DNA from: a virus
Length of the DNA: 64,000 nt
Direction: 5' to 3' (one strand)
Virus record (IMG/VR): IMGVR_UViG_3300044641_007803
Span: 1 to 64,000 of that record
In this document: one piece after another, positions 1 through 64,000 of the stretch
Position numbering within the stretch: the stretch's first letter is position 1
How the letters are laid out: each line of letters opens with the position of its first letter
The notes under the pieces: generated by a model
Database searches by the model: none
The model's input: the letters and a program-made list of their open reading frames with translations, nothing else
Told to the model about the DNA's origin: nothing
Program-made: the position numbers and the translations under genes

Positions 1-1812
1 TGTAGCTCCATTAGTACCGTTACTACCAGCTGCACCTGTTGCACCATTAGTACCTGCAGTACCTGTTGCACCATTTGTTCCAGCTGTTCCAGTAGCACCA
101 GTTAAACCTGTTGCACCTGTTAGTCCTAATGCTGTATTATATGATAAATTACCAGAAGTATCTGATACTACAATTCGTGTTTGTGAGGTACTTGCTAGAT
201 TTGTTAATCGTGCTGAAGAACCTGTTACTGCTCCTTGTACTTGTATCCATCCTGAACCTGATATGTTTCCTGTTATGTTTGTATTTCCGTTTACATCTAG
301 TATATACCCTGCGCCTGCTGCAGTTCCTATACCTACATTACCTGAAGAATCAATACGTATTCTTTCAGTGTTATTGGTACCTAGTAAAAGTGGTTGGGTT
401 GATCTTGTTCCAACTCCTAATGGCACTGTTGTTGAGGTGTGTACTGTAGCTATAGTTCCTGCTGTAAAACCTAAGAAAGTGGTAGTTATTCCACCTAATC
501 CTAGATTATGTCCACTACCAAATATGTAAATATTTTTTGTACCTGTTGAATCTCCTACTGTTAAAGTTCCTGCTGCAACACTAGTTGTTCCAATACCAAC
601 ACCACCTCCTGATACGTATAGATTGCTGGTGTTCACTGCTAGTATGCCTCCATCAAATGTTAAGTTTGATTCACCATCTACTGTAGAAGTTCCTGTAGCT
701 GTTAATACTCTATTATCTATATTTCCATTTATTGCTAGTGTTGCACCTGTTGCTCCAGCAGTACCTGTAGCACCATTAGTACCTGCAGTACCCGTAGCAC
801 CAGTTAAACCTGTTGCTCCATTTGTTCCTCCTGCTCCAGTAGCACCATTTGTTCCAGCTGTTCCAGTAGCTCCAGTTAAACCTGTTGCACCATTATTACC
901 TGCAGTACCTGTAGCTCCATTAGTACCTGCTGTTCCAGTAGCACCATTTGTTCCATTACTACCTCCTGCTCCGGTAGCTCCATTAGTACCTGCTGTTCCC
1001 GTAGCACCAGTTAAACCTGTTGCTCCATTTGTTCCTCCTGCTCCAGTAGCACCATTTGTTCCATTAGAACCAGCTGCTCCTGTTGCACCATTAGTACCTG
1101 CAGTACCCGTAGCACCAGTTAAACCTGTTGCTCCATTTGTTCCAGTTGCTCCAGTTAATCCAGTAGTACCTTGGATACCAGTTGCTCCAGTTAAACCTGT
1201 TGCTCCATTTGTTCCAGTTGCTCCAGTTAATCCAGTAGTACCTTGGATACCAGTTGCTCCTGTTAGTCCAGTAGCTCCAACTGCTCCAGTAGTACCTGTT
1301 GCACCGTTTGTTCCAGCTGTTCCAGTTGCACCTGTTGCTCCATTAGTTCCAGCTGTTCCAGTAGCTCCATTAGTACCTGCAGTACCAGTAGCTCCTGTTA
1401 ATCCAGTTGCTCCATTTGTTCCGTTTGTTCCAGTAGCTCCATTAGTACCTGCAGTACCTGTTGCACCATTTGTTCCAGCTGTTCCAGTAGCGCCAGTTAA
1501 TCCAGTTGCTCCTTGAACGGTTGGTGTTTGAGCAAATGTTGCATATGATGCGGTTCCAAATAAGGAACCTGTTATGTTAGCGGTACTCCCTGATACTTTT
1601 ATTGCCTCTGCATTGAAAGTTCCTATTAATACTCTATCATCTGAAAATACTTCCAGGATAGGCATACCCGATATATCGTTTACTGAGAATAAAGATCCTG
1701 AAAGTGAATCTGTTACAGAGAATAGTTGTCCTTGAGATCCTTGGATGTCTAGGAGTGTAGAGCCTGATCCTTGAACGATCAGCCCTTTTTTTACTTTGAA
1801 TTCGTTTGCCAT
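1..1812 (-). CDS. Collagen-like tail fibre protein, partial (C-terminus beyond window)
   Basis: The frame opens at 1812 and stays open to the left edge, giving at least 604 residues with the C-terminus missing. Residues about 1-99 are a Ser/Gly-rich head. Residues about 100-355, and again from about 566 to the edge, are uninterrupted Gly-X-Y triplets (GAT, GLT, GTN, GTA), which form a collagen-like triple helix. The segment between contains [11 protein letters not shown], a signature of trimeric phage fibres. It is the last gene of a fibre cluster and probably forms an elongated trimer at the tail tip or on the capsid surface. Unusually for this genome an AAAGGTGA Shine-Dalgarno-like stretch lies 7 bases before the ATG (1820-1827). 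The fibre role is inferred from repeats and neighbours. Confidence 0.85.
745..1515 (-). repeat. Collagen-like Gly-X-Y coding repeat
   Basis: On the minus strand this stretch encodes a long run of Gly-X-Y triplets. The DNA consists of 9-base and 18-base units encoding GAT-GLT-GAT and GTA-GTN-GAT, many of them identical or nearly so. Such arrays change length easily by slippage or recombination. The antisense strand of the repeat gives a spurious Pro/Val/Ala-rich open frame. Confidence 0.85.
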
Positions 1813-1848
1813 AATTTAGTCACCTTTCATTTTCCAGGTTGTACTATT

Positions 1849-1855
1849 ATAAATA
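1849..1855 (-). promoter_or_regulatory. Putative late promoter box (TATTTAT)
   Basis: The minus strand reads GTATATTTATAATAG, 37 bases before the ATG of the collagen-like fibre gene. It matches the TATTTAT box found ahead of many structural genes here. Confidence 0.45.
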
Positions 1856-1869
1856 TACGAAATATTTGT

Positions 1870-2523
1870 TTATAAACCAAAGCGGCTTTTAGTTGCGTTG
1901 TAGTTTTGAAGTATTTCTTGTGCTGTTAGTGCTCTGTTGTATATCATTACAGTTGCTATATCTCCATCGAATAAGTTTGCAGCATCATTAAATGCTCCTA
2001 TTCTGACTGTATTTCCTCCTGTGAAAGTGGTAGTACTTGCATCTGTGTCTACTTGCTGTCCATTCAAATATAGTACCCAACCGGTTGCTGTGTTGAATGT
2101 TACAGCTCCAATCCACCATTGATTCAACATGCTTCCTGGTGTAAATTGTACTGTACTCCAGCTTCCGTTATGACCTGCTTGTAGAGTGGTTGAAGTACCT
2201 CCCATCCAAAAAGCATGCTCTCCATCTCCTCCTCCACTTACTATATTTGCTGTAGAGGTTTCAGGTCTAAATGCTGCTATTTTTGTGTAGGCTGCTGTTG
2301 GTAGTATTGCTGTGTTGTTTATTATTACGTAGTCGTTGCTTTCGTCAAAATTAAATGTACCAGAATTACTTAAACTAAAAGTTGGACCATTTGTTAGAGT
2401 ACCGTTGTTTCCATTACCGCTTTTATCAAACCAAGTAGTTCCTGATCCTGGATATGATTTAATATTAGCTGCATCTAGAGATAAAACTAATCCATCCGTT
2501 ACTGTATGTGGTCCTGTAAACAT
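1870..2523 (-). CDS. LamG/concanavalin-like fibre or decoration protein
   Basis: This 217-residue protein has a laminin-G/concanavalin-like jelly-roll pattern: GLVLSLDAANIKSYPGSGTT near the N-terminus, WFDKSGNGNNGTL, a central beta-rich region, VRIGAFND, then GDIATVMIYNRALTAQEI and a terminal ILQNYNATKSRFGL. These motifs are common in LamG_3-type domains of marine phage tail proteins, which bind glycans. It is one of three paralogues in this cluster (with 2527-3291 and 3549-4280), sharing the same N- and C-terminal signatures but diverging in the middle. The likely role is receptor or surface-sugar binding at the fibre tip, inferred from fold and position. Confidence 0.8.
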   Translation of the reverse strand: MFTGPHTVTDGLVLSLDAANIKSYPGSGTTWFDKSGNGNNGTLTNGPTFSLSNSGTFNFDESNDYVIINNTAILPTAAYTKIAAFRPETSTANIVSGGGDGEHAFWMGGTSTTLQAGHNGSWSTVQFTPGSMLNQWWIGAVTFNTATGWVLYLNGQQVDTDASTTTFTGGNTVRIGAFNDAANLFDGDIATVMIYNRALTAQEILQNYNATKSRFGL

Positions 2524-2526
2524 GTT

Positions 2527-3291
2527 TTATAAATTAAATCTTCCTTTAGTTGCGTTGTAGTTTTGTAGTATTTCTGCTTGAGTAAGCGTCCTATTATACT
2601 GTCTTAGCATTCCGTAACTATTTTTAGCAGATCCTCCATTCGCTGCTGGAGCGTAAATTATATTTCCTCCTGCTATTGAACCGGATGGGAAAGGAATTGT
2701 AAAATTAATTGTAGCAGCTAGTACTGTGTCTATGTATAAATTGTAACTGTTCCATTTTCCAGCACTTCCTGAGAAGTTCATTACTATTTGGTGGTACTTT
2801 CCTACCCAATTACTGTCTGAGTAAGTTGCTGTGCTACCTACAACATGACTCCAAACAGTACCATTACTAACGTAGGTTCTTATACTGTGCTGTCCTGGTA
2901 TTCCTGCACTCCAATCCCACAGGGTTAAACTTGCATTATTTGCATAGGTTCCAATCTGTATAATACCTGGTGATTCGCTTTGTGCAACTATGCCGCTTCC
3001 TGTTGTATCTGTTTTATACCACAACTCTATACTAGCATTTTCTGCAAAAGATAACCCACTTGTAAATACGTTACTAGAGTTTCCAGAACTTTGACTTATA
3101 AATAAAGCTGTTGGGTTTGTACTTAATCCCCTTAGTGTGCCTGAGCCTCCTGTTACTATACTTCCTGATAATGCAGGGGTTACTAAGTTATTCCATTTAA
3201 GTGAGCCAGAAGTATATGATCTAGCATTTGCAGCATCTAATGTAGATACCAATCCATTTTCAACAATATTTGGTCCTCCTATACTTGCCAT
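2527..3291 (-). CDS. LamG/concanavalin-like fibre or decoration protein
   Basis: A 254-residue paralogue of its neighbours, opening with GPNIVENGLVSTLDAANARS and ending ILQNYNATKGRFNL. The central part (SFAENASIELWYKTDT, then WVGKYHQIVMNFSG and YNLYIDTVLAATINF) is a typical LamG/concanavalin beta-sandwich with an exposed ligand face. The gene ends 4 bases after the start of the 1870-2523 gene and follows the 3293-3544 gene by 1 base, so the cluster is translated from one message. A carbohydrate-binding adhesin role is inferred; the ligand is unknown. Confidence 0.78.
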   Translation of the reverse strand: MASIGGPNIVENGLVSTLDAANARSYTSGSLKWNNLVTPALSGSIVTGGSGTLRGLSTNPTALFISQSSGNSSNVFTSGLSFAENASIELWYKTDTTGSGIVAQSESPGIIQIGTYANNASLTLWDWSAGIPGQHSIRTYVSNGTVWSHVVGSTATYSDSNWVGKYHQIVMNFSGSAGKWNSYNLYIDTVLAATINFTIPFPSGSIAGGNIIYAPAANGGSAKNSYGMLRQYNRTLTQAEILQNYNATKGRFNL

Positions 3292-3292
3292 A

Positions 3293-3544
3293 TTATAATT
3301 CTTCCATTGGTGAGGTCCACTCCTCAGTTGATAAAATATTTAATATTTCTTCATGAGTATAAGGTCCTTGTGTATCTTGTAATTCAGAAATAAAGGTAGG
3401 ATCTTGTCCTTCCCATTTTACAAACGTTTTTGTTTGATCTATAGATTTTCTAACTGTTTCTATAGATGTTTCTCCAACTTGTGTAAAGTCTATAAGGTCT
3501 AGTTGAGAGACTGAAAGGATTAGGTATTTTCTGTTTTCGTACAT
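3293..3544 (-). CDS. Small fibre-cluster protein of unknown function
   Basis: This 83-residue acidic protein has the pattern NRKYLILSVSQLDLIDFTQV, then ETVRKSIDQTKTFVKWEG and GPYTHEEILNILSTEEWT. It contains no signal peptide or membrane segment. It sits tightly between two LamG-like genes (5 bases to the upstream gene, 1 base to the downstream one), so it probably acts with them, perhaps as a chaperone or adaptor for fibre assembly. I recall similar short proteins beside tail fibres in marine T4-like phages, but no function is established to my knowledge. Confidence 0.65.
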   Translation of the reverse strand: MYENRKYLILSVSQLDLIDFTQVGETSIETVRKSIDQTKTFVKWEGQDPTFISELQDTQGPYTHEEILNILSTEEWTSPMEEL

Positions 3545-3548
3545 AATG

Positions 3549-4280
3549 TTATAAATTAAATCGGGATTTGGTTGCGTTGTAGTTTTGTAGAACTTCTTGG
3601 GCTGTTAGTATTTTACGATATACCATCAATTTAGAAAACTTTCCTTTAAATGAGCTACAACATCCATAGCTTATACCTGCAGTAGCTAAGGGCATGCTTA
3701 TAGCTAAAAGACTTATACTAACAGAGTTAACAATTACACCATCAACAATTCCGTAAACCTTACAGGAACCTTGTGTTGATGCTATATCAAACATAGCTCC
3801 TACTTGATGCCATTTTCCATCAGCTACAGGGGCAGTTGTGGTTAATGCACCTTCTGAGTATCCTGCACTTCCTACTCCTCCTATTAGATAATATAGGGTA
3901 GAAGGTCCTCCTATCTGAAATCTAAATCCATCAGCTCCACCAGTATTGCTAAATATACTTTCTCTGTCGGTTAGGGCTAATAGGTTGGGGTCTCTATTTA
4001 TCCATGCTTCTATACTAAAACTACTACTAGCCGCTAATATAGTACTAGTAGGAACAGTAATAGAATTTACATTTAAAGATACACTACCACTAAAATTGAA
4101 ATTATTTGGTTGTATATTAGAATAAGTAGGTATAGTACTTGAAACCATTGTTCCATTATTTCCATATCCACTCTTATCAAACCAAGTTGTTCCAGTTCCT
4201 GGATATGATTTGGTATTCCCTGCATCTAAATGTAGAAATAATTTATCTGTTACTATATTTGGTCCTCTATAAAATCCCAT
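3549..4280 (-). CDS. LamG/concanavalin-like fibre or decoration protein
   Basis: The first of three LamG-like paralogues in transcription order, 243 residues. It starts GPNIVTDKLFLHLDAGNTKS, has WFDKSGYGNNGTM like the 1870-2523 protein, a central FSIEAWINRDPN and GKWHQVGAMFD (conserved LamG strands), and ends ILQNYNATKSRFNL. The near-identical terminal signatures with a divergent centre suggest duplication followed by diversification of the binding face. It is one base from the large fibre gene at 4282-5907 and is probably co-translated with it. Confidence 0.8.
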   Translation of the reverse strand: MGFYRGPNIVTDKLFLHLDAGNTKSYPGTGTTWFDKSGYGNNGTMVSSTIPTYSNIQPNNFNFSGSVSLNVNSITVPTSTILAASSSFSIEAWINRDPNLLALTDRESIFSNTGGADGFRFQIGGPSTLYYLIGGVGSAGYSEGALTTTAPVADGKWHQVGAMFDIASTQGSCKVYGIVDGVIVNSVSISLLAISMPLATAGISYGCCSSFKGKFSKLMVYRKILTAQEVLQNYNATKSRFNL

Positions 4281-4281
4281 A

Positions 4282-5907
4282 TTAAATCATTCTTGCTAAA
4301 GTTTTTACTGACCAAGATCCTGATAAAGAAGTTCCCTGTAATCTGATTGCTCCTGCTGATACAGATGCTGATAGTATTAAGTTGTTAGTGCTTCCAATAT
4401 CGTTTGTAGATGTTTCTGCATATTCTACACTATTTCCATTCCAGACTGTAAATACTGATCCTGCTCTTGCATTTGTTCCTGAAGTTGCTACGTAATCAAA
4501 GAATCCTGCTGTAAATGAACTTGTTGAAAAAGATGCTATGTTTGCAGTTGAACCTGATGTTATAGCTGTATTGTTTGAGTATTGTAATATTGAAGATAAT
4601 ATGCTTACTGATCCTGATACTGATAAAGAACCTGTTACTGTATGTGTATCTGTTATTAAATTACCTATATCAACACCTGTAGTATTTACTTGAAATTCTC
4701 TAACAGTTCCTGGTGTTACTGTAAAAGATCCTGATATAATTGCACTTCCACTTACATCTAATGCCTCTGTCGGTGTTTCTTTATTTATACCTACTCTGTT
4801 TGTACTTGTATTTACTATAAAACTAGCAGTAGCACTACTTCTACTAGTTCCTATTCCTATAGAAGTCATACCTGCTCCTGTTGGAGATATTCTTGCTGAG
4901 TTTTGTATTCCTGAAGCGTATGTAGGACCTGTCACATTTATGTTTAGTCCTTTATCTGCAGAGTTTACAACCAATACTTCTGCAGCCCTAGTTGTTTCAG
5001 TTCCTTTAACTACTACTTGTGTAAATAGGTTATTTTCTACCTGTAACGATGCACTTGGTGTTGTTGTTCCAATTCCTACGTTACCGCTACTAGAAATAAA
5101 CATTCTAGTTGTTCCGTTAGTCTCTAAAGCAAGTGAGTTGTTATCATTTGTTCCCAGTAATGCCGTTGTTCCAAAACTATTTCCGTTTTGAATAAAAGCA
5201 TTTGTTGTACTTCCTAAGAATGATGATGTTAAGGCAAATGAAGCGGTTCCGAATAAAGAACCTGTAAATCCTTGAGTAGCTATAACGCTTCCTGTTACTT
5301 GAACTTGTGAACCTGAAGCAAATAGTAAATTACTTCTAGATGCACCTGTTCCTGTACCATTCCCTATAATGAAAGCAGATTGAGCTGACGATGATATATT
5401 AAATTGACCTATTACTGATTGATATGTTCCTAATGCTACTGTTTGATTACCCGCTGCATGTGAATAATTTCCTATTGTAGCAGTACCGTATCCTTCAACA
5501 TGCGAATAATCTCCTATTGTATTACCCCCTTCTCCTTCGGCATGTGAATAATTTCCTGTTGCAGATGTATTAAATCCTTCAGCATGTGATGCAATTCCAT
5601 AGGATGTTGTTTCCTTTCCTTCGGCATGTGAGTAGTTTCCATCCGCTATTGTGTCAATACCTTCTGCATGTGAATGTTGTCCTGGTGTTGTGTTTCCTAA
5701 TCCATTACTTAAAGATCCTGTTATTCCTAATGAACCTGTTATAAGAGCTGATCCTGTGTAAGGGAAAGTTGCGGCTGTTGGTGCATATGAAGCACTTACT
5801 GCAAATGATGCTGTTCCAAATAAAGAACCTGTTATTCCGTTTGATACGGTAAGAGAGTTTAAAGCAGCATTAGAGCCGCTAGTTATGACTTTTTTCCAAC
5901 TTGGCAT
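4282..5907 (-). CDS. Trimeric tail fibre with YadA-head-like SHAEG repeats
   Basis: A 541-residue Ser/Gly/Thr-rich protein. The N-terminus (PSWKKVITSGSNAALNSLTV) resembles that of the fibres at 6491-7549 and 7599-7964, suggesting a common attachment head. Residues about 75-165 hold six or seven SHAEG/SHVEG/SHAAG repeats of about 14 residues, as in the left-handed beta-roll of YadA-type trimeric adhesins. Further on are [25 protein letters not shown] and a C-terminal beta-rich part. The SHAEG block and the adjoining FIIGNG-FASGS module also occur in the fibre at 41564-43054. The protein is probably a long trimeric tail fibre. Confidence 0.82.
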   Translation of the reverse strand: MPSWKKVITSGSNAALNSLTVSNGITGSLFGTASFAVSASYAPTAATFPYTGSALITGSLGITGSLSNGLGNTTPGQHSHAEGIDTIADGNYSHAEGKETTSYGIASHAEGFNTSATGNYSHAEGEGGNTIGDYSHVEGYGTATIGNYSHAAGNQTVALGTYQSVIGQFNISSSAQSAFIIGNGTGTGASRSNLLFASGSQVQVTGSVIATQGFTGSLFGTASFALTSSFLGSTTNAFIQNGNSFGTTALLGTNDNNSLALETNGTTRMFISSSGNVGIGTTTPSASLQVENNLFTQVVVKGTETTRAAEVLVVNSADKGLNINVTGPTYASGIQNSARISPTGAGMTSIGIGTSRSSATASFIVNTSTNRVGINKETPTEALDVSGSAIISGSFTVTPGTVREFQVNTTGVDIGNLITDTHTVTGSLSVSGSVSILSSILQYSNNTAITSGSTANIASFSTSSFTAGFFDYVATSGTNARAGSVFTVWNGNSVEYAETSTNDIGSTNNLILSASVSAGAIRLQGTSLSGSWSVKTLARMI

Positions 5908-5977
5908 ATTAAGTAGTATTATGATTGGTTACAGATTCGTGTCTGCCCACTTCCCTTACGGGTCTATAATATATAAT

Positions 5978-5984
5978 ATAAATA
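5978..5984 (-). promoter_or_regulatory. Putative late promoter box (TATTTAT)
   Basis: The minus strand reads AGATATTTATATTATATAT, 71 bases before the ATG of the SHAEG fibre at 5907. The larger distance makes this one weaker than most. Confidence 0.35.
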
Positions 5985-5986
5985 TC

Positions 5987-6211
5987 TTAAGAATTCCCTT
6001 TAGTAGCTTTTTCTATCTTAGCAATGCCAGCTTGCTTTTTTTGCTCTTCTTGAGCAATTATTTCTTTTATCTGCAGTATTTCGTTATCTAGTTTAACTTG
6101 TAGATTGGCAATAAATTGAGCAGATGCTCCTTTGATCTCGATAACGTTTAATGCTTGTCTTAAAACTGCTATTTCGTCTAGTGAAAGATTTTCTATTGTA
6201 AATAAATCCAT
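5987..6211 (-). CDS. Small coiled-coil protein, unknown function
   Basis: This 74-residue protein is almost entirely alpha-helical: heptad-like leucine/isoleucine spacing in LSLDEIAVLRQALNVIEI, then a charged KLDNEILQIKEIIAQEEQKK tail. No enzyme motif is visible. It is short, lies between fibre genes and has its own early-type promoter candidate (6226-6256), so it may be expressed separately from the fibres. A chaperone role for fibre folding would suit a coiled coil, but that is a guess. Confidence 0.6.
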   Translation of the reverse strand: MDLFTIENLSLDEIAVLRQALNVIEIKGASAQFIANLQVKLDNEILQIKEIIAQEEQKKQAGIAKIEKATKGNS

Positions 6212-6225
6212 ATATGTTTTTGTTT

Positions 6226-6256
6226 TTAAGTTACGGAATTTTTTCTAAAGAATCAA
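6226..6256 (-). promoter_or_regulatory. Putative early-type promoter TTG-N20-TAACTTAA
   Basis: The minus strand has TTG (6254-6256), exactly 20 bases, then TAACTTAA (6226-6233), ending 15 bases before the ATG at 6211. Spacing equals that of the better TATCTTTA promoters elsewhere in the window. Confidence 0.45.
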
Positions 6257-6261
6257 CTAAC

Positions 6262-6284
6262 AAAAAAGAGCCCGAAGGCTCTTG
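6262..6284 (-). terminator. Rho-independent terminator after the 60-residue gene
   Basis: The minus strand has stem AAGAGCC, loop TTCG and stem GGCTCTT (6266-6283), followed by a run of T (6262-6267). It sits directly after the stop of the gene at 6286-6468 and separates it from the early-type promoter at 6226-6256. Confidence 0.8.
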
Positions 6285-6285
6285 T

Positions 6286-6468
6286 TTATTTGTCTAATTT
6301 TTGTAGTTCTTGTGAAACTTTAACCCATATGCTATAGAACATTTCAAACTCATGTCCTGTGTAGGTTGCCGATCTTAATTTTAACAGTATAAATTTATAC
6401 TCTTCTGCTGTAAAACCACTAACCTCTTCCTGTTTTGGTTGAGGATTAATCTTGTCTAATAATCCCAT
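6286..6468 (-). CDS. Small protein of unknown function
   Basis: A 60-residue protein, GLLDKINPQPKQEEVSGFTA then a helical EEYKFILLKLRSATYTGHEFEMFYSI region. I do not recognise its family with certainty. It lies 22 bases after the fibre gene 6491-7549 and is followed at once by a strong terminator, so it is the last gene of a late transcript. Similar short proteins next to fibres in marine T4-like phages are of unknown function. Confidence 0.6.
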   Translation of the reverse strand: MGLLDKINPQPKQEEVSGFTAEEYKFILLKLRSATYTGHEFEMFYSIWVKVSQELQKLDK

Positions 6469-6490
6469 TATAACTTTTTTAATTTATTTA

Positions 6491-7549
6491 TTATGAATAA
6501 ATCCAAATATCTTCGTTTGCTGTTGAAACGTATATATTTCCTTTCTTGTTATATTTTGCATCTGGACTTGTTGCGTTAGGGTCTGGTGCTGCAAGGTTTA
6601 AAGCTGCTGCCATAAAAGCATCTGGTGCAAATACTGCTTGAGTAGCATTAAATGATCCTGTAACTGCCCATCTTTTTGTATCATTATCGAATGCAAATGC
6701 TTCACCTACGTTTTGAGTACCTTGTTGAATTACAATACCACCGTCCCCTGGTGATCCTGAACCTGAAGCTAATAGTATAAATCTATCTGCTACTAATAGG
6801 TTTTCAGTATTTTGAAAAGATGCAGTACCGAATACTGTTAAGTTTCTTGTTACTGTAAGGTCTCTTCCGATTGTAACATCATCTGGTAATCCGATTTGGA
6901 TTGTTTGGTTATTAGCAGATGTTTCTACTTCATTAGCAGTACCTACAATCGATAAGACTTGTGTTTGTAAAGCAACTGATCCATTTCCTGTAGAACCTGA
7001 TATTGCTAAGTTTGAAGCAATTCCTGTTAATCCTGCTCCGTTTCCAAAGAATGATCCTGTGAAAGATCCTGTTAAGCTTGAATTAGCTCCTGTTAACTGA
7101 ATTGATGTAGTACCTGTAATTGTAGTACCGTTATCTGTTAAGGAAGAAGTTTGGAATTTATTATCAGTATTATTCCATTTTGTGATAGCATTGTTAGTTA
7201 AGTCTATTGCTCCAGATACTGCTACTGTAGCTGCACCTGTTCCGTTATAAGAAAATGCTGCAATACCTTCTCCAGTTGCATTTGTAAGAGAAAAAGCACT
7301 TGACGCTACTACTCCTGTTAATTGTGATCCATCTCCTTGAAAAGATCCTGAGAATGATCCTGAGAATCCTGCTGCTTGTACTTGAGCTGTTCCTAAGCCT
7401 AATACAGATCCATTATAGGTAAGTCCGCTGCTTTCTAAAGCACCGCCTGTGCCTGCTATTACTAGGTTGTCATTTGTAAGGTTAGAGGCTGTTACATTTA
7501 GTAAATGTGCTGCCGAGCCACTAACTACGACCTTTTTCCAATTTGCCAT
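6491..7549 (-). CDS. Tail fibre protein
   Basis: A 352-residue Ser/Gly/Thr/Asn-rich protein. The N-terminus ANWKKVVVSGSAAHLLNVTA matches the WKKxxxSGS head of the 4282-5907 fibre. Repeated GSFSGSFQGDGSQLTGV and GSFFGNGAGLTGIA motifs are hallmarks of beta-helical phage fibre shafts. The C-terminal part (LLVADRFILLASGSGSPGDG, then FAFDNDTKRWAV and a terminal YVSTANEDIWIYS) resembles a capping domain. A late box lies 40 bases upstream. It probably forms a short fibre or the proximal part of a long one. Confidence 0.8.
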   Translation of the reverse strand: MANWKKVVVSGSAAHLLNVTASNLTNDNLVIAGTGGALESSGLTYNGSVLGLGTAQVQAAGFSGSFSGSFQGDGSQLTGVVASSAFSLTNATGEGIAAFSYNGTGAATVAVSGAIDLTNNAITKWNNTDNKFQTSSLTDNGTTITGTTSIQLTGANSSLTGSFTGSFFGNGAGLTGIASNLAISGSTGNGSVALQTQVLSIVGTANEVETSANNQTIQIGLPDDVTIGRDLTVTRNLTVFGTASFQNTENLLVADRFILLASGSGSPGDGGIVIQQGTQNVGEAFAFDNDTKRWAVTGSFNATQAVFAPDAFMAAALNLAAPDPNATSPDAKYNKKGNIYVSTANEDIWIYS

Positions 7550-7588
7550 GTTTTATTATGTGTTTGTTACGTTTATTTCTATTTATTA

Positions 7589-7595
7589 ATAAATA
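7589..7595 (-). promoter_or_regulatory. Putative late promoter box (TATTTAT)
   Basis: The minus strand reads GGTATATTTATTAATAAATAG, 40 bases before the ATG of the fibre at 7549 and just after the stop of the preceding gene. Confidence 0.5.
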
Positions 7596-7598
7596 TAC

Positions 7599-7964
7599 CT
7601 AGTTATTGAAACCCAAATAGAACGCGTCACTTGAACTATAAAAGATTCCTCCTGCTACTGCTATAGGTGTTGCTTCTTGCGGTGCTAATTGTAAAGTTCC
7701 TTCTGTGTTTACTTTTACTTTTTCCTGTCCTCCAACTGATACTGCAAAATAATTGGTACCTCCGTCTAAATTTAACTGAAAGGAGCCTGTTATTCCTATA
7801 TTTCTTGTTGTGTTCCAGTAAGACCCAGTTTGTTTAAAAATACTATCTCCTCCTGCTGATAAAGGTACACCATTTAGTACAATAGATCCAGTTACGTTAA
7901 ACGAACCGCTATATACTGAATCTGATAGATCTATGTCTAATTGTTTCCACTGTATTAATGCCAT
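7599..7964 (-). CDS. Small tail fibre-like protein
   Basis: A 121-residue protein with a fibre-type N-terminus (ALIQWKQLDIDLSDSVYSGS, related to the WKK-SGS heads of the two larger fibres) and short beta-rich repeats (FNVTGSIVLNGVPLSAGG, NIGITGSFQLNLDGG). It ends FYSSSDAFYLGFNN. Its small size suggests a short fibre, a connector or a truncated shaft. It follows the gp15-like gene by 5 bases and belongs to the same message. Confidence 0.7.
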   Translation of the reverse strand: MALIQWKQLDIDLSDSVYSGSFNVTGSIVLNGVPLSAGGDSIFKQTGSYWNTTRNIGITGSFQLNLDGGTNYFAVSVGGQEKVKVNTEGTLQLAPQEATPIAVAGGIFYSSSDAFYLGFNN

Positions 7965-7969
7965 CTCTT

Positions 7970-9205
7970 TTAGCTAAATTTTCCTACTAATACTACTTCA
8001 TCTCCTGCTGATAATAAATACCCTATTACGCCAGTATTGAATATCACCTTTATGTTTGCTCCATCTTGAGAAACTGTTCTTTGGGTATTTGGTATATATG
8101 TACTGTTTATGTAGACATAAAAAGCTTCTTGTCCTAATGTAAACCCTGTAGGTGGTGTAGTTATTGTTTTATTATTAAAAATTGCTGTATCAGTTAGTGG
8201 TTTGCTATCTGCTATTGCTGTACTGTTTTGCGAGATATATGCTATTTGTTCTGCTGTCATACTACTGTCTTGTCCTGATGATATTACTGTAACGCTATTT
8301 GGCATTTGATCGTAAAATCTCATACCTGCTGTTTTTGCTGGGGTTGCTGCTTGTCTTTGTAGAGAGTTGTTATCTGTTGCAGTCTCTACTCCAAAACTTA
8401 TTGCTGCTTTAGAAAAGAATTTATTTGGATTACCAACTGATGTATTTACTGCGTCTGATACAATGTACCCTGCCATTTTAATTTGGAAAGTTGTTTTAAC
8501 GGTACGATCTCCACCTTCAACTAATTCAGTTGATGTTGTATAGTTATCAATTGAAGCTCTAAACTTAAACCTCTCTGGGTCTCCCCAGTAAGAATCTGAT
8601 GCAAAGTTTACAGATTCAACAATCTTATTCATTTGTTCTACATATTCTGTAAAAATAACACAAGTATAAACTATGTTTATATAATCTGGTATTATTACTC
8701 CGTAGTATTCTTTAACTGGAATCCTATTATTTATGGTAGAAAATCTATCATAAACATTTTTTTGTGAGTATTTTTTTTCAAAAACTCCAAAGTGGATTGG
8801 ATTATTAGCATCCATCTTGTTACCAAGAGCTCTATCCTTCTCTACAGAATCACGTTTTACCATGATTAGTGGTGTTTGAATCTTTCCGTTATTATCTCTA
8901 TAAAATCCGTCCTTTTGCATTGCTGCCCATCTCTCTGGTGAACCATAAAGAACCGGTACGTTTATTTTGGTACTGTTTTGTATTACTGAGGGTCTTATTA
9001 CATTGTTGAAGTAAAAGAAAATTGATTCATCTACATCTTTTAACCCTACTTGAAATTGTTTTACCTCATCTCCTTTTAGAGACTTTTGATTTTCTCTTCT
9101 TTTATTAGCAGGTACAGGACCTTTACCTTGATTCAAATAAGGCTCAATAGTCTCTTGAGAAAGTTCTACTTGAGATTTTGGTATAGGTTTTCTTGTTAAT
9201 GCCAT
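7970..9205 (-). CDS. Tail sheath stabiliser/completion protein, T4 gp15-like
   Basis: This 411-residue protein has a core resembling T4 gp15: FYFNNVIRPSVIQNSTKINV, VPVLYGSPERWAAMQ, a proline-rich IQTPLIMVKRDSVEKDR stretch, then PDYINIVYTCVIFTEYVEQM and NKIVESVNFASDSYWGD. In T4, gp15 forms the terminal ring of the tail that joins the sheath and tube to the neck. The protein is longer than T4 gp15 (about 270 residues), with an extra N-terminal arm rich in Lys/Pro and a C-terminal beta-rich extension. It follows gp14-like and gp13-like genes, the order expected for neck proteins. The family assignment rests on motif memory and context. Confidence 0.65.
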   Translation of the reverse strand: MALTRKPIPKSQVELSQETIEPYLNQGKGPVPANKRRENQKSLKGDEVKQFQVGLKDVDESIFFYFNNVIRPSVIQNSTKINVPVLYGSPERWAAMQKDGFYRDNNGKIQTPLIMVKRDSVEKDRALGNKMDANNPIHFGVFEKKYSQKNVYDRFSTINNRIPVKEYYGVIIPDYINIVYTCVIFTEYVEQMNKIVESVNFASDSYWGDPERFKFRASIDNYTTSTELVEGGDRTVKTTFQIKMAGYIVSDAVNTSVGNPNKFFSKAAISFGVETATDNNSLQRQAATPAKTAGMRFYDQMPNSVTVISSGQDSSMTAEQIAYISQNSTAIADSKPLTDTAIFNNKTITTPPTGFTLGQEAFYVYINSTYIPNTQRTVSQDGANIKVIFNTGVIGYLLSAGDEVVLVGKFS

Positions 9206-9693
9206 TAAATTCTTTGTTTAGTTATTCCAACTCTGTCTGCTCTTGTTAAGTGGCAGATACAAATAATAGATAATGTTCCTCCAAAGTCCGGACCGTAATC
9301 GGTCAGGGCATAATTTTCGTCTTTGCCTAGGAATAGCTGGTTCTCTGTCGTGTTATCCACTTCATAGAAGTCTTCCTGCCATTGAATCACATCTCCCACC
9401 TCAGGAAAGGTATTTGCATCTTTAAGGTCTTGTCTTAAGAATTTAAAGCTCACAGCTCTTATCGAATCCGGACCAAAATCATCTACTGTTGTTTGCTGAT
9501 CTCCCCTATCAATAAGACAGTTAAATTTTATTGCTGACCAGTATACTTTTTCTTGAGCCTCTCCGTAGATATTTGCTTGAGTTTGTTCCAAAGATATTTT
9601 ATGATATAAAACTTCTTGCTCTATTACATCGGATAATAACTCTCTGTTTATATTTACAAGGAGTTTAAAGTCATTTTGGCTTCCAAATATCAT
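9205..9693 (-). CDS. Neck protein, T4 gp14-like
   Basis: A 162-residue protein containing a pattern I associate with gp14-type neck proteins of T4-like marine phages: ANIYGEAQEKVYW, FNCLIDRGDQQTTVDDFGPD, FPEVGDVIQWQEDFYEVDNT and ICICHLTRADRVGI. In T4, gp13 and gp14 complete the filled head and connect it to the tail. It is shorter than T4 gp14 (256 residues). Start and stop codons overlap those of both neighbours by one base (9205 and 9693), so it is translationally coupled to the 101-residue protein and the gp15-like protein. Confidence 0.65.
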   Translation of the reverse strand: MIFGSQNDFKLLVNINRELLSDVIEQEVLYHKISLEQTQANIYGEAQEKVYWSAIKFNCLIDRGDQQTTVDDFGPDSIRAVSFKFLRQDLKDANTFPEVGDVIQWQEDFYEVDNTTENQLFLGKDENYALTDYGPDFGGTLSIICICHLTRADRVGITKQRI

Positions 9694-9998
9694 TATTCTA
9701 TTTTTTCAATTGACTTCATTGAAACTTCTACTTTTTTAATATTAGGTACAAGTTTAAAAGTATCTTTTTTTAGTTTTTCAAATACAACTGGTCCTGGTTT
9801 AGCAGTTAGTATTTTTACTTTTAATATTACTATGTTTAGTTTTTCATCTGAGTCTATTGCTGATACTCTTGTAACACCTGGCATTGCTCTCACAAAGTCA
9901 GCCACTTCTGAAGCTGTTATTTCATCTGTATGTCCCACTCTTACCAATCCTTGATATAAGTCAAATGTTACTTCGTTAAGTAAGTTTTTTATTTTCAT
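9693..9998 (-). CDS. Small leader-bearing protein between neck genes
   Basis: A 101-residue protein. It begins KIKNLLNEVT, a short amphipathic stretch like the leaders of the 22-41 kb genes, followed by an alternating beta/alpha pattern (DEITASEVADFVRAMPGVTR, NIVILKVKIL, LVPNIKKVEVSM) suggestive of a ferredoxin-like fold. Its ends overlap both neighbours by one base. The function is unknown; the context suggests a neck or head-completion accessory protein, possibly processed by the prohead protease. Confidence 0.6.
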   Translation of the reverse strand: MKIKNLLNEVTFDLYQGLVRVGHTDEITASEVADFVRAMPGVTRVSAIDSDEKLNIVILKVKILTAKPGPVVFEKLKKDTFKLVPNIKKVEVSMKSIEKIE

Positions 9999-11158
9999 TA
10001 TCCTACATATATTACCATTGGAACTTCTTTTAGCACTGACTGTAAAAATCCAGCCTCTTGAGACTTTCTTTCTAATTGACTTACTTTTGATGTCTTTTCT
10101 AGTATATCTCTTAAATTAGTAATTAATGCTTCTTTTTCTGATCTAGCATCTGCTAATAAATCTTGTTGATTTAAAGTAGCTTCTGATCCAGGAACTGGTA
10201 CTGTTGTGTACTTTCCTCTTACGTAGGCTAGTAATTCTTTTGCCAAAGCCAAAGCGTACTTATATATCCACTGTCTTCCTATTGGATTAATAGTTGTATA
10301 GTTTGGATTTTCATAAGGTACATTTGATATATTGGAAATAGAACTACCTACTCCTCCTGGTGTGTTGGTTGAGTCGTCTAGGGCCTGTTTATCGTTTACT
10401 TCATAGTACTCAAACCAAATGTATCCTGCAGATTTTGGTACCGGAAATAATTTTAAGGTATTGTTTACTATCTCAAAAGAGTAGGCTGATTTTCTTATTT
10501 GATCGTTAAACTCAATTGCTTGTGTTTTTAATATATCATAGGATGCTGGCATCAATAGGAAATTTACCCCTGGTGAGAATGAACCAAAGTCAAAAGCATC
10601 CATAAGAGATTGAATACCTGTTCCTGTTCCTGCGTAAGGGTCAAAGTATCTCATAATAGCAGGAGGTGCTTCATAGAATACTCTTTGGATTTGTATTCTT
10701 CCTTGAATACCCTCATCAATAGCCCATTGATTTAGATCGTAGCCTTGTTGGTTTGCATTTACTGCAATTGATCCTGTATGCTTTGTTACATTTCCTCCTA
10801 CCCCTGCTTCAGTACCGTATCCTGCAGATATTCTAATCATATTCTGCAAAGAAGGAGTGAGTACTGCTTCATTTAATACTGTAGAGGTTGAACCTCCTTC
10901 AAGTGATAAATAATTTTGTACAGCTTGTGCTTGGTATACTTCATTTCCATAAGTGGTAACGGCTTCTTCAAAGCAAGCAAAAAATGATCCTGAGTTTAGT
11001 TCAACATCCATTAAAGGATATCCTAAACGTATAGCACAGAAGTTAGCTACTTTTGGTGCTTCGTCTTGAAAATCTAAATCATCATCATAAAATCCAAATG
11101 GGGTTGATTGTCCTGCTATAAATGTTGCTGTTCCATCCCATATTTTTATATTAGCCAT
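9998..11158 (-). CDS. Neck/head-completion protein, gp13-like
   Basis: A 386-residue protein. The N-terminal FCAIRLGYPLMDVELNSGSF and FACFEEAVTTYGNEVYQAQA segments are conserved in a virion protein of T4-like marine phages usually placed at the gp13 (neck) position. The middle includes IQRVFYEAPPAIMRYFDPYA and SAGYIWFEYYEVND; the C-terminus has a helical YKYALALAKELLAYVRGKYT and a long helix with KEALITNLRDILEKT. It is directly upstream of the gp14-like gene. The identity as gp13 counterpart is inferred from order and motif memory; it is longer than T4 gp13 (309 residues). Confidence 0.6.
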   Translation of the reverse strand: MANIKIWDGTATFIAGQSTPFGFYDDDLDFQDEAPKVANFCAIRLGYPLMDVELNSGSFFACFEEAVTTYGNEVYQAQAVQNYLSLEGGSTSTVLNEAVLTPSLQNMIRISAGYGTEAGVGGNVTKHTGSIAVNANQQGYDLNQWAIDEGIQGRIQIQRVFYEAPPAIMRYFDPYAGTGTGIQSLMDAFDFGSFSPGVNFLLMPASYDILKTQAIEFNDQIRKSAYSFEIVNNTLKLFPVPKSAGYIWFEYYEVNDKQALDDSTNTPGGVGSSISNISNVPYENPNYTTINPIGRQWIYKYALALAKELLAYVRGKYTTVPVPGSEATLNQQDLLADARSEKEALITNLRDILEKTSKVSQLERKSQEAGFLQSVLKEVPMVIYVG

Positions 11159-11168
11159 TTAATATTTT

Positions 11169-11591
11169 TTACGTAGTTACTATTAAATACCCTATTTTTG
11201 CATTTGATCCTGAAGGCTGTACTTTTATTGATTTTATGTTATCGTACGTAAAGTTAGTTAAACTTCCTGTCATAAGTCCTGTACTTAGGAAAAATGTACC
11301 CCCTCCGCTTATTAGTAAATTTACAGTACTAGTAGAAGAAGATATTTGTAGGTTTACATTTGAACCTGTAGACATATTGGTAATTCTAGCATACTGTAGG
11401 CTACTAGAAACAAAGGTCCCTGCTCCTGGTAAATTGTTTAAGTTAAACAACTCAGTAAGACTACTTGAAGGTACGTTTACTATTCTTTCATCTATGTATT
11501 CTATATTAGGAATAGTATGGGAGTAGGAAGTACCTCTTTCCTTACCTTCAATTTTAACTCTTTCTCTTATAAAGTACGTAAAGTCTGCCAT
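11169..11591 (-). CDS. Small virion-type protein, unknown function
   Basis: A 140-residue beta-rich protein: YFIRERVKIEGKERGTSYSH at the N-terminus, then Ser/Thr/Asn-rich strands (NMSTGSNVNLQISSSTSTVN, LLISGGGTFFLSTG). It resembles a small beta-sandwich decoration or head-fibre protein. It lies 10 bases before the neck gene and has a good late box 18 bases ahead of its ATG, so it heads the neck/tail-completion transcript. No family recognised. Confidence 0.6.
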   Translation of the reverse strand: MADFTYFIRERVKIEGKERGTSYSHTIPNIEYIDERIVNVPSSSLTELFNLNNLPGAGTFVSSSLQYARITNMSTGSNVNLQISSSTSTVNLLISGGGTFFLSTGLMTGSLTNFTYDNIKSIKVQPSGSNAKIGYLIVTT

Positions 11592-11608
11592 CTGAATTAG
11601 TTTTATTT

Positions 11609-11615
11609 ATAAATA
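11609..11615 (-). promoter_or_regulatory. Putative late promoter box (TATTTAT)
   Basis: The minus strand reads ACTATTTATAAATAAAAC, 18 bases before the ATG at 11591. It also contains TATAAATA, the exact T4 late box, because the sequence is partly palindromic. Confidence 0.65.
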
Positions 11616-11626
11616 GTAGTTTTTTA

Positions 11627-12313
11627 TCAATCTCTAAAGTCTTGATACACCTTTAGGATAGGTGCTACGATCTCATGTCTGTGGTTGGCTTTTAGAGCAA
11701 ATACTCTAAATCCATTTACTTGTTCCTCCACTCTTGTAAGAAATGAAAACCCTGTTTCCTTTTTTACTTTTAAATCTATTTGAGCTAAATCTCCACATAT
11801 TACCATTTTAGATCCTTTACCTAATCTTCCTAGTACTGTTTCCATTTGGTCTTGAGTAACGTTTTGTGCCTCATCTACTATTACAAAAGAGTTGACAAAT
11901 GTTCTACCTCTCATAAATGCAAATGGCACAATCTCAATATTACCATACTCTAATTCTTTATCTACTTTTTCTTTTCCATAAAGCATATATAGGTTATGAT
12001 AAATTGGTGCCAACCAAGGATCCATCTTTTCTTTAAGATCTCCTGGTAGAAACCCTAATTCTTCTTTAGCAACGGTAGGTCTTGTTATTACAATCTTTTC
12101 TACTTCTTTACAAAATAACATATCGAGTGCTGCCTGGACTGCTACTAAGGTTTTTCCTGAACCTGCCATTCCTTTTAAAACGACTACTGGGTTTTCTACG
12201 ATAAGTGCTTTTGCTAATTTTTGTTCTTCATTAAGTTGGAGTTGGAACTTAATTGGGTTTTTTGGTTTGCGTTTAGGAACGTAAACTTCATCGGTATGAT
12301 GGTTTGAAGCCAT
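11627..12313 (-). CDS. phoH: PhoH-like P-loop ATPase
   Basis: A 228-residue PhoH family protein. Walker A GMAGSGKT is at residues 49-56, then ITRPTVAKEELGFLPGD (family signature), Walker B VIVDEAQN, GDLAQIDL and a C-terminal KANHRHEIVAPIL. PhoH-like proteins are ATPases, often fused to RNA-acting domains and common in marine phages; their phage role is not settled. I start the gene at 12313 (MASNHHTDEV) rather than at the in-frame ATG at 12349: the longer start would put the coding sequence over the late box at 12338-12344 and adds a poor Tyr/Ile-rich extension. The gene stands between the capsid gene's terminator and the neck operon. Confidence 0.92.
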   Translation of the reverse strand: MASNHHTDEVYVPKRKPKNPIKFQLQLNEEQKLAKALIVENPVVVLKGMAGSGKTLVAVQAALDMLFCKEVEKIVITRPTVAKEELGFLPGDLKEKMDPWLAPIYHNLYMLYGKEKVDKELEYGNIEIVPFAFMRGRTFVNSFVIVDEAQNVTQDQMETVLGRLGKGSKMVICGDLAQIDLKVKKETGFSFLTRVEEQVNGFRVFALKANHRHEIVAPILKVYQDFRD

Positions 12314-12337
12314 AAATATAAACTGTATTTGTTTATA

Positions 12338-12344
12338 ATAAATA
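12338..12344 (-). promoter_or_regulatory. Putative late promoter box (TATTTAT)
   Basis: The minus strand reads GTATATTTATTATAAACAAA, 25 bases before the chosen PhoH start at 12313 and just downstream of the capsid gene's terminator. It supports the shorter PhoH start. Confidence 0.55.
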
Positions 12345-12360
12345 TACAAAACTTTCTTAT

Positions 12361-12387
12361 AAAAAAAAAGAGAGCCGAAGCTCTCTT
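12361..12387 (-). terminator. Rho-independent terminator after the major capsid gene
   Basis: The minus strand has stem AAGAGAGC, loop TTCG and stem GCTCTCTT (12368-12387) followed by a long T run (12361-12369). It lies 21 bases after the capsid stop and would end the abundant capsid message. Confidence 0.88.
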
Positions 12388-12408
12388 ATTTATTTAATCT
12401 AAAGTAAA

Positions 12409-14043
12409 TTAGATAGTAGTGATATCACTAATAAAGATTTTACCGTAGAATTCTGGTCTGATCATTTTCTTAGCGTAACGAGTCATGATACCTTTTCTTG
12501 GAGTGAAGGTAACTGGATCGTATACTAATGGAGTCATGATTAATGGAATGTATGGAGCATAAACTGCACCTGTTTCCAAGAATTGAGATCCTCTGTAACC
12601 CATTAAGATTACGTTTTCAGTCATGTAAGGGTTTTTGTAAACTCTGAAACGAGAATTCAAGTTACCTACTTTCTGAACTCCCATTGCGAAGTCCATTTTA
12701 TCACCATTTGTATCTGCTGCATATCCAGGGATTGATTCTAAGATTGTAGCTACAGTTGGAGAAACTACTAAGAAGTTAGCTCCACCTCTTAATGTTTTTT
12801 GGTGAATTTTGTTAGATACTTTTTGTACTTTAGTACCTAAAGTTCCAAACCATTGACCTTGAGTGTTGTAGAAGTCTGTTGAAGCAGCTGTTCCTGAAGA
12901 CCAAGCTGTTCCTGTCCATACTTTGTTGTTTCTAGCTGACCATCTTTCAGTTGTAGCTGCATCTTGGATTAGCATATCCATTAATTCTAAGTCAATCTCC
13001 ATAGAGATGTATTCAGATAATAATGAAGTTAATTCTGCTTCAGCATCAATTGAATGGTAAGCGTTTAAATCTTGTGCGAACTCTGGAGTCCATTGTGCTT
13101 TTAATTTTCTTGTTTTAGCAACGATTGCTTCAGAAGCAAGGGTAACGTTGATTTCAGGAATAGAAATTGGAGCGTTAGTAGTTGTGTTATCCTCGAAATC
13201 ACCTCTTGATGTATCAGTTGGTTGTTTTTGGAATCTAACTGTTGGTGAGAATGATCCAGTTGTTACTGCTGCAATACTGTTTGCTGTATCACCAGCTTTT
13301 GCTACTACGAATACAATGTTACCACCTGAGATAGTAGTGAACTCTGGGTTAGTTGTTACGTTAACTGGGGTAGATCCAGATAATAATCTAAAAGCTCTGA
13401 TTCCTTTAGTATCAAGTCCTGATAATGAAGAAGTTGCTAAACTTACTGTAAAGTAGTTGTTTGGATCTAGGTCTGCGTTATAACCAATAGATGCTGTAGA
13501 AGCTGATCCTGATGAAGTTAACCCGTAGCTAAATGATGCAGAGTTGATTGAGTAACCAAACTGACCTGCTCCGTATAGACCACCTGCTACTTCTTCGTCA
13601 ACTCCCATTTTATCGTTAGCTGTAGATACGTTACCGTAAATGTTTTCGTTAGCTGCTCTACCGTTCGTTGCTGTTCCGTATTTAAAGTCTAAATAAAATA
13701 CAAGTCCTGAAGGTAAGTTCATTGGTTGTACAGAAACGAAGTCTTTAGCTGCGATTTGAGCAAATACTTTTCTTACTAGTGGTAAAGCAACACCTGCCCA
13801 TTGTTCAGCACCACCTGCTGCATTTCCTGAAGTTGTTCCCATATTTCCAGCACCTGTTTGAGATACTTCAGATACGATTTGTTTTGCTTGATTCTCAAGA
13901 ATCATAGCCATGTTGTTTCTTTCGATTTCGTTAGAAATTCCTTCTAACAAACCTGATTTGGCCCATTTACCAGACAAACGAGCTGCATCAGCTTGTAAAG
14001 TCTTATAGTTATTTGAACCTTCGAATAATTGATTTAATTCCAT
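12409..14043 (-). CDS. Major capsid protein, T4 gp23-like
   Basis: A 544-residue protein, close to T4 gp23 (521). The N-terminal ~65 residues are a helical propeptide (AKSGLLEGISNEIERNN, MAMILENQAKQIVSEVSQT) of the kind removed by the prohead protease. After it come WAGVALPLVRKVFAQIAAKD and FVSVQPMNLPSGLVFYLDFK, the gp23-type HK97-fold entry. The C-terminal half has AQDLNAYHSIDAEAELTSLL, a helix typical of T4-like capsid proteins, and ends in RYAKKMIRPEFYGKIFISD. It is co-transcribed with the upstream scaffold gene and followed by a strong terminator. Confidence 0.92.
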   Translation of the reverse strand: MELNQLFEGSNNYKTLQADAARLSGKWAKSGLLEGISNEIERNNMAMILENQAKQIVSEVSQTGAGNMGTTSGNAAGGAEQWAGVALPLVRKVFAQIAAKDFVSVQPMNLPSGLVFYLDFKYGTATNGRAANENIYGNVSTANDKMGVDEEVAGGLYGAGQFGYSINSASFSYGLTSSGSASTASIGYNADLDPNNYFTVSLATSSLSGLDTKGIRAFRLLSGSTPVNVTTNPEFTTISGGNIVFVVAKAGDTANSIAAVTTGSFSPTVRFQKQPTDTSRGDFEDNTTTNAPISIPEINVTLASEAIVAKTRKLKAQWTPEFAQDLNAYHSIDAEAELTSLLSEYISMEIDLELMDMLIQDAATTERWSARNNKVWTGTAWSSGTAASTDFYNTQGQWFGTLGTKVQKVSNKIHQKTLRGGANFLVVSPTVATILESIPGYAADTNGDKMDFAMGVQKVGNLNSRFRVYKNPYMTENVILMGYRGSQFLETGAVYAPYIPLIMTPLVYDPVTFTPRKGIMTRYAKKMIRPEFYGKIFISDITTI

Positions 14044-14068
14044 TTGGTTGTTTTTTGTTTTTTTATTT

Positions 14069-15544
14069 TTATGATTTAATGATTCCTGCTAACTTCTGCC
14101 ATCTAGCTACTTGCTCAGATACTTCTGATAAGATTTCTTTTGGTGCAGTTGTTTGTGCGTTCCCTGTTGCTTTTGAAGCAAAAGATCTGTGCTCTTTAAT
14201 TGTAGCTGGTTTAGTAACTACATTTTTAGAAACTGTTTCGAAAACTAATTTTACTTCTTTAACTGTCTCTGCTTTATCAAAAGCTGCGATAACGTTTACT
14301 TTTTGACCTTCAGATAAGTTGTTTGATTTGAATACTTTATTTACATAAAGTAATTTTGCATTTAAAAGGTTAACTTCTTGAAGTTGATTTCTTAAAATTT
14401 TAACTGCTTTTAAAGCTTCGTTTAATTCTTCAGATTCTTCAGATACTTGTGTTGACTTTGCTGCTGCTGAACCTACATCGGATAATTTATCTCCAATTTG
14501 TTTTCCTTTTTCACCGAAAACACCGTCTTTAGCCATTTGATGTATTTTAGCACCAATAGCGCTTAATCCTGTGATTCCTACTGCTCCAAAAACTCCTAAA
14601 AGCATTTGAGCTGTACTGTTTGTTAAGAATGGGAACATTTGAATAAGTTCGTAGATAATATCGATGTTTTCATCCATCTTATCTGACTCGTGATTCATCT
14701 CTTTCATATCTTTCATACCTTTCATACCTTCTTCAACTCCTTCTCTGTTTTGAGTAGCTTTAGCTGCTGCTCCTCCGGCTGCTTGTAATTTTTCAGCAAA
14801 AGATTTAGCTGCACCTCCGAATTTTCCTTCTAGGGCCATATCCATTACTTTAGCAGTAATTGCAGCAATTCCTGTAAGACCTGCTGCGCCAAGTGCTCCT
14901 ATAACTAATGATGCGGTTTGCATGGTTAAGAATGGAAACATTTCAACAAGTTGTTTAGCTCCTTCGATATACTCCGGTCCTATTTCGTTTAATTCACCTT
15001 CTTCCATTTTCTTTTTACTATTATCCATTTCGTCTAATTCGGCTAATAGTTCGTTAATATCGATCTCTTCTGAATCACCATCCATACTTACCATATCTTC
15101 TTCTCCTTCTGGAGCTTCTTCACCTGGTAACTCTTCTTCTGATTCGTCATGACCTACTTCTTGAGCAACGATGTCTCTGATAAGGTCTTTTAAATCTTCA
15201 ACAGACATGTCTTCAATTTCCAATTCCTCTTCTTCTCCTTCTTCGTTACCTTCTTCTTTTTCAGCTCCTTCTTCTTCTTCTGCTTCTTCCTCTTCTTCTT
15301 CTGCTTCAGATAGTCTGGCATCTTCTCCATCAACTTTTCCGTCTCCGTTTAAGTCTCTGTCGTTGTGCTCCATTCCGTATTCATCAATCTCATCCTCTTC
15401 CATTTCTTGTAGCTTTTGAGCAAGCATTTCTTTTAGGTGTGGAGTCAATGTTTCTTCTAAAGCTTCTTTAGCATTTGCAATTGCAGCTTCACGAATAGTT
15501 TTCGCTTCAGCAATAGCTTGCTTTAATAAATCTTTGTTTGACAT
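14069..15544 (-). CDS. Prohead scaffold/core protein, gp22-like, with duplicated hydrophobic module
   Basis: A 491-residue protein at the position of T4 gp22, directly before the capsid gene. It starts with helices (NKDLLKQAIAEAKTIREAAI), followed by a Ca-binding-type loop NDRDLNGDGKVDGEDA (about residues 61-76) and a very acidic Glu-rich region. Two homologous hydrophobic, Gly/Ala-rich modules follow (about 190-263 and 291-365), each with MFPFLT and then VIGALGAAGLTGIAAI or LLGVFGAVGITGLSAI and ending AAAK(A/S)TQ. The C-terminus is a helical gp22-like part ending in VARWQKLAGIIKS. T4 gp22 (269 residues) has no such modules. It is the main core scaffold by position; the modules may be membrane-active after proteolysis (inference). 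Confidence 0.8.
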   Translation of the reverse strand: MSNKDLLKQAIAEAKTIREAAIANAKEALEETLTPHLKEMLAQKLQEMEEDEIDEYGMEHNDRDLNGDGKVDGEDARLSEAEEEEEEAEEEEGAEKEEGNEEGEEEELEIEDMSVEDLKDLIRDIVAQEVGHDESEEELPGEEAPEGEEDMVSMDGDSEEIDINELLAELDEMDNSKKKMEEGELNEIGPEYIEGAKQLVEMFPFLTMQTASLVIGALGAAGLTGIAAITAKVMDMALEGKFGGAAKSFAEKLQAAGGAAAKATQNREGVEEGMKGMKDMKEMNHESDKMDENIDIIYELIQMFPFLTNSTAQMLLGVFGAVGITGLSAIGAKIHQMAKDGVFGEKGKQIGDKLSDVGSAAAKSTQVSEESEELNEALKAVKILRNQLQEVNLLNAKLLYVNKVFKSNNLSEGQKVNVIAAFDKAETVKEVKLVFETVSKNVVTKPATIKEHRSFASKATGNAQTTAPKEILSEVSEQVARWQKLAGIIKS

Positions 15545-15642
15545 AATTTGTGTTTTTGATTGTCGTACGCTTATTGAGTAGTAGCGTAATAGTGTTTTAC
15601 TTTTTAAGTAGATATCACATAAGGATCGTGATATATTCTTAA

Positions 15643-15649
15643 ATAAATA
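15643..15649 (-). promoter_or_regulatory. Putative late promoter box (TATTTAT)
   Basis: The minus strand reads GTATATATTTATTTAAGAAT, 99 bases before the scaffold ATG at 15544 and after the terminator at 15670-15694. It is the only candidate for the scaffold-capsid message, which would have a long 5' leader. Confidence 0.45.
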
Positions 15650-15669
15650 TATACTGTTTTACAAAACAT

Positions 15670-15694
15670 AAAAAACCCACCTTTATGGGGTGGG
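15670..15694 (-). terminator. Rho-independent terminator
   Basis: The minus strand has CCCACC, a short loop and GGTGGG followed by TTTTTT (15670-15675). It follows the stop of the 74-residue gene at 15702. The 19-base core is identical to the terminator at 22205-22229. Confidence 0.88.
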
Positions 15695-15701
15695 CTGTGT
15701 T

Positions 15702-15926
15702 TTATTTTAAAAGACTTGCTACGTAATCTAATATGTCTTGTTTTGCTTGAGGAATATCTTCTGGCTCTGTTGCTCGTCCGTTTTTCCACTCTTCCCAAGT
15801 TGATTGAAGCAACTCTATTGCTTGGTCAAAATTAGGTCCCATTACCTCTACATATCCTCCATTTTCTTTAACCATAGATTCTTTTAAGAACTTTCCTTGC
15901 CAGTTATGTATATTGAAATCGTTCAT
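15702..15926 (-). CDS. Small prohead-core-type protein
   Basis: A 74-residue protein between the protease and the scaffold genes, the place where T4 has its small core proteins gp67/gp68. It begins NDFNIHNWQGKFLKES, an amphipathic leader ending in a basic-Leu-Lys-Glu pattern like capsid-targeting sequences, and continues GGYVEVMGPNFDQAIELLQS. It overlaps the protease start by one base and is followed by a strong terminator. The core-protein role is inferred from position and leader. Confidence 0.65.
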   Translation of the reverse strand: MNDFNIHNWQGKFLKESMVKENGGYVEVMGPNFDQAIELLQSTWEEWKNGRATEPEDIPQAKQDILDYVASLLK

Positions 15927-16507
15927 TATGCTCTTAGTATATTGTTAATAATAGAATCCAATCTATCGTATTTTCCTACTGCTTGTTTTTGTTCATTTAA
16001 TGAAATTGGATTCATAAAAGCTCCTTGTGTAGAAGGATTAGAAACGAAATCCCAACATACTAATTCAAAGTCTGGTTGAACCATTAAAGTTCCTTCGTTT
16101 GTTTGTGTTACTGATCCTGTTCCTCTTGATGATATTCCTATTGTATGTCCTCCTCTTAGTATTTCTTTTACGATATTTCCTGAAGGTGTGTTTAGTAGTT
16201 CTACTTTACCCATTAAGTCATCTCCATCCCACCATAAGTCTTTTACAACGTGTGATGCATTTTTCAAAGATACAATTGCTGATTCTGGATGATCTAATTC
16301 TCCGTAAGCGTTTCCAACTTTAACGAAATTTTCTACATACTCTCTTACTTGATCTTCAAGTATTTCTCTTTTGTAAATTCTTCCGTTTTGGTTCTTAGCT
16401 CCTGCTCTTTGCATAATACCTGTTACCTCAAAAACACCTGGTTTGGTTTTTGATTCGGTAAGAAGTCCTTTGAAAGGAGTTACGTTTATTAATAATGGAT
16501 TGTTCAT
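15926..16507 (-). CDS. Prohead protease, T4 gp21-like
   Basis: A 193-residue serine protease of the gp21 (S80) family, close to T4 gp21 (212 residues). Visible catalytic elements are GELDHP (His73) and GISSRG (Ser126/127), with NGRIYKREIL between the N-terminal strand and the His loop and PDFELVCWDFVSNPS after the Ser. In T4 it enters the prohead, cleaves core and capsid proteins after Glu in (L/I)xE or (L/I)xxE sites, and degrades itself. Here it would mature the gp23-like and gp22-like proteins and is the natural processing enzyme for the leader-bearing proteins at 22-41 kb. Confidence 0.92.
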   Translation of the reverse strand: MNNPLLINVTPFKGLLTESKTKPGVFEVTGIMQRAGAKNQNGRIYKREILEDQVREYVENFVKVGNAYGELDHPESAIVSLKNASHVVKDLWWDGDDLMGKVELLNTPSGNIVKEILRGGHTIGISSRGTGSVTQTNEGTLMVQPDFELVCWDFVSNPSTQGAFMNPISLNEQKQAVGKYDRLDSIINNILRA

Positions 16508-17604
16508 TATATTAAATCTTTTAATGATTTTGATTCAAAAAGATTATCTAAAGCATCTCTAGTACCTTCAAAGCCAGGAATTTCTGGAGTTGCTTTTTGC
16601 AAAGCTCCTGCTTTTGCTCTGTCAATTAAAGATAGTAAATGTTTGTGTTTAATATCTTGTGTAGTAGATGCTTGTACTTTAGCTTGCTTGTGTAATCTTT
16701 CAAATTTAGCAGGGTCAGTTTCGTGCATAAGCATTAACTTAGCTACCATATTTTTATCTGCTTCTGTATCTGTAGCTTCGTCTAAGTCTCCGTCAATAAA
16801 AGGATCTGAGAAGTTTTCATCACCGTAGTCAATATCGTCTTCACCTCTTGTGCTGTTAAAGATGTGCTCTAATTCTGCTATATCGTCTACTGGTCCGTGC
16901 TCAGCTTCTACTGCTTGTACAAACTGTTCAAAGCTATCAGACTCTTGAGCTAATAAATAAACATCTCCCATTGCAGATTCGTCCATATCATCCTCTCCAT
17001 ACATTTCGTATACTTCCTCTTCTTTGTAACTTTCAACATCCATTACCTCTTCAGATAATACTTTTTTGATAAGTTTCTTAAAGCCTTCTTTTAATTCAGC
17101 TTTCTTCATACCGTTAAAAGTATCTACAGTATTCTTTGCTGTTGCTGGAGTCATTTGATCGTGTTGATCTACTTTTGGATTAACACCTGCTACTTGGTTT
17201 GTATAGAAGATTGAATCTTTTGCTAAATTTTTAGATACTTTTGCTAATGCTTTTGAATATTCTTCTGCTGTCGGTGTACCGAAAACTCCTGCTACCTCCA
17301 ACTCAACTCTAATTCCTCTAAGGATTTGTTCGTATGGATACTTATCCATTTCGTTAGTTGGTTTATATCTATAATCTGCTAATCCTTTCTTTGTTGCTTT
17401 TGGTTGTTTAGCTTCTTCAACTTTAGCCTCTTGGATCATTCCTTTGTTTTTAAGGATCTGAACTGCATCATCGTACCCGTTGAAGCGAGTAACTAGTTGT
17501 GGTTGTTGCATTCTAGCTTCAGCTAAGAAATGATCCTTAGAGAATTTCCCTTCTTGAATTGCATTATATTTTTCTTGTAGTGTTCTCATGTTATTTATTT
17601 TCAT
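16507..17604 (-). CDS. Head core-type protein with internal leader-like helix
   Basis: A 365-residue acidic protein between portal and protease genes. It starts INNMRTLQEKYNAIQEGKFS, then FLAEARMQQPQLVTRFNGYD, which I recall as conserved in T4-like marine phages. At about residues 170-188 there is KKLIKKVLSEEVMD, a copy of the short Lys/Leu/Glu leader found at the start of other proteins here, followed by a strongly acidic region. Several (L/I)xE and (L/I)xxE sites could be cut by the protease. It overlaps the protease gene and the 77-residue gene. It is probably an internal core protein that is processed in the head. Confidence 0.7.
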   Translation of the reverse strand: MKINNMRTLQEKYNAIQEGKFSKDHFLAEARMQQPQLVTRFNGYDDAVQILKNKGMIQEAKVEEAKQPKATKKGLADYRYKPTNEMDKYPYEQILRGIRVELEVAGVFGTPTAEEYSKALAKVSKNLAKDSIFYTNQVAGVNPKVDQHDQMTPATAKNTVDTFNGMKKAELKEGFKKLIKKVLSEEVMDVESYKEEEVYEMYGEDDMDESAMGDVYLLAQESDSFEQFVQAVEAEHGPVDDIAELEHIFNSTRGEDDIDYGDENFSDPFIDGDLDEATDTEADKNMVAKLMLMHETDPAKFERLHKQAKVQASTTQDIKHKHLLSLIDRAKAGALQKATPEIPGFEGTRDALDNLFESKSLKDLI

Positions 17605-17824
17605 CTAAGTAGTCAAACATTTTTGTGTGTGAAGGACGTTTTGGTCTTTCAACTGTTTTGTAACCTAATTTTTCTGTTGCTTTAGTAGCTGTATTTTTAC
17701 CTTGTCCTTTTTTAGCAAAAGCATTTGGTGTTTGAGGTGATCCTTCTCCGCCACTTATTGCTCCAGTTGTACTCATTTCCTGTAATACTTCCTGTACCGC
17801 TTTTACTATCTGTGATCTTTTCAT
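17591..17824 (-). CDS. Small leader-bearing head protein
   Basis: A 77-residue basic protein. The first 17 residues, KRSQIVKAVQEVLQEM, are an amphipathic leader with a VLQE protease-type site. The rest is Gly/Pro/Lys-rich (GGEGSPQTPNAFAKKGQGKN, then KTVERPKRPSHTKMFDYL). It overlaps the next gene by 14 bases and the preceding gene by 4. After cleavage a basic, flexible peptide of about 60 residues would be left in the head, reminiscent of T4 internal peptides; that is inference. Confidence 0.65.
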   Translation of the reverse strand: MKRSQIVKAVQEVLQEMSTTGAISGGEGSPQTPNAFAKKGQGKNTATKATEKLGYKTVERPKRPSHTKMFDYLDENK

Positions 17825-18675
17825 AGTTTTTTTAATTCATTTACTAGGTCATAGTATTGCATTAATGAAACTAAATGATTGTCATCTACTTTTTGTGTAT
17901 TTTTTACAGGAACAATTGCTTTTTGAATTTCTTCTAATTTAATTTTTACTACTTTATCGGTAATATTGTTTTTTAATTTAGAAATCTGTGTTTGCAATTT
18001 TACCATTTCCTCGTTTACTACATTTCTTAATCTTGTAGAAGAGTTAACTGATACGATAAATTCTTTTAAAATGTTCTTTTGTTCTGGAAGTAGATCTTTG
18101 TATTGGTTGTTGAATTTTTCTAACAATATTTTATACGTTAAAAGTCTTAAATCTTTATCGTATTTTGAATATTCTTCAATTAAAGCATTCTTTACTTGCC
18201 CATCTGCACTTTTACTTTGAGTTAAATGCTCAAGTATTGTAGTTTTGTTATCAACAAATACATCTAAGTCTACTAAACCTGCTGTATTCTGTGCTTCCAT
18301 CAAACAGTAAAGTGCTGCTAATGGCTTATATGATTCTACTTTAATAGAGAAAAATTCCTCTAAGTCGTAATGGCTTTTAAGTTCTTTTATTAACTCGTAC
18401 TTTTGCTTACTAAGAGATTTTGCATCAAGCTTTCTTGAAATCTCTACAATAGTGCTAAGAATCGATTCTGCTTTTTTAGGACCAACGCCTTTATTTTTTA
18501 GTACAAAATCATATAATTTAAACTCTCTTACTAGTGTTGTATTTCCTGTATAGAATTTTCTTAGTACTGTCAAAGCTGGGGAGTCTCTTTTAGATAAAGT
18601 GTCCGCTGCTATTTGCTTTACTAATAGTTCAAATATTAAGCCTGTGTTTTTATACTTGCTATGTTTAATACGCAT
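17821..18675 (-). CDS. Conserved head-cluster protein, unknown function
   Basis: A 284-residue, mostly helical, Lys/Leu-rich protein: IKHSKYKNTGLIFELLVKQI at the start, YDFVLKNKGVGPKKAESILS, LYCLMEAQNTAGLVDLD, then a long helical C-terminus ending LMQYYDLVNELKKL. I recognise it only as a protein commonly found next to the portal gene in marine T4-like phages. It has its own late box 19 bases upstream and overlaps the next gene by 4 bases. No catalytic motif is visible. Confidence 0.65.
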   Translation of the reverse strand: MRIKHSKYKNTGLIFELLVKQIAADTLSKRDSPALTVLRKFYTGNTTLVREFKLYDFVLKNKGVGPKKAESILSTIVEISRKLDAKSLSKQKYELIKELKSHYDLEEFFSIKVESYKPLAALYCLMEAQNTAGLVDLDVFVDNKTTILEHLTQSKSADGQVKNALIEEYSKYDKDLRLLTYKILLEKFNNQYKDLLPEQKNILKEFIVSVNSSTRLRNVVNEEMVKLQTQISKLKNNITDKVVKIKLEEIQKAIVPVKNTQKVDDNHLVSLMQYYDLVNELKKL

Positions 18676-18693
18676 TTTAGGTATGTCTTTGTT

Positions 18694-18700
18694 ATAAATA
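18694..18700 (-). promoter_or_regulatory. Putative late promoter box (TATTTAT)
   Basis: The minus strand reads GCTATTTATAACAAAG, 19 bases before the ATG at 18675. Confidence 0.6.
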
Positions 18701-18704
18701 GCTT

Positions 18705-20564
18705 TTAGTTATCTAAATCTTTAATATTACTTTCGTTTAAAAGATCTGACTGTAGTTCTGCCTCTTCCTCAAAGAGATTTTGTTTCTTACTTGGAAATAG
18801 ATTTTTGTTTCTTAGAAAAACTGTCATTGTGTTATTTGCACTTTCTCTTACATTTTCTGGGTCACTTGGGTATCCGCCTTTCATTCCGTGTACTCCTAAT
18901 CTATCTCTTCCACCAACTGGATCAGCCTGTGTTCCTATTATTGAAAATTTTTCTCTAGGTCTTCCTATTGTAGTCTTTTCATCATATCCTGCTGGTAATT
19001 CTCCTTGCTCTCTTGCTCCATATATTGAAGCTAAATCGTGAGGTGTTCCAAAAGACTGTCCTGTTGATACTGGATCGTTTCCTTCGTTCTCTATTTGAGA
19101 TATTCTAAATCCTCGTTTAGCATCTTCTCTAATAAGGTCTCTCATTTCGTTGTAACTGTCTTCTGATATATCAAATAACATATCGTAGATATAATCTGAA
19201 GAGAATAGTTTGGTTGCTTGCATTTGAGTTGCTAAGTCAACTTTCTCTTTCCAAAGTGCTACTTTTTCTTGTTCGTAGATTATTGAAGGAGTGGTTAGTT
19301 TAATTTCAAAGTTTACCAAAGATTCCTTATCAAATCCTTGAGCATATAAATGCACTAATCCAATTTTTGTTAATTCACTCTCTACAATTCTTTGAAGTCT
19401 TTCTACTGTTCTAGCAAAACGAATATCTTCAGCTGCTAAAGTTGCTTTACCTGTTAAATCTTTTTCGTATCCGAAATATGCTTTTGGCACTTTAAGTGCT
19501 GCAAACATTTTATCTCTTAAATACTCAATATCATTGGTACCATCGTATTCTAATCCTTTAGTAGTATCGATTTTTGTAGAAGTATCTCCTCCACGAACTG
19601 GAAGATAGAAATCTTCCATCATGTTTTGCATGTTGAATTTTAAATTATATTGACCTGTTTGAGGATCAACATAAGGAGTTTTTTTAATACTATTAATAGT
19701 TTTTTGCATGAACTGCTCAACTTCATTTGGTGGAATAGATCCTACATTGATGTAGAACATTCTTTTTTCAGGAGCTCTCATGATTCTGTGAATCAACATT
19801 GCATCCTCCATTAAAGTTAATTGTTTGTAAATTTTACGAGCTGGTTCAATATAAGATCTACCGTATGGAAGGTAGTTTGTATCTGATAATAATCTAAAGT
19901 GTGCTACTTCGTAGTTGTCTAAACTGATTACTGATTTATTGTTGTTTGGAATATAGTTTGGATCTGATGAGGCTGCTAATCCGTCTGGATCGATTGAGAA
20001 TGTTACTTTAGTTGGATCTTCTTTGTCCATCCCCTCATGTCTTACCATGTGGTAAACTGTATATGGAAGTACATTATAAACACCAAACTTTTCTGATATT
20101 TCTAGTTTCAAGAAGAAGTCGCCATACTTACACATGTTTCTAACCCATGACCATAGATTGAATTCTATATTTAATACATCATAGTATAGGTTATAAAGAA
20201 CTCTTTGTATGTTTTCGTCTGATGATTTAATTGAAAGAACTTCTCCTACTGCACTCTTAAGTGTAGACTCATCTGCTAGTATATCTAAAGTTGATGCTAT
20301 AATAGCATCGGTATCCATTGCTTCGTAATCCGAGTAAAGCTGTATCCTTAATGTTTGATAATTAAGGTTTGGATTAAATATGTTCTTGTTGTTATATATG
20401 TATAAACGAGAAAACCTATCCAATAAAGAATTGGTTTGGTACTTTCCTGTTGATTGAATGTGATTAACATCAGCAATCTTCAACTCGTCTCCTCCTACGT
20501 TTCGAACTAATATGTCTGTTGCGAATAGTCTCTGGAGTGAGGTGAATAAATTTCTTTCTGCCAT
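18705..20564 (-). CDS. Portal protein, T4 gp20-like
   Basis: A 619-residue portal vertex protein; T4 gp20 has 524. Diagnostic segments are EPARKIYKQLTLMEDAMLIH, RIMRAPEKRMFYINVGSIPP, MQNMMEDFYLPVRGGD and KVPKAYFGYEKDLTGKATLA, in the gp20 order. It forms the dodecameric ring through which DNA is packaged and to which the neck attaches. The C-terminal extension is longer than in T4 and ends in acidic Leu/Asn-rich residues. It lies directly after the terminase gene and has a late box 19 bases before its start. Confidence 0.93.
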   Translation of the reverse strand: MAERNLFTSLQRLFATDILVRNVGGDELKIADVNHIQSTGKYQTNSLLDRFSRLYIYNNKNIFNPNLNYQTLRIQLYSDYEAMDTDAIIASTLDILADESTLKSAVGEVLSIKSSDENIQRVLYNLYYDVLNIEFNLWSWVRNMCKYGDFFLKLEISEKFGVYNVLPYTVYHMVRHEGMDKEDPTKVTFSIDPDGLAASSDPNYIPNNNKSVISLDNYEVAHFRLLSDTNYLPYGRSYIEPARKIYKQLTLMEDAMLIHRIMRAPEKRMFYINVGSIPPNEVEQFMQKTINSIKKTPYVDPQTGQYNLKFNMQNMMEDFYLPVRGGDTSTKIDTTKGLEYDGTNDIEYLRDKMFAALKVPKAYFGYEKDLTGKATLAAEDIRFARTVERLQRIVESELTKIGLVHLYAQGFDKESLVNFEIKLTTPSIIYEQEKVALWKEKVDLATQMQATKLFSSDYIYDMLFDISEDSYNEMRDLIREDAKRGFRISQIENEGNDPVSTGQSFGTPHDLASIYGAREQGELPAGYDEKTTIGRPREKFSIIGTQADPVGGRDRLGVHGMKGGYPSDPENVRESANNTMTVFLRNKNLFPSKKQNLFEEEAELQSDLLNESNIKDLDN

Positions 20565-20582
20565 TTGTAAAATGTTTTATTT

Positions 20583-20589
20583 ATAAATA
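20583..20589 (-). promoter_or_regulatory. Putative late promoter box (TATTTAT)
   Basis: The minus strand reads TACTATTTATAAATAAAAC, 19 bases before the portal ATG. It is nearly identical to the box at 11609-11615 and also contains TATAAATA. Confidence 0.65.
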
Positions 20590-20594
20590 GTAAC

Positions 20595-22169
20595 TTATCC
20601 TAATAGCCAGGTAAGATCTTCTTGACCATTTGGGGTTTCCATAAGGTACGGATTATTTTGCATAGGAGCAACGTTATAAACACCCTGAGTTCTTTGATTG
20701 AGTCCTACAAAAGCATTCATTGTCGCTCTTGAAAGATCCATTCCTTGTTGTCTCATTCGAATTGCAGTATCTCTAACATATAAAGCTGTAGCAAAAGCCA
20801 TCACTAAATCGTCATTGTATCCTGATTGTGCTTGAGCTTTTCCGTTTCTCCATATAAACACTCTCATCTCTCCCAATAGCCTTTTTGATTGTAATACTAC
20901 AGATCTTTCTCTTACGTACTCAGTCATTTTAGCGATTACTAAAGGTCTTGTTTTTAAGGACATTGTAAATCCTGGTACCAGTTTATCCCTTTCAAACTTG
21001 GCCATATAAGATTCAACTGTTTCAGTATCTGATCTTGAGGAGTAGTATAGGTTCTTGTATTCTCTTTCTAATACTTGTTCAATTGTTGACCATCCTATAT
21101 TTGCATTTTCTACTACTAGAAGTGCATCACAATATTCTGTTGCTACTCCTACCAATACGTTTCCATATTCTTTAGGAGATATTTTACCTTTATATTCTGC
21201 AACTTGGGTACAGCTTTCAATATCAAATACATGGAATGCGGAGTAGTCGGTAGAATCCCCACGAGCAACGTCGGCAACAACCATATATGATTTCGTATAG
21301 TCAGGTGATTCCCATATCCAAAGATTTCCATCTACACCTCTCTTTTCCATTGGTTCTTTTACATATGTCTCTTCGTAGAATGACATATTCTCAACCTCAA
21401 TTACTGAGTCCCCTGATGATAGAAAGTCGCAATCACATTCCTGTGCTGCCATCTTCTCTCCTAATTGTCTTGATTGTTCATCTCTCCAGTCTTGTTGTCT
21501 TTCTGGATGAACATCCCATTTTAATTTAACAGGTACGAATCCATTCTCTCCTGCTTCAGCTTTTTCCCATGTTTGGTGGAACCAGTTTCCTACACCATTT
21601 GGAGTAGAAAGAGCCATACATTGGCCCCCTGTTGCAAGTGTTTGTTGTGCTGCAGTAAACGTTTCTTCAATGTTATCAATAAAGGCTGCCTCATCTATTA
21701 GTAGTAATGATACCGCTTCTGAACGAGCAGCATCTGCATTGGATGATTTAGCTGTGATTTTAGAACCGTTTTTAAGTCTCATTGATAACTTATTTTTTTC
21801 TAAGAAAGGAAGTTGTAACCATTTTGGTAAATTCTCATACATGAAAATTGTTTTGGTTACAAGGTTTCTAGCTGTTGCTTGAGTAATTGCTAATGCTAGA
21901 ACGTTTTTATCTTTGTGGAAGATCATTAACCATAAAGCGTATGCTGAGGCTAATGTTGAGATTCCTAACTGTCTTGATTTTAGAGTTATTAGCATTTTCT
22001 CATCTCTGAATAAATGCAATACTCCTTCCTGGAATGGGTAGAGGTTAAATAGAATTCTACCTCTTGTTGGATGTTGAATGTAGCAATACTTCTTCATGAA
22101 GTAGGCAGGATCTTTTGCACACTTTATATACTCCTGTGCTACTATTTGTTTAATATCTTGTTGTGACAT
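20595..22169 (-). CDS. Terminase large subunit, T4 gp17-like
   Basis: A 524-residue DNA packaging motor. Residues 64-72 (KSRQLGIST) are the Walker A-type loop, LLLIDEAAFI (from about 155) is Walker B with its catalytic Glu, and ALSTPNG is the coupling motif. The C-terminal nuclease has VVADVARGDSTDYSAFHVFD, LVVENANIGW and YNDDLVMAFA with the expected acidic residues. It is shorter than T4 gp17 (610). No small terminase subunit is evident nearby. A late box lies 19 bases upstream, and the identical-type terminator at 22205-22229 isolates it from the preceding gene. Confidence 0.95.
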   Translation of the reverse strand: MSQQDIKQIVAQEYIKCAKDPAYFMKKYCYIQHPTRGRILFNLYPFQEGVLHLFRDEKMLITLKSRQLGISTLASAYALWLMIFHKDKNVLALAITQATARNLVTKTIFMYENLPKWLQLPFLEKNKLSMRLKNGSKITAKSSNADAARSEAVSLLLIDEAAFIDNIEETFTAAQQTLATGGQCMALSTPNGVGNWFHQTWEKAEAGENGFVPVKLKWDVHPERQQDWRDEQSRQLGEKMAAQECDCDFLSSGDSVIEVENMSFYEETYVKEPMEKRGVDGNLWIWESPDYTKSYMVVADVARGDSTDYSAFHVFDIESCTQVAEYKGKISPKEYGNVLVGVATEYCDALLVVENANIGWSTIEQVLEREYKNLYYSSRSDTETVESYMAKFERDKLVPGFTMSLKTRPLVIAKMTEYVRERSVVLQSKRLLGEMRVFIWRNGKAQAQSGYNDDLVMAFATALYVRDTAIRMRQQGMDLSRATMNAFVGLNQRTQGVYNVAPMQNNPYLMETPNGQEDLTWLLG

Positions 22170-22187
22170 ATTATATACTTATATATT

Positions 22188-22194
22188 ATAAATA
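22188..22194 (-). promoter_or_regulatory. Putative late promoter box (TATTTAT)
   Basis: The minus strand reads CACATATTTATAATATATAAG, 19 bases before the terminase ATG. Confidence 0.6.
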
Positions 22195-22203
22195 TGTGTA
22201 TAT

Positions 22204-22229
22204 AAAAAAACCCACCTTTATGGGGTGGG
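22204..22229 (-). terminator. Rho-independent terminator
   Basis: The minus strand has CCCACC, loop, GGTGGG (22211-22229) then TTTTTTT (22204-22210). It ends the transcript of the 22263-23699 gene. The core is identical to the terminator at 15670-15694. Confidence 0.88.
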
Positions 22230-22262
22230 CTTGTTCTGTTTTTCTTTTTTTATGTTGTGGAA

Positions 22263-23699
22263 TTAGCTAGCTACAATTATTATGTCAGCTACATCACTAT
22301 TATATAATTTTCCATCACCTTTTTTGTACGTTACCTTATCTCCAGAAATTGCTGTTATTCTACCCATTTCTTGATTTAACTGTTCTTGACTATTTCCGTA
22401 CGACATATTAGGTGCTATCATCATATTAACTTTTAACTCTTCAGGGTTTGGAGCTTTAAATCCTTGCATACTACCACGTAAGATTTCCTTTTGGGTATAT
22501 GTTCCATTTTCACTCAACATTCTAGAGCTTGCAGTTAATTTGTTTTCTGCTAAGAATTTTCTTAAGTCAAAAAATCCTTCTTGTAATGCTTCTACTTTTT
22601 CTGCTTTAGGAGCTGCAGGTGCTTTTTCTTTTTTGTTGAATTTCTTATCAAATGCTGCTTTTAACTTTTCTGCTGCTTTTTCTAACTTTGCAGCATCAGT
22701 AGCTAATTGCTTTAAGTCTTTTGGACTAATGTGTGCAGCATGCTCACTTTCTTCCATTTTCTTTGCTTTCATTCTTAATGCTTCAGCAATCTTTTTCATT
22801 TCCTGCATTTTATGCTCTTCTGCTACCTTATTTGTTCCGTGGTCAATGCTATTCATTAACTCATCGATTGTATTGTATTCAGGTATTACAGTTTCGTCAG
22901 CCATTTCATCTCCTTCTTCCATTTGATTTCCTTGATACTGATCTCTTCTATAATCTTCTTCGTCTGCAGCATCTGCTGGATTGAATGCATCTTCTCCTTC
23001 TTCTGGGTATCCCATGGCATCTTGTACCATTTCTACTAAACGTCTTTCTTTAGCAGTTAATTTTGTTTCTTTCATAATTGGTTTTTTATTTTGTGTTCCT
23101 TCTCTTTCCATTTCCATGTTATTTCTAAACATGTATAATAGGTGGCTTTCTAAAGTACTTTTCTCAGAACGAGTAGCCTCTGATCCTACTTCTTGCTCTA
23201 CTTGTTTGATAGCATCTTGGATTGTTTGAAGTGCTGTTGAATATCCTCTAATAGTACCTACTATTTGCTCTGCTTTTGCATTTACTGCTTTAGCGGCTGG
23301 TGTGTCGTATGAGTCTGAGTATCTTGCTTCGTCTAGTTTGTTTTCGTCTAACCCGTCTCCTAGCTCAGCGTTAATGTCTGCTTCAATAAAGTCAGCAATA
23401 TTAGATTGAATTTCATATTCATTTTGAATTTCTTCTGAACTTATAGGTTCTCCAGCTACATCTATTCCTACAAATTCTTCGTTACCGTCTGGGTCTATTA
23501 TTGCGTAAAAACAAGTATCCATTACACTAGAATCCTCCATAGAGTATATTTTGTGTCCATCTATAGTAGTCATATAAAACCCTCCTGTTCCTTCTTCATC
23601 GAAGTATTTGTAATCTTCTTGCTCTTCTTTTAAAAGTTGTGCGTTTTTTGTAAGTTTATTCTCTGTTAAGAATGTTCTTAAATTAAAATTATTTGCCAT
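22263..23699 (-). CDS. Leader-bearing head cargo polyprotein with a second internal leader
   Basis: A 478-residue acidic/helical protein. It starts NNFNLRTFLTENKLTKNAQL followed by LKEE, a member of the leader family shared with the genes at 33.1-37.9 kb. Around residues 372-396 a second copy appears, FFDLRKFLAENKLTASSRML then SE, preceded by EALQEG, a good (L)xE protease site. Between them is a coiled-coil, Lys/Glu/Ala-rich region; after the second leader is an 85-residue SH3/KOW-like part (MGRITAISGDKVTYKKGDGK). It looks like two cargo proteins fused in one chain that the prohead protease could separate. A late box lies 18 bases upstream. Confidence 0.75.
   Translation of the reverse strand: MANNFNLRTFLTENKLTKNAQLLKEEQEDYKYFDEEGTGGFYMTTIDGHKIYSMEDSSVMDTCFYAIIDPDGNEEFVGIDVAGEPISSEEIQNEYEIQSNIADFIEADINAELGDGLDENKLDEARYSDSYDTPAAKAVNAKAEQIVGTIRGYSTALQTIQDAIKQVEQEVGSEATRSEKSTLESHLLYMFRNNMEMEREGTQNKKPIMKETKLTAKERRLVEMVQDAMGYPEEGEDAFNPADAADEEDYRRDQYQGNQMEEGDEMADETVIPEYNTIDELMNSIDHGTNKVAEEHKMQEMKKIAEALRMKAKKMEESEHAAHISPKDLKQLATDAAKLEKAAEKLKAAFDKKFNKKEKAPAAPKAEKVEALQEGFFDLRKFLAENKLTASSRMLSENGTYTQKEILRGSMQGFKAPNPEELKVNMMIAPNMSYGNSQEQLNQEMGRITAISGDKVTYKKGDGKLYNSDVADIIIVAS
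22516..22590 (-). repeat. Internal copy of the FDLRKFLAENKLT leader module
   Basis: This minus-strand stretch encodes an internal copy of the leader that elsewhere stands at protein N-termini (23625-23699, 33510-33578, 36065-36136, 36787-36855, 37195-37260, 37857-37925). The preceding codons encode LQE, a likely cleavage site. Confidence 0.75.
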
Positions 23700-23716
23700 T
23701 GTGGTCTATTTTGTTT

Positions 23717-23723
23717 ATAAATA
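23717..23723 (-). promoter_or_regulatory. Putative late promoter box (TATTTAT)
   Basis: The minus strand reads AACTATTTATAAACAAAATAG, 18 bases before the ATG at 23699. Confidence 0.62.
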
Positions 23724-23731
23724 GTTTATTT

Positions 23732-24808
23732 TTATTTAAAACCTGCTAATTGCGGATTTATGTCTGACCTTACTGCAGGCTTAAATAATACATCGGTACC
23801 TATTGAATTTATTAGTTTATTTACTCCAAATAGCTTATAGTAACCTGATGCTGGATTGAATAGTAGGAATTTTGTAATACCCTTTGCTTCTGTGTATCCT
23901 AGTATCTGTGCTTTGTATAATACTTTTGCAATTGACTCTGAGTTTGCCATGTCTGTGTCTTTTAGCTGTACTGCCCCTGTAGCATTACCTTTGTAATATG
24001 CGTTCACTATAAAATTATTTATTGCATCAAGAGCTGCTTTTTTATCTTGCACATTATCATAGTCTTCTTTAAATACATCAGCTATTTGGGTCTTTCCACT
24101 CTGTGTTTTGTAATAAGAATTAAGTCCACCTGCTCTTACTAAGGAAATTCTAGGACCTCCTGATAGTTGATCTGGGTTCTTTGTACTTATACCTAATGCT
24201 TTAACTTCTAGATCTTTTCCTTTATAAACTAAATCTCCTGCTGTTTCACTTTTAGATACATCACTGTACAGCATTGGGAATAGTACCTCTCCTCTACCTA
24301 CACCTACACTTCCTTTAGCTCCTGTTAATCTACCAAATGAGGATAGTACTGGTTTTAGTTCTGGGCCTAATGCGTCATATGCATTACCTGAGCTTTTTAG
24401 TTTATTATCTTTAATTCCTGCTACAAACTTATCTACTAAGTTTGCTTTGGCTAAAATATCAATAAGCTCTGCTGGTAGATTCCTATTATCAAAAGTTGTT
24501 TTAGTTACATTTCTAGTTCCTAAAAACTTTTTTAAATCATCTACACTGGATGAATTTTTTAAAGTTCTAAGTACTCTTGTTAGTAGTTTTGTGTTACCTT
24601 TTTCAGCTTGCAGTATGCTTGTAATTTGTGCTGCTAATTCTTCATTTGATGGCTGATCCTCTTTAGGTGCTTCCTCTTCTTCCGCAACAATACCAAACTG
24701 TGAATAAATCTCTTTTAATATTTTCATATCGTCAGGATTATTCATATCTGGGTATCCTTTCTTACAACGGAAAGCCCATTCTGCAACTATTTTATCTACT
24801 ACGCTCAT
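23732..24808 (-). CDS. Putative PD-(D/E)XK nuclease-fold protein
   Basis: A 358-residue protein. Residues about 170-205 read GRGEVLFPMLYSDV, then AGDLVYKGKDLEVKALG, giving an E...D...E-x-K arrangement typical of PD-(D/E)XK nuclease cores with an upstream helix Glu. The later ISLVRAGGLNSYYKTQSGKT and LGYTEAKGITKFLLFNPASG segments are beta/alpha as expected for the rest of the fold. The N-terminus is Glu-rich and helical. It overlaps the 24808-26475 gene by one base, within the cargo region. Nuclease activity is a motif-based inference; the substrate is unknown. Confidence 0.55.
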   Translation of the reverse strand: MSVVDKIVAEWAFRCKKGYPDMNNPDDMKILKEIYSQFGIVAEEEEAPKEDQPSNEELAAQITSILQAEKGNTKLLTRVLRTLKNSSSVDDLKKFLGTRNVTKTTFDNRNLPAELIDILAKANLVDKFVAGIKDNKLKSSGNAYDALGPELKPVLSSFGRLTGAKGSVGVGRGEVLFPMLYSDVSKSETAGDLVYKGKDLEVKALGISTKNPDQLSGGPRISLVRAGGLNSYYKTQSGKTQIADVFKEDYDNVQDKKAALDAINNFIVNAYYKGNATGAVQLKDTDMANSESIAKVLYKAQILGYTEAKGITKFLLFNPASGYYKLFGVNKLINSIGTDVLFKPAVRSDINPQLAGFK

Positions 24809-26475
24809 TAAAGTGCTTCTGGTGTTTCTGGTTCTGCTCCTCCTTCTTCTCCTGCTGGTGCTTCTTCCCCTCCTTCAAAGTCAGCTGCTGGTTCTTCACC
24901 ACCTGCTTCTCCTCCTGGAAAGTCTCCACCACCACCGCCTCCGGCTGCTGCAGGTTCTGCTCCAAACTCTTCTCCACCTGGTTCTTCACCCTGTGTGATT
25001 GGACCAGTTTTAATAATATCGTTTATTTTATCCAATGCTTGTTGGTATTCTGCTAAATCATTTAAGTAGTATTTTTTGCCCTCTACTTGTGCCTCAAATC
25101 CTTTACCCATCCACTTTAAGTTAAATGATTGGCCACTAGCAAGATCAATTGCAAATGTAGAAGGTTTAGGTGCTACCCATCTTATGTTTTTTACAAATTC
25201 TGGATAATCTTTTGTGAATAGTGATACTATTGTTTTCTTTACTGTAGGAAATTTTCCTAGTATTTCATCTGAAGATGTTTCTAATACTGCGTTTTCTTCT
25301 TCTTGAAGAACCTCAACGTATGCCTCTAACATTACTTCTTTTAGTTGTTTTTTGCTTATTTTTTTAGATACAGTATCTCTTCTGTTTTTTAAGTACTTAT
25401 CTGTTTTATCAACTTTTCCGTCATTGTTTATATCGTCATCTTCTTTTCCAACTGCATCTAATGCTTCGTTAGTGTTGTTAAACTCACAACTTCTTTTTCC
25501 TGTAAAGTATGGAGAAGGGTGTGCTGTTCCTTTTACGTGAACATGTCCACATTTATGGCAACAAGTTCCTTTCTTTTCATTTAGTGACATTGCTGCTACT
25601 ACGGTATTATCCATTTGCTGAACTTTTTCTTCACCATCTAAATATCCATAAGCTGCTTGAAGGTAGTCGTATGCTTTTATGATCTTAGCTTGCCACCAGT
25701 GCGGAAAATCCACTTCTTGTCCATTATCGTAATTATCAAGCTGTTTGTATAGCATTGAAGCCATTTTAGCAATTCGATAAACATCTCTCTTAAGCATTGC
25801 TGGTTCGTTGTCTTGATGTCCTACATCTAAATCCTCTGCTATGTTTTTGTTTAATTGTGAAGGATCTGTTGGTGTTTGCATTGCTGCCATATCATCGTAC
25901 TCATCATTCGACGGTTCTCCGACGTACTTTTTCATTGCATCGCTCAACTTATCTTCTAGTTCAGGAGTTGGCAGAGAAACGGTGTTACCTTGTGTTATCA
26001 CAAAATCCACTAGCTCCATTGGCTCGCTTCCTAAATCTAATATAATTGCTGTTCCTTGTGGGTTTAGGTCAAATTTAAAAGTGTCTGCTCCTTTATCGTT
26101 TCCGTATTCAACATGAATGTTAAATTTGTCTACTCCTATTCCTGTAAGTTTTAAGTTTACAACTTCATCTCCTTGTGCTCTAAGAACTTTTAAAAGAGAT
26201 TTAGCTACTGCTTTTCCTACGGCTGCTGATTCTTGAGTAGTATATTTTTTTACTTCTTCTGATATGCTTTCTTGTGTTGCTGTTGCTTTTGCTAAATTTT
26301 CTTTAGCAGCTGTTAAAGCATCTTGTGCTGCTGTTTTCTCTAAGGGAGATTTAGCAATCTGTAATTGCTTTGTAGCATCTTTTATCTTTTCTTGCTGAAG
26401 TGCTATAGCGGATTTTTTAGCTTGTGCTTCTGCAGGTGTCATTTCTTCTTTTAATATTCTTATTAGTTTTTTCAT
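24808..26475 (-). CDS. Mosaic leader-bearing head protein with zinc and Ca-binding motifs
   Basis: A 555-residue modular protein. It begins [20 protein letters not shown], a leader ending in LKEE, followed by a long coiled coil. About residues 240-275 contain [19 protein letters not shown] and [20 protein letters not shown], a module I recall from marine T4-like phages. About 300-335 hold a zinc-type cluster ([12 protein letters not shown] ... GKRSC). About 343-359 hold a dockerin/EF-hand-type loop [20 protein letters not shown]. Another leader-like stretch, [18 protein letters not shown], follows. The last ~60 residues are low-complexity Gly/Glu/Pro. Probably an internal virion protein cut into several peptides. 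Confidence 0.65.
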
Positions 26476-26510
26476 CTTTTAAAGATATAAATTTATTTCT
26501 TATTATATTA

Positions 26511-26720
26511 CTATTTGCAATGATAATTTAGATATCTCTGTAATGCTTTTGCATAATGAGTACCTTTGTCTTTTAATCCTGCTTTTGCTGTTCTAACCTT
26601 TGCACAGGTTAGGTTTCCTAATCTGTCTTTTAATATACCTGGTTTAACAGGATCGTGTATGTCTTTAGACTCTTCTTGGAGAATTTGCTTAACTATCTCT
26701 CTTAGTTGATTTTTTTTCAT
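26511..26720 (-). CDS. Small leader-bearing protein
   Basis: A 69-residue protein. Residues 1-17, KKNQLREIVKQILQEESK, are an amphipathic leader with an ILQEE site. The rest (GILKDRLGNLTCAKVRTAKA, GLKDKGTHYAKALQRYLNYH) is basic and helical with two Cys. The mature part would be about 50 residues and positively charged, as expected of a DNA-associated internal peptide. It overlaps the 26689-27333 gene by 32 bases. Function unknown. Confidence 0.6.
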   Translation of the reverse strand: MKKNQLREIVKQILQEESKDIHDPVKPGILKDRLGNLTCAKVRTAKAGLKDKGTHYAKALQRYLNYHCK

Positions 26721-27333
26721 TCTCTAGAGTATAGTAATAAATATTTTCATTCCCTTTTTCCATTGTCCATTTATCGGAAACTGATTCACAGAACCAGTCT
26801 TTATCGTCAATCATCCAATCCGGTTTATCAGGAAATGGTTGAGTTACAAAAGACATATCTCTCCACATTAACCTATTATTAGGCTGGAGAGTAAAGTTTC
26901 CGTTATCTAATTTAATTAGATGTGCTGCTTTATATTGTGTAGGTTCGTTAGAATATGGATTATCATACCAGTCAAAAGTCATAATATAATTTCCCCACTC
27001 TTTACTTCCGTCTTTAAATATTGCTTTTACTCTTGATTGGAGTAAATAATCGTATACTGTACATGATACATCATGTCCGAAACAATCCCATAATTGTAAA
27101 TGGTCTAAAGCCATTTTTGGTGCATCATCTTTCCAAGCAAGCATATGAATTGGGACTCTTGATCTAACAGCTCCTTCATCAGTCATTATATGAAATGTTA
27201 ATGCTCTTCCTCCTACAGATTGTGCTGCAAATACAATTACATCTTGCATACCCTTTCTTCCATCATGCTGATAAAGATGTTCAATTCGCATCTTAGCATA
27301 GAAATGGGGTATGGATGTATTTAGTGTTGACAT
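26689..27333 (-). CDS. Conserved phage protein of unknown function
   Basis: A 214-residue protein rich in aromatic residues: IPHFYAKMRIEHLYQHDGRK, IVFAAQSVGGRALTFHIM, IHMLAWKDDAPKMALDHLQL, YIMTFDWYDNPYSNEPTQYK and LQPNNRLMWRDMSFVTQPFP. The pattern is a compact beta-rich globular domain without a leader, signal peptide or membrane segment. It overlaps both neighbours. I recall it as conserved in T4-like marine phages but know no function. Confidence 0.62.
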   Translation of the reverse strand: MSTLNTSIPHFYAKMRIEHLYQHDGRKGMQDVIVFAAQSVGGRALTFHIMTDEGAVRSRVPIHMLAWKDDAPKMALDHLQLWDCFGHDVSCTVYDYLLQSRVKAIFKDGSKEWGNYIMTFDWYDNPYSNEPTQYKAAHLIKLDNGNFTLQPNNRLMWRDMSFVTQPFPDKPDWMIDDKDWFCESVSDKWTMEKGNENIYYYTLENEKKSTKRDS

Positions 27334-27647
27334 TATTTTTCTCTTATTAACAATTCTCCTAATACTTCCAATCTTCCTACTTCACGTTGAAACGCAATCG
27401 GTGACATATCAAGTGAGATCTTTTTATAAGTCTCTTCGAATTCTTTTTTTGCTTTATCCGTATCAAGCTTTCCTTCAGTAGCTTTCTTGTAATAAGGAGC
27501 TTTTACTTTAAAGTGATGCCAAGTTAGTAATGCAAGTCCTCCTTTTTCATGAGCATTTGCTGCAATCTTAGCTGCACCTTCTCCACGTTTTGTAGCAAAT
27601 TCTTCAAAGCTTTCCTTAGCTTCAGTTAATAGTTGTAGTAGTCTCAT
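27333..27647 (-). CDS. Small leader-bearing helical protein
   Basis: A 104-residue protein. I start it at 27647 (MRLLQLLTEAKESFEEFATK) because the longer in-frame reading to 27797 lies entirely inside the previous gene and adds an unconvincing Lys-rich stretch. The LLQLLTEAK start is a short leader of the second class. The remainder is helical (GEGAAKIAANAHEKGGLALL, TWHHFKVKAPYYKKATEG, AFQREVGRLEVLGELLIREK). It starts one base after the stop of 27649-28104. Function unknown. Confidence 0.65.
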   Translation of the reverse strand: MRLLQLLTEAKESFEEFATKRGEGAAKIAANAHEKGGLALLTWHHFKVKAPYYKKATEGKLDTDKAKKEFEETYKKISLDMSPIAFQREVGRLEVLGELLIREK

Positions 27648-27648
27648 A

Positions 27649-28104
27649 TTACTTTGTTTTACCCCAAGTCTTACCTTTTCCTTTTGTTTTACATTGAGCA
27701 GGTGTTGGTCTACATGCTGGATATTTTGATCTTTTTTCTCCTTCTTGTCTTCCGCAGGATTTATATCCTCCGTTTCCATCAGGTGCATTACAATCAACCC
27801 ATCCTTTAGATTTTCCCTTTGCTCCTTTCCTTGAGAACCATTTACGAAGTGATTCGTCCTCTTGTAATAGTTCTTGAATTGCTTGTCTTACTTTTGCATA
27901 TCCTGAACCGTATGGTGCTGCTTTACCAGCTTGAGGATCATCTGCTTCTTTTATATCTTTCCAAATATCTCCTTTTCTGCATCTTACAATAGCTCCTGAT
28001 CTATATGCTGAGGGTTTATCATACTTTGTTCTAGCAATACGCAAGCATCTATCTGCTTTTTCTTCAGATAGAACTTCTTTAATCAATTGCAAGATATCTA
28101 CCAT
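27649..28104 (-). CDS. Cys-rich, leader-bearing protein, DUF5872-like
   Basis: A 151-residue basic protein. It starts VDILQLIKEVLSEEKADRCL, a leader with VLSEE site. The middle has another leader-like AKVRQAIQELLQED. The C-terminal 70 residues are the recognisable part: KGWVDCNAPDGNGGYKSCGR, then KYPACRPTPAQCKTKGKGKT, with four Cys in a pattern I associate with DUF5872 of phages and environmental genomes. The Cys set may bind zinc. A basic zinc protein with a capsid leader would suit a packaged DNA-binding protein. Function not established. Confidence 0.65.
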   Translation of the reverse strand: MVDILQLIKEVLSEEKADRCLRIARTKYDKPSAYRSGAIVRCRKGDIWKDIKEADDPQAGKAAPYGSGYAKVRQAIQELLQEDESLRKWFSRKGAKGKSKGWVDCNAPDGNGGYKSCGRQEGEKRSKYPACRPTPAQCKTKGKGKTWGKTK

Positions 28105-28105
28105 A

Positions 28106-28240
28106 CTATCCCTGTCCTTTATAAAGCTTTTTGTAGTTCTTAGAACTCTTCAATTTTGAAGTTTTAGATTTTGCATGAACTCCAGGTCTAGATACTTTTG
28201 GTCTTTCTATCTTAACTGAGGATTGTGCTGCTTTTGCCAT
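28106..28240 (-). CDS. Very small basic protein (44 residues)
   Basis: A 44-residue Lys/Ser-rich protein, AKAAQSSVKIERPKVSRPGV then HAKSKTSKLKSSKNYKKLYK and GQG. The gene begins at 28240 and ends one base before the next gene's start. A late box lies 28 bases upstream, which supports a real gene start. I recall similar RPGVHxKxKTSxxKxSKNYK proteins in marine T4-like phages. It could be a DNA-binding internal peptide, like T4 internal proteins; function unproven. Confidence 0.7.
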   Translation of the reverse strand: MAKAAQSSVKIERPKVSRPGVHAKSKTSKLKSSKNYKKLYKGQG

Positions 28241-28267
28241 AAGTCAAATACTATTTACTGTTTAAAA

Positions 28268-28274
28268 ATAAATA
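28268..28274 (-). promoter_or_regulatory. Putative late promoter box (TATTTAT)
   Basis: The minus strand reads TTACTATTTATTTTTAAACAG, 28 bases before the ATG of the 44-residue gene, in the only sizeable gap of this region. Confidence 0.58.
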
Positions 28275-28291
28275 GTAACAAAAACTTATTA

Positions 28292-28873
28292 CTAATCGAT
28301 ATGGCTTTTTAAGTGTTTTAAATACTCTTGAAGATTTGTAGTCATTTGTTGCTTAAATTGAGAATCATTACCGTTCCAATCTTCTACATCCCCTTGTTCG
28401 GTAACAAAGGTATTTGTTGTCTCTAATGCATCCAATACCCATTGCTCTACATCTCTTGCAAAAGCTTTAAGACTTCCTTGCATCATATTCTTTTCATATG
28501 ATTCATATAGCCCTGCTTTTCTTAATTCTGCTTCATAATCAATTACGCAATCAAAACACATTTTATGTATCTTATACATTTTGTGACTAAGGTAGTAGTT
28601 CATACTCCCTTTACATTTTGGGCATGCTAATGGTATTTGTAAAGCTTTTTTTGCTGAGTCTAACTTTGTAATGTTCTGCCTTATTCCGCCTTTGATAGTC
28701 CAAGTTCTTCCGCTTTCTTCCCAAACATCTCCTTCTTTGTATGCTACTTGTGCTTTGGCATATCCAACACCATCTACTGTTTTACCACTAAAGTCTTTGT
28801 TTACTAGATTCCTAGCTCTATTAACATCTTTTGATTTGAATTCTTTTTTAAGTAAGCTCTCGCCCATAACCAA
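28292..28873 (-). CDS. Zinc-finger-type head-region protein
   Basis: A 193-residue protein. The central CPKCKGSMNYYLSHKMYKIH and KMCFDC give two CxxC pairs, a zinc ribbon. The N-terminal half (GKTVDGVGYAKAQVAYKEGD, VWEESGRTWTIKGGIRQNIT) is beta-rich; the C-terminal half is helical (QGSLKAFARDVEQWVLDALE). The start overlaps the HAD gene by 26 bases; MGESLLKKEF three codons in is an alternative start. I recall it as conserved in marine T4-like phages. The function is unknown; nucleic-acid binding is plausible. Confidence 0.62.
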   Translation of the reverse strand: MVMGESLLKKEFKSKDVNRARNLVNKDFSGKTVDGVGYAKAQVAYKEGDVWEESGRTWTIKGGIRQNITKLDSAKKALQIPLACPKCKGSMNYYLSHKMYKIHKMCFDCVIDYEAELRKAGLYESYEKNMMQGSLKAFARDVEQWVLDALETTNTFVTEQGDVEDWNGNDSQFKQQMTTNLQEYLKHLKSHID

Positions 28874-29435
28874 GTTGTTTTAGTTGTTGTATAACCGATG
28901 AAACGTCTCCATCTTTACATTCTATTGCTATTCCTCCCTTAGAAGCAAATGCAACTAGGTTGGAAGGTTTATCGTCTATTAATATAGAGTTTTCATTTGC
29001 AAAATCCGACTTAGCATCTCCAAACCTAAAGATTACTTCAGGAAGAGGTGATAGGTGATTTCTTACCCACAGTCTTTTTCCCAGTCTTGAAGTATCATCC
29101 TCTGATGGTGATGTTAGTAGTTTTGGTCCGTAAGGTTGTATGAAGTCCCACAGTACTTGTCCTTGTGGCATCCATTCCATATCTGACCAGAATTCTAGTC
29201 CAATATATTGATCAATAAATTTCCAAAACTCTTCATCTCCTTGTAATTTTTGAAAATGTTTAGGTCTTGTTACTTGAGCAATTATTGCTTTTGAATAATA
29301 CTTTGGACCTTCTTGTTGTAGTAGTGTAACAAACCTTTTTTCAAAGTCTGTTAATACTCCGTCCATATCACAGTATATCTGATACTTAGGTACGAAGTCT
29401 GATTCTTCTAATAATAAGTCTACTAAATTTCCCAT
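28848..29435 (-). CDS. HAD-superfamily phosphatase, 5'-nucleotidase-like, with short leader
   Basis: A 195-residue HAD hydrolase. Motif I is YCDMDGVLTDF (nucleophile Asp23 and acid Asp25), motif II lies in KLLTSPSEDD, and the later ILIDDKPSNLVAF carries the acidic motif III/IV. The cap and size match the 5'(3')-deoxyribonucleotidase group, which dephosphorylates nucleoside monophosphates. Unusually, the catalytic core is preceded by GNLVDLLLEESDFVPKY, a leader-like stretch with an LLEE site, so the enzyme may be packaged. Substrate uncertain. Confidence 0.75.
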   Translation of the reverse strand: MGNLVDLLLEESDFVPKYQIYCDMDGVLTDFEKRFVTLLQQEGPKYYSKAIIAQVTRPKHFQKLQGDEEFWKFIDQYIGLEFWSDMEWMPQGQVLWDFIQPYGPKLLTSPSEDDTSRLGKRLWVRNHLSPLPEVIFRFGDAKSDFANENSILIDDKPSNLVAFASKGGIAIECKDGDVSSVIQQLKQLGYGRELT

Positions 29436-29448
29436 AACCTTTTTAATT

Positions 29449-32169
29449 TTATAGTGGTTGTTGAATACCTAATGCAGGCATTCTTTTTCTCCACAATGTT
29501 AATATTTCTTCTTTTTCTTCAGGTGTAATTTTTTGAGCATTTAAGTATGTATTTACAACATCTGCAAATGGTCTTTTCTCTTTCTTAGCTCTAAGGTACA
29601 TTCCCTGTAAATTTGCATCTACTTCTTTAGGTAGAAGAAAATAGTGCTTCTTTTTTAATAATTTATCATCAATTAAATCTCGTATGTATTGATCATCTTC
29701 CATGTGCTTCCCTGGATTGAAGTTGTCAGAATTGCTATGAGTTAGGTGCTCTATCTCATGTCTAATAACATCTTTTAAGTTCATAGAAATTTCTTCCCAA
29801 AATTGAGGTAGTAGTGTAGGATCGATTTGAAATGCTACCATAATAGCATCGTCATACTCTCCTTCTGGCGAATAGTCTGCTCCTCCGTCTACTTTTAGCT
29901 TTTTAGTTCCTCGTCTTAGAGCTAGCGTAGCTTGTACGTCAAACGCTAAATCATCTGATTCGAAAAATTCTCTAAAGCTAGAGGTTTTTTTTCCCTCTTG
30001 TACTTCCTTTTTCCAATGATTAAAAATAGCACTACTAACTCGATTTGTTATTGTATCGTATCTTCCTTCTGCCATAACCTCTTTGTTTTCACTATTTTTT
30101 AAACCGTCTTCCCAATTTCTAAATGTAATATTTCCTTTTAGGTAAGCTTCTTTTTCTATTTGTTGTAGGTAATCATCTTCATTTGTGTTGGTAGTTCCTG
30201 CTAATCCTTCAAGTCTTCCTTCCATGTTTTGCATGTGGTGAATCATTTCGTGAGAGAACGATCTACAAACATCTTTTGGATGTCTACCCATTACATATAG
30301 AATTACTTCTTTATTATTTGGATCGTAGTATGCTGTTTTACCAAAAAAGTCATTAGCCTCATTTTCATCATATCTAATCTTTACTTCTGGTAGTGGTTGA
30401 ATATTCATACCCTCATCTAACATATATTCTATAAGAGATCCTATGTATGGAGTGTAGTTGAACTTTTCCTGCTCTACTGCTTCTGGTAAATGCTTTTGAT
30501 AAGGTGTTTGATCAACAGCTACATCTGTATATGTTCTGATGTAGATATCAATTCTGTCCTGATTAAACACTACTGTATACTTATCTGGATCAACTGTCTT
30601 TTTTAAATCTACAAAAAGGTGTTCTAAGTCTGCTCTGTCCTTTGACGGAATTGCTCCTAAAGGGTTAATTGCTGTTCCTGATGATCCTTCTTTTATTATT
30701 TTGGTTTTCTTAGGAAAGAAGCTTTCGAACACACCATCAACTGCAGTTAGCATTTTATCTTCTACCGAATCTTCTTTCTGTGGTGTCACGATGTCTATGA
30801 TTGTTTGTTTATCTTCTTTTGATACAACTTTTGGAATCCATGTACCTCCTAATAAAAACTTCTCTGATTTTCTAATATCAGTTGCTGAGAATTTATCATC
30901 CTCTTTATTTACGATAATTGGAAGTTCCTTTACTTCTACGTTCTTGTAATTGCCTTTTTGCTTTTGTTTTTCTATACCTGCAAATTTGCCCATTTCATCA
31001 GCCATTGCTCCAGTAATAATATCAGTCACTTTGTCTTGATTTGCATCAATCCATTCGTAGATGTCCAATACAGGTGTTACTTTGCTTACTTGAATCTCTA
31101 CTGGTACGTTAATGTATTTAGCATAGATTTCCCAAATAGCTTTTGATTGTTCTGCTGTAATTTTTACTCCTTCTCTAATCTTAGGCCCAATAAAGATTAC
31201 AATCTTATCTGCTTTAGTAGAAAGAAATTTAGCATTCTCAAAGTGAGCAAGGTGTGGTGGTTTAAATCCTCCAGCATATAAGGCTACAACTTCAGATCCA
31301 TCATCTAATGCTTCAGCAAGGGTCTGTGCTACTTTTTCAAGTGCATCTTCTTTTCCTTTTCCTTTGGCTGTTCCTACTTCTCCTGATTTAACTGATACCA
31401 TTGATTTGAAGATACCTGCTATTCTATTTTTAGATCTAGCATTTGTAAGCTTTCTAGCAACATCGTCTAATAAGTCTTCAAAAGAACCATCTATATTAAA
31501 TCCTTTAAATAGTATTTTTATAGTACCCCAAGCTGTTGTTGACCATATTTCTTCTCTTGCTATTTCTTTAAATCCTTCTAGTTGTACTTTTCTAAGAGAT
31601 AGTTTTACTGATGATAGATTGAATTCAAACTCTTCACCTTTTTTAAGTTTAGGTAGATTTGAGATACCCATTCTTCTAAATACGTCTTGAGGGTCTTGTT
31701 CTAGTAGAATTACTTTTGCTAATCCTATTAGTATTCCTTGCTTTTCAGCTGGTAGATCTAAGAATGATCCTTTGAAGGCATGTTCTTCTTCTGAAAGTGA
31801 AATGATGTTATCAACCTGAATATACTCGTCTTCTTTTCCTACAATTGGATAAAGTACTGATATTAGTTCACCTGAGTTGTAGTATCTTCTACCTGTATAT
31901 TTTTCTGATTTAAAAGGTACAATTATGTTTTGAGGAAGAGCTAGGGCTGCATCGATAAGTCTTTGTTTAACCTCTCTCTTATCTTCTCCTTCAAACCATA
32001 CTATAATATCTAAGTCTCCAAAGTCAGCTTTTGCACCTGCTTTTACAGATCCTGATAGAGAAGCTTTTTTGAAGCCTGGTATTTTGCTTAGAACTTCTTC
32101 TACGTACTTATTGAACGTAGCTTGTACATCCCCTCTTTCTATTCTATTTCCTCCTGCTACTCCTGACAT
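29449..32169 (-). CDS. Fusion: nucleotidyltransferase, NMNAT-like cytidylyltransferase and two HExxH metallopeptidase domains
   Basis: A 906-residue multidomain protein. Residues 35-60 (LSGSVKAGAKADFGDLDIIV) are a Pol-beta-type nucleotidyltransferase motif: GS at 40-41, then acidic DLD at 52-54. Residues 295-435 are a nucleotidylyl/cytidylyltransferase: YAGGFKPPHLAHFENAKFL (GxFxPxHxxH) and a C-terminal FSATDIRKS. Residues 600-700 contain FSHEMIHHMQ (HExxH at 640-644) with EKEAY around 674 as possible third ligand. Residues 800-812 hold a second HExxH, IRHEIEHLTH. The mix of nucleotide-transfer and peptidase domains in one chain is unusual; it might be cut after assembly. Substrates unknown; an NAD-related role is only a possibility. 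Confidence 0.8.
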   Translation of the reverse strand: MSGVAGGNRIERGDVQATFNKYVEEVLSKIPGFKKASLSGSVKAGAKADFGDLDIIVWFEGEDKREVKQRLIDAALALPQNIIVPFKSEKYTGRRYYNSGELISVLYPIVGKEDEYIQVDNIISLSEEEHAFKGSFLDLPAEKQGILIGLAKVILLEQDPQDVFRRMGISNLPKLKKGEEFEFNLSSVKLSLRKVQLEGFKEIAREEIWSTTAWGTIKILFKGFNIDGSFEDLLDDVARKLTNARSKNRIAGIFKSMVSVKSGEVGTAKGKGKEDALEKVAQTLAEALDDGSEVVALYAGGFKPPHLAHFENAKFLSTKADKIVIFIGPKIREGVKITAEQSKAIWEIYAKYINVPVEIQVSKVTPVLDIYEWIDANQDKVTDIITGAMADEMGKFAGIEKQKQKGNYKNVEVKELPIIVNKEDDKFSATDIRKSEKFLLGGTWIPKVVSKEDKQTIIDIVTPQKEDSVEDKMLTAVDGVFESFFPKKTKIIKEGSSGTAINPLGAIPSKDRADLEHLFVDLKKTVDPDKYTVVFNQDRIDIYIRTYTDVAVDQTPYQKHLPEAVEQEKFNYTPYIGSLIEYMLDEGMNIQPLPEVKIRYDENEANDFFGKTAYYDPNNKEVILYVMGRHPKDVCRSFSHEMIHHMQNMEGRLEGLAGTTNTNEDDYLQQIEKEAYLKGNITFRNWEDGLKNSENKEVMAEGRYDTITNRVSSAIFNHWKKEVQEGKKTSSFREFFESDDLAFDVQATLALRRGTKKLKVDGGADYSPEGEYDDAIMVAFQIDPTLLPQFWEEISMNLKDVIRHEIEHLTHSNSDNFNPGKHMEDDQYIRDLIDDKLLKKKHYFLLPKEVDANLQGMYLRAKKEKRPFADVVNTYLNAQKITPEEKEEILTLWRKRMPALGIQQPL

Positions 32170-32170
32170 A

Positions 32171-33079
32171 TTATACTTTATATTGTGTTAGGTTTGAATT
32201 ATCTGGTAAGAATTTACCTTTTAATCCTAATCTTTCTTGGTTATCAATCCAGTACTTCTGTAAGTCTTCTGGTATATCTGCTCTAGTGCTATCTAATATT
32301 TTTAGATAAGTATCGTAAACTGCATTTAGATCTTGTTCTGATAATCCTGCTTCTAACGTTTCCATTAGTTTAAAATAATCTCCTATTGTATCTCGATCTA
32401 AATTTAGATCATATGATTTGTTTAAAAGATCTATTGCTTGTTGTGGTGTGTTTGCTACAACCTCCTGTGACTGTTTATCCTTTACTCCATAATTGTGAGA
32501 GAATGTAAATCCTTTCTGTGAGAATAAAGATACAAGTAATTGTGTTCTATGTAACCCTTTTACGTTTCCTGAGTAAGTGGCTGAATGGTATGCAAACTGT
32601 AACCAATCAACATCTCCTACATTTACATCTATTTGAACGTTTTGTCCTACTACTTCACTATTCTCATCGTACTGAGGGAATAGTAAGAATAAAGCTCCTG
32701 CAGAAGATCCTTTTATATCTGCTATAATCTCTGTATCAGCTTCTGCAATCTTTTGTGCTATTGCTACAATAACTGCTCTTTTCATTAACTGATCATCCGA
32801 AGATGTTCTAGCTCTTTTTTTGAATCCTTGAAATAAATCTTGAACGTGTTTTTCGTCTAGTCCCCAATCCTCTACATTATCAAAGGACGACCCAGCAAGT
32901 GCTAGGTCAATATCCCCTGAATAGTCTTTCTTTCCTACAGATCCTAAAGTTTTCATTTCTCTGAAGAATGGTTCTGCTTTTGGAAATATTTGTTTGAACT
33001 GTTTAAAAAACTCTAATAGAGTTGGTTTAATGTGTTCTTTTTTTATCGGTGCTGTACTATTAAATACGTTTCCTCCCAT
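32171..33079 (-). CDS. Nucleotidyltransferase-fold protein
   Basis: A 302-residue protein with a Pol-beta-type signature, MKTLGSVGKKDYSGDIDLAL (about residues 43-62): Gly-Ser followed by D-x-D. Two further segments, AVIVAIAQKIAEADTEIIAD and NVQIDVNVGDVDWLQFAYHS, could supply the third carboxylate and the base-binding face. It immediately precedes the multidomain gene (one base apart), which itself starts with an NTase domain, so the two may work as a pair. The start GGNVFNSTAPIKKEHIKPTL has no obvious leader. Substrate unknown: RNA, protein or small molecule. Confidence 0.72.
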   Translation of the reverse strand: MGGNVFNSTAPIKKEHIKPTLLEFFKQFKQIFPKAEPFFREMKTLGSVGKKDYSGDIDLALAGSSFDNVEDWGLDEKHVQDLFQGFKKRARTSSDDQLMKRAVIVAIAQKIAEADTEIIADIKGSSAGALFLLFPQYDENSEVVGQNVQIDVNVGDVDWLQFAYHSATYSGNVKGLHRTQLLVSLFSQKGFTFSHNYGVKDKQSQEVVANTPQQAIDLLNKSYDLNLDRDTIGDYFKLMETLEAGLSEQDLNAVYDTYLKILDSTRADIPEDLQKYWIDNQERLGLKGKFLPDNSNLTQYKV

Positions 33080-33083
33080 ATTG

Positions 33084-33578
33084 TTATGCTTTACTTTCGT
33101 TTACTGAAAAGAAACTAGGGTCTGCTTTTAGGTTTGAATCTTTTTGCCAGATTTCAAACATAAAGTCACCAAAGTACACTTCTAATTTACAAGTAAGACC
33201 TTTTGTATATTCCTCAAAATCTTCATCCTCTCCCATCAATTCTCCTGTTCCTGGATTAATGTCATCGCTAAAGTTATATAGTACTTCCTCGTACTCATCT
33301 TGGTCTGGATCTTCCTCTAGTCTTTGTAATCTTTCTTGTTCTAGTATCTTTGCAAATTTACCACCTAACATAATTATAGGGTGATCTCCTTGTATTGTTA
33401 GTCCTGATATCATTATTGCTCTTTCAGAAGGTACTGCTGTGATTGGTTTAGTTAAGTCTATATCTGCTTTTCTGAAAGCCTGCTCTACTGTTTCTCCTTC
33501 ATATTCCTCTTTTAGTAGTTTTGAATTAGTAGTTAATTTATTCTCTACTAAGAACTTTTTTAAATCAAAGTTTTCCAT
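33084..33578 (-). CDS. Head cargo protein with FDLKKFLVENKLT leader
   Basis: A 164-residue acidic protein. Residues 1-25 are the leader ENFDLKKFLVENKLTTNSK then LLKEE, an ideal (L)xxE site. The mature part (TVEQAFRKADIDLTKPITAV, RAIMISGLTIQGDHPIIMLG, LTCKLEVYFGDFMFEIWQKD) is beta-rich and globular with no enzyme motif. It has both an early-type promoter (17 bases from -10 to ATG) and, farther upstream, a late-type box. It begins the transcript that continues into the nucleotidyltransferase genes. Confidence 0.7.
   Translation of the reverse strand: MENFDLKKFLVENKLTTNSKLLKEEYEGETVEQAFRKADIDLTKPITAVPSERAIMISGLTIQGDHPIIMLGGKFAKILEQERLQRLEEDPDQDEYEEVLYNFSDDINPGTGELMGEDEDFEEYTKGLTCKLEVYFGDFMFEIWQKDSNLKADPSFFSVNESKA
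33510..33578 (-). repeat. Leader module FDLKKFLVENKLT (DNA repeat copy)
   Basis: The first ~23 codons of this gene are nearly identical in DNA to those at 36065-36136, 36787-36855, 37195-37260 and 37857-37925; the plus strand shares TTATTCTCTACTAAGAA then a T-rich stretch. The synonymous sites are also conserved, which suggests recent duplication or gene conversion. Confidence 0.8.
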
Positions 33579-33594
33579 ATTATTTCTATTTGCC

Positions 33595-33625
33595 TAAAGA
33601 TACACATAATATTTATACTATGCAA
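33595..33625 (-). promoter_or_regulatory. Early-type promoter TTG-N20-TATCTTTA
   Basis: The minus strand has TTG (33623-33625), exactly 20 bases, then TATCTTTA (33595-33602), 17 bases before the ATG at 33578. It has the same spacing and -10 as promoters at 60-63.6 kb. Confidence 0.75.
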
Positions 33626-33637
33626 CTATTATATTAA

Positions 33638-33644
33638 ATAAATA
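33638..33644 (-). promoter_or_regulatory. Putative late promoter box (TATTTAT)
   Basis: The minus strand reads GTACTATTTATTTAATATAAT, 60 bases before the ATG at 33578, just upstream of the early-type promoter. The gene may be read in both phases. Confidence 0.45.
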
Positions 33645-33647
33645 GTA

Positions 33648-34430
33648 CTAAAGTTTGATAGTAGTTGGATATGATGTGAACTTTGGTTCTGTTGTTGGAT
33701 GCTCAAGCTCATATAATTTATAGATCAACTTGAATAATTCAAAGTTCTTTTCTATATCGTCAATCACTTTCAACTCCCATCCTTTACCCTGAATCTTCTT
33801 ACCGCTCTTATCTTCTCCTCGAGTAGCTGCTTTTAACCAAAGGATTGCTGTTCTATCAATTTTAATTCCTTTTGTTTCTTCAATTGATTTAGCATAAGCT
33901 GCTAATTGTAAGTCGTATGATTTATGAAGACTGTTAGATGTTTTAAAATCAATAAGCCAAACCTCATCATTCATCTTTACTACTATATCGGCTGTTCCAG
34001 CATACTTGTGTGTGTCTGAGTAAGTAAATTCTTCTGTAAATATTAGTTCAGGTTTTGCTGCTGCCCAAAACTCTTTGAACTTTATAATCATTCCCCATAC
34101 TAATTCATTGTATCGAGCATTGCCGTAATCATCCATCCATTGGATTTCTTTACCTTCTAATAGCTCTTCGATTGCATTATGAACTTGAGTACCTTCATCT
34201 CCAGCTTTTCTCATTATAATGTCCGAGTTATGTCCTACATCTTTAATCCAATTTTCAAAGAACTTATTCTTTGGCATGTATTGTAAGATTGAAGTAACTG
34301 AAGGGTAGTATACTCCTTCTGATCGTTGGTAAACTCTTCTGTCTAAGAAGTTAATTTGTTTAAGTTCAGGTTGAAAATCCAACCTCTTCTTAGCGTGTTC
34401 TGACAAAACATTCTGTCCTTTTTGTATCAT
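33648..34430 (-). CDS. PD-(D/E)XK exonuclease, RecB/Cas4-like
   Basis: A 260-residue nuclease. Motifs in order: EGTQVHNAIEELLEG (His84), FTEEFTYSDTHKYAGTADIV (Glu133/134, Asp148), WLIDFKTSNS (Asp161-x-Lys163) and YDLQLAAYAKSIEE (Gln175/Tyr179), the RecB-type PD-(D/E)XK set. Such phage proteins act as 5'-3' or single-strand exonucleases in replication and recombination. It starts one base after the primase gene's stop and shares the primase's early-type promoter, so it is a replication gene placed within the late cargo island. No Cys cluster for an Fe-S centre is visible. Confidence 0.85.
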   Translation of the reverse strand: MIQKGQNVLSEHAKKRLDFQPELKQINFLDRRVYQRSEGVYYPSVTSILQYMPKNKFFENWIKDVGHNSDIIMRKAGDEGTQVHNAIEELLEGKEIQWMDDYGNARYNELVWGMIIKFKEFWAAAKPELIFTEEFTYSDTHKYAGTADIVVKMNDEVWLIDFKTSNSLHKSYDLQLAAYAKSIEETKGIKIDRTAILWLKAATRGEDKSGKKIQGKGWELKVIDDIEKNFELFKLIYKLYELEHPTTEPKFTSYPTTIKL

Positions 34431-34431
34431 A

Positions 34432-35352
34432 TTATGATAGTTTGTAGCGGAGTAACTTTCCTAAGTCCATTTCCTCTGCTCGTTGTACGTGATGAGTGAA
34501 ATTTACAAATCCCATCTCACTTGGATCTTTATCCTGCATATCTATTAGATATACCTTTTTTCCCATATTCAGAAACTGCTCTACATATTGCAAAGCTTTT
34601 TTTAGTGCATCCCTGTCAAGGGCTATATAGATATCTTCAACAGTACTTGATACTATTTTCTTTATCAGCGCTTTTGATAAAGACTTTCCTAGTATTGGTA
34701 CTGCATTTCTTTTTACTGCTATTGCATCAAACACTCCTTCAACTAATATAATTGGTTGGGACCAGTTGATTAAATTCTCAAATCCTATTATGTCTTTAGA
34801 GCACTCTGGATTTCTATATTTATGGTATGCGTCCTCAAATGTTCTTGCTACGAAGAAGTTTAACTGATTGTTTTCTCCATAAGATGGAATAATAATTCTT
34901 CCTGTGTATTGTCCTGAGGTGCAGTATCCTATATTGTATTTTAAGAAGTCTCTGTCTGTGAAACCTCTTTTATACAAGTAGCTTCTTACTTTATTTGCTA
35001 TAATGGAGGTGGTTGTTGCTTCGTATAACGATTGAAACTCTTTTGGTAGTTCTACTGTAGATGTAGGTGCATATCCTACCTCATCTCCTTTTCTTACATA
35101 CTTTAGTATTTCGTATGCTTGTTCTGCAGGTACCTGTAATTGTTTTAGTAGTGACTTTATTGTACGTCCTTTGAATCCACATACCCAGCATTCAAATGGA
35201 TTTTGTCCATTTTCATCTGTGTGAAGATTTACTTCTAGCTTTGGTTTATGGTGATTACATTTAGGACAATTAAATGCATAGTTTTCTCTTGCCCTTTTGT
35301 GGGATTTTCCTAATACATTCTCTATAAAACCTAATAGTATATTACTACTCAT
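34432..35352 (-). CDS. DNA primase, T4 gp61/DnaG-like
   Basis: A 306-residue primase. The zinc-binding domain has CPKCNHH (Cys29, Cys32) and CWVCGFKGRTIKSLL (Cys55, Cys58). The catalytic Toprim domain has ILVEGVFDAIAVKRN (Glu205) and IYIALDRDALKKALQ (Asp246, Asp248), then KKVYLIDMQDKDPSE. Size and layout fit T4 gp61-type primases (342 residues). It would make the RNA primers for lagging-strand synthesis. It has a TTG-N20-TATCTTAT promoter, unlike the surrounding late genes, and its helicase partner is not in the window. Confidence 0.9.
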   Translation of the reverse strand: MSSNILLGFIENVLGKSHKRARENYAFNCPKCNHHKPKLEVNLHTDENGQNPFECWVCGFKGRTIKSLLKQLQVPAEQAYEILKYVRKGDEVGYAPTSTVELPKEFQSLYEATTTSIIANKVRSYLYKRGFTDRDFLKYNIGYCTSGQYTGRIIIPSYGENNQLNFFVARTFEDAYHKYRNPECSKDIIGFENLINWSQPIILVEGVFDAIAVKRNAVPILGKSLSKALIKKIVSSTVEDIYIALDRDALKKALQYVEQFLNMGKKVYLIDMQDKDPSEMGFVNFTHHVQRAEEMDLGKLLRYKLS

Positions 35353-35376
35353 ACTTGTTCATAACTGGTTGACATT

Positions 35377-35407
35377 ATAAGATACAAAAAAAGACTTGAA
35401 TAAACAA
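35377..35407 (-). promoter_or_regulatory. Early-type promoter TTG-N20-TATCTTAT, overlapping a terminator
   Basis: The minus strand has TTG (35405-35407), 20 bases, TATCTTAT (35377-35384), 25 bases before the primase ATG. The spacer consists of the right half of a terminator hairpin and its T run. Confidence 0.7.
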
Positions 35408-35412
35408 GCCTT
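35386..35412 (-). terminator. Terminator embedded in the primase promoter
   Basis: The minus strand has AAGGCTTG, loop TTTATT, CAAGTCTT (with one mismatch, 35391-35412) and TTTTTTT. It would end the transcript of the 35435-36136 gene while its sequence doubles as the -35/-10 spacer of the next promoter. Confidence 0.65.
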
Positions 35413-35434
35413 TCTTTAATTATTTTGTACTATA

Positions 35435-36136
35435 TTATCGGCCTGTAAATGGCTTTCCTCCTATTTTAACACTACCTCCTGGTTTAGTACTTGCTGGACC
35501 TGGTTCCATCGGACCTGTATTTGATCCTACGTCAGGGCTTCCCCCTACCTTTAATCCTACTTTAATCTCCTTGGATGCTGTAGCAAGTGCTGCTGCTGCT
35601 TTTAGTGGTTGAATTACTTTACTAACTTCACTTGCTGGTATTTTATACATAGTTGAAGATTGTCCTTCATAAGAATCTTTATACTTTGCTAGTGTCTTAA
35701 GGACATTGTTTAGTTCTGCTTTTTGATCTTGAGAATCCCACAGTACATCAATTGTAATGTATTTAAAGTCATCGTCCATACTCACTGCAACTCCTATCGA
35801 GTGGCCAGCTTCTTTTACTGAACCCCAGTTTAGTGACTCATGTCTATCATCCGTAGTGTAGCTTATAAAGCTTAATAAACGTCCTTTATCTCCCTGTAAG
35901 GCAGCCTTAACTGCTTTCCAAGCAGGAATAGTTCTTTGATCATCGAACTTATCAGGGTCTTGTGAATCATCTCCGTCATCAACACCATCTCCTTGGTCAT
36001 CATCTGCATCGTCAAAATCTGCGTCGTATTGATCAAAGTCACCTCCTGATAGTACGTCAAAATCTTCTAGAAGTCTAGAGTTACTTGTTAATTTATTCTC
36101 TACTAAGAATTTTTTTAAGTCAAAATTATTTTTCAT
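35435..36136 (-). CDS. Head cargo protein with FDLKKFLVENKLT leader
   Basis: A 233-residue protein. The leader is KNNFDLKKFLVENKLTSNSR then LLED. It is followed by a very acidic linker of Asp/Gly (residues about 25-65), then a globular part (KAVKAALQGDKGRLLSFISY, VAVSMDDDFKYITIDVLW, YKIPASEVSKVIQPLKAAAA) and a Gly/Pro-rich tail ending KIGGKPFTGR. No enzyme motif. It is the last of a tandem series of four genes with the same leader and is followed by a terminator. Confidence 0.7.
   Translation of the reverse strand: MKNNFDLKKFLVENKLTSNSRLLEDFDVLSGGDFDQYDADFDDADDDQGDGVDDGDDSQDPDKFDDQRTIPAWKAVKAALQGDKGRLLSFISYTTDDRHESLNWGSVKEAGHSIGVAVSMDDDFKYITIDVLWDSQDQKAELNNVLKTLAKYKDSYEGQSSTMYKIPASEVSKVIQPLKAAAALATASKEIKVGLKVGGSPDVGSNTGPMEPGPASTKPGGSVKIGGKPFTGR
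36065..36136 (-). repeat. Leader module FDLKKFLVENKLT (DNA repeat copy)
   Basis: Copy of the leader DNA that starts four consecutive genes (35435-37925); almost base-identical to 36787-36855 and 37857-37925. Confidence 0.8.
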
Positions 36137-36147
36137 ATCTTATTTAA

Positions 36148-36855
36148 TTATAGTGTTTGTGTATTTTCCTCTTCTAGTAACATTGTGCCTATTTTTGCTA
36201 CAACCATTCCAAAGAACAATACATATGCTCCGTATATGTATAATTTTTTCATTGTTCTAGATAGTCCTGGCATTGTTCCTATCTTTCTTTCGATTGTCTG
36301 TAGGGTTGGTTTTGCATCAGTTACCAATTCTGTTGTAACTGCTATTCCTCTACTTTTAAAAAATCTATATAAATCAAAATTAGACTTATCTCTCATCTCT
36401 CCTTCAAAGTCTATTGGAAAAATTACATTGTCTGCCAGTTTTTGTAAGTATGCCTGATATTGTTGGTCATCTAATTTATCTTCCTCTTCTTGCGATAACC
36501 ACAGATCAGCAGACGTATCTACATACTTTATCCCATACTGTACCTTATCATCATCTTTATCTTTTCTTTCTAATAAGTTTGTATAACCTATAACTCTATA
36601 CTCCTTTACTACTGATGGGCCTGGTTTATATGCTGCAGCTTGTGATTTAACAAAGTTTACTAAATCCGCTGGTAATACTTTTGTAAATAGGGATGATAGT
36701 GCATTTCCTGTTAATTTGTTTATTTGTTTAGCAAAGCCTATTGCTTTGTCTTTAATCCAAGATAAAATTCCCTCATCTATAGTTGATTCCTGTCTTGAAT
36801 TGGATGTTAGTTTATTCTCTACTAAGAATTTTTTTAAATCAAAATTGTTTTCCAT
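36148..36855 (-). CDS. Leader-bearing membrane protein (head cargo candidate)
   Basis: A 235-residue protein. Leader ENNFDLKKFLVENKLTSNSR is followed by QESTIDEGIL. Then come a helical part (SWIKDKAIGFAKQINKLTGN), an acidic middle (DLWLSQEEEDKLDDQQYQAY) and, near the C-terminus (about 214-232), one hydrophobic segment LYIYGAYVLFFGMVVAKIGT flanked by Lys, then an acidic LLEEENTQTL tail. A capsid-type leader on a single-pass membrane protein is unexpected: membrane-bound delivery on infection is one explanation. Confidence 0.7.
   Translation of the reverse strand: MENNFDLKKFLVENKLTSNSRQESTIDEGILSWIKDKAIGFAKQINKLTGNALSSLFTKVLPADLVNFVKSQAAAYKPGPSVVKEYRVIGYTNLLERKDKDDDKVQYGIKYVDTSADLWLSQEEEDKLDDQQYQAYLQKLADNVIFPIDFEGEMRDKSNFDLYRFFKSRGIAVTTELVTDAKPTLQTIERKIGTMPGLSRTMKKLYIYGAYVLFFGMVVAKIGTMLLEEENTQTL
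36787..36855 (-). repeat. Leader module FDLKKFLVENKLT (DNA repeat copy)
   Basis: Second copy of the leader DNA in the tandem series, nearly identical to those in the adjacent genes including synonymous positions. Confidence 0.8.
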
Positions 36856-36879
36856 TCCTATTTTATTTTTACTACAAGG

Positions 36880-37260
36880 TTACACTGTTCCGTGAAAATC
36901 GGGAGCTGCTATAGTGCTTCGTGTTAATCTATATGAGTCTATATTGTTATTTTCTCTATCTAATAACATTATCCCGTCTCCTATTTTCATTGGCTTTGGT
37001 GCAATTTTTATGAAAGATTCAAAATCCTCTTGTCTAGGTTCTGTTTTAAAGAATATTTCATATTCCGGTTTATCTGCATACATGTATACCATTCTAAAGT
37101 TATCTCCCGGAGGTATAGGTTCTCCTGTGTATGGTATTGGTTTTAATTCTCTAAGTTCATTCTCTGCTACCTGTCTTTGCTCTATTTCTAGAAGGTTTTT
37201 TGAATTACTAGTCAATTTATTCTCTACTAAGAATTTTTTTAAGTCAAACGTATTTTCCAT
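36880..37260 (-). CDS. Head cargo protein with FDLKKFLVENKLT leader
   Basis: A 126-residue protein. Leader ENTFDLKKFLVENKLTSNSK is followed by NLLEIEQ. The mature part of about 100 residues (LKPIPYTGEPIPPGDNFRMV, YMYADKPEYEIFFKTEPRQE, DGIMLLDRENNNIDSYRLTR) is beta-rich with no recognised motif. It ends 2 bases before the gene at 37263 begins to read and probably shares its transcript. Confidence 0.68.
   Translation of the reverse strand: MENTFDLKKFLVENKLTSNSKNLLEIEQRQVAENELRELKPIPYTGEPIPPGDNFRMVYMYADKPEYEIFFKTEPRQEDFESFIKIAPKPMKIGDGIMLLDRENNNIDSYRLTRSTIAAPDFHGTV
37195..37260 (-). repeat. Leader module FDLKKFLVENKLT (DNA repeat copy)
   Basis: Third copy of the leader DNA in the tandem series, with Thr replacing the second Asn near the start. 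Confidence 0.78.
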
Positions 37261-37262
37261 TA

Positions 37263-37925
37263 CTATGCTGGTGTTAATTTTTTTGCTAGTGTTGTTACCT
37301 CTTCAGGTGTAAATATAGAACGATATTTCTTTATTAACTTTATTATTGCCGGTGACATTGAAGCTCCTAAATAAGATGCTGTAGCTGTAACTGGTGCTGC
37401 TTTGGTTGCTGCTATGAGCGGTGTACCTGTTGTAAATGTTACTCCTACTAGCATTGCTGTGTATAGTCCTATGGATACTTTATATAGTAAAGATGTTTTA
37501 TCGTTTACATCTTGACCTTTAAATTTTTCTGGGAGTAATCCTAGTAGTAATCCTCCTATTCCTTCTAGGTACTGTTCTTTTAAATTGTCTCCCCATTTTA
37601 CAAGAGCATCTCCTACTATAGTTCCATCTGCATCTTTGTCTTGAAAAATATAAGAAATTCCATTTACTGCATTCCCTAGTATTTTTATTAGAGATGGAGC
37701 GGTTAGAATTGTTCCTAGTAAAAGAGATTCATCTAAAGTGTTCCCTGATTCTACAGGTTTAGCGTTAGCAGCTGCTTGTTGAAGAATAGCTAACCCATTA
37801 TTTAACCCTTGCTGTACATCGGAACCTGTTATTTGTTCTGATTCAGAATCTTCCTCCTGTAGTCTAGAGTTGTGTGTTAGTTTATTCTCTACTAAGAATT
37901 TTTTTAAATCAAAATTATTTTCCAC
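37263..37925 (-). CDS. Leader-bearing multi-pass membrane protein (head cargo candidate)
   Basis: A 220-residue protein. Leader ENNFDLKKFLVENKLTHNSR then LQEED. Hydrophobic segments follow: LLLGTILTAPSLIKILGNAV (about 69-88), YLEGIGGLLLGLLPEKF (about 118-134), VSIGLYTAMLVGVTFTTGTP (about 150-170) and an Ala-rich stretch AATKAAPVTATASYLGASMS. The C-terminus is basic (IIKLIKKYRSIF). Gly/Ala-rich membrane character resembles the modules in the scaffold protein. One-base overlap with the kinase-like gene. Probable membrane-active packaged protein; role unproven. Confidence 0.7.
   Translation of the reverse strand: MENNFDLKKFLVENKLTHNSRLQEEDSESEQITGSDVQQGLNNGLAILQQAAANAKPVESGNTLDESLLLGTILTAPSLIKILGNAVNGISYIFQDKDADGTIVGDALVKWGDNLKEQYLEGIGGLLLGLLPEKFKGQDVNDKTSLLYKVSIGLYTAMLVGVTFTTGTPLIAATKAAPVTATASYLGASMSPAIIKLIKKYRSIFTPEEVTTLAKKLTPA
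37857..37925 (-). repeat. Leader module FDLKKFLVENKLT (DNA repeat copy)
   Basis: Fourth copy of the leader DNA in the tandem series, almost identical in sequence to 36787-36855. Confidence 0.8.
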
Positions 37926-38368
37926 TATACGTCTATTACTTTTATATTACCGTAATACCTATCTTGCATTATGTTGTCCATTTTAATTGAACCTCCTGGT
38001 CCTTCTAAGTCTGGGTATATTCCTAACATATCTGCTTCTTCCATTATATCATCAATTGGAACATCTTTCTCAGACCCTGTAAAAGGTTCTAGATTATCCA
38101 TTGTAATGATTCCTAGTTTTGGATTTCTAACCTCTACATCGTATATGTATACGAAGTACTTAGTCTTTTGTCCTTTTATTTGTTGTGCATCTTCTAATTC
38201 TTCTGAATCAGTAGTCACTTTTTTTACTCTATTTCCTACTAAAAATACTGCTCCATAATCTCCTTCTCCTAAATATTCTCCTCCTTGATCAACTATATCG
38301 TTTACAAGTTCTTGATATTCTTGGGTTGGTTCTAAGACCTCTCTTATTATTTTATAGAGACTGATCAT
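37925..38368 (-). CDS. Minimal kinase-like protein with leader
   Basis: A 147-residue protein. It begins ISLYKIIREVLEPTQEY, a leader of the second class. Residues 33-42 (LGEGDYGAVF) look like a protein-kinase Gly loop; Lys49/Lys50 in RVKKVT is the ATP-binding Lys candidate and Glu56-Glu59 the alpha-C partner; ITMDNLEPF (88-96) resembles a hinge. MDNIMQD (130-136) resembles the catalytic-loop Asn and the chain ends at IKVIDV, where the DFG Asp would be. There is no HRD Asp and almost no C-lobe. It may be a pseudo-kinase or minimal kinase-fold protein. Confidence 0.6.
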   Translation of the reverse strand: MISLYKIIREVLEPTQEYQELVNDIVDQGGEYLGEGDYGAVFLVGNRVKKVTTDSEELEDAQQIKGQKTKYFVYIYDVEVRNPKLGIITMDNLEPFTGSEKDVPIDDIMEEADMLGIYPDLEGPGGSIKMDNIMQDRYYGNIKVIDV

Positions 38369-38374
38369 TTATTC

Positions 38375-38854
38375 CTAGGTTATGTCCATTTCATATGAAC
38401 CTGCTTGAATACCTTTTGCTTTTAAAGCATCTACAATTTTGTATACTTCTGGATCGGTATAATCAGCTCTTTGTGGAAGATCTAACCCTGTAAGACTGTT
38501 TACAATTTGGTTTGCTTCTTCGTAGTTAGATATTTTTTTATTGTCTACATTTATTGAGTAGAATCTTTGGTTTGGAAAAGTATAGCTAATATCAAGTCTT
38601 TGTATATTAGAAGCTTCTTCGTACATAGGCTTTTCCCCTCTAGTAATTCTAGCTACATTATCTGGATTAGCCTTGTCTAAGATCGCATGACCTCTTTCAG
38701 CATCTCCTTCGTACTCTTCTTCATCTGTTCCTTTAGCAACTTTAGTTAAAATTTGCATAAATTCATCAGAAGTTCCTCCTTTGGTTTTTCCTAAGTATTT
38801 TGAATACCCTTGAAGTTCCTCTTTTATTAATTTTACTAGTTGTGATTTTTTCAT
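38375..38854 (-). CDS. Leader-bearing protein, unknown function
   Basis: A 159-residue protein. Residues 1-15, KKSQLVKLIKEELQGY, are a clear leader of the second class with a LIKEE site. The mature part is acidic, then beta/alpha (NIQRLDISYTFPNQRFYSIN, VDNKKISNYEEANQIVNSLT, EVYKIVDALKAKGIQAGSYE). No family recognised. It is 6 bases before the kinase-like gene and 10 bases after the 38865-39440 gene. Confidence 0.65.
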   Translation of the reverse strand: MKKSQLVKLIKEELQGYSKYLGKTKGGTSDEFMQILTKVAKGTDEEEYEGDAERGHAILDKANPDNVARITRGEKPMYEEASNIQRLDISYTFPNQRFYSINVDNKKISNYEEANQIVNSLTGLDLPQRADYTDPEVYKIVDALKAKGIQAGSYEMDIT

Positions 38855-38864
38855 TATATATGTA

Positions 38865-39440
38865 TTAGATTAATGCTTTGATAGCTGGGTATGCGTTTAG
38901 TATTGCTTCGTCTGCTTTTGCTACTGTTTTTAAAGAAGCTAATGCTCCTTGGAACCAGTCTGCTTTTGATAAACCACTAACTGCTTGTGCTCCGTATCCT
39001 GCTGCCATACTTGCAATAACAATTGCGTAGATAGCTTTGGTTGTTGTTTCTAATGTATTTGGATCTTTTATAAAGAATCCTAACACTCTTTTAATTGGAC
39101 TTTGAAAAGCTTTCTCATTATCATGTGCCCAATGGTGTATCTTTTCTGCAAAGTCTTCTCCTTTTTTCCAGTTAAGTCTTTTCATTAATTTAGCAGCCAT
39201 TTTAGAGATGAATCCTATAAGTGCATTTCCTGTTAATACTCCTACAATTATAGTTGTTACAATTGCTTCATTTAACTGACCTTCGTTCTGTTGTTTTTTA
39301 TTTTTTAATTCAGACCCTAACGCTGTTGCAATACCGTTAGCAGTTGCCATTAAGTCTGTATCAAACTGTGCTTCTTCTGGTCCGTTATCCTGTATATTAA
39401 GTTCTTCTTTTATTAACTGTACTAGTTCCGATCTCTTCAT
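38865..39440 (-). CDS. Leader-bearing membrane protein (head cargo candidate)
   Basis: A 191-residue protein. Leader KRSELVQLIKEELNIQDN with a LIKEE site. After an acidic linker there are hydrophobic segments AIVTTIIVGVLTGNALIGFI (about 59-78) and AIYAIVIASMAAGYGAQAVS (about 139-158), separated by a basic/amphipathic middle (KLMKRLNWKKGEDFAEKIHH). The membrane protein plus capsid leader combination repeats that of 36148 and 37263. Role in membrane passage or pore formation is possible but unproven. Confidence 0.7.
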   Translation of the reverse strand: MKRSELVQLIKEELNIQDNGPEEAQFDTDLMATANGIATALGSELKNKKQQNEGQLNEAIVTTIIVGVLTGNALIGFISKMAAKLMKRLNWKKGEDFAEKIHHWAHDNEKAFQSPIKRVLGFFIKDPNTLETTTKAIYAIVIASMAAGYGAQAVSGLSKADWFQGALASLKTVAKADEAILNAYPAIKALI

Positions 39441-39443
39441 TAT

Positions 39444-39533
39444 TTATTTTGTTTTATATTCTTCAATAATTAAGTACAATGCCAAAGTGAGTACTGCTGC
39501 TATCCAATAATAAGGTGCATCTCCTCCGTCCAT
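39444..39533 (-). CDS. Tiny membrane protein (29 residues)
   Basis: A 29-residue frame starting at 39533, overlapping the previous stop by one base: DGGDAPYYWIAAVLTLALYL then IIEEYKTK. It has one hydrophobic segment of about 15 residues with a charged C-terminus. The tight overlap and the sensible membrane profile support a real gene in this otherwise empty 92-base gap. Function unknown. Confidence 0.55.
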   Translation of the reverse strand: MDGGDAPYYWIAAVLTLALYLIIEEYKTK

Positions 39534-39802
39534 TAGAATTCTTGTATTAATATGTTTAACTCCCCTGTTCCTTTAATTAACCTATGGTAGGTACTTTTTG
39601 GAATAAATATTGTATTTTTTAGTTGTTGAGGTATTTCATCCTCAAATTGAAACATCCAATCTGTTTCTTCTAATATTGTCACTTGCCTGTCGTTCCTATC
39701 TCTATGCCACACTAATTCTGATTCAGGTGTATCCTCCTTAAACGTTCTTCGAAGAGTATCAAATTGTTTTAACTCTTGATAAGGTCTACTTTCCTGATCC
39801 AT
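39533..39802 (-). CDS. Small cupin-like protein
   Basis: An 89-residue protein. ELVWHRDRNDRQVTILEETD, WMFQFEDEIPQQL and IFIPKSTYHRLIKGTGELNI give the His/Glu-spaced beta-barrel pattern of small cupins. I recall a similar protein in T4-like marine phages. Metal ligands would be His, Asp/Glu and a later His in TYHRLIKG. The start lies 12 bases before the 39815-40180 gene's end. Enzyme activity is unproven. Confidence 0.6.
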   Translation of the reverse strand: MDQESRPYQELKQFDTLRRTFKEDTPESELVWHRDRNDRQVTILEETDWMFQFEDEIPQQLKNTIFIPKSTYHRLIKGTGELNILIQEF

Positions 39803-39814
39803 ATCAGCAATACT

Positions 39815-40180
39815 TTATGCTAAAAATCTTAACTTATACTTAGTTGACTCTATCAATTCTGTTACATTATCAATTTGATTCTGTAAGTATGAATCTTGTA
39901 CATCTTGTCTTAGTATGTCTACTACTTCTGCTAATTGCATAAAGTATGAAACTACTTGAGCATTGTCCGTATAATTCTTTATAGGTAAGTTGGTATAGTT
40001 CATTAAAATTCCATACTTGCCTTGGTACGATTCAATCAATCCGTCCACTATATCAATAATACCGTCATAGTATGCACCTAATGCTTGGTGTTCTGAAAAT
40101 GATTTAGTTTGTAAATGAAATACATGTACCTGTGTTCTTGAATGAAACAGACATGATACCATTTTTGTGAAATTTTCCAT
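39815..40180 (-). CDS. DUF5856/Dps-like helical protein
   Basis: A 121-residue four-helix-type protein: LFHSRTQVHVFHLQTKSFSE, HQALGAYYDGIIDIVDGLIE, SYQGKYGILMNY, then DNVTELIESTKYKLRFLA. The His-rich first helix and acidic second helix recall ferritin/Dps-like bundles and a family I know as DUF5856 in T4-like phages. It has a late box 14 bases upstream. Metal binding is plausible from the His/Asp/Glu pairing but unproven. Confidence 0.65.
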   Translation of the reverse strand: MENFTKMVSCLFHSRTQVHVFHLQTKSFSEHQALGAYYDGIIDIVDGLIESYQGKYGILMNYTNLPIKNYTDNAQVVSYFMQLAEVVDILRQDVQDSYLQNQIDNVTELIESTKYKLRFLA

Positions 40181-40193
40181 TATTGTTTTTTAT

Positions 40194-40200
40194 ATAAATA
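40194..40200 (-). promoter_or_regulatory. Putative late promoter box (TATTTAT)
   Basis: The minus strand reads GTAATATTTATATAAAAAAC, 14 bases before the ATG at 40180. Confidence 0.58.
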
Positions 40201-41118
40201 TTACCAATATCCGCTAAAGTTTTTTGCTCCTCCTAACGACTTCCAATACCTTCCGATATTACAGCTCCAGTATCCTGGACTTGTTCTATCTTTCTTCATG
40301 GCACACTTGTGTCTTGCTGCAAATGCCGCTCTTGCTCCTGGCTCATTTAGTTTAACTGTAAGGTTACCTGAATCACCAAAATTAACTTTCTTTATGTTTT
40401 TAGTTTTTGGATCTTTAACATAAACATAGAACTTCTTAGGTCCTCCTCTTTTAGGTTTGTTTAATTGTACATCCTGTCCTTTATGCTTTGCTTCGTTAAG
40501 ATTGTCTATCTCATCTCTTACCCATTCTTTTTCATTTGGACCTAATTGGTTATAGTCCATTCCAAATTCCTTATTAGCAATTTCGTCTTGTAAAGAATCG
40601 TAGTCTCCTTGGTACTTTGCTTCGTTTATTTTATCTAAATTAAAGTAATCCCAAAATTGAAATATTTTAGCAAACTGATCATAATCGTTTGGAAAGATTA
40701 TTGTGTCTCCTGATACTGATGATGGTTTTAGAATTATCTTATTGTCTGTAATATCTACAATTCGTAATTGTCTGTTTTGTTTGTCAGTAACAATCATGTT
40801 TCTTCTAATGTTTCCACCTTGCTCTCCTGCTCTAGGAAGATCTGTGTCAACTTCTTCATAAACCATTGGTAAGTCTAAAGGTACTTGCTGTCCTTCAAAT
40901 ATACCATACTCACCTATATTTGTTTCCTCTAAAAGGATTCGATCTTCTTGACATAGGTCCAAATAACCGTCTCTGTGAAGTGTTCTTGCTTCAGTGAATA
41001 GTTGTAAGAATGCATTAGAAGAATACCTGTAGATATTCTCAGATAAAGGGAGTTTGTGCTTTAAATGGTAGTTTAAGCCTGGGGTTGTTTCAACTAATAG
41101 GTTAAGTAGTTTTATCAT
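40201..41118 (-). CDS. Leader-bearing virion-type protein with Cys/aromatic C-terminus
   Basis: A 305-residue protein. I start it at 41118 (MIKLLNLLVETTPGLNYHLK), which has a second-class leader; the ATG at 41145 adds nine residues and overlaps the previous gene further. Residues about 200-305 are the recognisable part: KRGGPKKFYVYVKDPKTKNI, NLTVKLNEPGARAAFAARHK, then CAMKKDRTSPGYWSCNIGRY, which I recall as a conserved domain in marine T4-like phages. The middle has internal leader-like repeats. It overlaps the GIY-YIG gene by 17 bases. Probable internal head protein. Confidence 0.65.
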   Translation of the reverse strand: MIKLLNLLVETTPGLNYHLKHKLPLSENIYRYSSNAFLQLFTEARTLHRDGYLDLCQEDRILLEETNIGEYGIFEGQQVPLDLPMVYEEVDTDLPRAGEQGGNIRRNMIVTDKQNRQLRIVDITDNKIILKPSSVSGDTIIFPNDYDQFAKIFQFWDYFNLDKINEAKYQGDYDSLQDEIANKEFGMDYNQLGPNEKEWVRDEIDNLNEAKHKGQDVQLNKPKRGGPKKFYVYVKDPKTKNIKKVNFGDSGNLTVKLNEPGARAAFAARHKCAMKKDRTSPGYWSCNIGRYWKSLGGAKNFSGYW

Positions 41119-41551
41119 AAAAATCTTTCTTAAAAAAACGACCACTTATGTTATCGTTATAATAAATAGAGTCAGGTTCTATCACCCCTTTCATATACAA
41201 GTATTTATCCTCGTAATATGTTAACTGCTTTTTAGTTGGTACAAACATAAGGATTTCTCTTGTAAATTCCAAATGTTTTTTATCTTTTATTTGTTGCTTA
41301 ATTTCTGGATGGGAACCGTAATACGTTTTCCAATCTGTTTCCTTTGTAACTGTTTTCTTTTTTGAAGCTCTTTTATCTGTTATTAAAGCTAATTCTTTTT
41401 TACCTAAAGCTTTTCTTGTAACAGAAATAAGTTGTTTTCTTCCTAGGTATTTTCTACCTGTTGGAATATGTGTTACTTCATAGATAAACCCGAACGTTGA
41501 TTCGGGCATATCTGTTAGTTCTTTTATTTCTTTATTTTGATATAACCACAT
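41102..41551 (-). CDS. Putative GIY-YIG-type endonuclease
   Basis: A 149-residue protein. STFGFIYEVTHIPTGRKYLG carries the GIY-YIG elements (FIY ... KYLG), followed by RKQL, SDWKTYYGSHPE-like DWKTYYGSHPEIKQ, and FTREILMFVPTKKQLTYYED with a Glu candidate. The C-terminal YYNDNISGRFF is typical of a T4-like phage group of these proteins. Such enzymes cut DNA in homing or host-DNA attack. It stands between the fibre gene and the cargo island, and overlaps the next gene. Activity inferred. Confidence 0.75.
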   Translation of the reverse strand: MWLYQNKEIKELTDMPESTFGFIYEVTHIPTGRKYLGRKQLISVTRKALGKKELALITDKRASKKKTVTKETDWKTYYGSHPEIKQQIKDKKHLEFTREILMFVPTKKQLTYYEDKYLYMKGVIEPDSIYYNDNISGRFFKKDFYDKTT

Positions 41552-41563
41552 TTTTTATTTTGT

Positions 41564-43054
41564 TTAGAATAATGCATTCCAAATTGTTCCATCATAGTAA
41601 TACAATTTACTAGCTCCTGCAGATCCTGATGCTATAATCATTCCCTCTGTTGGTGTTGGTGTTGTCGTTCTTACTGCTAACTGTAAAATATCTTTTACTA
41701 TTAACGAACCCGTTACCTGGAATGTGCTTCCTGATGCAAATACTAGGTTTGATCTTGTACTATTATTAGTTCCGTTTCCAATTATAAAAGCAGACTGTGC
41801 TGATGATGATATATTGTACTGTCCTTGTACGTGTTGGTATGATCCTGATGCTACTGTGCCTAGTCCTTCTGTATGGGAAGCAACTCCTAATGCTCTAGTG
41901 CTACCTCCTTCTGCATGTGAATAGTTGCCTATTGCTTGAGAACCTACTCCTTCAGCATGGGATGCTTCTCCTGTTGATATTGTATTAAACCCCTCTGCAT
42001 GTGAGTCAGATCCTGATGCAAATGTACCATTTCCTTCAGCGTGTGAAACATCTCCGCTTGCTTGTGTATTGTATCCTTCTGCATGTGTGTAATTTCCTGA
42101 TGCTATTGTATCATACCCTTCTGCATGTGAGTAATCTCCTGATGCTGTTGTAAAGTACCCTTCTGCATGTGAGTAAGAGCCTGAAGCTATTGTGGAAGAC
42201 CCTTCTGCATGTGAAAAGTCTCCTGATGCTGTTGTAAAATACCCTTCTGCATGTGCTCCGCCTCCGCTTGCTAATGTTTGTTGTCCTTCTGAATGTGCGT
42301 ATGCAGAACTTGCTATTGTAAGGTATCCTTCAGCATGTGCTGAATTTCCTGATGCTGTACTACCAAAACCTTCTGAGTGAGCATACAGTCCTGAAGATAG
42401 TGTTTGTCTTCCTTCAGCATGTGAATATGATCCTTCTGCTACTGAATCTGCTTCAGCATGAGAGTGGTTACCTATTGCTATACTTCCATATCCTTCAGCA
42501 TGAGAATATGATCCTGATGCAATGGTGTTTTCTCCTTCTGCATGTGAGTAAGAAGCTGATGCCACTGTGTTTTTTCCTTCTGTATGAGAGTAGTCCCCTA
42601 TTGCTGTTGTTGCAAATCCTTCTGAGTGAGAAAAATCTCCAGATGCTATTGTATAGTATCCTTCAGCATGAGAACCTGTTTTTGTTGCTTGAGTGTTCTG
42701 TCCTTCTGCATGTGAGTAAAGCCCTGTTGCAGTAGTTGATAATCCTTCTCCATGTGAGAATCTATTATTAGGTGCAGAAATACTCCCACTTCCATTAATT
42801 AAAGATCCTGATATTTGGATTTGATTTGTTATTGTACTTACTCCTGCACTTGCAGTCCAATTTGTTGTTATTGGAATAGAGAAAGACATACTAGCTGGTG
42901 TATTTATCGTACTTCCGCTTTCTGCACTTCCTGTAGTAAATAGTGTTATTGTTCCGCTTGAGTACGATGCTGAGTAGAAGAATGAAGAAAAGTTTTCATC
43001 CAACTGTTCAAATGTCAGTGCTGACCCTGTTACTGTTCTTAATGTAATTGCCAT
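41564..43054 (-). CDS. Tail fibre with ~22 YadA-head-like SHAEG repeats
   Basis: A 496-residue trimeric fibre. Residues about 100-415 are about 22 repeats of 14 residues, consensus SHAEGxxTxASGxY, the pattern of left-handed parallel beta-roll heads in YadA-type trimeric adhesins. The repeats end with the module ISSSAQSAFIIGNGTNNSTR and FASGSTFQVTGSL, which the fibre at 4282-5907 also carries, and a C-terminal KLYYYDGTIWNALF cap. The N-terminus (AITLRTVTGSALTFEQLDEN) is a fibre-attachment type. It is probably a long fibre whose length depends on repeat number. Confidence 0.85.
   Translation of the reverse strand: MAITLRTVTGSALTFEQLDENFSSFFYSASYSSGTITLFTTGSAESGSTINTPASMSFSIPITTNWTASAGVSTITNQIQISGSLINGSGSISAPNNRFSHGEGLSTTATGLYSHAEGQNTQATKTGSHAEGYYTIASGDFSHSEGFATTAIGDYSHTEGKNTVASASYSHAEGENTIASGSYSHAEGYGSIAIGNHSHAEADSVAEGSYSHAEGRQTLSSGLYAHSEGFGSTASGNSAHAEGYLTIASSAYAHSEGQQTLASGGGAHAEGYFTTASGDFSHAEGSSTIASGSYSHAEGYFTTASGDYSHAEGYDTIASGNYTHAEGYNTQASGDVSHAEGNGTFASGSDSHAEGFNTISTGEASHAEGVGSQAIGNYSHAEGGSTRALGVASHTEGLGTVASGSYQHVQGQYNISSSAQSAFIIGNGTNNSTRSNLVFASGSTFQVTGSLIVKDILQLAVRTTTPTPTEGMIIASGSAGASKLYYYDGTIWNALF
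41870..42760 (-). repeat. 42-base coding repeat array (SHAEG)
   Basis: About 22 units of 42 bases encoding the 14-residue SHAEG repeat. The plus strand shows the recurrent CC(T/C)TC(T/A)GCATG(T/A)GA motif at this spacing. Units differ enough to avoid exact identity, but neighbouring ones such as 42120-42160 and 42205-42250 are near-identical. Confidence 0.85.
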
Positions 43055-43058
43055 ATTT

Positions 43059-44018
43059 TTAAATGTCTATTTTTACTATTATTGTCATTTCCGTATTAGC
43101 AGATTTCGGAACTGGTCTATTCATTTTACCTACTGCTATTAGCTCGTTTGCATCATTATAAAGCCCTACCGATGTCATGTATGGTTGGAATTCACTTCCT
43201 GTTATGTTATTATTTAACTGTCCATTAGCAACAGCAGAAGATGTGCTATATAAAGTATCTGTATTATCATAAACTGTTTTTAATGAGCTTGATAATGCGG
43301 AGGGATTATATGTAAAGTTGAATTCTGATTCTCTTAGTTTACAGTGGTAGTTGTGTGTAAATATTGGTTGACTTGATTTAAAGTTTAACTTTATTCTAGA
43401 TATTAGTGGTTTGTTTGATAAAGCGGTCTGTAGTGCAGAGGCATATGTAGTATCGGTAACTACTAACATTCCGTGCGGATATATAATATCTCCTACATAC
43501 TTTCTAGGAGAACTTCCTGATAAATATAGTTGACCTTCTCCATTATCTAATATTGTCTTCGCAGTTAGTATAGCTATAGTATTTCCGCCTGGAGCTCTTC
43601 GTCCGTATGTCTGGTAAGTCTCTATATACCCATCTGCAATATAACCTCCTTCTACTGGCTGTAATGTTTGAAAACTAGTAAAATCAAATAAAAGTTGAAA
43701 CCCGTCTACTGGTTTAATTGCTGTTCCGAATAGATTTCTGGGTATGTTTATTATTACAGAACCTGTTGTGAGGTTTCTAGATTCAGATTGATATAGTGTG
43801 GTTTGAGGGTAGTAGTCAAAACCGTTACTAGGGATACTTCCAGATACTTTAGGTGGATAATATAGTTGTTGTAAGCTATTAAGATTTACACCTTGTACAA
43901 AGCTATTAGTAGCAATTCCATAGGTAGTAAACTGGCTACCGGACATTGCCCATTGTTTATGGGCAACATAGGTAGTTATATAAGCATCCTGTTTGTTTAA
44001 TTTTTTGTAAGTACTCAT
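43059..44018 (-). CDS. Tail/baseplate structural protein, paralogue of 44022-45053
   Basis: A 319-residue protein. The C-terminal half shares PYMTSVGLYNDANELIAVGK with its neighbour's YMTTVGLYNDNNDLVGVAKL and both end in IIVKIDI/IRIKLDY. The N-terminus (STYKKLNKQDAYITTYVAHK) is distinct. Central segments FDFTSFQTLQPVEGGYIADG and YPHGMLVVTDTTYASALQTA are beta-rich. It lies in a tight series of tail genes (4 bases from its neighbours). Likely a baseplate or fibre-adapter protein; family not recognised beyond marine T4-like phages. Confidence 0.65.
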   Translation of the reverse strand: MSTYKKLNKQDAYITTYVAHKQWAMSGSQFTTYGIATNSFVQGVNLNSLQQLYYPPKVSGSIPSNGFDYYPQTTLYQSESRNLTTGSVIINIPRNLFGTAIKPVDGFQLLFDFTSFQTLQPVEGGYIADGYIETYQTYGRRAPGGNTIAILTAKTILDNGEGQLYLSGSSPRKYVGDIIYPHGMLVVTDTTYASALQTALSNKPLISRIKLNFKSSQPIFTHNYHCKLRESEFNFTYNPSALSSSLKTVYDNTDTLYSTSSAVANGQLNNNITGSEFQPYMTSVGLYNDANELIAVGKMNRPVPKSANTEMTIIVKIDI

Positions 44019-44021
44019 TCA

Positions 44022-45053
44022 TTAATAATCAAGCTTGATTCTTATTAAAGCTTCTTTTGTAAAATCTTTTAATAAAGGTCTTGATAATTTTGCAACTCCT
44101 ACTAAGTCATTATTATCATTATAAAGACCAACTGTTGTCATATATGCTTGAGGTGAGTTTACTAATACATCGTATCTTAGTTCTCCTGAACCTGTTATAA
44201 TAGAAGGGTTTGTTGAGTAGTTAAATTCTCCATTTCTAACTCTAACAAATATATAGTTTGAAGAAATAGTTTCTTCTGATTGTAGGCTAAAACTTGCTCC
44301 TTGATTAAGTATACTGGTGATACTACTTAGGTTAATTGTAGCAGCACTATTAAATCCTTCATCAATAATCATACCCAATCCTCCACCAGTTCCTACACTA
44401 GCTTTTAATGCTTCTCCGTTTAGTATAATTGTTCCAATATCTGGAAGAAATTTTCCATAAGAGCCTGAAGCTGGAGTAAATCCGTTTGCGTTTAGAGCTG
44501 TATAAGTTGCAGATCCATTAGATCCACTTACTAAGTCGTAAACTCTTCCCGCATCAATGTAAGAAACTGTTGTATTAGTTACACTATTATCTGTAAGTTT
44601 TATAACTGCACTTCCACTTTTAAGTGTTAGATTAAAACTTCCTGGAAGTAGCTTTTCTTTGTATCTAGCTCTATCTACAGAAATTACATAGATTGAATTT
44701 GGTTTTATGTTTCCAAAAGTAAAATCTGTATTTTCGTCTCCATTTACCAGTGTTCTATATTGTCCATATATTACTGAAGAGTTAGAAGAAGAGCTTACAG
44801 CACTGTTAACTAAGGTTGAACCACTCCCTATTCTATTGCCATATGCAACAGAGAACTGTACCGCTGCTCCGTTATTTAGAGTTTGTGGATCTGCTTGATA
44901 AATATCATAATAATAATTACCTGCTCCTATTCCTACTTGTGTTGATGAAGTATAGAAAGCGGTTAGTGTTGGCTGTTGCCCAGACCAAGCTGGTGCTACT
45001 ACTGATTCTGCACTAATTGAAATATCTTCTGGGTCTAATCTTTTAAATGACAT
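44022..45053 (-). CDS. Tail/baseplate structural protein, paralogue of 43059-44018
   Basis: A 343-residue protein, starting SFKRLDPEDISISAESVVAP. The middle has GIGAGNYYYDIYQADPQTLN and VQFSVAYGNRIGSGSTLVNS; the C-terminus reads RYDVLVNSPQAYMTTVGLYN then DNNDLVGVAKLSRPL, homologous to the next gene. It is probably a subunit of the same structure. No enzyme motif. It follows the 45060-45719 gene by 6 bases and continues to the 43059 gene by 3. Confidence 0.65.
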   Translation of the reverse strand: MSFKRLDPEDISISAESVVAPAWSGQQPTLTAFYTSSTQVGIGAGNYYYDIYQADPQTLNNGAAVQFSVAYGNRIGSGSTLVNSAVSSSSNSSVIYGQYRTLVNGDENTDFTFGNIKPNSIYVISVDRARYKEKLLPGSFNLTLKSGSAVIKLTDNSVTNTTVSYIDAGRVYDLVSGSNGSATYTALNANGFTPASGSYGKFLPDIGTIILNGEALKASVGTGGGLGMIIDEGFNSAATINLSSITSILNQGASFSLQSEETISSNYIFVRVRNGEFNYSTNPSIITGSGELRYDVLVNSPQAYMTTVGLYNDNNDLVGVAKLSRPLLKDFTKEALIRIKLDY

Positions 45054-45059
45054 AGCTTA

Positions 45060-45719
45060 TTATTGGTTTACTTTTATAATAGTTACTGGAATAGTTAACC
45101 TTGCTCCAGAGTCTCTTCCTATTACTGTTATAGTGGTTTGTAATTCTGTAGTTGTTCCAAACAATATGTTAACTGTTGTAGCAGTTAAGTTGATTGAAGT
45201 TCCAATTACTGTCTTAGAAACGTTTGTACCTAATGTTGTTGTTGAGTTTAATGCTGTTGCATCTGGTGTGTTAATTCCTACTCCGTTAAGGGTATTTAAC
45301 ACTCTAGCATCTGCAATAGTTGCTACATATCCTCCTGCTTCAAAAGTTTGAGAAGATCCTAAGTAGTTTAAAGTTTGAGGAGTAATTGCTAATGATGCTC
45401 CTTGTTTTAATCTGATAGCAGAATATCCTAAATCTAAAATTGGTAACTTAGCTGTTCCTCTTGGAAGAGTTGTAAGTTTATATTTCATGATTTGGCTTCC
45501 ATCAGGAAATGCTTCTAAGATAGGCATGGTTTCAATAGCTTCTCCATAATATGCAGAACCTTGTGGGTGTTCTGGATTGTATAAGGAGTAATCTATTTCA
45601 TCATCTGCTAAAGCAAATTGTGTAATTTTAAAAGAACCGTCTCCTTTTGCAAGTAACTCTCTTCCTTTTTTTGTAAGAATAGCATCAACTGTTACTACTT
45701 GATTACTTAAATATCCCAT
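45060..45719 (-). CDS. Conserved tail structural protein
   Basis: A 219-residue protein. YLSNQVVTVDAILTKKGREL, KGDGSFKITQFALADDEIDY, NPEHPQGSAYYGEAIETMPI, and KYKLTTLPRGTAKLPILDLG form a pattern I recall as conserved in tail clusters of marine T4-like phages. The C-terminal third is Thr-rich beta structure (TTELQTTITVIGRDSGARLT). A late box lies 19 bases upstream. Tail assembly role inferred from position. Confidence 0.65.
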   Translation of the reverse strand: MGYLSNQVVTVDAILTKKGRELLAKGDGSFKITQFALADDEIDYSLYNPEHPQGSAYYGEAIETMPILEAFPDGSQIMKYKLTTLPRGTAKLPILDLGYSAIRLKQGASLAITPQTLNYLGSSQTFEAGGYVATIADARVLNTLNGVGINTPDATALNSTTTLGTNVSKTVIGTSINLTATTVNILFGTTTELQTTITVIGRDSGARLTIPVTIIKVNQ

Positions 45720-45737
45720 TTGTATTTGTTTTTATTA

Positions 45738-45744
45738 ATAAATA
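45738..45744 (-). promoter_or_regulatory. Putative late promoter box (TATTTAT)
   Basis: The minus strand reads CATATATTTATTAATAAAAAC, 19 bases before the ATG at 45719. Confidence 0.6.
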
Positions 45745-45767
45745 TATGTTTTTTAATTTTTCTAATT

Positions 45768-46907
45768 TTAGGAAGCATTTATTACATATCCTAAAGAATC
45801 TAACGTTAGTATTTGACCTGTCTCCTTCACCAATACTAGCCCTCTAGGTACTCCTTGTAATCTATTTCCTTCTAGTTCATATACTTGTACTTGAACTAAT
45901 TTATTTACTGGAGAGTTGTCTGCTATAGAGCTAAACTTTTGGTTTACTCCTCTTGTAACTATTAATGTAAATGTAGTTGGATTAAGTAGACCTATTTGCT
46001 GTATTCTGCAGATTTCATTACCAAAGCTGCCAAAATAAATTATATCACCTATTTTGAAAGGATTAGTAGTAATATACGGAGCAGTATCTACACGAATAAC
46101 TGAGGTAAATTCGTCAAAGTTTTGAGTAGTTTGAAAACCTGTTGGAATATTACTAAATCCTGGTATATCTCCTGTTCCGGTATAGAAGTAGTCTTTATAA
46201 ACTACCTGGCTTTGTGATTGTTGAAATCGTATTTGACTTTGTATACTTGAAGAGGGAAATACTGATCCTTCAAAAACTCTACCATTAACAGCAGGGTCTA
46301 CAAAGTTGTCGAATATGTTAGTCTTTGTTCCGTCATATCTTCCATTTATCCATCCTGTATCACTGTAGTTGCTATCTTGTACGTCTGCTTTTGAAGCAGA
46401 ATATGAAAGTAATTGAGAGATATTAGTAGGACCTGTATAGGAAGTGTTTCCTGGTATGCCTATTGTGTTTCTGTCACTTTCCATAATGTATTCTGAAAGT
46501 CTGGTCTTTTGTATAGTTCCTCCTACTACATTATATGGACTTGCATTAAAGATAACTCCGTTTATTGAAGGAGAGAATGATAGGTTACCTGCTATTACGT
46601 TACTTGTAAGTGTTCCTGTTAGTATGCTTGGAGTAGTAAGTAAGAAGAAAAAAGAAACAGCTCCTTGTCCTACTGTATTTACAGTAATAATAGATATTTG
46701 TGTTATATCTAATGTTACAGTTCCTCCACCCGGTAAAGGTATTGTAACCTTTTCTACTTGCGTAAGGAAAGGTGTATTATCGTCTAGGTTTAAGTCTAGT
46801 ACCGGTACACTCATACCCTGTATTGTATACGGGGCAGTGTCTGTGTACCATACATTTACTTGTGATGGATATATTCTACTGTATGCTAGAAATTCAGCTT
46901 GTGTCAT
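45768..46907 (-). CDS. Tail structural protein, unknown function
   Basis: A 379-residue beta-rich protein. QAEFLAYSRIYPSQVNVWYT at the start, hydrophobic GQGAVSFFFLLTTPSILTGT and a central YSDTGWINGRYDGTKTNIFD followed by DPAVNGRVFEGSVFPSSS. The C-terminus ends in a short adaptor-like LEGNRLQGVPRGLVLVKETG, also typical of tail proteins. It is next to the very large 1490-residue gene and has a late box 16 bases upstream. No specific family recognised. Confidence 0.6.
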   Translation of the reverse strand: MTQAEFLAYSRIYPSQVNVWYTDTAPYTIQGMSVPVLDLNLDDNTPFLTQVEKVTIPLPGGGTVTLDITQISIITVNTVGQGAVSFFFLLTTPSILTGTLTSNVIAGNLSFSPSINGVIFNASPYNVVGGTIQKTRLSEYIMESDRNTIGIPGNTSYTGPTNISQLLSYSASKADVQDSNYSDTGWINGRYDGTKTNIFDNFVDPAVNGRVFEGSVFPSSSIQSQIRFQQSQSQVVYKDYFYTGTGDIPGFSNIPTGFQTTQNFDEFTSVIRVDTAPYITTNPFKIGDIIYFGSFGNEICRIQQIGLLNPTTFTLIVTRGVNQKFSSIADNSPVNKLVQVQVYELEGNRLQGVPRGLVLVKETGQILTLDSLGYVINAS

Positions 46908-46922
46908 TTAATTACTTTATAT

Positions 46923-46929
46923 ATAAATA
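46923..46929 (-). promoter_or_regulatory. Putative late promoter box (TATTTAT)
   Basis: The minus strand reads AAATATTTATATATAAAGT, 16 bases before the ATG at 46907. Confidence 0.58.
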
Positions 46930-46931
46930 TT

Positions 46932-49900
46932 TTATTGATATATTCTTATTGGAACTCCAGCCAGTATTGTTACTCCTGCAAGAGGGGTTCCTAGTTGTGC
47001 TGTACTCCAATCTATGTACATATCATGTAATTGAAATATAGCATTTCCTGCAATTGGTATTCCGCCAAAATTTGTAGTTGATGGATATAAAGTCATTCTT
47101 CTTTTACATTGTGGACTATTTGGTGGATAAGCTTCTATTACAATTGCTCTAACAGCAAGTATGGGGTCTTGTGTTTCAAACGGAGTCACTATTCTTATAG
47201 GTGGAGATCCTCCTCCTGTTATATTTGGATTTGTAGCATAGTCTGGTGGTATGTTATTGGTGCTGTAATATGCTGCTAAATCAGCAGGTGTCTGGTTGGC
47301 AAGTATAGTTTTTGCTTCATATGCACCAACAGCATCTTTTCTAACAAAGAAAACACTATAAGTTGTACCAGGGTCTGGAGGATATTCTGAAAAGTATCCT
47401 TGTAATCCTCTTCCTAAAGGACTTCCTGGAGATGTTAATTCAATGTATTTTATATTAGTTATACTGTATGAATTTAGTACAGTTGTTGAGTATCCTAACG
47501 AATTTCTTCCTGGACCTGCATTATAATCTCCTAAGTCACCAATCTCTTGAGATAGCATTACACCAACCTTTATTGTAGGTTCCTTACTATAGATAAAGGT
47601 TAGTCCATTTGAACCTGTAGCGATTGCACTCATTAAACAGTTTCCTACAGTTACTGTCTTACTTAATCTACATCCTGGACCTGCTTTTGGATCTGAAACA
47701 GTAACAGTTATTGGCGATCCTAAAAATGCTGATGGGAATTCATACGCCTGTGCTTGTTGGTTGGTTATTACAGTAGTTATACTTGCTGATGTTATGCTGT
47801 ATTGTACTGATTGTAATGGGTGATTAGTAAACCAGGTTGTTAGATTGTAGTCGGTATAGGTGGTTAAATTAGGGCTCTGCACTACTTCGTTTATATTTTG
47901 ACCTATTTGTGTTAGTCCAAGACTACATGTTGCATATATAAAATCTATAGAAGATGTACATATTCCTAATGTGAAGTTTGTATTATTAACTTTTATAGAT
48001 CCTGTTGAATACTGTGTTAGTCCTGGAAAGCTTGGTTGTAGACTTTGTATTGTTGTTGGGAACGTAATAGAAGCTGATACTGTCGATGTTGCAGGTACTG
48101 CTAATTCATACTGACTTGAAACATTGGTATATGAAAAGAAGTCTGTATCATTTAATGTGGCAGTGGATGAGGTTATGTATAGAGGTGTTGGTAAACCTGC
48201 TTTTGGGCTTAGTAGACATATTTCATTTGAAGCACTTACAAATGTAATATTATAAGGCGATGTTACATTTTCTATAGCTTTGTATATATTATCTCTGTTC
48301 AATTCTCCATCAGATATGTCTATACCACTATTATTTAATTCTCCATTAAACCTAGGTTCTTCATGAGCATGCGAAGTTACTGCTGAAATATTTGTATTTA
48401 TTCCCTGCTGGTTGAACGGTCCAGATAGTCCGTTTGGTGTTTGTATAGTATCTACATAAGATGTATTATAGAAACTAACTTCACTATTAAAGGTTCCACC
48501 ACTGTCTCCTTCTGTAAAGGCAGTGTCGATTGAGCTTGTATGTTCTGGTCGTGATCCTGAAAGTTTTACTGATTTAGCTTTACTTCTTGATAGTACGTGT
48601 GGTTTGATTATTATACCCGTACTAGCTGTTGTTCTTGCAGGTATAAAATCCTTTACCATTTTAAAAATAGTATTATCAAAGAATTTTATTAACCTAACAA
48701 AGTCATATACACCATAAGCAGATGAACCGCTCATAATCTGATCTGTTAATAAATCTAAACTACCTGTAATACTTCCTGTAGGAGAAAAGCTGTAGTAATT
48801 ATCTTGGTATAGATTTCTAGGATCTCCTAAATAATCATCTATGTTAAATGTAGTTGGAATCAAACTTGAAGTTACATCTTGTACTAATCTTACACTATAA
48901 CCATCTCGCTTCAATCCGCCTGCAGTGGTAAGAACGCCTGAGTCATACCTCAGCCAGCGACTAGGGGGTTGTGGTGTACCGTCGTCTGTTGAAGTCCATA
49001 AGAAGTTTGTGGTGTTTAAAGCGTCAAAGACACCATTACTAGCGCGACGCCCTCCTGGAAGGCCTGCAAAACCGCTGCTATTTGTTGCGTCTGTGTTGGG
49101 GGTTAGCCAGTAAGTTATTCCTGTTGCTTTTAGTTTTCCTCCAGCAATAGAATTTCCTCCTAAAAAAGTGCCTAAAGTTACCCATTCGTCAACTGTTGGT
49201 ACGTGCCAGCCTTGCGGGGCTAATCCTCTTGGGTCGTTTACCGCATACCAATTGTATAATTTTCCATAAATAGATCCGCTAGCCTGATTATTAGTATAAT
49301 AACACCAAGCGCCAGTAGTCAAGTTAGCCCATGCAGTTGTGTCGGTTACTTCAGGAATTGGGTCACCATTTCTGTAGGTTGTAATGTCTAGGTTTTGATT
49401 TGTCCAAACTTGTGTACCAATCGTTACGCTTGGTAAAGGCGTAACTCTTCTTGTTTGCGTAATGTAATTATCTACATTATCTGTCGGAGAAAATCCTAAT
49501 TCAATTGAATGTAAATCGTCTGTATACTTATACTCTTTTTTAGTTATAGAAGTATATTGTGATAATGTACTTCCTGAGATCATACTTCCAGTATTATCCA
49601 GTCTTATTTTATCTAAGGAACTTGTATAGTATAGGTAGTTTCCGTAAAAAGGTCTTTCGTTTATATTTCTTCCTCCATACAATTTAATATCAAAAATATC
49701 CGAAGGTATTCCAAAGCAGTTGATTAATGCTCTTAAGCCTCTTTCAGTTCCTTTTGATTTTAATAATAGTGGTAAGTTGTGATAAATACGTTTTTGAACT
49801 TCTTTTTGATAGTTGTCGTAGGAAGTTGGTTGTATAGGTGTGTTAGATCCTGTAAGAGATCCTGTTATGTAAAAGTTTATATCTTCACTACCGGACTGAT

Positions 49901-51404
49901 ATGCTTGTCCTATGAATGAACCAAATAAATCCTCTATTGACTTATTTGAAGTATATAGTTTTATTCCAAAATTCTTCAGAGCTTCTCCTACTAAATCTTT
50001 TGAAATACCGTGATCAATTCTATTATCAGCATTATACTTATCTGTTACTGCTTTTGAATACAGCCATAAATTGTCAAAATGCTGCCCTATCATATAAATA
50101 AATGTTAGGTAGTTTGTATTACTTGGATCATCTCGTAAGTAATTTGGTATTGCGTTTGCTAGTGAGTTTTTATTTGTACTATCATAGTAAATTGCCTTAC
50201 TAAGTTGTGATGAGTACCACGTAGCTACCTCTACATTTGGTACATATTTGACTGGATCTATACTCGGTGTGTTCTGGTATGGCTTAGTTTTGTTTGATTT
50301 AGGCCATGAAGAGCTGCCTGATTCGTAGTATAGAAATCTCTCATAGTGATCAAAATTACTAACAATTCCTGATATTAGGTTTGTATAGTATGTTCTACTT
50401 CCTGATGTGCTTGTATTAGTTGCTTGTATTGAGGCTAAGCTTGCTGAGTAGCTATTAATTAAATCTATTTTATATTTAAAATTATTTAACCTCTCCTCTG
50501 CTGATGAAAAGTGCACATAGTTACTATAGTCATTAAAATCTACACTAATTTCTACTCCTTTTTCATTAAGTAGTGAGTATATCTCACTGTTGCTATTATT
50601 AACAGGGTAGCTAAATAAATCATTATAACTTAAGTATTCTGTAGGAATTACACTTTCATCTGCTATCTCTAAATTAAAATTAGCAGATCTTATTGTTGGT
50701 TGTACAACTTCGTCTAAAACAATATCAGAATCAACTTCATATGCTACTGAATCTGCTACTATTTCTGCTATGCTTAGCCTACTTTTTTCAGAATAAGTGT
50801 CAGGTAATGGTTCGTATAATTTTACAACTACAGCTTTACCTTGCGGTATATCTACGGTATCTATATTAACTGCTATGAATAAATCATTATTTCCAAAATT
50901 CAACCTAAACCCATCAAAATACGATTGAGTTTCTAGCTTAGTTTTTACGTTTGCTGTTAAAGTTACTAAATCGCTGTCTTTAACTGAAATTGGTAATAAT
51001 CGTACCTCGGTTCTATCTGCAGAGATGCTCTCTACAAAGAACTGGGTAGTTGATTTATCTGTTGTGTACAAGTCATTTAGGAAATGATAAAGTAGTTTTA
51101 CTCCTCCTAAATCGTATCCATATATTCTACTATCGTAAACAGGATCTACAGTAAGTACCGATACTCCTGCTTGTCCTGCAGATTGTGCATTTCCTAGTTG
51201 TGTAAAGTTGCTATAAGTATTATCGCTTTCTAATAGTTCATCAGAAAGAGATAGTATGTGTAGTTCTATATAGTTTTTACTAGGGTTAAATACATTATTA
51301 ACCGTAAAGGAAGTAAGCAATTCCCTATCTTGTTGAGAGTACTGCTCAAAGCCTGCAATATTTTCTGGTAAGTCTTGGTTAACTATATATGTTATATCTG
51401 CCAT
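46932..51404 (-). CDS. Very large baseplate/tail appendage protein with FISUMP domain insertion
   Basis: A 1490-residue protein, the largest here. The N-terminal part (ITYIVNQDLPENIAGFEQYS, LNNFKYKIDLINSYSASLAS) and the middle (NYQKEVQKRIYHNLPLLLKS, KGTERGLRALINCFGIPSDI) are baseplate-type, the latter a conserved tail motif. Residues about 658-841 (48880-49433) are a FISUMP domain: IGTQVWTNQNLDITTYRNG, GKLYNWYAVNDPRGLAPQGW, HVPTVDEWVTLGTFLGG, a GFAGLPGGRRASNG loop and GYSVRLVQD, a lectin-like fold frequent in Bacteroidota. The C-terminal 500 residues are beta-rich repeats. The insertion has higher G+C than its flanks. Probable host-contact protein; T4 counterpart unclear. Confidence 0.75.
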   Translation of the reverse strand: MADITYIVNQDLPENIAGFEQYSQQDRELLTSFTVNNVFNPSKNYIELHILSLSDELLESDNTYSNFTQLGNAQSAGQAGVSVLTVDPVYDSRIYGYDLGGVKLLYHFLNDLYTTDKSTTQFFVESISADRTEVRLLPISVKDSDLVTLTANVKTKLETQSYFDGFRLNFGNNDLFIAVNIDTVDIPQGKAVVVKLYEPLPDTYSEKSRLSIAEIVADSVAYEVDSDIVLDEVVQPTIRSANFNLEIADESVIPTEYLSYNDLFSYPVNNSNSEIYSLLNEKGVEISVDFNDYSNYVHFSSAEERLNNFKYKIDLINSYSASLASIQATNTSTSGSRTYYTNLISGIVSNFDHYERFLYYESGSSSWPKSNKTKPYQNTPSIDPVKYVPNVEVATWYSSQLSKAIYYDSTNKNSLANAIPNYLRDDPSNTNYLTFIYMIGQHFDNLWLYSKAVTDKYNADNRIDHGISKDLVGEALKNFGIKLYTSNKSIEDLFGSFIGQAYQSGSEDINFYITGSLTGSNTPIQPTSYDNYQKEVQKRIYHNLPLLLKSKGTERGLRALINCFGIPSDIFDIKLYGGRNINERPFYGNYLYYTSSLDKIRLDNTGSMISGSTLSQYTSITKKEYKYTDDLHSIELGFSPTDNVDNYITQTRRVTPLPSVTIGTQVWTNQNLDITTYRNGDPIPEVTDTTAWANLTTGAWCYYTNNQASGSIYGKLYNWYAVNDPRGLAPQGWHVPTVDEWVTLGTFLGGNSIAGGKLKATGITYWLTPNTDATNSSGFAGLPGGRRASNGVFDALNTTNFLWTSTDDGTPQPPSRWLRYDSGVLTTAGGLKRDGYSVRLVQDVTSSLIPTTFNIDDYLGDPRNLYQDNYYSFSPTGSITGSLDLLTDQIMSGSSAYGVYDFVRLIKFFDNTIFKMVKDFIPARTTASTGIIIKPHVLSRSKAKSVKLSGSRPEHTSSIDTAFTEGDSGGTFNSEVSFYNTSYVDTIQTPNGLSGPFNQQGINTNISAVTSHAHEEPRFNGELNNSGIDISDGELNRDNIYKAIENVTSPYNITFVSASNEICLLSPKAGLPTPLYITSSTATLNDTDFFSYTNVSSQYELAVPATSTVSASITFPTTIQSLQPSFPGLTQYSTGSIKVNNTNFTLGICTSSIDFIYATCSLGLTQIGQNINEVVQSPNLTTYTDYNLTTWFTNHPLQSVQYSITSASITTVITNQQAQAYEFPSAFLGSPITVTVSDPKAGPGCRLSKTVTVGNCLMSAIATGSNGLTFIYSKEPTIKVGVMLSQEIGDLGDYNAGPGRNSLGYSTTVLNSYSITNIKYIELTSPGSPLGRGLQGYFSEYPPDPGTTYSVFFVRKDAVGAYEAKTILANQTPADLAAYYSTNNIPPDYATNPNITGGGSPPIRIVTPFETQDPILAVRAIVIEAYPPNSPQCKRRMTLYPSTTNFGGIPIAGNAIFQLHDMYIDWSTAQLGTPLAGVTILAGVPIRIYQ

Positions 51405-51407
51405 TTA

Positions 51408-51743
51408 CTATATTTTAGTTTCTAGTGTAAGCACTTGTTCATTTAATGCTAAATTTTGCTGTCTTAGCTGTGCTATTTCGTCTAATAGTGGTTGTATGTT
51501 TTCTGTAACTGCATCAAAAGATATTAACTCAGAGCTCTTTTTTATTAAGTATTCATGTGAATTTACTTCTCCTCTTACGTCTATTTCGTAGTATAGTTTT
51601 TCATACAATCTAAATAATTCAGCAGAGGTATCTCCATCCTCAGCTGCTACAGGTTGAGTAAAGGTCCTAAACGTACTGTCAATTACTTTACTAAATTCTA
51701 TAGAATTAAAGACAGTTTTTTGTATATTAACATCATTAGCCAT
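51408..51743 (-). CDS. Small tail protein with C-terminal coiled coil
   Basis: A 111-residue protein. ANDVNIQKTVFNSIEFSKVI is followed by AELFRLYEKLYYEIDVRGEV and NSHEYLIKKSSELI; the last 30 residues (LLDEIAQLRQQNLALNEQVL) are a coiled coil. The ELFRLYEKLYYEI signature recurs in marine T4-like tail clusters. It overlaps the upstream gene by 8 bases and lies 4 bases before the large protein, so it may be its chaperone or partner. Confidence 0.65.
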   Translation of the reverse strand: MANDVNIQKTVFNSIEFSKVIDSTFRTFTQPVAAEDGDTSAELFRLYEKLYYEIDVRGEVNSHEYLIKKSSELISFDAVTENIQPLLDEIAQLRQQNLALNEQVLTLETKI

Positions 51744-52845
51744 TTCTTACTACTTTAAATATATTTTGATTATCTACTACTGTAGTGCTTCCATCTAAAG
51801 TCGTCTTTACTAATATACGATAATATCTCTCAGGTTGCAACCCATCCATATATACGTCAAAGAATGGTCCATTTGAATCACAGCTTATTTTAGTAAAGTT
51901 AGTATCAAAATCAACAACCATCTCTTCTGTATTTTCATCTCTCAATCCCCAGTATGATGCTGATGGAAGAGCATAGTTTGTTAAGTATGCAGAAGCGGTA
52001 GTAAATAGTCTCGGTGCATATTTAGGTCTAGCAGACATTCTGAATCTCTGCTTTCCTACATCTGTATACTTACCTTTATTGTTTGTAAGATTAATAATTG
52101 AAATATTATTTGAAAGAACAGATAGTGATCCTGTACTGTATGTACTATCATCCCATTTGAATTCTAAGAATGGTGGGTAGATTGTATTCGTATCTACACT
52201 ATAGTATTTAAGTCGAATAGAAGATGTTGTATTATATTCTAAATCATTGGGTAGTTTTAATATAAACCCATTATTATCTATTGCTCCAGTATTAAACAAC
52301 TGTACTGCTCTTGTAACATTTATATTTACATCATTAGTAGAATTTAGAGCGTGTGATTGTGTAAACTCTAAATTTATACCTGCTGATCCTGTGTACCAGT
52401 TTCCACCTCCAGGTGTTGATCCTGATAGGTACGACCCTGTAATGTTTGCAGCAAAACTACCTGTTGCCCATGCACCTGCTTGTCCTGCTAATCTATATTG
52501 CCAAGAAACTCCTGTTGTATTAGTTGGAATATCTCCAAACTTTCCTACACCATTATCCCATGTTCCGTATACTGGATATGCATATAGGATGTAGTTGACT
52601 GGTATTTCATATGCATCTGCTAAGTATAAATTCAAGCTTGCACTATATGATCCTGTTACTTTGTTTGCAATTACATCTCGAATTTCAGAAGTACTATACT
52701 GTATTAATATTCTATTGGTTTGTCCTAGAGTACTAGTGTTTGGGTATCCTCCTATTTCAACTATTTCATCCTTACCTGCATTACCAGTTGGAGCTTCTGT
52801 TGATATAAACGCATCTTTCTCGGGAAATATTCTGTATACTGCCAT
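51736..52845 (-). CDS. Tail structural protein with DNRLRE-like fold
   Basis: A 369-residue protein. AVYRIFPEKDAFISTEAPTG followed by KDEIVEIGGYPNTSTLGQTN and RILIQYSTSEIRD resembles the start of DNRLRE/carbohydrate-binding domains; further on, GNWYTGSAGINLEFTQSHAL and YYSVDTNTIYPPFLEFKWDD continue that pattern. The C-terminal half is a fibronectin-like or Ig-like domain (YLTNYALPSASYWGLRDENT, FFDVYMDGLQPERYYRILVK). It lies directly after the gp6-like gene and probably is a baseplate-fibre connector. Confidence 0.62.
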   Translation of the reverse strand: MAVYRIFPEKDAFISTEAPTGNAGKDEIVEIGGYPNTSTLGQTNRILIQYSTSEIRDVIANKVTGSYSASLNLYLADAYEIPVNYILYAYPVYGTWDNGVGKFGDIPTNTTGVSWQYRLAGQAGAWATGSFAANITGSYLSGSTPGGGNWYTGSAGINLEFTQSHALNSTNDVNINVTRAVQLFNTGAIDNNGFILKLPNDLEYNTTSSIRLKYYSVDTNTIYPPFLEFKWDDSTYSTGSLSVLSNNISIINLTNNKGKYTDVGKQRFRMSARPKYAPRLFTTASAYLTNYALPSASYWGLRDENTEEMVVDFDTNFTKISCDSNGPFFDVYMDGLQPERYYRILVKTTLDGSTTVVDNQNIFKVVRNG

Positions 52846-52846
52846 A

Positions 52847-54673
52847 TTATAGTGTTGTTATTCTTCCTTTAATATCTATGTCTGGAAATTTTACTTCAAA
52901 GATCATAGGGTCATATGAGGGATATACTATATTATTTTTTGTAGCTCCTGCTATGTCATATGCAAATTGTGAGTAGTTTCCTCCTGCTTTGTTTATTACT
53001 TCTACTTTTTGTACTGTCTGTACTCCCTTCTCCTGATCGAGAAGTGTATATATGCTTGATAGGTTTATAGGTTGGTTTATACTCCACTTTGTTATGTTAA
53101 AATAATCTTTTAATCTATTTGTACAGGATATTAATACGTCTTTTCCTATAAAGTTAGGTTTAGTTATTATATCAAAATTAACTTCAATATTAATAATAAA
53201 CGCATCTTTTAAGTTAACGGAATCAGTAAGTATCATATACTCTGATATGTATTTTTTTAGATTGTTTTTTAACCCATCTGAAGATGTTACTAGGTTTTTA
53301 CTGTTGTTATATGCTAGAGTGTATATTGAAAGTGATAGTGGATTGCTGTCAATAATGCTATCTGTTTGTAAATTGGGATTAGTTAATTCATCTTGTGTTA
53401 CATATATTTTTGCAATTGATCCGTACTTTGATGGCATAGATAGACACCTAACTGCATAATCCTGTAACGTAACTGCTCTACCTTGTTCGTTAAATGCCAT
53501 TAGTGAGTTTTGTCTTAATTCATCAACAGTATCTCCATCTCTACCTCCATCTGCTGCTAATGGATTATTAAATGCTAGTGTTGTAGTATTTCCTGCTACA
53601 CTTCCTCCAAATCCTATTAAAGATGTTAGTGTGTTTGCTGGAATGTTTGATTCCACTCCTCCTCCTACTATGTATGTTATTGTTAATGTTGTATTTGATG
53701 GAGCTAATCCATATGCTTTTGTCGATAGGAAATTTGAAGGATCAAATGCATAGTCAATTCTATTAACTCCTTGAGACGTGCCTAGACCTACATTAGTTGG
53801 ATCAGGAGTAATTACTGAATCATCTTGTCCTGCTATACCTGCTCCAAATTGAATTTCAAGTTGCCCTGTTGAGGTAAATCTTGTTACAAATCTTCTAGGA
53901 ACTTTTTGTAATGTCAACAAATACTCTACCATTCCGCTATCTGATGAAGAGTTTACACTATCGGTAAAAATAGTCTCTTGTCCCAAGAATGGAACTTCGT
54001 ACCATTCTGTGCTACCATTGTTTTCTGTTATAGAAAGTACTCCTAGTATGTTTGTATCGTTTATTGTAATTGTTTTAAACTTCTCTACAGAAGTAATGGC
54101 TTGAGTTATTGTCTTAACTTCTCCAGAGTATGCTTTTGCTGTTTTAGTTAATCTATATCTAAGAGGTTGCCCTACTCCATCTAATGTTTCAATGGTAACT
54201 GTCGTATCATCATATGAGCTTGAAAAATTAAAGTTAACTGGTTTATCTATATAAAAGTTTACCTGTCCAGCACTATTTGCTTTTAGCCTTGTAAAGGCAG
54301 GTAGTTTTAATGCTTGAGTCCAGTCAGGTTCATAGGCAATACCTACTAGTACTGCATCTACTAGGTGCGATACTTCTACATCTACTTCTGCTGCAGTTGT
54401 TATCTTTGGTCTGTAGCCCATCATATATGCTAAATTGTATAGGTTTGCAGGATTTTTAGCATGTTGTACGTATGTCTCTTGTAGTTGTGTGTCTTGGTAA
54501 AATGATAAAATATCTCCAACATAGGCAGCCATTTCAATGAACATCATACCTGGTGATGTTGGTGAAAAGTCGTTATATGAGTCTGGGAAATAGTTTTTAG
54601 CGTACTCTATAAGTTGGCTTCTAAAATCTCCAAAGTCTTTATTTACGTATTTTATATCTCTATCTTGAGCCAT
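52847..54673 (-). CDS. Baseplate wedge protein, T4 gp6/baseplate J-like
   Basis: A 608-residue protein, near T4 gp6 (660). The N-terminus NDFSPTSPGMMFIEMAAYVG, DILSFYQDTQLQETYVQHAK and NLYNLAYMMGYRPKITTAAE is the gp6/J signature. The central QFGAGIAGQDDSVITPD and GGRDGDTVDELRQNSLMAFN, then EQGRAVTLQDYAVRCLSMPS, are the conserved baseplate J segment. It makes the wedge ring of the baseplate. One base separates it from the next gene, and it overlaps the gp25-like gene by one base. Confidence 0.9.
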   Translation of the reverse strand: MAQDRDIKYVNKDFGDFRSQLIEYAKNYFPDSYNDFSPTSPGMMFIEMAAYVGDILSFYQDTQLQETYVQHAKNPANLYNLAYMMGYRPKITTAAEVDVEVSHLVDAVLVGIAYEPDWTQALKLPAFTRLKANSAGQVNFYIDKPVNFNFSSSYDDTTVTIETLDGVGQPLRYRLTKTAKAYSGEVKTITQAITSVEKFKTITINDTNILGVLSITENNGSTEWYEVPFLGQETIFTDSVNSSSDSGMVEYLLTLQKVPRRFVTRFTSTGQLEIQFGAGIAGQDDSVITPDPTNVGLGTSQGVNRIDYAFDPSNFLSTKAYGLAPSNTTLTITYIVGGGVESNIPANTLTSLIGFGGSVAGNTTTLAFNNPLAADGGRDGDTVDELRQNSLMAFNEQGRAVTLQDYAVRCLSMPSKYGSIAKIYVTQDELTNPNLQTDSIIDSNPLSLSIYTLAYNNSKNLVTSSDGLKNNLKKYISEYMILTDSVNLKDAFIINIEVNFDIITKPNFIGKDVLISCTNRLKDYFNITKWSINQPINLSSIYTLLDQEKGVQTVQKVEVINKAGGNYSQFAYDIAGATKNNIVYPSYDPMIFEVKFPDIDIKGRITTL

Positions 54674-55083
54674 TATTGTTGAAAGTTTATTACTAATTCG
54701 TCTTGTATATTTGTAAAATCTACAGTGTATTTCATGTAGATTGTGATAGTATTTGTATCTGGAGATTCTATTACGTTCAGTGTTTGTATTCTAACATTAC
54801 TAAACCATGTCTGTATTCCTGTTCGTATAACTGCTGATACTGTATCTTGAATTTCTGAAGTTATTTGTTCGAAAAGTAGTGCTCTTATATCAGCTCCAAA
54901 ATTTGGGTTTAGAAATCTTTCTCCTTTATTTGTTAGTAAAAAGTTAATTAAATTTGACTTTAATGCATCTTGAGTTGTGTATGTTTGTGTAAATACAGAT
55001 CTAGATAGAAATGGAAGTTTGACTCCTACCGCTTTTCTAGGCTGTAAATCTAGTGGATTTATTTTCTGTATATTAAATGCCAT
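54673..55083 (-). CDS. Baseplate wedge protein, T4 gp25-like
   Basis: A 136-residue protein, like T4 gp25 (132). The diagnostic part is DALKSNLINFLLTNKGERFL then NPNFGADIRALLFEQIT, matching the gp25/GpW pattern with GER followed by NPxFG. The C-terminal strands (VIESPDTNTITIYMKYTVDF) close the lysozyme-like/IraD fold. gp25 nucleates sheath assembly on the baseplate in T4. Start and stop overlap both neighbours by one base. Confidence 0.88.
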   Translation of the reverse strand: MAFNIQKINPLDLQPRKAVGVKLPFLSRSVFTQTYTTQDALKSNLINFLLTNKGERFLNPNFGADIRALLFEQITSEIQDTVSAVIRTGIQTWFSNVRIQTLNVIESPDTNTITIYMKYTVDFTNIQDELVINFQQ

Positions 55084-55493
55084 TATGCTCCAAATCTTTC
55101 TTTATCTTTTTGTACTGATGCTTTAAATACATCCCCTGCTTTCATCATAAAATCAAACTGCGTTATGTCTAATCCTGGTTCTGGACCTTGCCTAAAACCT
55201 TCTATAGGATTCATTCCTAAACCTGGTGCTTGAACCATATCAGATGTTGCACTTATCAGGTTTTGGTACTCTCCCTGAGTCATTGAATGTCTAGTCTCGT
55301 TCATTAAATCTGCTATTGGATCACCTGTAGGGATAGGTCTTGCTACTGTAGGCCTATGCTCTGCATACTTTGTTACTGTTTGCTTAGGTACTTGCACAGG
55401 TTTTACATCCTCTAAAAGAATTGTTTGTAATTCTTCACGAACTGCTTCTTTTACTGCTTCTTTAATTAGGTTTTTTAATAAGTCTAACTTCAT
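55083..55493 (-). CDS. Leader-bearing small baseplate-cluster protein
   Basis: A 136-residue protein. The first 30 residues KLDLLKNLIKEAVKEAVREE then LQTILLED form a long amphipathic helix with LLED, like the second-class leaders. The rest (TVTKYAEHRPTVARPIPTGD, DLMNETRHSMTQGEYQNLIS, GPEPGLDITQFDFMMKAGDV) is disordered to helical. It may instead be a baseplate hub chaperone. A TATTTAT box lies only 5 bases from the ATG, so this start would be almost leaderless if the box is a real promoter. Confidence 0.6.
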   Translation of the reverse strand: MKLDLLKNLIKEAVKEAVREELQTILLEDVKPVQVPKQTVTKYAEHRPTVARPIPTGDPIADLMNETRHSMTQGEYQNLISATSDMVQAPGLGMNPIEGFRQGPEPGLDITQFDFMMKAGDVFKASVQKDKERFGA

Positions 55494-55497
55494 ATTA

Positions 55498-55504
55498 ATA
55501 AATA
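55498..55504 (-). promoter_or_regulatory. Weak late-type box
   Basis: The minus strand reads AACTATTTATTAATATG, only 5 bases from the ATG at 55493. A transcript would be nearly leaderless, so the match could be coincidental. Confidence 0.35.
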
Positions 55505-55510
55505 GTTATA

Positions 55511-56281
55511 TTATGGTAATTGATTATCTATTCTAAATTTTACCTCTTCTAGTAGAATATCTGTAGAAGAACTAAATGATGACGGTCCTTGCAATACTAC
55601 AATACCTCTACCATCTTTTGCAATTGCATATCTTTTAGGAGCAATTGCTGGTGAGTTTGGATCTTGAATTATTTCTAAAGTATATCCTTTGTACAAGTAG
55701 TTTGAATTTGGCACTCCTTCTGAACCTGTATTTTCTTTTGGTTGAGTTGTGGCTAATATTCCTGGACTGTTTGTACTACATCTTTGTATTGCTGCGTCTA
55801 TTGATTCTAATCTACTTTTTAGGGATGCTACTGTTCTTGAGACTGATCCTATTACTGCATTTACTCCCGCTATATCATCTTCCAGTACTTGTACTATTTT
55901 ATTTAGTGTTACCAATGCATCACTATATCTAGTTAGAATACTAACAGGAATACCTATACCTCCTGACATTGGTGGGATGATTGCTGTAGGTAGTGGAATT
56001 GACTTAATTACTTGAATTATTGCCTTAGCACTTCTTACTGCCGATTGCATTCCTCCTACTACTCTTCTAAACGATGCTATTCTACTTTCAAATGAATTTA
56101 ATGCTGCAAGTAGGTTGTTTTTTATCCTAATTATCTGCTGTAGTTGTGAAGGAGTAGGGCACTGATTGCTGAATTTTGTCAGCATGTCAGAAACTCTACC
56201 TTCTATTTGGGCTGTAAGTTTGCCTTGTAGATTTCCTAACTGACTTGCAACTATTCCTGATATGTTTGATTTGAATGACAT
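55511..56281 (-). CDS. Baseplate-hub-associated helical protein
   Basis: A 256-residue protein that is mostly coiled coil: SQLQQIIRIKNNLLAALNSF, ESRIASFRRVVGGMQSAVRS, ITRYSDALVTLNKIVQVLED, with a hydrophobic IPLPTAIIPPMSGGIGIPVS loop in between. The C-terminal 80 residues are beta (YKGYTLEIIQDPNSPAIAPK). It overlaps the spike gene by one base. I recall a similar protein following gp5-like genes in marine T4-like phages. Probably a hub or spike-associated component. Confidence 0.62.
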   Translation of the reverse strand: MSFKSNISGIVASQLGNLQGKLTAQIEGRVSDMLTKFSNQCPTPSQLQQIIRIKNNLLAALNSFESRIASFRRVVGGMQSAVRSAKAIIQVIKSIPLPTAIIPPMSGGIGIPVSILTRYSDALVTLNKIVQVLEDDIAGVNAVIGSVSRTVASLKSRLESIDAAIQRCSTNSPGILATTQPKENTGSEGVPNSNYLYKGYTLEIIQDPNSPAIAPKRYAIAKDGRGIVVLQGPSSFSSSTDILLEEVKFRIDNQLP

Positions 56282-57417
56282 TATTCTATGTACACTTTTT
56301 GTGACTTTATGTTTTGGATTTGCGTCTTTAAGCTGGTTAATGTAGTATCTAATGCTGCACCTGCTGCCTGTAATGATGCCACTGCTCCACCTCCATTAGT
56401 AGCTGATTTCATTGCACCTGCTATTATCTGTAAATTGCTTATTAAGCTTTGTAGCCAATTATCTAATTGCATTCCTAAAACTGCATTCTCTACCTGACCC
56501 GTTCTTGCTTTTGCTCCTAAATATATTTTTTTAGCATCCACACAAAAATAATCAGTAGCATCTAGATTTACCGTAGCACCATTTAGTCCTATTGATTGTT
56601 TGGCAGATAGTAGGATTGATTCCTCTTTAGCATTAAAATATAATCTCCCTCCATTTACCACTACTTGGTTTCCTTTAAATTCATTAGATGCAGGAGGTAT
56701 TATATTGTATGAACTTCTTTTTGTATTAGCTGGTGTTAGTTTTATTTTATGATTTGATACTAAATATATTGAATTAAAATCTTTATCAATATCTTCTTGT
56801 ATTAAATCATTTCCATTATCAGTTTGTATTTGCCCATTACTAATAACAGCGATTGGGCTACCATCGTTACTGTCATCAATAATCCCAGATTGCTGTCCTT
56901 TATAGCCTCCAAATCTAATAGATTGTCCTAATCTTCCCTCGAAGATAGTATCTCCTGGATTTGCTTGTAGGGGATTTATTGTGGCTTGTTCTGTCTTTCC
57001 TGCTAATAGATTATTTTTCCACTCAGATTGTTTTGTATCTGGAGCTGCATTGTGGTGTGGGTGATTCCAAATAGGAACTATAGCGGTCCAATATTTTGTA
57101 GTAGTTCCTGGTTTAGCTCCTTCTCCTGCTGCTGGTTTAGATTGTACTTCAACAATCTCCCCTTCCATAGGAATCATTCGCATATTAGTATTTCCTTGAT
57201 ATGCAAAACTTAATCCATCAGTAGTAGACTCATCTGCTCCTTTGCCAGGTACTCTATAAAATACCCCATTTATCATCGAGGCATCTTTACATTTAGGATC
57301 ATTTATAGAAAGTACAATATGCACAACCCTTGCGTACTGTGAAGGATCGGCTGCCTTTTTCTTAGCTGATCCTGGAGAGGATCCACCACCTATCCTAAGG
57401 TTTGATTGAAAACTCAT
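56281..57417 (-). CDS. Baseplate hub/spike protein, gp5-like without lysozyme domain
   Basis: A 378-residue protein. The N-terminus (ARVVHIVLSINDPKCKDASM, MRMIPMEGEIVEVQSKPAAG) is an OB-fold of gp5 type. The GDTIFEGRLGQSIRFGGY segment is a conserved spike motif. Then comes a repetitive beta-helix (IKLTPANTKRSSYNIIPPAS, LYFNAKEESILLSAKQSIGL, YFCVDAKKIYLGAKAR) forming the trimeric needle. There is no lysozyme domain, unlike T4 gp5 (575 residues), so peptidoglycan cutting must be done elsewhere. The C-terminus is helical. Confidence 0.82.
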   Translation of the reverse strand: MSFQSNLRIGGGSSPGSAKKKAADPSQYARVVHIVLSINDPKCKDASMINGVFYRVPGKGADESTTDGLSFAYQGNTNMRMIPMEGEIVEVQSKPAAGEGAKPGTTTKYWTAIVPIWNHPHHNAAPDTKQSEWKNNLLAGKTEQATINPLQANPGDTIFEGRLGQSIRFGGYKGQQSGIIDDSNDGSPIAVISNGQIQTDNGNDLIQEDIDKDFNSIYLVSNHKIKLTPANTKRSSYNIIPPASNEFKGNQVVVNGGRLYFNAKEESILLSAKQSIGLNGATVNLDATDYFCVDAKKIYLGAKARTGQVENAVLGMQLDNWLQSLISNLQIIAGAMKSATNGGGAVASLQAAGAALDTTLTSLKTQIQNIKSQKVYIE

Positions 57418-57767
57418 TACTCTTCGTCTTTTTTATCTAACTGTTTTCCTAGTTCTTCACTTTGTTCCATTAGCTTTGCTAGCTCTTCTGGATTAAAGAA
57501 ATCTACTGCTTCTTTTCCTGTTCCTGATTCGAGTCTTTGGACTAATGCAACCATTTTAATAAGATGTTCATCATTCTTTACTCCAACTTCCAAGTATTCT
57601 TTGATCATTGGAACAACTAAAGTTGCATCTCCTATATTCTCTACAAGAGGTTTTAGCTCCCCGATAAGTGCGTTTACTTGTTTAGATTTGTTTCTAGAGT
57701 TGTCGTATATTTCTTTTAATACATCTGAAACAGTTTTGGTTCCGAAAATTGTTGTATCTAATCCCAT
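57417..57767 (-). CDS. Small conserved late-cluster protein
   Basis: A 116-residue helical protein: GLDTTIFGTKTVSDVLKEIY, DNSRNKSKQVNALIGELKPL, LVVPMIKEYLEVGVKNDEHL, with an acidic C-terminus (LAKLMEQSEELGKQLDKKDE). I recall a similar protein in marine T4-like phages without a known role. A late box lies 15 bases ahead of its ATG, and it is the first gene of the baseplate transcript, directly after the sigma gene. Confidence 0.65.
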   Translation of the reverse strand: MGLDTTIFGTKTVSDVLKEIYDNSRNKSKQVNALIGELKPLVENIGDATLVVPMIKEYLEVGVKNDEHLIKMVALVQRLESGTGKEAVDFFNPEELAKLMEQSEELGKQLDKKDEE

Positions 57768-57781
57768 GGTCTATTTATTAT

Positions 57782-57788
57782 ATAAATA
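57782..57788 (-). promoter_or_regulatory. Putative late promoter box (TATTTAT)
   Basis: The minus strand reads AGATATTTATATAATAAATAG, 15 bases before the ATG at 57767 and just after the sigma factor gene. It marks the start of the late baseplate region. Confidence 0.62.
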
Positions 57789-57801
57789 TCTTGAAAATAT
57801 A

Positions 57802-58500
57802 TTATTGAATAGAGAAGCCTGCATCTTGGTAGGTTCTATATACATTATAAAATTCTTCTTTTAGTTTTGAGATTACTTTAGTAAGGGTTGGAGTTTCACA
57901 ATCTGTCATTTCTCTAATGTAGATATATAGAGCTTTTTTTCTGAATATTTCTAAATCGTGACGTGTATTAAATAGGGTGAGAATTGCATCTGCAACCTTC
58001 TGGTCCTGTTCTTTTGGAAAAAGTATTTCTATATTGTCGTAACTATTTTCTACAAATTGATTAACAATTATAGCTATAGTTACTTTTCTTTCAGAATTTG
58101 GTACTCCCTCTACTTCGTAAGAATCTTCCATTTCATCAAAAGATCCTACTTGCTTTAGCTTTTTATAATTCTTATTATTATAATTAATAAGCCATCTCTT
58201 TACTATTGTTTGAAAATATGAAAATGCTTTAGCACCATTGGTAGCATCAAATCTGTGAAGTTTCTCCTCTACTAACATACTTACCACATCTAACTTTAAA
58301 TCCTCAATACTATCAACATCTAGGTAGTAAAATTTAAAAGTATGAATAATGTTCTCTGCTAACTTATAAAGCGGGTGATAAATCTCTTTAGTAAATATTT
58401 TATTCCTAAAAACAGGATCAGAGGATGCGTTGTATCTTACGATTGCATCCTCTGTTCCTTGAGTAAAGTAGTAATTATCTTTATTTTGTGGTTTTGCCAT
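57802..58500 (-). CDS. Late-gene RNA polymerase sigma factor, T4 gp55-like
   Basis: A 232-residue sigma-like protein. TKEIYHPLYKLAENIIHTFK, DVDSIEDLKLDVVSMLVEEK, then LHRFDATNGAKAFSYFQTIV and KRWLINYNNKNYKKLKQVGS match the region 2-type helices that bind polymerase and melt the -10. T4 gp55 (185 residues) recognises TATAAATA late promoters and needs gp33 and the gp45 clamp; neither is evident here. It lies at the end of the early block, and the first late box follows immediately. The rest of the protein (residues 130-232) is helical. Confidence 0.85.
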   Translation of the reverse strand: MAKPQNKDNYYFTQGTEDAIVRYNASSDPVFRNKIFTKEIYHPLYKLAENIIHTFKFYYLDVDSIEDLKLDVVSMLVEEKLHRFDATNGAKAFSYFQTIVKRWLINYNNKNYKKLKQVGSFDEMEDSYEVEGVPNSERKVTIAIIVNQFVENSYDNIEILFPKEQDQKVADAILTLFNTRHDLEIFRKKALYIYIREMTDCETPTLTKVISKLKEEFYNVYRTYQDAGFSIQ

Positions 58501-58774
58501 AATCTTGTGGGAGACGGTACTCGTTTATAGTTTCCTGTATTTCTTTCATGAAATTAAAGAAAACTCCTACTTCGTCGTCTGACCTAAACGTGCCCTTCTC
58601 ATCTAATTGTTCAACATAAATTTTTGATTCATTAATAAGATACGCAACATTTCTTAAATAACCTACTTGGAATTCTATAATAGATTCCTGTTTAATTACT
58701 TTACGATTTAGGTTGAACACTATGTATCCTAAACCTAAAACTACTACACCTAATATTATTACTAAAATTTCCAT
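58481..58774 (-). CDS. Small membrane-anchored protein
   Basis: A 97-residue protein with one N-terminal membrane segment, EILVIILGVVVLGLGYIVFN (about residues 2-21), followed by a helical cytoplasmic part (IIEFQVGYLRNVAYLINESK, RSDDEVGVFFNFMKEIQETI). The DEVGVFFNFMKEI signature recurs in marine T4-like phages. It overlaps the sigma gene by 20 bases and belongs to the same early message. Function unknown. Confidence 0.65.
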   Translation of the reverse strand: MEILVIILGVVVLGLGYIVFNLNRKVIKQESIIEFQVGYLRNVAYLINESKIYVEQLDEKGTFRSDDEVGVFFNFMKEIQETINEYRLPQDYGKTTK

Positions 58775-58775
58775 A

Positions 58776-59513
58776 TTAAATATTTTTTACTAAACTCATT
58801 AATCCTTCTGAGGCATTTACTGTTTTACCTGTAGAAGATTTTGTTTTCTCTACTTTAGGTTCTTGAACCTCTCCTGTAGCTTTCCAAGTATCATATTCTA
58901 TTTTAGATGCTAGGAAATCTGCCTGATGTAATATATAGACCAAATTAGTTCTTAATTTAGAATCTGGATTAAATGAAATGTAATATGGTTTGTTTACATC
59001 GTCATATAATCCATCATGTAATTTGATTGCTAGAAACTCTTTTTCTGAAACAGGTATTTGATTTTGCTGAAGGGTAAATAGAGAACGATCTTGAATAAGC
59101 ATGTAGGAAAGATCTTTATTGTGAGTATAAATTTCTCCTAACTTATCCTGTCTCCACTTATCAGTCTGAGGAAGATAGTAAGGCTGCTCTTGTGCTCCTA
59201 TTTTACCTAAGTCGTGATTAAGAGCTGAAAATACTAATTCCTCATCTGTAAAATCTATAGTAGATCCCATTTCTTCCCAAAGACCCTTTACCTTTAAAGC
59301 ACAATGAACCACGCGATTAACATGATCAATGTATCCTCCAGGAAAAGCATTATGATAAGAAGGTTTACCTGAAGCAGGAGCCATAACCATAGTTTCAGCC
59401 AGGCTAACATAAAGAGCTTTTAGTTTCTCCTTACGTTCTCCTGTTATGAAAGTATCTACAATTTTGAGATGTTTATCCCAATTTTTTTGTATTTGCTCTG
59501 CTGTTAACTTCAT
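58776..59513 (-). CDS. HD-domain phosphohydrolase
   Basis: A 245-residue HD-superfamily protein. GGYIDHVNRVVHCALKV gives the first His, ALNHDLGKIG the HD pair, and further down IKLHDGLYDD and ILHQADFLASKI the later metal ligands. HD proteins cleave phosphomonoesters or phosphodiesters of nucleotides. The domain fills almost all of the chain. It sits in the early operon, one base from each neighbour, suggesting action on the host nucleotide or signalling pool early in infection; substrate unknown. Confidence 0.85.
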   Translation of the reverse strand: MKLTAEQIQKNWDKHLKIVDTFITGERKEKLKALYVSLAETMVMAPASGKPSYHNAFPGGYIDHVNRVVHCALKVKGLWEEMGSTIDFTDEELVFSALNHDLGKIGAQEQPYYLPQTDKWRQDKLGEIYTHNKDLSYMLIQDRSLFTLQQNQIPVSEKEFLAIKLHDGLYDDVNKPYYISFNPDSKLRTNLVYILHQADFLASKIEYDTWKATGEVQEPKVEKTKSSTGKTVNASEGLMSLVKNI

Positions 59514-59686
59514 TAGTCTTGGTGTTCGGTATTCAATAATGTTCTTAGATCTGCTATTTTTTCAAGCAATACTTCTACCAATTCATAAGCAGTCTCTAAT
59601 TCATTTCTATGAATATTATAACCCATATTCTTTACTTCTGCTTCAAACCTTTCTAATTTTTGTTCAAATAAATCTTTGTTTCTCAT
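59513..59686 (-). CDS. Small helical protein
   Basis: A 57-residue helical protein, RNKDLFEQKLERFEAEVKNM, then GYNIHRNELETAYELVEVLL and EKIADLRTLLN. I start it at 59686, not at the in-frame ATG at 59761, because the candidate promoter at 59750-59780 lies inside the longer version and an A-rich leader precedes 59686. The start of the HD gene overlaps its stop by one base. Function unknown. Confidence 0.65.
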   Translation of the reverse strand: MRNKDLFEQKLERFEAEVKNMGYNIHRNELETAYELVEVLLEKIADLRTLLNTEHQD

Positions 59687-59749
59687 TTTTTTATTTTTAT
59701 TAATTACTATTTTTTTTATATCCCTTTTTTTCTTTAAAGGCTTATAGGT

Positions 59750-59780
59750 AGAAGTTACCACTTTTTTTTTAAAGAAACAA
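59750..59780 (-). promoter_or_regulatory. Early-type promoter TTG-N20-TAACTTCT
   Basis: The minus strand has TTG (59778-59780), 20 bases, then TAACTTCT (59750-59757), 64 bases before the chosen ATG at 59686. It would drive the HD-sigma operon. Confidence 0.5.
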
Positions 59781-59784
59781 CTCT

Positions 59785-60438
59785 TTAAGGTTCTAGTGAT
59801 ATTTTTAACTCTTTTCTGATTGTTTGCTTGTTTTCTCCTAATGTAACCTCTATATAGATTGTCACTGTCTTTCCTTCTAAGTCATCAAAGAACACCATAC
59901 TTTGTTGAGGAGTATAGGTGTAGCTGCTATATGTTGCAAAATATGTCCTATATGCTGGGTGATTCACATTTACGTTAGGATTACGTTGAATTTCGTATCC
60001 TGCTAAATTTAATATAGTAGCTCGTTGAACTAATTGAGGGAATGTATAGGTTTGGGTACCCACTGGAATAGGTGTATTCATTTGATTGCTTGACCAAAGT
60101 CCTAAATAAGAATATACAGGGTAGGTCCAAATTACATTTCCCAACGTGTAGAATAAGTTAGAATCAAAACCTGTAGATATTAAAGGAACTCCATTAATAA
60201 CGTAATGAGGATCTAATTGGTTTATTTTACCTTTTACAGTAAAGTAATCTAAATTTGCATGTTTAATATGCCAAACCCCTTGAGCATCTTGATAAGTTCC
60301 AGGATGACCCACTGTATCAATCCAAAACTCAGCACCACAATTTCCATTTAAACAAACATCAGGTACAACCTCATCAGGAGTACAACTAAAAACTAATAAA
60401 GATATTACTAGTAAAAATAAAAATTTAATGTGTTTCAT
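59785..60438 (-). CDS. Phage-encoded outer-membrane lipoprotein
   Basis: A 217-residue secreted lipoprotein. The signal peptide is KHIKFLFLLVISLLVF and the lipobox ends in FSC with Cys19; the following TPDEVVPD puts acidic residues at +3/+4, as in the Bacteroidota lipoprotein export signal that sends proteins to the cell surface. The mature part (AEFWIDTVGHPGTYQDAQGV, YFTVKGKINQLDPHYVINGV, YLGLWSSNQMNTPIPVGTQT) is beta-rich with aromatic residues. It has a perfect early-type promoter. Superinfection exclusion or receptor masking, as with phage T5 Llp, is a reasonable guess. Confidence 0.8.
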   Translation of the reverse strand: MKHIKFLFLLVISLLVFSCTPDEVVPDVCLNGNCGAEFWIDTVGHPGTYQDAQGVWHIKHANLDYFTVKGKINQLDPHYVINGVPLISTGFDSNLFYTLGNVIWTYPVYSYLGLWSSNQMNTPIPVGTQTYTFPQLVQRATILNLAGYEIQRNPNVNVNHPAYRTYFATYSSYTYTPQQSMVFFDDLEGKTVTIYIEVTLGENKQTIRKELKISLEP

Positions 60439-60460
60439 AATATGATTTTTTAAAGATACC

Positions 60461-60491
60461 TAAAGATACTAACAAAAAACGAAGCAAGCAA
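60461..60491 (-). promoter_or_regulatory. Early-type promoter TTG-N20-TATCTTTA (lipoprotein)
   Basis: The minus strand has TTG (60489-60491), 20 bases, TATCTTTA (60461-60468), 23 bases before the ATG at 60438. A second TATCTTTA at 60451-60458 lacks a TTG at the right distance. Confidence 0.75.
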
Positions 60492-60548
60492 CAAAACGGC
60501 GCAATATTTTTAAAAAAGTTTTAGCACCGCGCAATTTTACAAAATCCC

Positions 60549-61181
60549 TTAATAAACTATAGGATTTCCTACGGCAAACATCGCTCCTATTTCCCTTACT
60601 TTATCAAAAGCTGTTAAACAATCCACTTCAAAGAACTCTCGAGAACCTCCTTGATCCGATGAAATTCTACAAGAAGCAAAAAACGCATGCACGGCTTGTT
60701 CTACTTTATATGCCGAACCTTTCTCAACAGGTAAAGCAAATTTTGCAACCCATTCATCTACCGTACTAGAGGCGTTTAATCCCGTTACTCTGGCATCAAC
60801 TGTTGTAATTGTCATTCCTATCTTAACAACGTTAGGATACCCCGCATTTACTAGAACATATACGTATTCAATATTATCCTTAGACTTGTCTAATATCTTA
60901 GAATTCTGTATCCCATGAAAATATCTCCACGAATAAGTATTACTATCTTTATTTACTACACCCTCAGGAACCTCTATAAGGTATTTTGCCGAAAGGAACG
61001 TAAGGAGTTTATCTGGAGATATATGCCTATGCTTGGATTGAAGCTTAATAAAGTTTTGTTTCCAAGTTTTTCCTACCTTAGGGTAGGGCAAAACAGACTC
61101 TGGTGAACAGTCGACAATTGTAATGTCTCCTATTAACTCTAACGACATGGCCTCGGAAAGGCTTATTTTATCTCTATACAT
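60549..61181 (-). CDS. T5orf172/MUG113-domain protein (GIY-YIG superfamily)
   Basis: A 210-residue protein. The C-terminal half (residues about 100-200) carries the T5orf172-type domain: VYVLVNAGYPNVVKIGMTIT, VDARVTGLNASSTVDEWVAK, then GSAYKVEQAVHAFFASCRIS and GGSREFFEVDCL with conserved Glu residues. The N-terminal half (LSEAMSLELIGDITIVDCSP) is of unknown fold. The family belongs to the GIY-YIG nuclease superfamily; phage members' functions are poorly known. It is 3 bases from the membrane protein gene upstream and shares its promoter. Confidence 0.78.
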   Translation of the reverse strand: MYRDKISLSEAMSLELIGDITIVDCSPESVLPYPKVGKTWKQNFIKLQSKHRHISPDKLLTFLSAKYLIEVPEGVVNKDSNTYSWRYFHGIQNSKILDKSKDNIEYVYVLVNAGYPNVVKIGMTITTVDARVTGLNASSTVDEWVAKFALPVEKGSAYKVEQAVHAFFASCRISSDQGGSREFFEVDCLTAFDKVREIGAMFAVGNPIVY

Positions 61182-61184
61182 AGC

Positions 61185-61391
61185 CTATTGATTTGTTCTT
61201 CCTGCTAAAAATGCAGCACCAAGTAATAAAAGAACTACAGGCCAACACATGGTACATCCCCAAATTTGTATTAAAGTAAAACGTGAAGTCACTTTTGTGT
61301 AGTGAATTGCTATATCAAGAATAGCTGCAATGGTTACCCCTATTGCTAGGTACGGTAACGAAAAAACGGTGTTTATAATGTCTACTAACAT
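61185..61391 (-). CDS. Small two-pass membrane protein
   Basis: A 68-residue protein with two hydrophobic segments, TVFSLPYLAIGVTIAAILDI (about 8-27) and MCWPVVLLLLGAAFLAG (about 48-64), separated by a short basic loop. It is expressed from a perfect early-type promoter and followed by the T5orf172-type gene. Holin-like or exclusion function would fit its size, but no motif distinguishes these. Confidence 0.65.
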   Translation of the reverse strand: MLVDIINTVFSLPYLAIGVTIAAILDIAIHYTKVTSRFTLIQIWGCTMCWPVVLLLLGAAFLAGRTNQ

Positions 61392-61420
61392 AACCTTTAT
61401 TTTTAATTGATTTCTATACC

Positions 61421-61451
61421 TAAAGATACATATAAAGATTGGTTATAGCAA
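61421..61451 (-). promoter_or_regulatory. Early-type promoter TTG-N20-TATCTTTA
   Basis: The minus strand has TTG (61449-61451), 20 bases, TATCTTTA (61421-61428), 30 bases before the ATG at 61391. Confidence 0.78.
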
Positions 61452-61457
61452 CTTTTT

Positions 61458-61865
61458 TTACTGAAATTTTTGTAAAAGTTTAAAAATAATTGCACATTTT
61501 TCATAATGCTCTTGTTGTTGGTAAAACGATATTAATTGCCCAAGCATACCTACTATCTCTGTATTTCCAAACTCATCATTAAGATCATCTATTGTATCTG
61601 AGGTTAATTGATCGATTCTACTGGCATATCTCATAAGAGAATCGTAATACTTCAATTGCAACTGATCTTTAACGCTATCATACTGTTCTTCGTAGCGAAA
61701 TCTATAGATATTATCGAGGATATCATAATTACGCATCCCTATTATTATAGTGCCAAAAGTAATAAAATCATTATCAATTTCTTGTACCATACCGTTATCG
61801 GCAAATACCTGTTGGTCTTGCTGACAAAATATATTAAATAATTCGGTGCTACTAAGCTTCTTCAT
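61458..61865 (-). CDS. Helical early-region protein, unknown function
   Basis: A 135-residue acidic helical protein: KKLSSTELFNIFCQQDQQVF, IDNDFITFGTIIIGMRNYDI, then SLMRYASRIDQLTSDTIDDL and YQQQEHYEKCAIIFKLLQKF. No signal, membrane segment or catalytic motif. A TATTTAT box stands only 6 bases before the ATG, making the transcript start uncertain. The gene borders the non-coding gap at 61866-62300. No family recognised. Confidence 0.6.
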   Translation of the reverse strand: MKKLSSTELFNIFCQQDQQVFADNGMVQEIDNDFITFGTIIIGMRNYDILDNIYRFRYEEQYDSVKDQLQLKYYDSLMRYASRIDQLTSDTIDDLNDEFGNTEIVGMLGQLISFYQQQEHYEKCAIIFKLLQKFQ

Positions 61866-61870
61866 CTTAT

Positions 61871-61877
61871 ATAAATA
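61871..61877 (-). promoter_or_regulatory. Weak late-type box
   Basis: The minus strand reads GTATATATTTATATAAGATG, 6 bases from the ATG at 61865. Too close for certainty. Confidence 0.3.
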
Positions 61878-61927
61878 TATACTATTTATATAATCAAAAA
61901 TTTGTCAAAAAAATTTTATACCCTTTG

Positions 61928-61958
61928 TTGCAAAAAAACCAAAAAAGTTGTATATTAA
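61928..61958 (+). promoter_or_regulatory. Plus-strand early-type promoter candidate TTG-N20-TATATTAA
   Basis: The plus strand has TTG (61928-61930), exactly 20 bases, then TATATTAA (61951-61958), with the same spacing as the minus-strand early promoters. It would direct the only plus-strand transcript in the window, into a region without a usable frame. Confidence 0.45.
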
Positions 61959-62200
61959 ATATAGGTTGAGTAAAGGGGTATAGGTGGTAAATTAGCTAAA
62001 TGTAGCAACTATATTTTGTATATTGATAGAGGACACTTTAAATGGTGCTAAGAAGGGTCGAATGGTGGTAGTAGGCGCAACTTCAAAAGGTTGGAGTATT
62101 AGTAGTTATTCATAACAACATCTATCTTTATTTTTATAGTATATAAATATATATTCCCTTTATCTCAATTTTTATCAGAAATACACTAACCTATATACTT

Positions 62201-62224
62201 TGGAAAACCGACGTGGAAAACCGA
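62201..62224. repeat. Two 11-base direct repeats
   Basis: TGGAAAACCGA occurs twice, separated by CG, a period of 13 bases. Only two copies are present. Confidence 0.7.
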
Positions 62225-62299
62225 TGCATGAAATAAACGATCAAACTTATTTCAAATTGACCTCACAGTGATGTCACCTCGACCTCGGTTACAAATTTC

Positions 62300-62327
62300 A
62301 AAAAAAAAGAGAGTCGTTAGACTCTCT
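62300..62327 (-). terminator. Terminator overlapping the 62317-62589 stop
   Basis: The minus strand has AGAGAGTC, loop TAAC, GACTCTCT (62308-62327), then TTTTTTTT. The gene's stop codon lies in the loop. Confidence 0.85.
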
Positions 62328-62589
62328 CTTCAAAAATTACTAAGTCCGAAAACTTATACTTGATTACTACTTTCTTTTTCATTACGTAGGTGAATCCTTC
62401 AAACCTTGTCTTAGTAACCTTCTCTACGTTACATTCGTATTCACTCATTACTATTCTCTCGTCCAGAGAAGATCTAGTTTGTCTCATCATACATCCAGCA
62501 CTTTCGTTGTACGAGTAAGTGTTGCATCCTTTGTAAGTTGGTCCCCCTACTGTAAACATTGTGCCGTTTAAGAATTGTTCTCTTGTCAT
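62317..62589 (-). CDS. Small early protein, unknown function
   Basis: A 90-residue protein: TREQFLNGTMFTVGGPTYKG, CNTYSYNESAGCMMRQTRSS, then beta strands ECNVEKVTKTRFEGFTYVMK and VVIKYKFSDLVIFEERV. Three Cys and strand alternation suggest a small beta-barrel. It has a perfect early promoter and a terminator inside its stop region, so it is a single-gene transcript. No family recognised. Confidence 0.65.
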   Translation of the reverse strand: MTREQFLNGTMFTVGGPTYKGCNTYSYNESAGCMMRQTRSSLDERIVMSEYECNVEKVTKTRFEGFTYVMKKKVVIKYKFSDLVIFEERV

Positions 62590-62617
62590 ATTGTATCTTG
62601 TTTTAATTATTGATACC

Positions 62618-62648
62618 TAAAGATACTGAATTTATTCTTCCCCTGCAA
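62618..62648 (-). promoter_or_regulatory. Early-type promoter TTG-N20-TATCTTTA
   Basis: The minus strand has TTG (62646-62648), 20 bases, TATCTTTA (62618-62625), 29 bases before the ATG at 62589. The TTG lies inside the end of the 62632-62871 coding region. Confidence 0.78.
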
Positions 62649-62871
62649 CTATTTTAATACTTTTTTTATCTACTGAGACTAGTTTGTTCTCTCTGGTTCT
62701 TATTACTGCTTCATCGTTCTCATTAAACATCTGTACTAGAACTCCTACAACCTTACTACCAAAGAATTTATCTACTCCCTCATACACCATTCCTATCATG
62801 GGAGTAGAGCTCTTGGGAATATTCTTTGGAGCTCTCAGCAACCACTTGCCTTTTATATTCTGCTCTGCCAT
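62632..62871 (-). CDS. Small early protein, SH3-like pattern
   Basis: A 79-residue protein: AEQNIKGKWLLRAPKNIPKS, STPMIGMVYEGVDKFFGSKV, then VGVLVQMFNENDEAVIRTRE and NKLVSVDKKSIKIVAGEE. The strand-turn spacing resembles a small SH3-like barrel. It follows the 62873 gene by one base, in one early transcript. Function unknown. Confidence 0.6.
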   Translation of the reverse strand: MAEQNIKGKWLLRAPKNIPKSSTPMIGMVYEGVDKFFGSKVVGVLVQMFNENDEAVIRTRENKLVSVDKKSIKIVAGEE

Positions 62872-62872
62872 A

Positions 62873-63103
62873 CTATATCTCGATAGTCCCTCTCACTTTA
62901 GTTTTGTTAGAAGACTTCTCTAGTTCTTCTTGTACATTCTCCAGTGCCATCTTGTAACCAAAGTTCATTGCCATTTGCATTAACAAGATGTCCATCGAAC
63001 CTTGATTGGCTTTTGCAAACTGCTCTAGATCTTTTCTAGTGTTAGGAGTTGCAACTAATCCTCTGTCCAACATTTTAAACTGTGCTTCGAAAAATTCTTT
63101 CAT
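62873..63103 (-). CDS. Small early helical protein
   Basis: A 76-residue protein: KEFFEAQFKMLDRGLVATPN, TRKDLEQFAKANQGSMDILL, then MQMAMNFGYKMALENVQEEL, with a basic Lys/Thr C-terminal tail. Helical, with no known motif. Its promoter contains the preceding gene's terminator hairpin in its spacer. Function unknown. Confidence 0.62.
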   Translation of the reverse strand: MKEFFEAQFKMLDRGLVATPNTRKDLEQFAKANQGSMDILLMQMAMNFGYKMALENVQEELEKSSNKTKVRGTIEI

Positions 63104-63130
63104 GATGTAGATGTTTTAATTATTAATAAG

Positions 63131-63161
63131 ATAAAGATACAAAGAAGCCTCCGAAGAGGCA
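63131..63161 (-). promoter_or_regulatory. Early-type promoter TTG-N20-TATCTTTA containing a terminator hairpin
   Basis: The minus strand has TTG (63159-63161), 20 bases, TATCTTTA (63131-63138), 28 bases before the ATG at 63103. The spacer encloses the GCCTC-TTCG-GAGGC hairpin at 63146-63159. Confidence 0.75.
63141..63159 (-). terminator. Terminator embedded in the next promoter's spacer
   Basis: The minus strand has GCCTC, loop TTCG, GAGGC (63146-63159), followed by the short T-rich TTCTTTG. It directly follows the 63169-63567 gene. Termination is expected to be moderate because the T run is interrupted. Confidence 0.6.
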
Positions 63162-63168
63162 ACTCTTT

Positions 63169-63567
63169 TTACAATTCATTTTCTGCTCTCTCTAATTCAA
63201 CTATATCTTCTTCATTTCCAAACTCATCTGTTATTTGAACAAACTCTTCTTCTTCTTCTGCAAAGTCACAGAAATTATTCTCAAGTGCAGATCTGATCTC
63301 GTCAGTATTAATTCCTACACTAGTACATTCTAATCTATTGTCGTAGGAGATTTCAAACTCAGCATCATCTAAACATACTACATCACTTTGATTGTTTTCA
63401 ATCCAATCAATAGTTCGTTCAATTGCCTTCTCAATATCGTATGGAGTAATCTTTTTATTTGATCCTACTTCAATTGAATTGATTAAGAATAGTACATCAT
63501 CTTTTGAGAAGATAGAACTGATTGAACTTTGAACTTGAGCGATTGCGTTTTCTTTTGTAATTTTCAT
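63169..63567 (-). CDS. Acidic early protein, unknown function
   Basis: A 132-residue acidic protein: KITKENAIAQVQSSISSIFS, SKDDVLFLINSIEVGSNKKI, EKAIERTIDWIENNQSDVVC, then a Glu-rich C-terminal stretch (FAEEEEEFVQITDEFGNEED). The net charge is very negative; such proteins can mimic DNA, which is only a suggestion. It has a perfect early promoter (63598-63628). No family recognised. Confidence 0.6.
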   Translation of the reverse strand: MKITKENAIAQVQSSISSIFSKDDVLFLINSIEVGSNKKITPYDIEKAIERTIDWIENNQSDVVCLDDAEFEISYDNRLECTSVGINTDEIRSALENNFCDFAEEEEEFVQITDEFGNEEDIVELERAENEL

Positions 63568-63597
63568 AACGATTTGTTGTTTTAATTATTAATGATA

Positions 63598-63628
63598 TAA
63601 AGATAATGATTTAACTAATGTGATGCAA
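63598..63628 (-). promoter_or_regulatory. Early-type promoter TTG-N20-TATCTTTA
   Basis: The minus strand has TTG (63626-63628), 20 bases, TATCTTTA (63598-63605), 31 bases before the ATG at 63567. The ATG is preceded by the AATTAAAACA leader motif. Confidence 0.78.
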
Positions 63629-63635
63629 CTTTTTT

Positions 63636-63974
63636 CTATAAAAGTTTTGAATCAAATTGTTGTAGAAATTCTTTCTTGAAATCATCATTAACAACTTCGT
63701 CAAATTTCTTGTCGATCAACTTTTGTAAATCAACTCCAAATTCTAAATGAAATTCTCTCAACTTTTTCCACGCATCATAACCACTTACAGGCATATCCAT
63801 GTAAGTTGTAGTTTCTTGATCCATAAATTCAAAATCTCCAACAACTTCACCGGACTTACTATCTCGACTAACATACGCTTGTGCAAGTGCGTTTGTTTTA
63901 ACTTGTCCAACTTCAATTGGAAATTCAAAAGTAACCATCAACATTTTGTTTGTAATCGTAACTGAATTTTTCAT
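63636..63974 (-). CDS. Early protein, unknown function
   Basis: A 112-residue protein: KNSVTITNKMLMVTFEFPIE, VGQVKTNALAQAYVSRDSKS, MDMPVSGYDAWKKLREFHLE and a helical, Lys/Asp/Phe-rich C-terminus. Nothing recognised. It follows an AATTAAAACA leader like its neighbours; its promoter would lie at or just beyond the right edge of the window (expected -10 near 64000). Confidence 0.62.
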   Translation of the reverse strand: MKNSVTITNKMLMVTFEFPIEVGQVKTNALAQAYVSRDSKSGEVVGDFEFMDQETTTYMDMPVSGYDAWKKLREFHLEFGVDLQKLIDKKFDEVVNDDFKKEFLQQFDSKLL

Positions 63975-64000
63975 AGTTTGTTTTGTTTTAATTATTAATA

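Follow-up and report, generated by a model that had tools for sequence, protein, structure and literature searches.

In phage T4, a short N-terminal propeptide common to otherwise unrelated proteins, the capsid-targeting sequence (CTS), is carried by IPI, IPII, IPIII and Alt (PMC9026906, PMC12373910). Residues 4 and 7 of the CTS drive targeting and residues 8 and 10 processing (PMC9026906), and the T4 internal proteins worked out so far are anti-restriction factors (PMC12373910). Head-packaged proteins with N-terminal propeptides that are removed by the prohead protease are likewise known from phages SPN3US and phiKZ; these propeptides are mostly longer than 100 residues and are shared by two paralogues only, and the N-termini of SPN3US gp53 and gp54 are identical (PMC5694885).

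The leader described here was analysed in a 64,000-nucleotide stretch of viral DNA (the window), which makes up almost the whole of a viral record of 64,156 bases (IMG/VR IMGVR_UViG_3300044641_007803). As in the T4 CTS system, a short putative propeptide stands at the N-termini of unrelated, variable accessory proteins, ends in a gp21-type site of the form (L/I)xE, and occurs together with an S77 protease (gp21) in the same phage. The T4 genes ipII and ipIII share MKTYQEFIAEA, ipI has MKTFKEFTS, and the spacing h-x-x-F-(I/L)-x-E is shared with the leader, in which FDLKKFLVE has a hydrophobic residue, F, L and E at matching positions; only this hydrophobic/E spacing agrees, and no sequence homology was demonstrable. 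The leader differs from the T4 CTS in being about twice as long, in having two possible sites, in the host group, in exchanging with other leader classes, in occurring within fusion proteins and in having one class that matches a scaffold tail. At least 71 cargo clusters in the sample read carry it, compared with some 10 internal proteins known from T-even phages, and in contrast to the SPN3US and phiKZ propeptides it is short and stands on dozens of unrelated proteins. Four copies were found in a cultured phage from the Baltic Sea, Flavobacterium phage vB_FspM_immuto (MW353175), where the leader is unannotated; immuto and the window have the same gene order around the terminase, portal, S77 protease, gp22-like scaffold and gp23. 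A literature search on the leader string found no mention of it in the papers covered; no virion proteomics was found, and a paper on Baltic Flavobacterium phages does not mention immuto.

Leader copies in the window

Seven copies, all on the - strand, were located in six genes of unrelated content. The leader comprises 20-25 residues with the pattern F-D/N-L-K/R-K-F-L-x-E-N-K-L-T-x-N-S-R/K-L-L-x-E, and the first bases of the F codons lie at 23687, 22571 (interior), 33569, 36124, 36843, 37248 and 37913. When the 26-residue leader was searched against the record, E-values ranged from 1.6e-11 to 3.1e-7, far beyond chance. The copies are as follows (↓ marks the predicted cut).

37854-37925 (-), leader of gene 37263-37925, GTG start: VENNFDLKKFLVENKLTHNSRLQE↓E, site LQE
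37186-37260 (-), leader of gene 36880-37260: MENTFDLKKFLVENKLTSNSKNLLE↓I, site LLE
36772-36855 (-), leader of gene 36148-36855, atypical: MENNFDLKKFLVENKLTSNSRQESTIDE↓G, site displaced 3 residues
36065-36136 (-), leader of gene 35435-36136: MKNNFDLKKFLVENKLTSNSRLLE↓D, site LLE
33507-33578 (-), leader of gene 33084-33578: MENFDLKKFLVENKLTTNSKLLKE↓E, site LLKE
23625-23699 (-), N-terminal leader of gene 22263-23699 (compare a family of 24 and immuto_194): MANNFNLRTFLTENKLTKNAQLLKE↓E
22509-22586 (-), interior leader of gene 22263-23699, flanked by two sites: LQE↓GF FDLRKFLAENKLTASSRMLSE↓N

Pairwise comparison of the window cargos with the leader removed gave no match at E<0.9, so the initial annotation, which had described seven near-copies in six otherwise unrelated genes, stands on this point. 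It had given the ending as LLEE, LKEE or LQEE and had likened it to gp21-type sites. The site type holds for six of the seven copies, where it ends the leader at a fixed position, but the listed endings were too narrow: besides LLKE↓E (33084 and 22263) and LQE↓E (37263), LLE↓D (35435), LLE↓I (36880) and MLSE↓N (interior) occur, and gene 36148 has no site at the normal position, only IDE↓G three residues further on. The description of the DNA copies as nearly identical including synonymous sites was overstated. The five copies at 33-38 kb are 87% identical with 76% codon agreement at shared residues, and all seven are 81% identical with 73% codon agreement; for codon agreement, approximately 0.51 is expected from codon usage alone (L078, which has four of these copies).

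Identity between the copies drops to background just 5' of the start codon and just past the Glu, which indicates that the repeated unit is the leader itself and not a promoter. A repeat that includes a promoter was considered and rejected, since about 30 bases upstream no identity above background is left.

The N-terminal leader of gene 22263-23699 is a sub-variant belonging to a core gene conserved beside the terminase. The immuto genes 194 and 195 are adjacent, separately tagged genes that overlap by 1 base, whereas the window gene matches their fusion. Some related fusions retain the MEN start of the second leader. By this comparison the interior leader is a relic of fusion with the neighbouring tagged gene (immuto_195). 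Of 13 fusion cases, nearly all have an LQE, LAE or LKE site immediately ahead of the interior leader, while the tail of the unfused immuto_194, KKEKKEDK, is without a site; with a site at the junction, the protease could cut the fusion back into two proteins.

Predicted cut site and limit of conservation

Leader statistics were taken from 119 non-redundant leaders of viral contigs, among the matches listed. In these F, L, F/Y, L, E, N, K, L and T are nearly invariant. The Glu of [LIMV]xE falls at position 19 or 20 past the F in 109 of the 119, and the stricter [LI]xE is at the fixed place in 99; the background for [LIMV]xE is 9-18% in downstream windows (about 10%), and the maximum in 1000 shuffles was 34. 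Conservation stops exactly at this Glu, with none immediately beyond. An alignment of one protein per cargo cluster (71, among the matches listed) likewise reads MxNFDLKKFLVENKLTxNSxxLxE and then nothing conserved. A further Glu, at position 8, is present in 118 of the 119 and gives FLxE, the same form as FIAE of T4; this Glu may mark a second cut or belong to a docking motif.

The expected processing enzyme and the major capsid protein are encoded at the following positions.

15926-16507 (-), gp21-type prohead protease (Peptidase_S77): Pfam 4.8e-35, PHROG head maturation protease 2.6e-52
12409-14043 (-), gp23 major capsid protein: PHROG 3.1e-70, with a propeptide end ILENQAKQIVSE↓ that resembles the leaders

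The protease assignment of the initial annotation is thus borne out. In 13 gp23 homologues of these phages the propeptide ends in QAKQ[IL]V[SAI]E, a site of the same type as in the leaders, which by analogy with T4 would be the gp23 cut site.

Occurrence and link to the S77 protease

When viral contigs were searched with a fully degenerate DNA version of the leader, at least 174 copies were found in at least 118 stretches, in front of at least 71 unrelated cargo clusters. The leader, which had been proposed as a reusable tag for a large protein set, is not confined to the window. Among 84,980 bacterial and archaeal species genomes the leader occurred on one contig only; this contig carries an S77 protease and a terminase-like gene and probably represents phage DNA placed in a metagenome bin. 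With tblastn against 50,697 phage records only four immuto records matched, and no T-even phage was among the matches. Large relatives have 1-5 recognisable copies, and the seven per 64 kb of the window are the highest count seen. A search of the phage collection for close DNA relatives of the window returned none.

Among the matches listed, the S77 protease was found in 18 of 41 leader records and was not found in 23, most of them short fragments; it was present in 10 of 13 records longer than 34 kb and in 3 of 3 longer than 80 kb. Conversely, 16 of 17 gp21-anchored loci of at least 18 kb have a leader within 10 kb, and tagged genes directly adjoin gp21 in L055 and L082. Judged from sequence, the leader is restricted to T4-like phages with a gp21 (S77) protease, the cultured immuto included.

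Codon identity between leaders on unrelated cargo was 0.756 within contigs (0.525 expected from codon usage) and 0.633 between contigs (0.488 expected), and no label permutation came up to the observed 0.592 (highest permuted value 0.516). The greater likeness within contigs points to recent copying or to homogenisation inside each phage lineage, the two alternatives that had been offered for the window copies and that this result covers jointly.

Cargo proteins and the putative prohead-core gene

The cargos are mostly ORFans and are patchily distributed. For the tagged proteins of the window, no convincing match was obtained with PHROG or Pfam. None of 71 cargo representatives, among the matches listed, matches a tail, replication or lysis family, and the only clear family among them is the HD domain, found with an FDLKKFL-type leader at L066:364-954 (-) and L080:3731-4312; this protein is a candidate injected nucleotide hydrolase. 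That the cargos are mostly membrane proteins was rejected, membrane segments being predicted in 5 of the 71 clusters (matches listed). In L040 (5769-8343) four consecutive genes are tagged, and the relationship of three of them to the 37263 protein suggests that tagged cargo was duplicated locally. Further features of the window are listed below.

16507-17604 (-), putative prohead-core gene: domains of its homologues are tagged stand-alone proteins in other phages
15702-15926 (-), small cargo with a GGYVEVMGP domain and another leader, MNDFNIHNWQGKFLKES: a relative in L014 has an FNLKKYL leader
37925-38368 (-), cargo with a small protein-kinase-like fold (predicted structure): leader MISLYKIIREVLE
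38865-39440 (-), cargo with a class B leader, MKRSELVQLIKEEL: orthologues have an FDLKKFL leader (e.g. L012, L226) or class C
38375-38854 (-), further gene with a class B leader, MKKSQLVKLIKEEL

The core gene is putatively assigned by its location, with portal on one side and gp21 on the other, and by an N-terminus rich in LxE. In L055 the core gene product has 740 residues, of which 435-589 share 71% identity with the L124 cargo, and the VNE site at the junction is conserved (SVNE↓GMTVVGHT in L124, DVNE↓DLTVVGHT in the L055 core gene). In the window, immuto and L014 the GGYVE domain forms a protein of its own; in L082, L084 and L087 it lies within the core gene.

The structure of the 147-residue 37925-38368 protein was predicted at pLDDT 88, the first 12 residues being below 50, and Foldseek matched the model to kinases with probability 1.00 and TM-scores of about 0.5. 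The family is conserved in 17 sequences. Activity is uncertain, because the window protein has SIKMDN in place of the relatives' DIRPDN and so is without the usual catalytic Asp; the product is possibly an injected kinase or pseudokinase. The 38865-39440 cargo was predicted as all-helical at low confidence (pLDDT 63).

Two other observations concern genes of the window. The deoxynucleotidase-like gene 28848-29435 (-) has an immuto counterpart (109856-110455) that begins leader-like (LADLLLEE) before the enzyme domain. The large genes 4282-5907 and 41564-43054 (-) both match phrog_25468 (function unknown), the second with four stretches, and possibly encode tail-fibre-like repeats.

Leader exchange and scaffold likeness

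Orthologues of the 38865-39440 cargo were compared at 40 loci, where at least 4 leader classes occur on this one cargo family. Their starts are of the MKRSELVQLIKEEL class, the full FDLKKFLVENKLT, short forms such as FDLRKYLAEGRLYEE, and RWQQLAGIITE or RMQRLAGLLTE. On the cargo tree (25 rows) 8 changes of leader class were counted, the least possible being 4. L070 and L019 have cargos of 87% identity behind different leaders, and the difference ends exactly at LKE↓E. That unrelated leaders swap on one cargo is most simply explained if they do the same job. The L250 orthologue has an inserted peptide, CWDGYEQIGMKEKDGKQVPNCVP, in its N-terminal region, possibly another mobile module.

One leader class resembles the gp22-like scaffold protein.

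14072-14104 (-), C-terminal tail RWQKLAGIIKS of scaffold-like gp22 (14069-15544): nearly the same as leader class C, RMQKLAGIITE

The tail ILSEVSEQVxRWQKLAGIIK is found in about 40 distinct gp22 sequences, that of the window included, and ILSE often precedes the class C leader as well. Other proteins with a gp22-tail-like N-terminal leader are immuto 25061 and 111675 and those in L114, L119, L220, L230 and L246. The likeness suggests that the class C leader docks by mimicking a scaffold segment; it is seen for class C and not for FDLKKFL itself.

Several leader classes have the spacing h-x-x-h-h-x-E in common. In immuto, 21 of 239 genes have it in the first 18 residues (shuffle mean 7.4, maximum 19), and 14 of the 21 are among the 29 genes 176-204, which include the head cassette (Fisher p = 4e-10); since the pattern was picked after the leaders had been seen, this is supporting evidence only.

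Discussion

The leader is very probably a removable capsid-targeting propeptide that would dock to the scaffold, be cleaved after the Glu by the gp21-type protease, and leave its cargo to be retained in the head and ejected with the DNA. The initial annotation had reached the same reading by analogy with T4. It is now supported by the fixed site at which conservation ends, the co-occurrence with S77 and the near-absence from cellular genomes, and also by leader exchange, cargo within the prohead-core gene, the scaffold-tail likeness and cargos that match no tail, replication or lysis family. Docking to gp22, cleavage, packaging and injection are inferred. The leader, probably a short amphipathic helix (h-x-x-h-h-x-E), would dock the tagged protein on the gp22-based scaffold core during prohead assembly; the protease would then cut past the Glu of (L/I/M)-(L/I)-x-E, possibly also past the earlier FLxE, and the freed cargo would remain in the head until ejected. 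That the leader alone sends cargo into the head is suggested indirectly, by leader exchange and by cargo within the prohead-core gene. The leader would be copied between genes as a unit, from start codon to cut-site Glu, so that any protein could become head cargo.

The same propeptide could instead serve proteins that are mainly structural or of the core, like T4 gp67, gp68 and IPIII, and that shape the head and are not injected. In its favour, the tagged family with the widest distribution (22263-type) is a conserved neighbour of the terminase gene, the prohead-core gene contains some of the cargo domains, and T4 IPIII has a part in assembling the head (PMC9026906). This is nevertheless unlikely, though it deserves consideration, as the at least 71 unrelated, patchy and mostly ORFan cargos, the HD-domain protein included, fit accessory injected proteins better, and the T4 proteins Ip1-3 are injected and counteract restriction (PMC12373910).

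A signal for secretion, or for some other compartment such as tail or membrane, would agree with the membrane segments predicted in five clusters, but is very improbable: the hydrophobic core of a Sec or lipoprotein signal peptide was not found in the leader (best 12-residue hydropathy -0.08), the site is LxE and not of signal-peptidase type, tagged genes adjoin gp21, and matches to tail families were absent among the cargos. We give almost no credence to a sequence kept mainly at the DNA or RNA level, for translation control or as a recombination hotspot with a peptide that has no targeting role, for although the raised within-contig codon identity and mild conservation about 18 bases upstream would agree with it, residues are fixed between contigs while codons vary, conservation ends at the protease-site Glu, interior copies retain the peptide without a start codon, and sequence-unrelated leaders replace the FDLKKFL leader on the same cargo.

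As a capsid-targeting propeptide the leader is, by its sequence properties, a new family of a known functional kind; what is new is the scale, the exchange, the fusion and the scaffold-tail likeness. A wider proposal, to which we give slightly less than an even chance, is that the interchangeable leaders form a loading code that mimics scaffold segments, one class being close to a copy of the gp22 C-terminal tail to which a cut site has been added. From sequence alone, this code would then reveal every protein that an uncultured phage packages in its head and injects, and most of these would probably be host-takeover or anti-defence proteins not yet known.

If the capsid-targeting reading is true, DNA alone would list the probable head-carried, injected proteins of many uncultured Flavobacterium-phage-like viruses. 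Such a cargo set would far exceed that of T4, would fall almost entirely outside known families, and could be tested in a cultured phage. How a targeting tag may recognise the core is suggested, in a concrete and testable form, by the similarity of one leader class to the scaffold tail.
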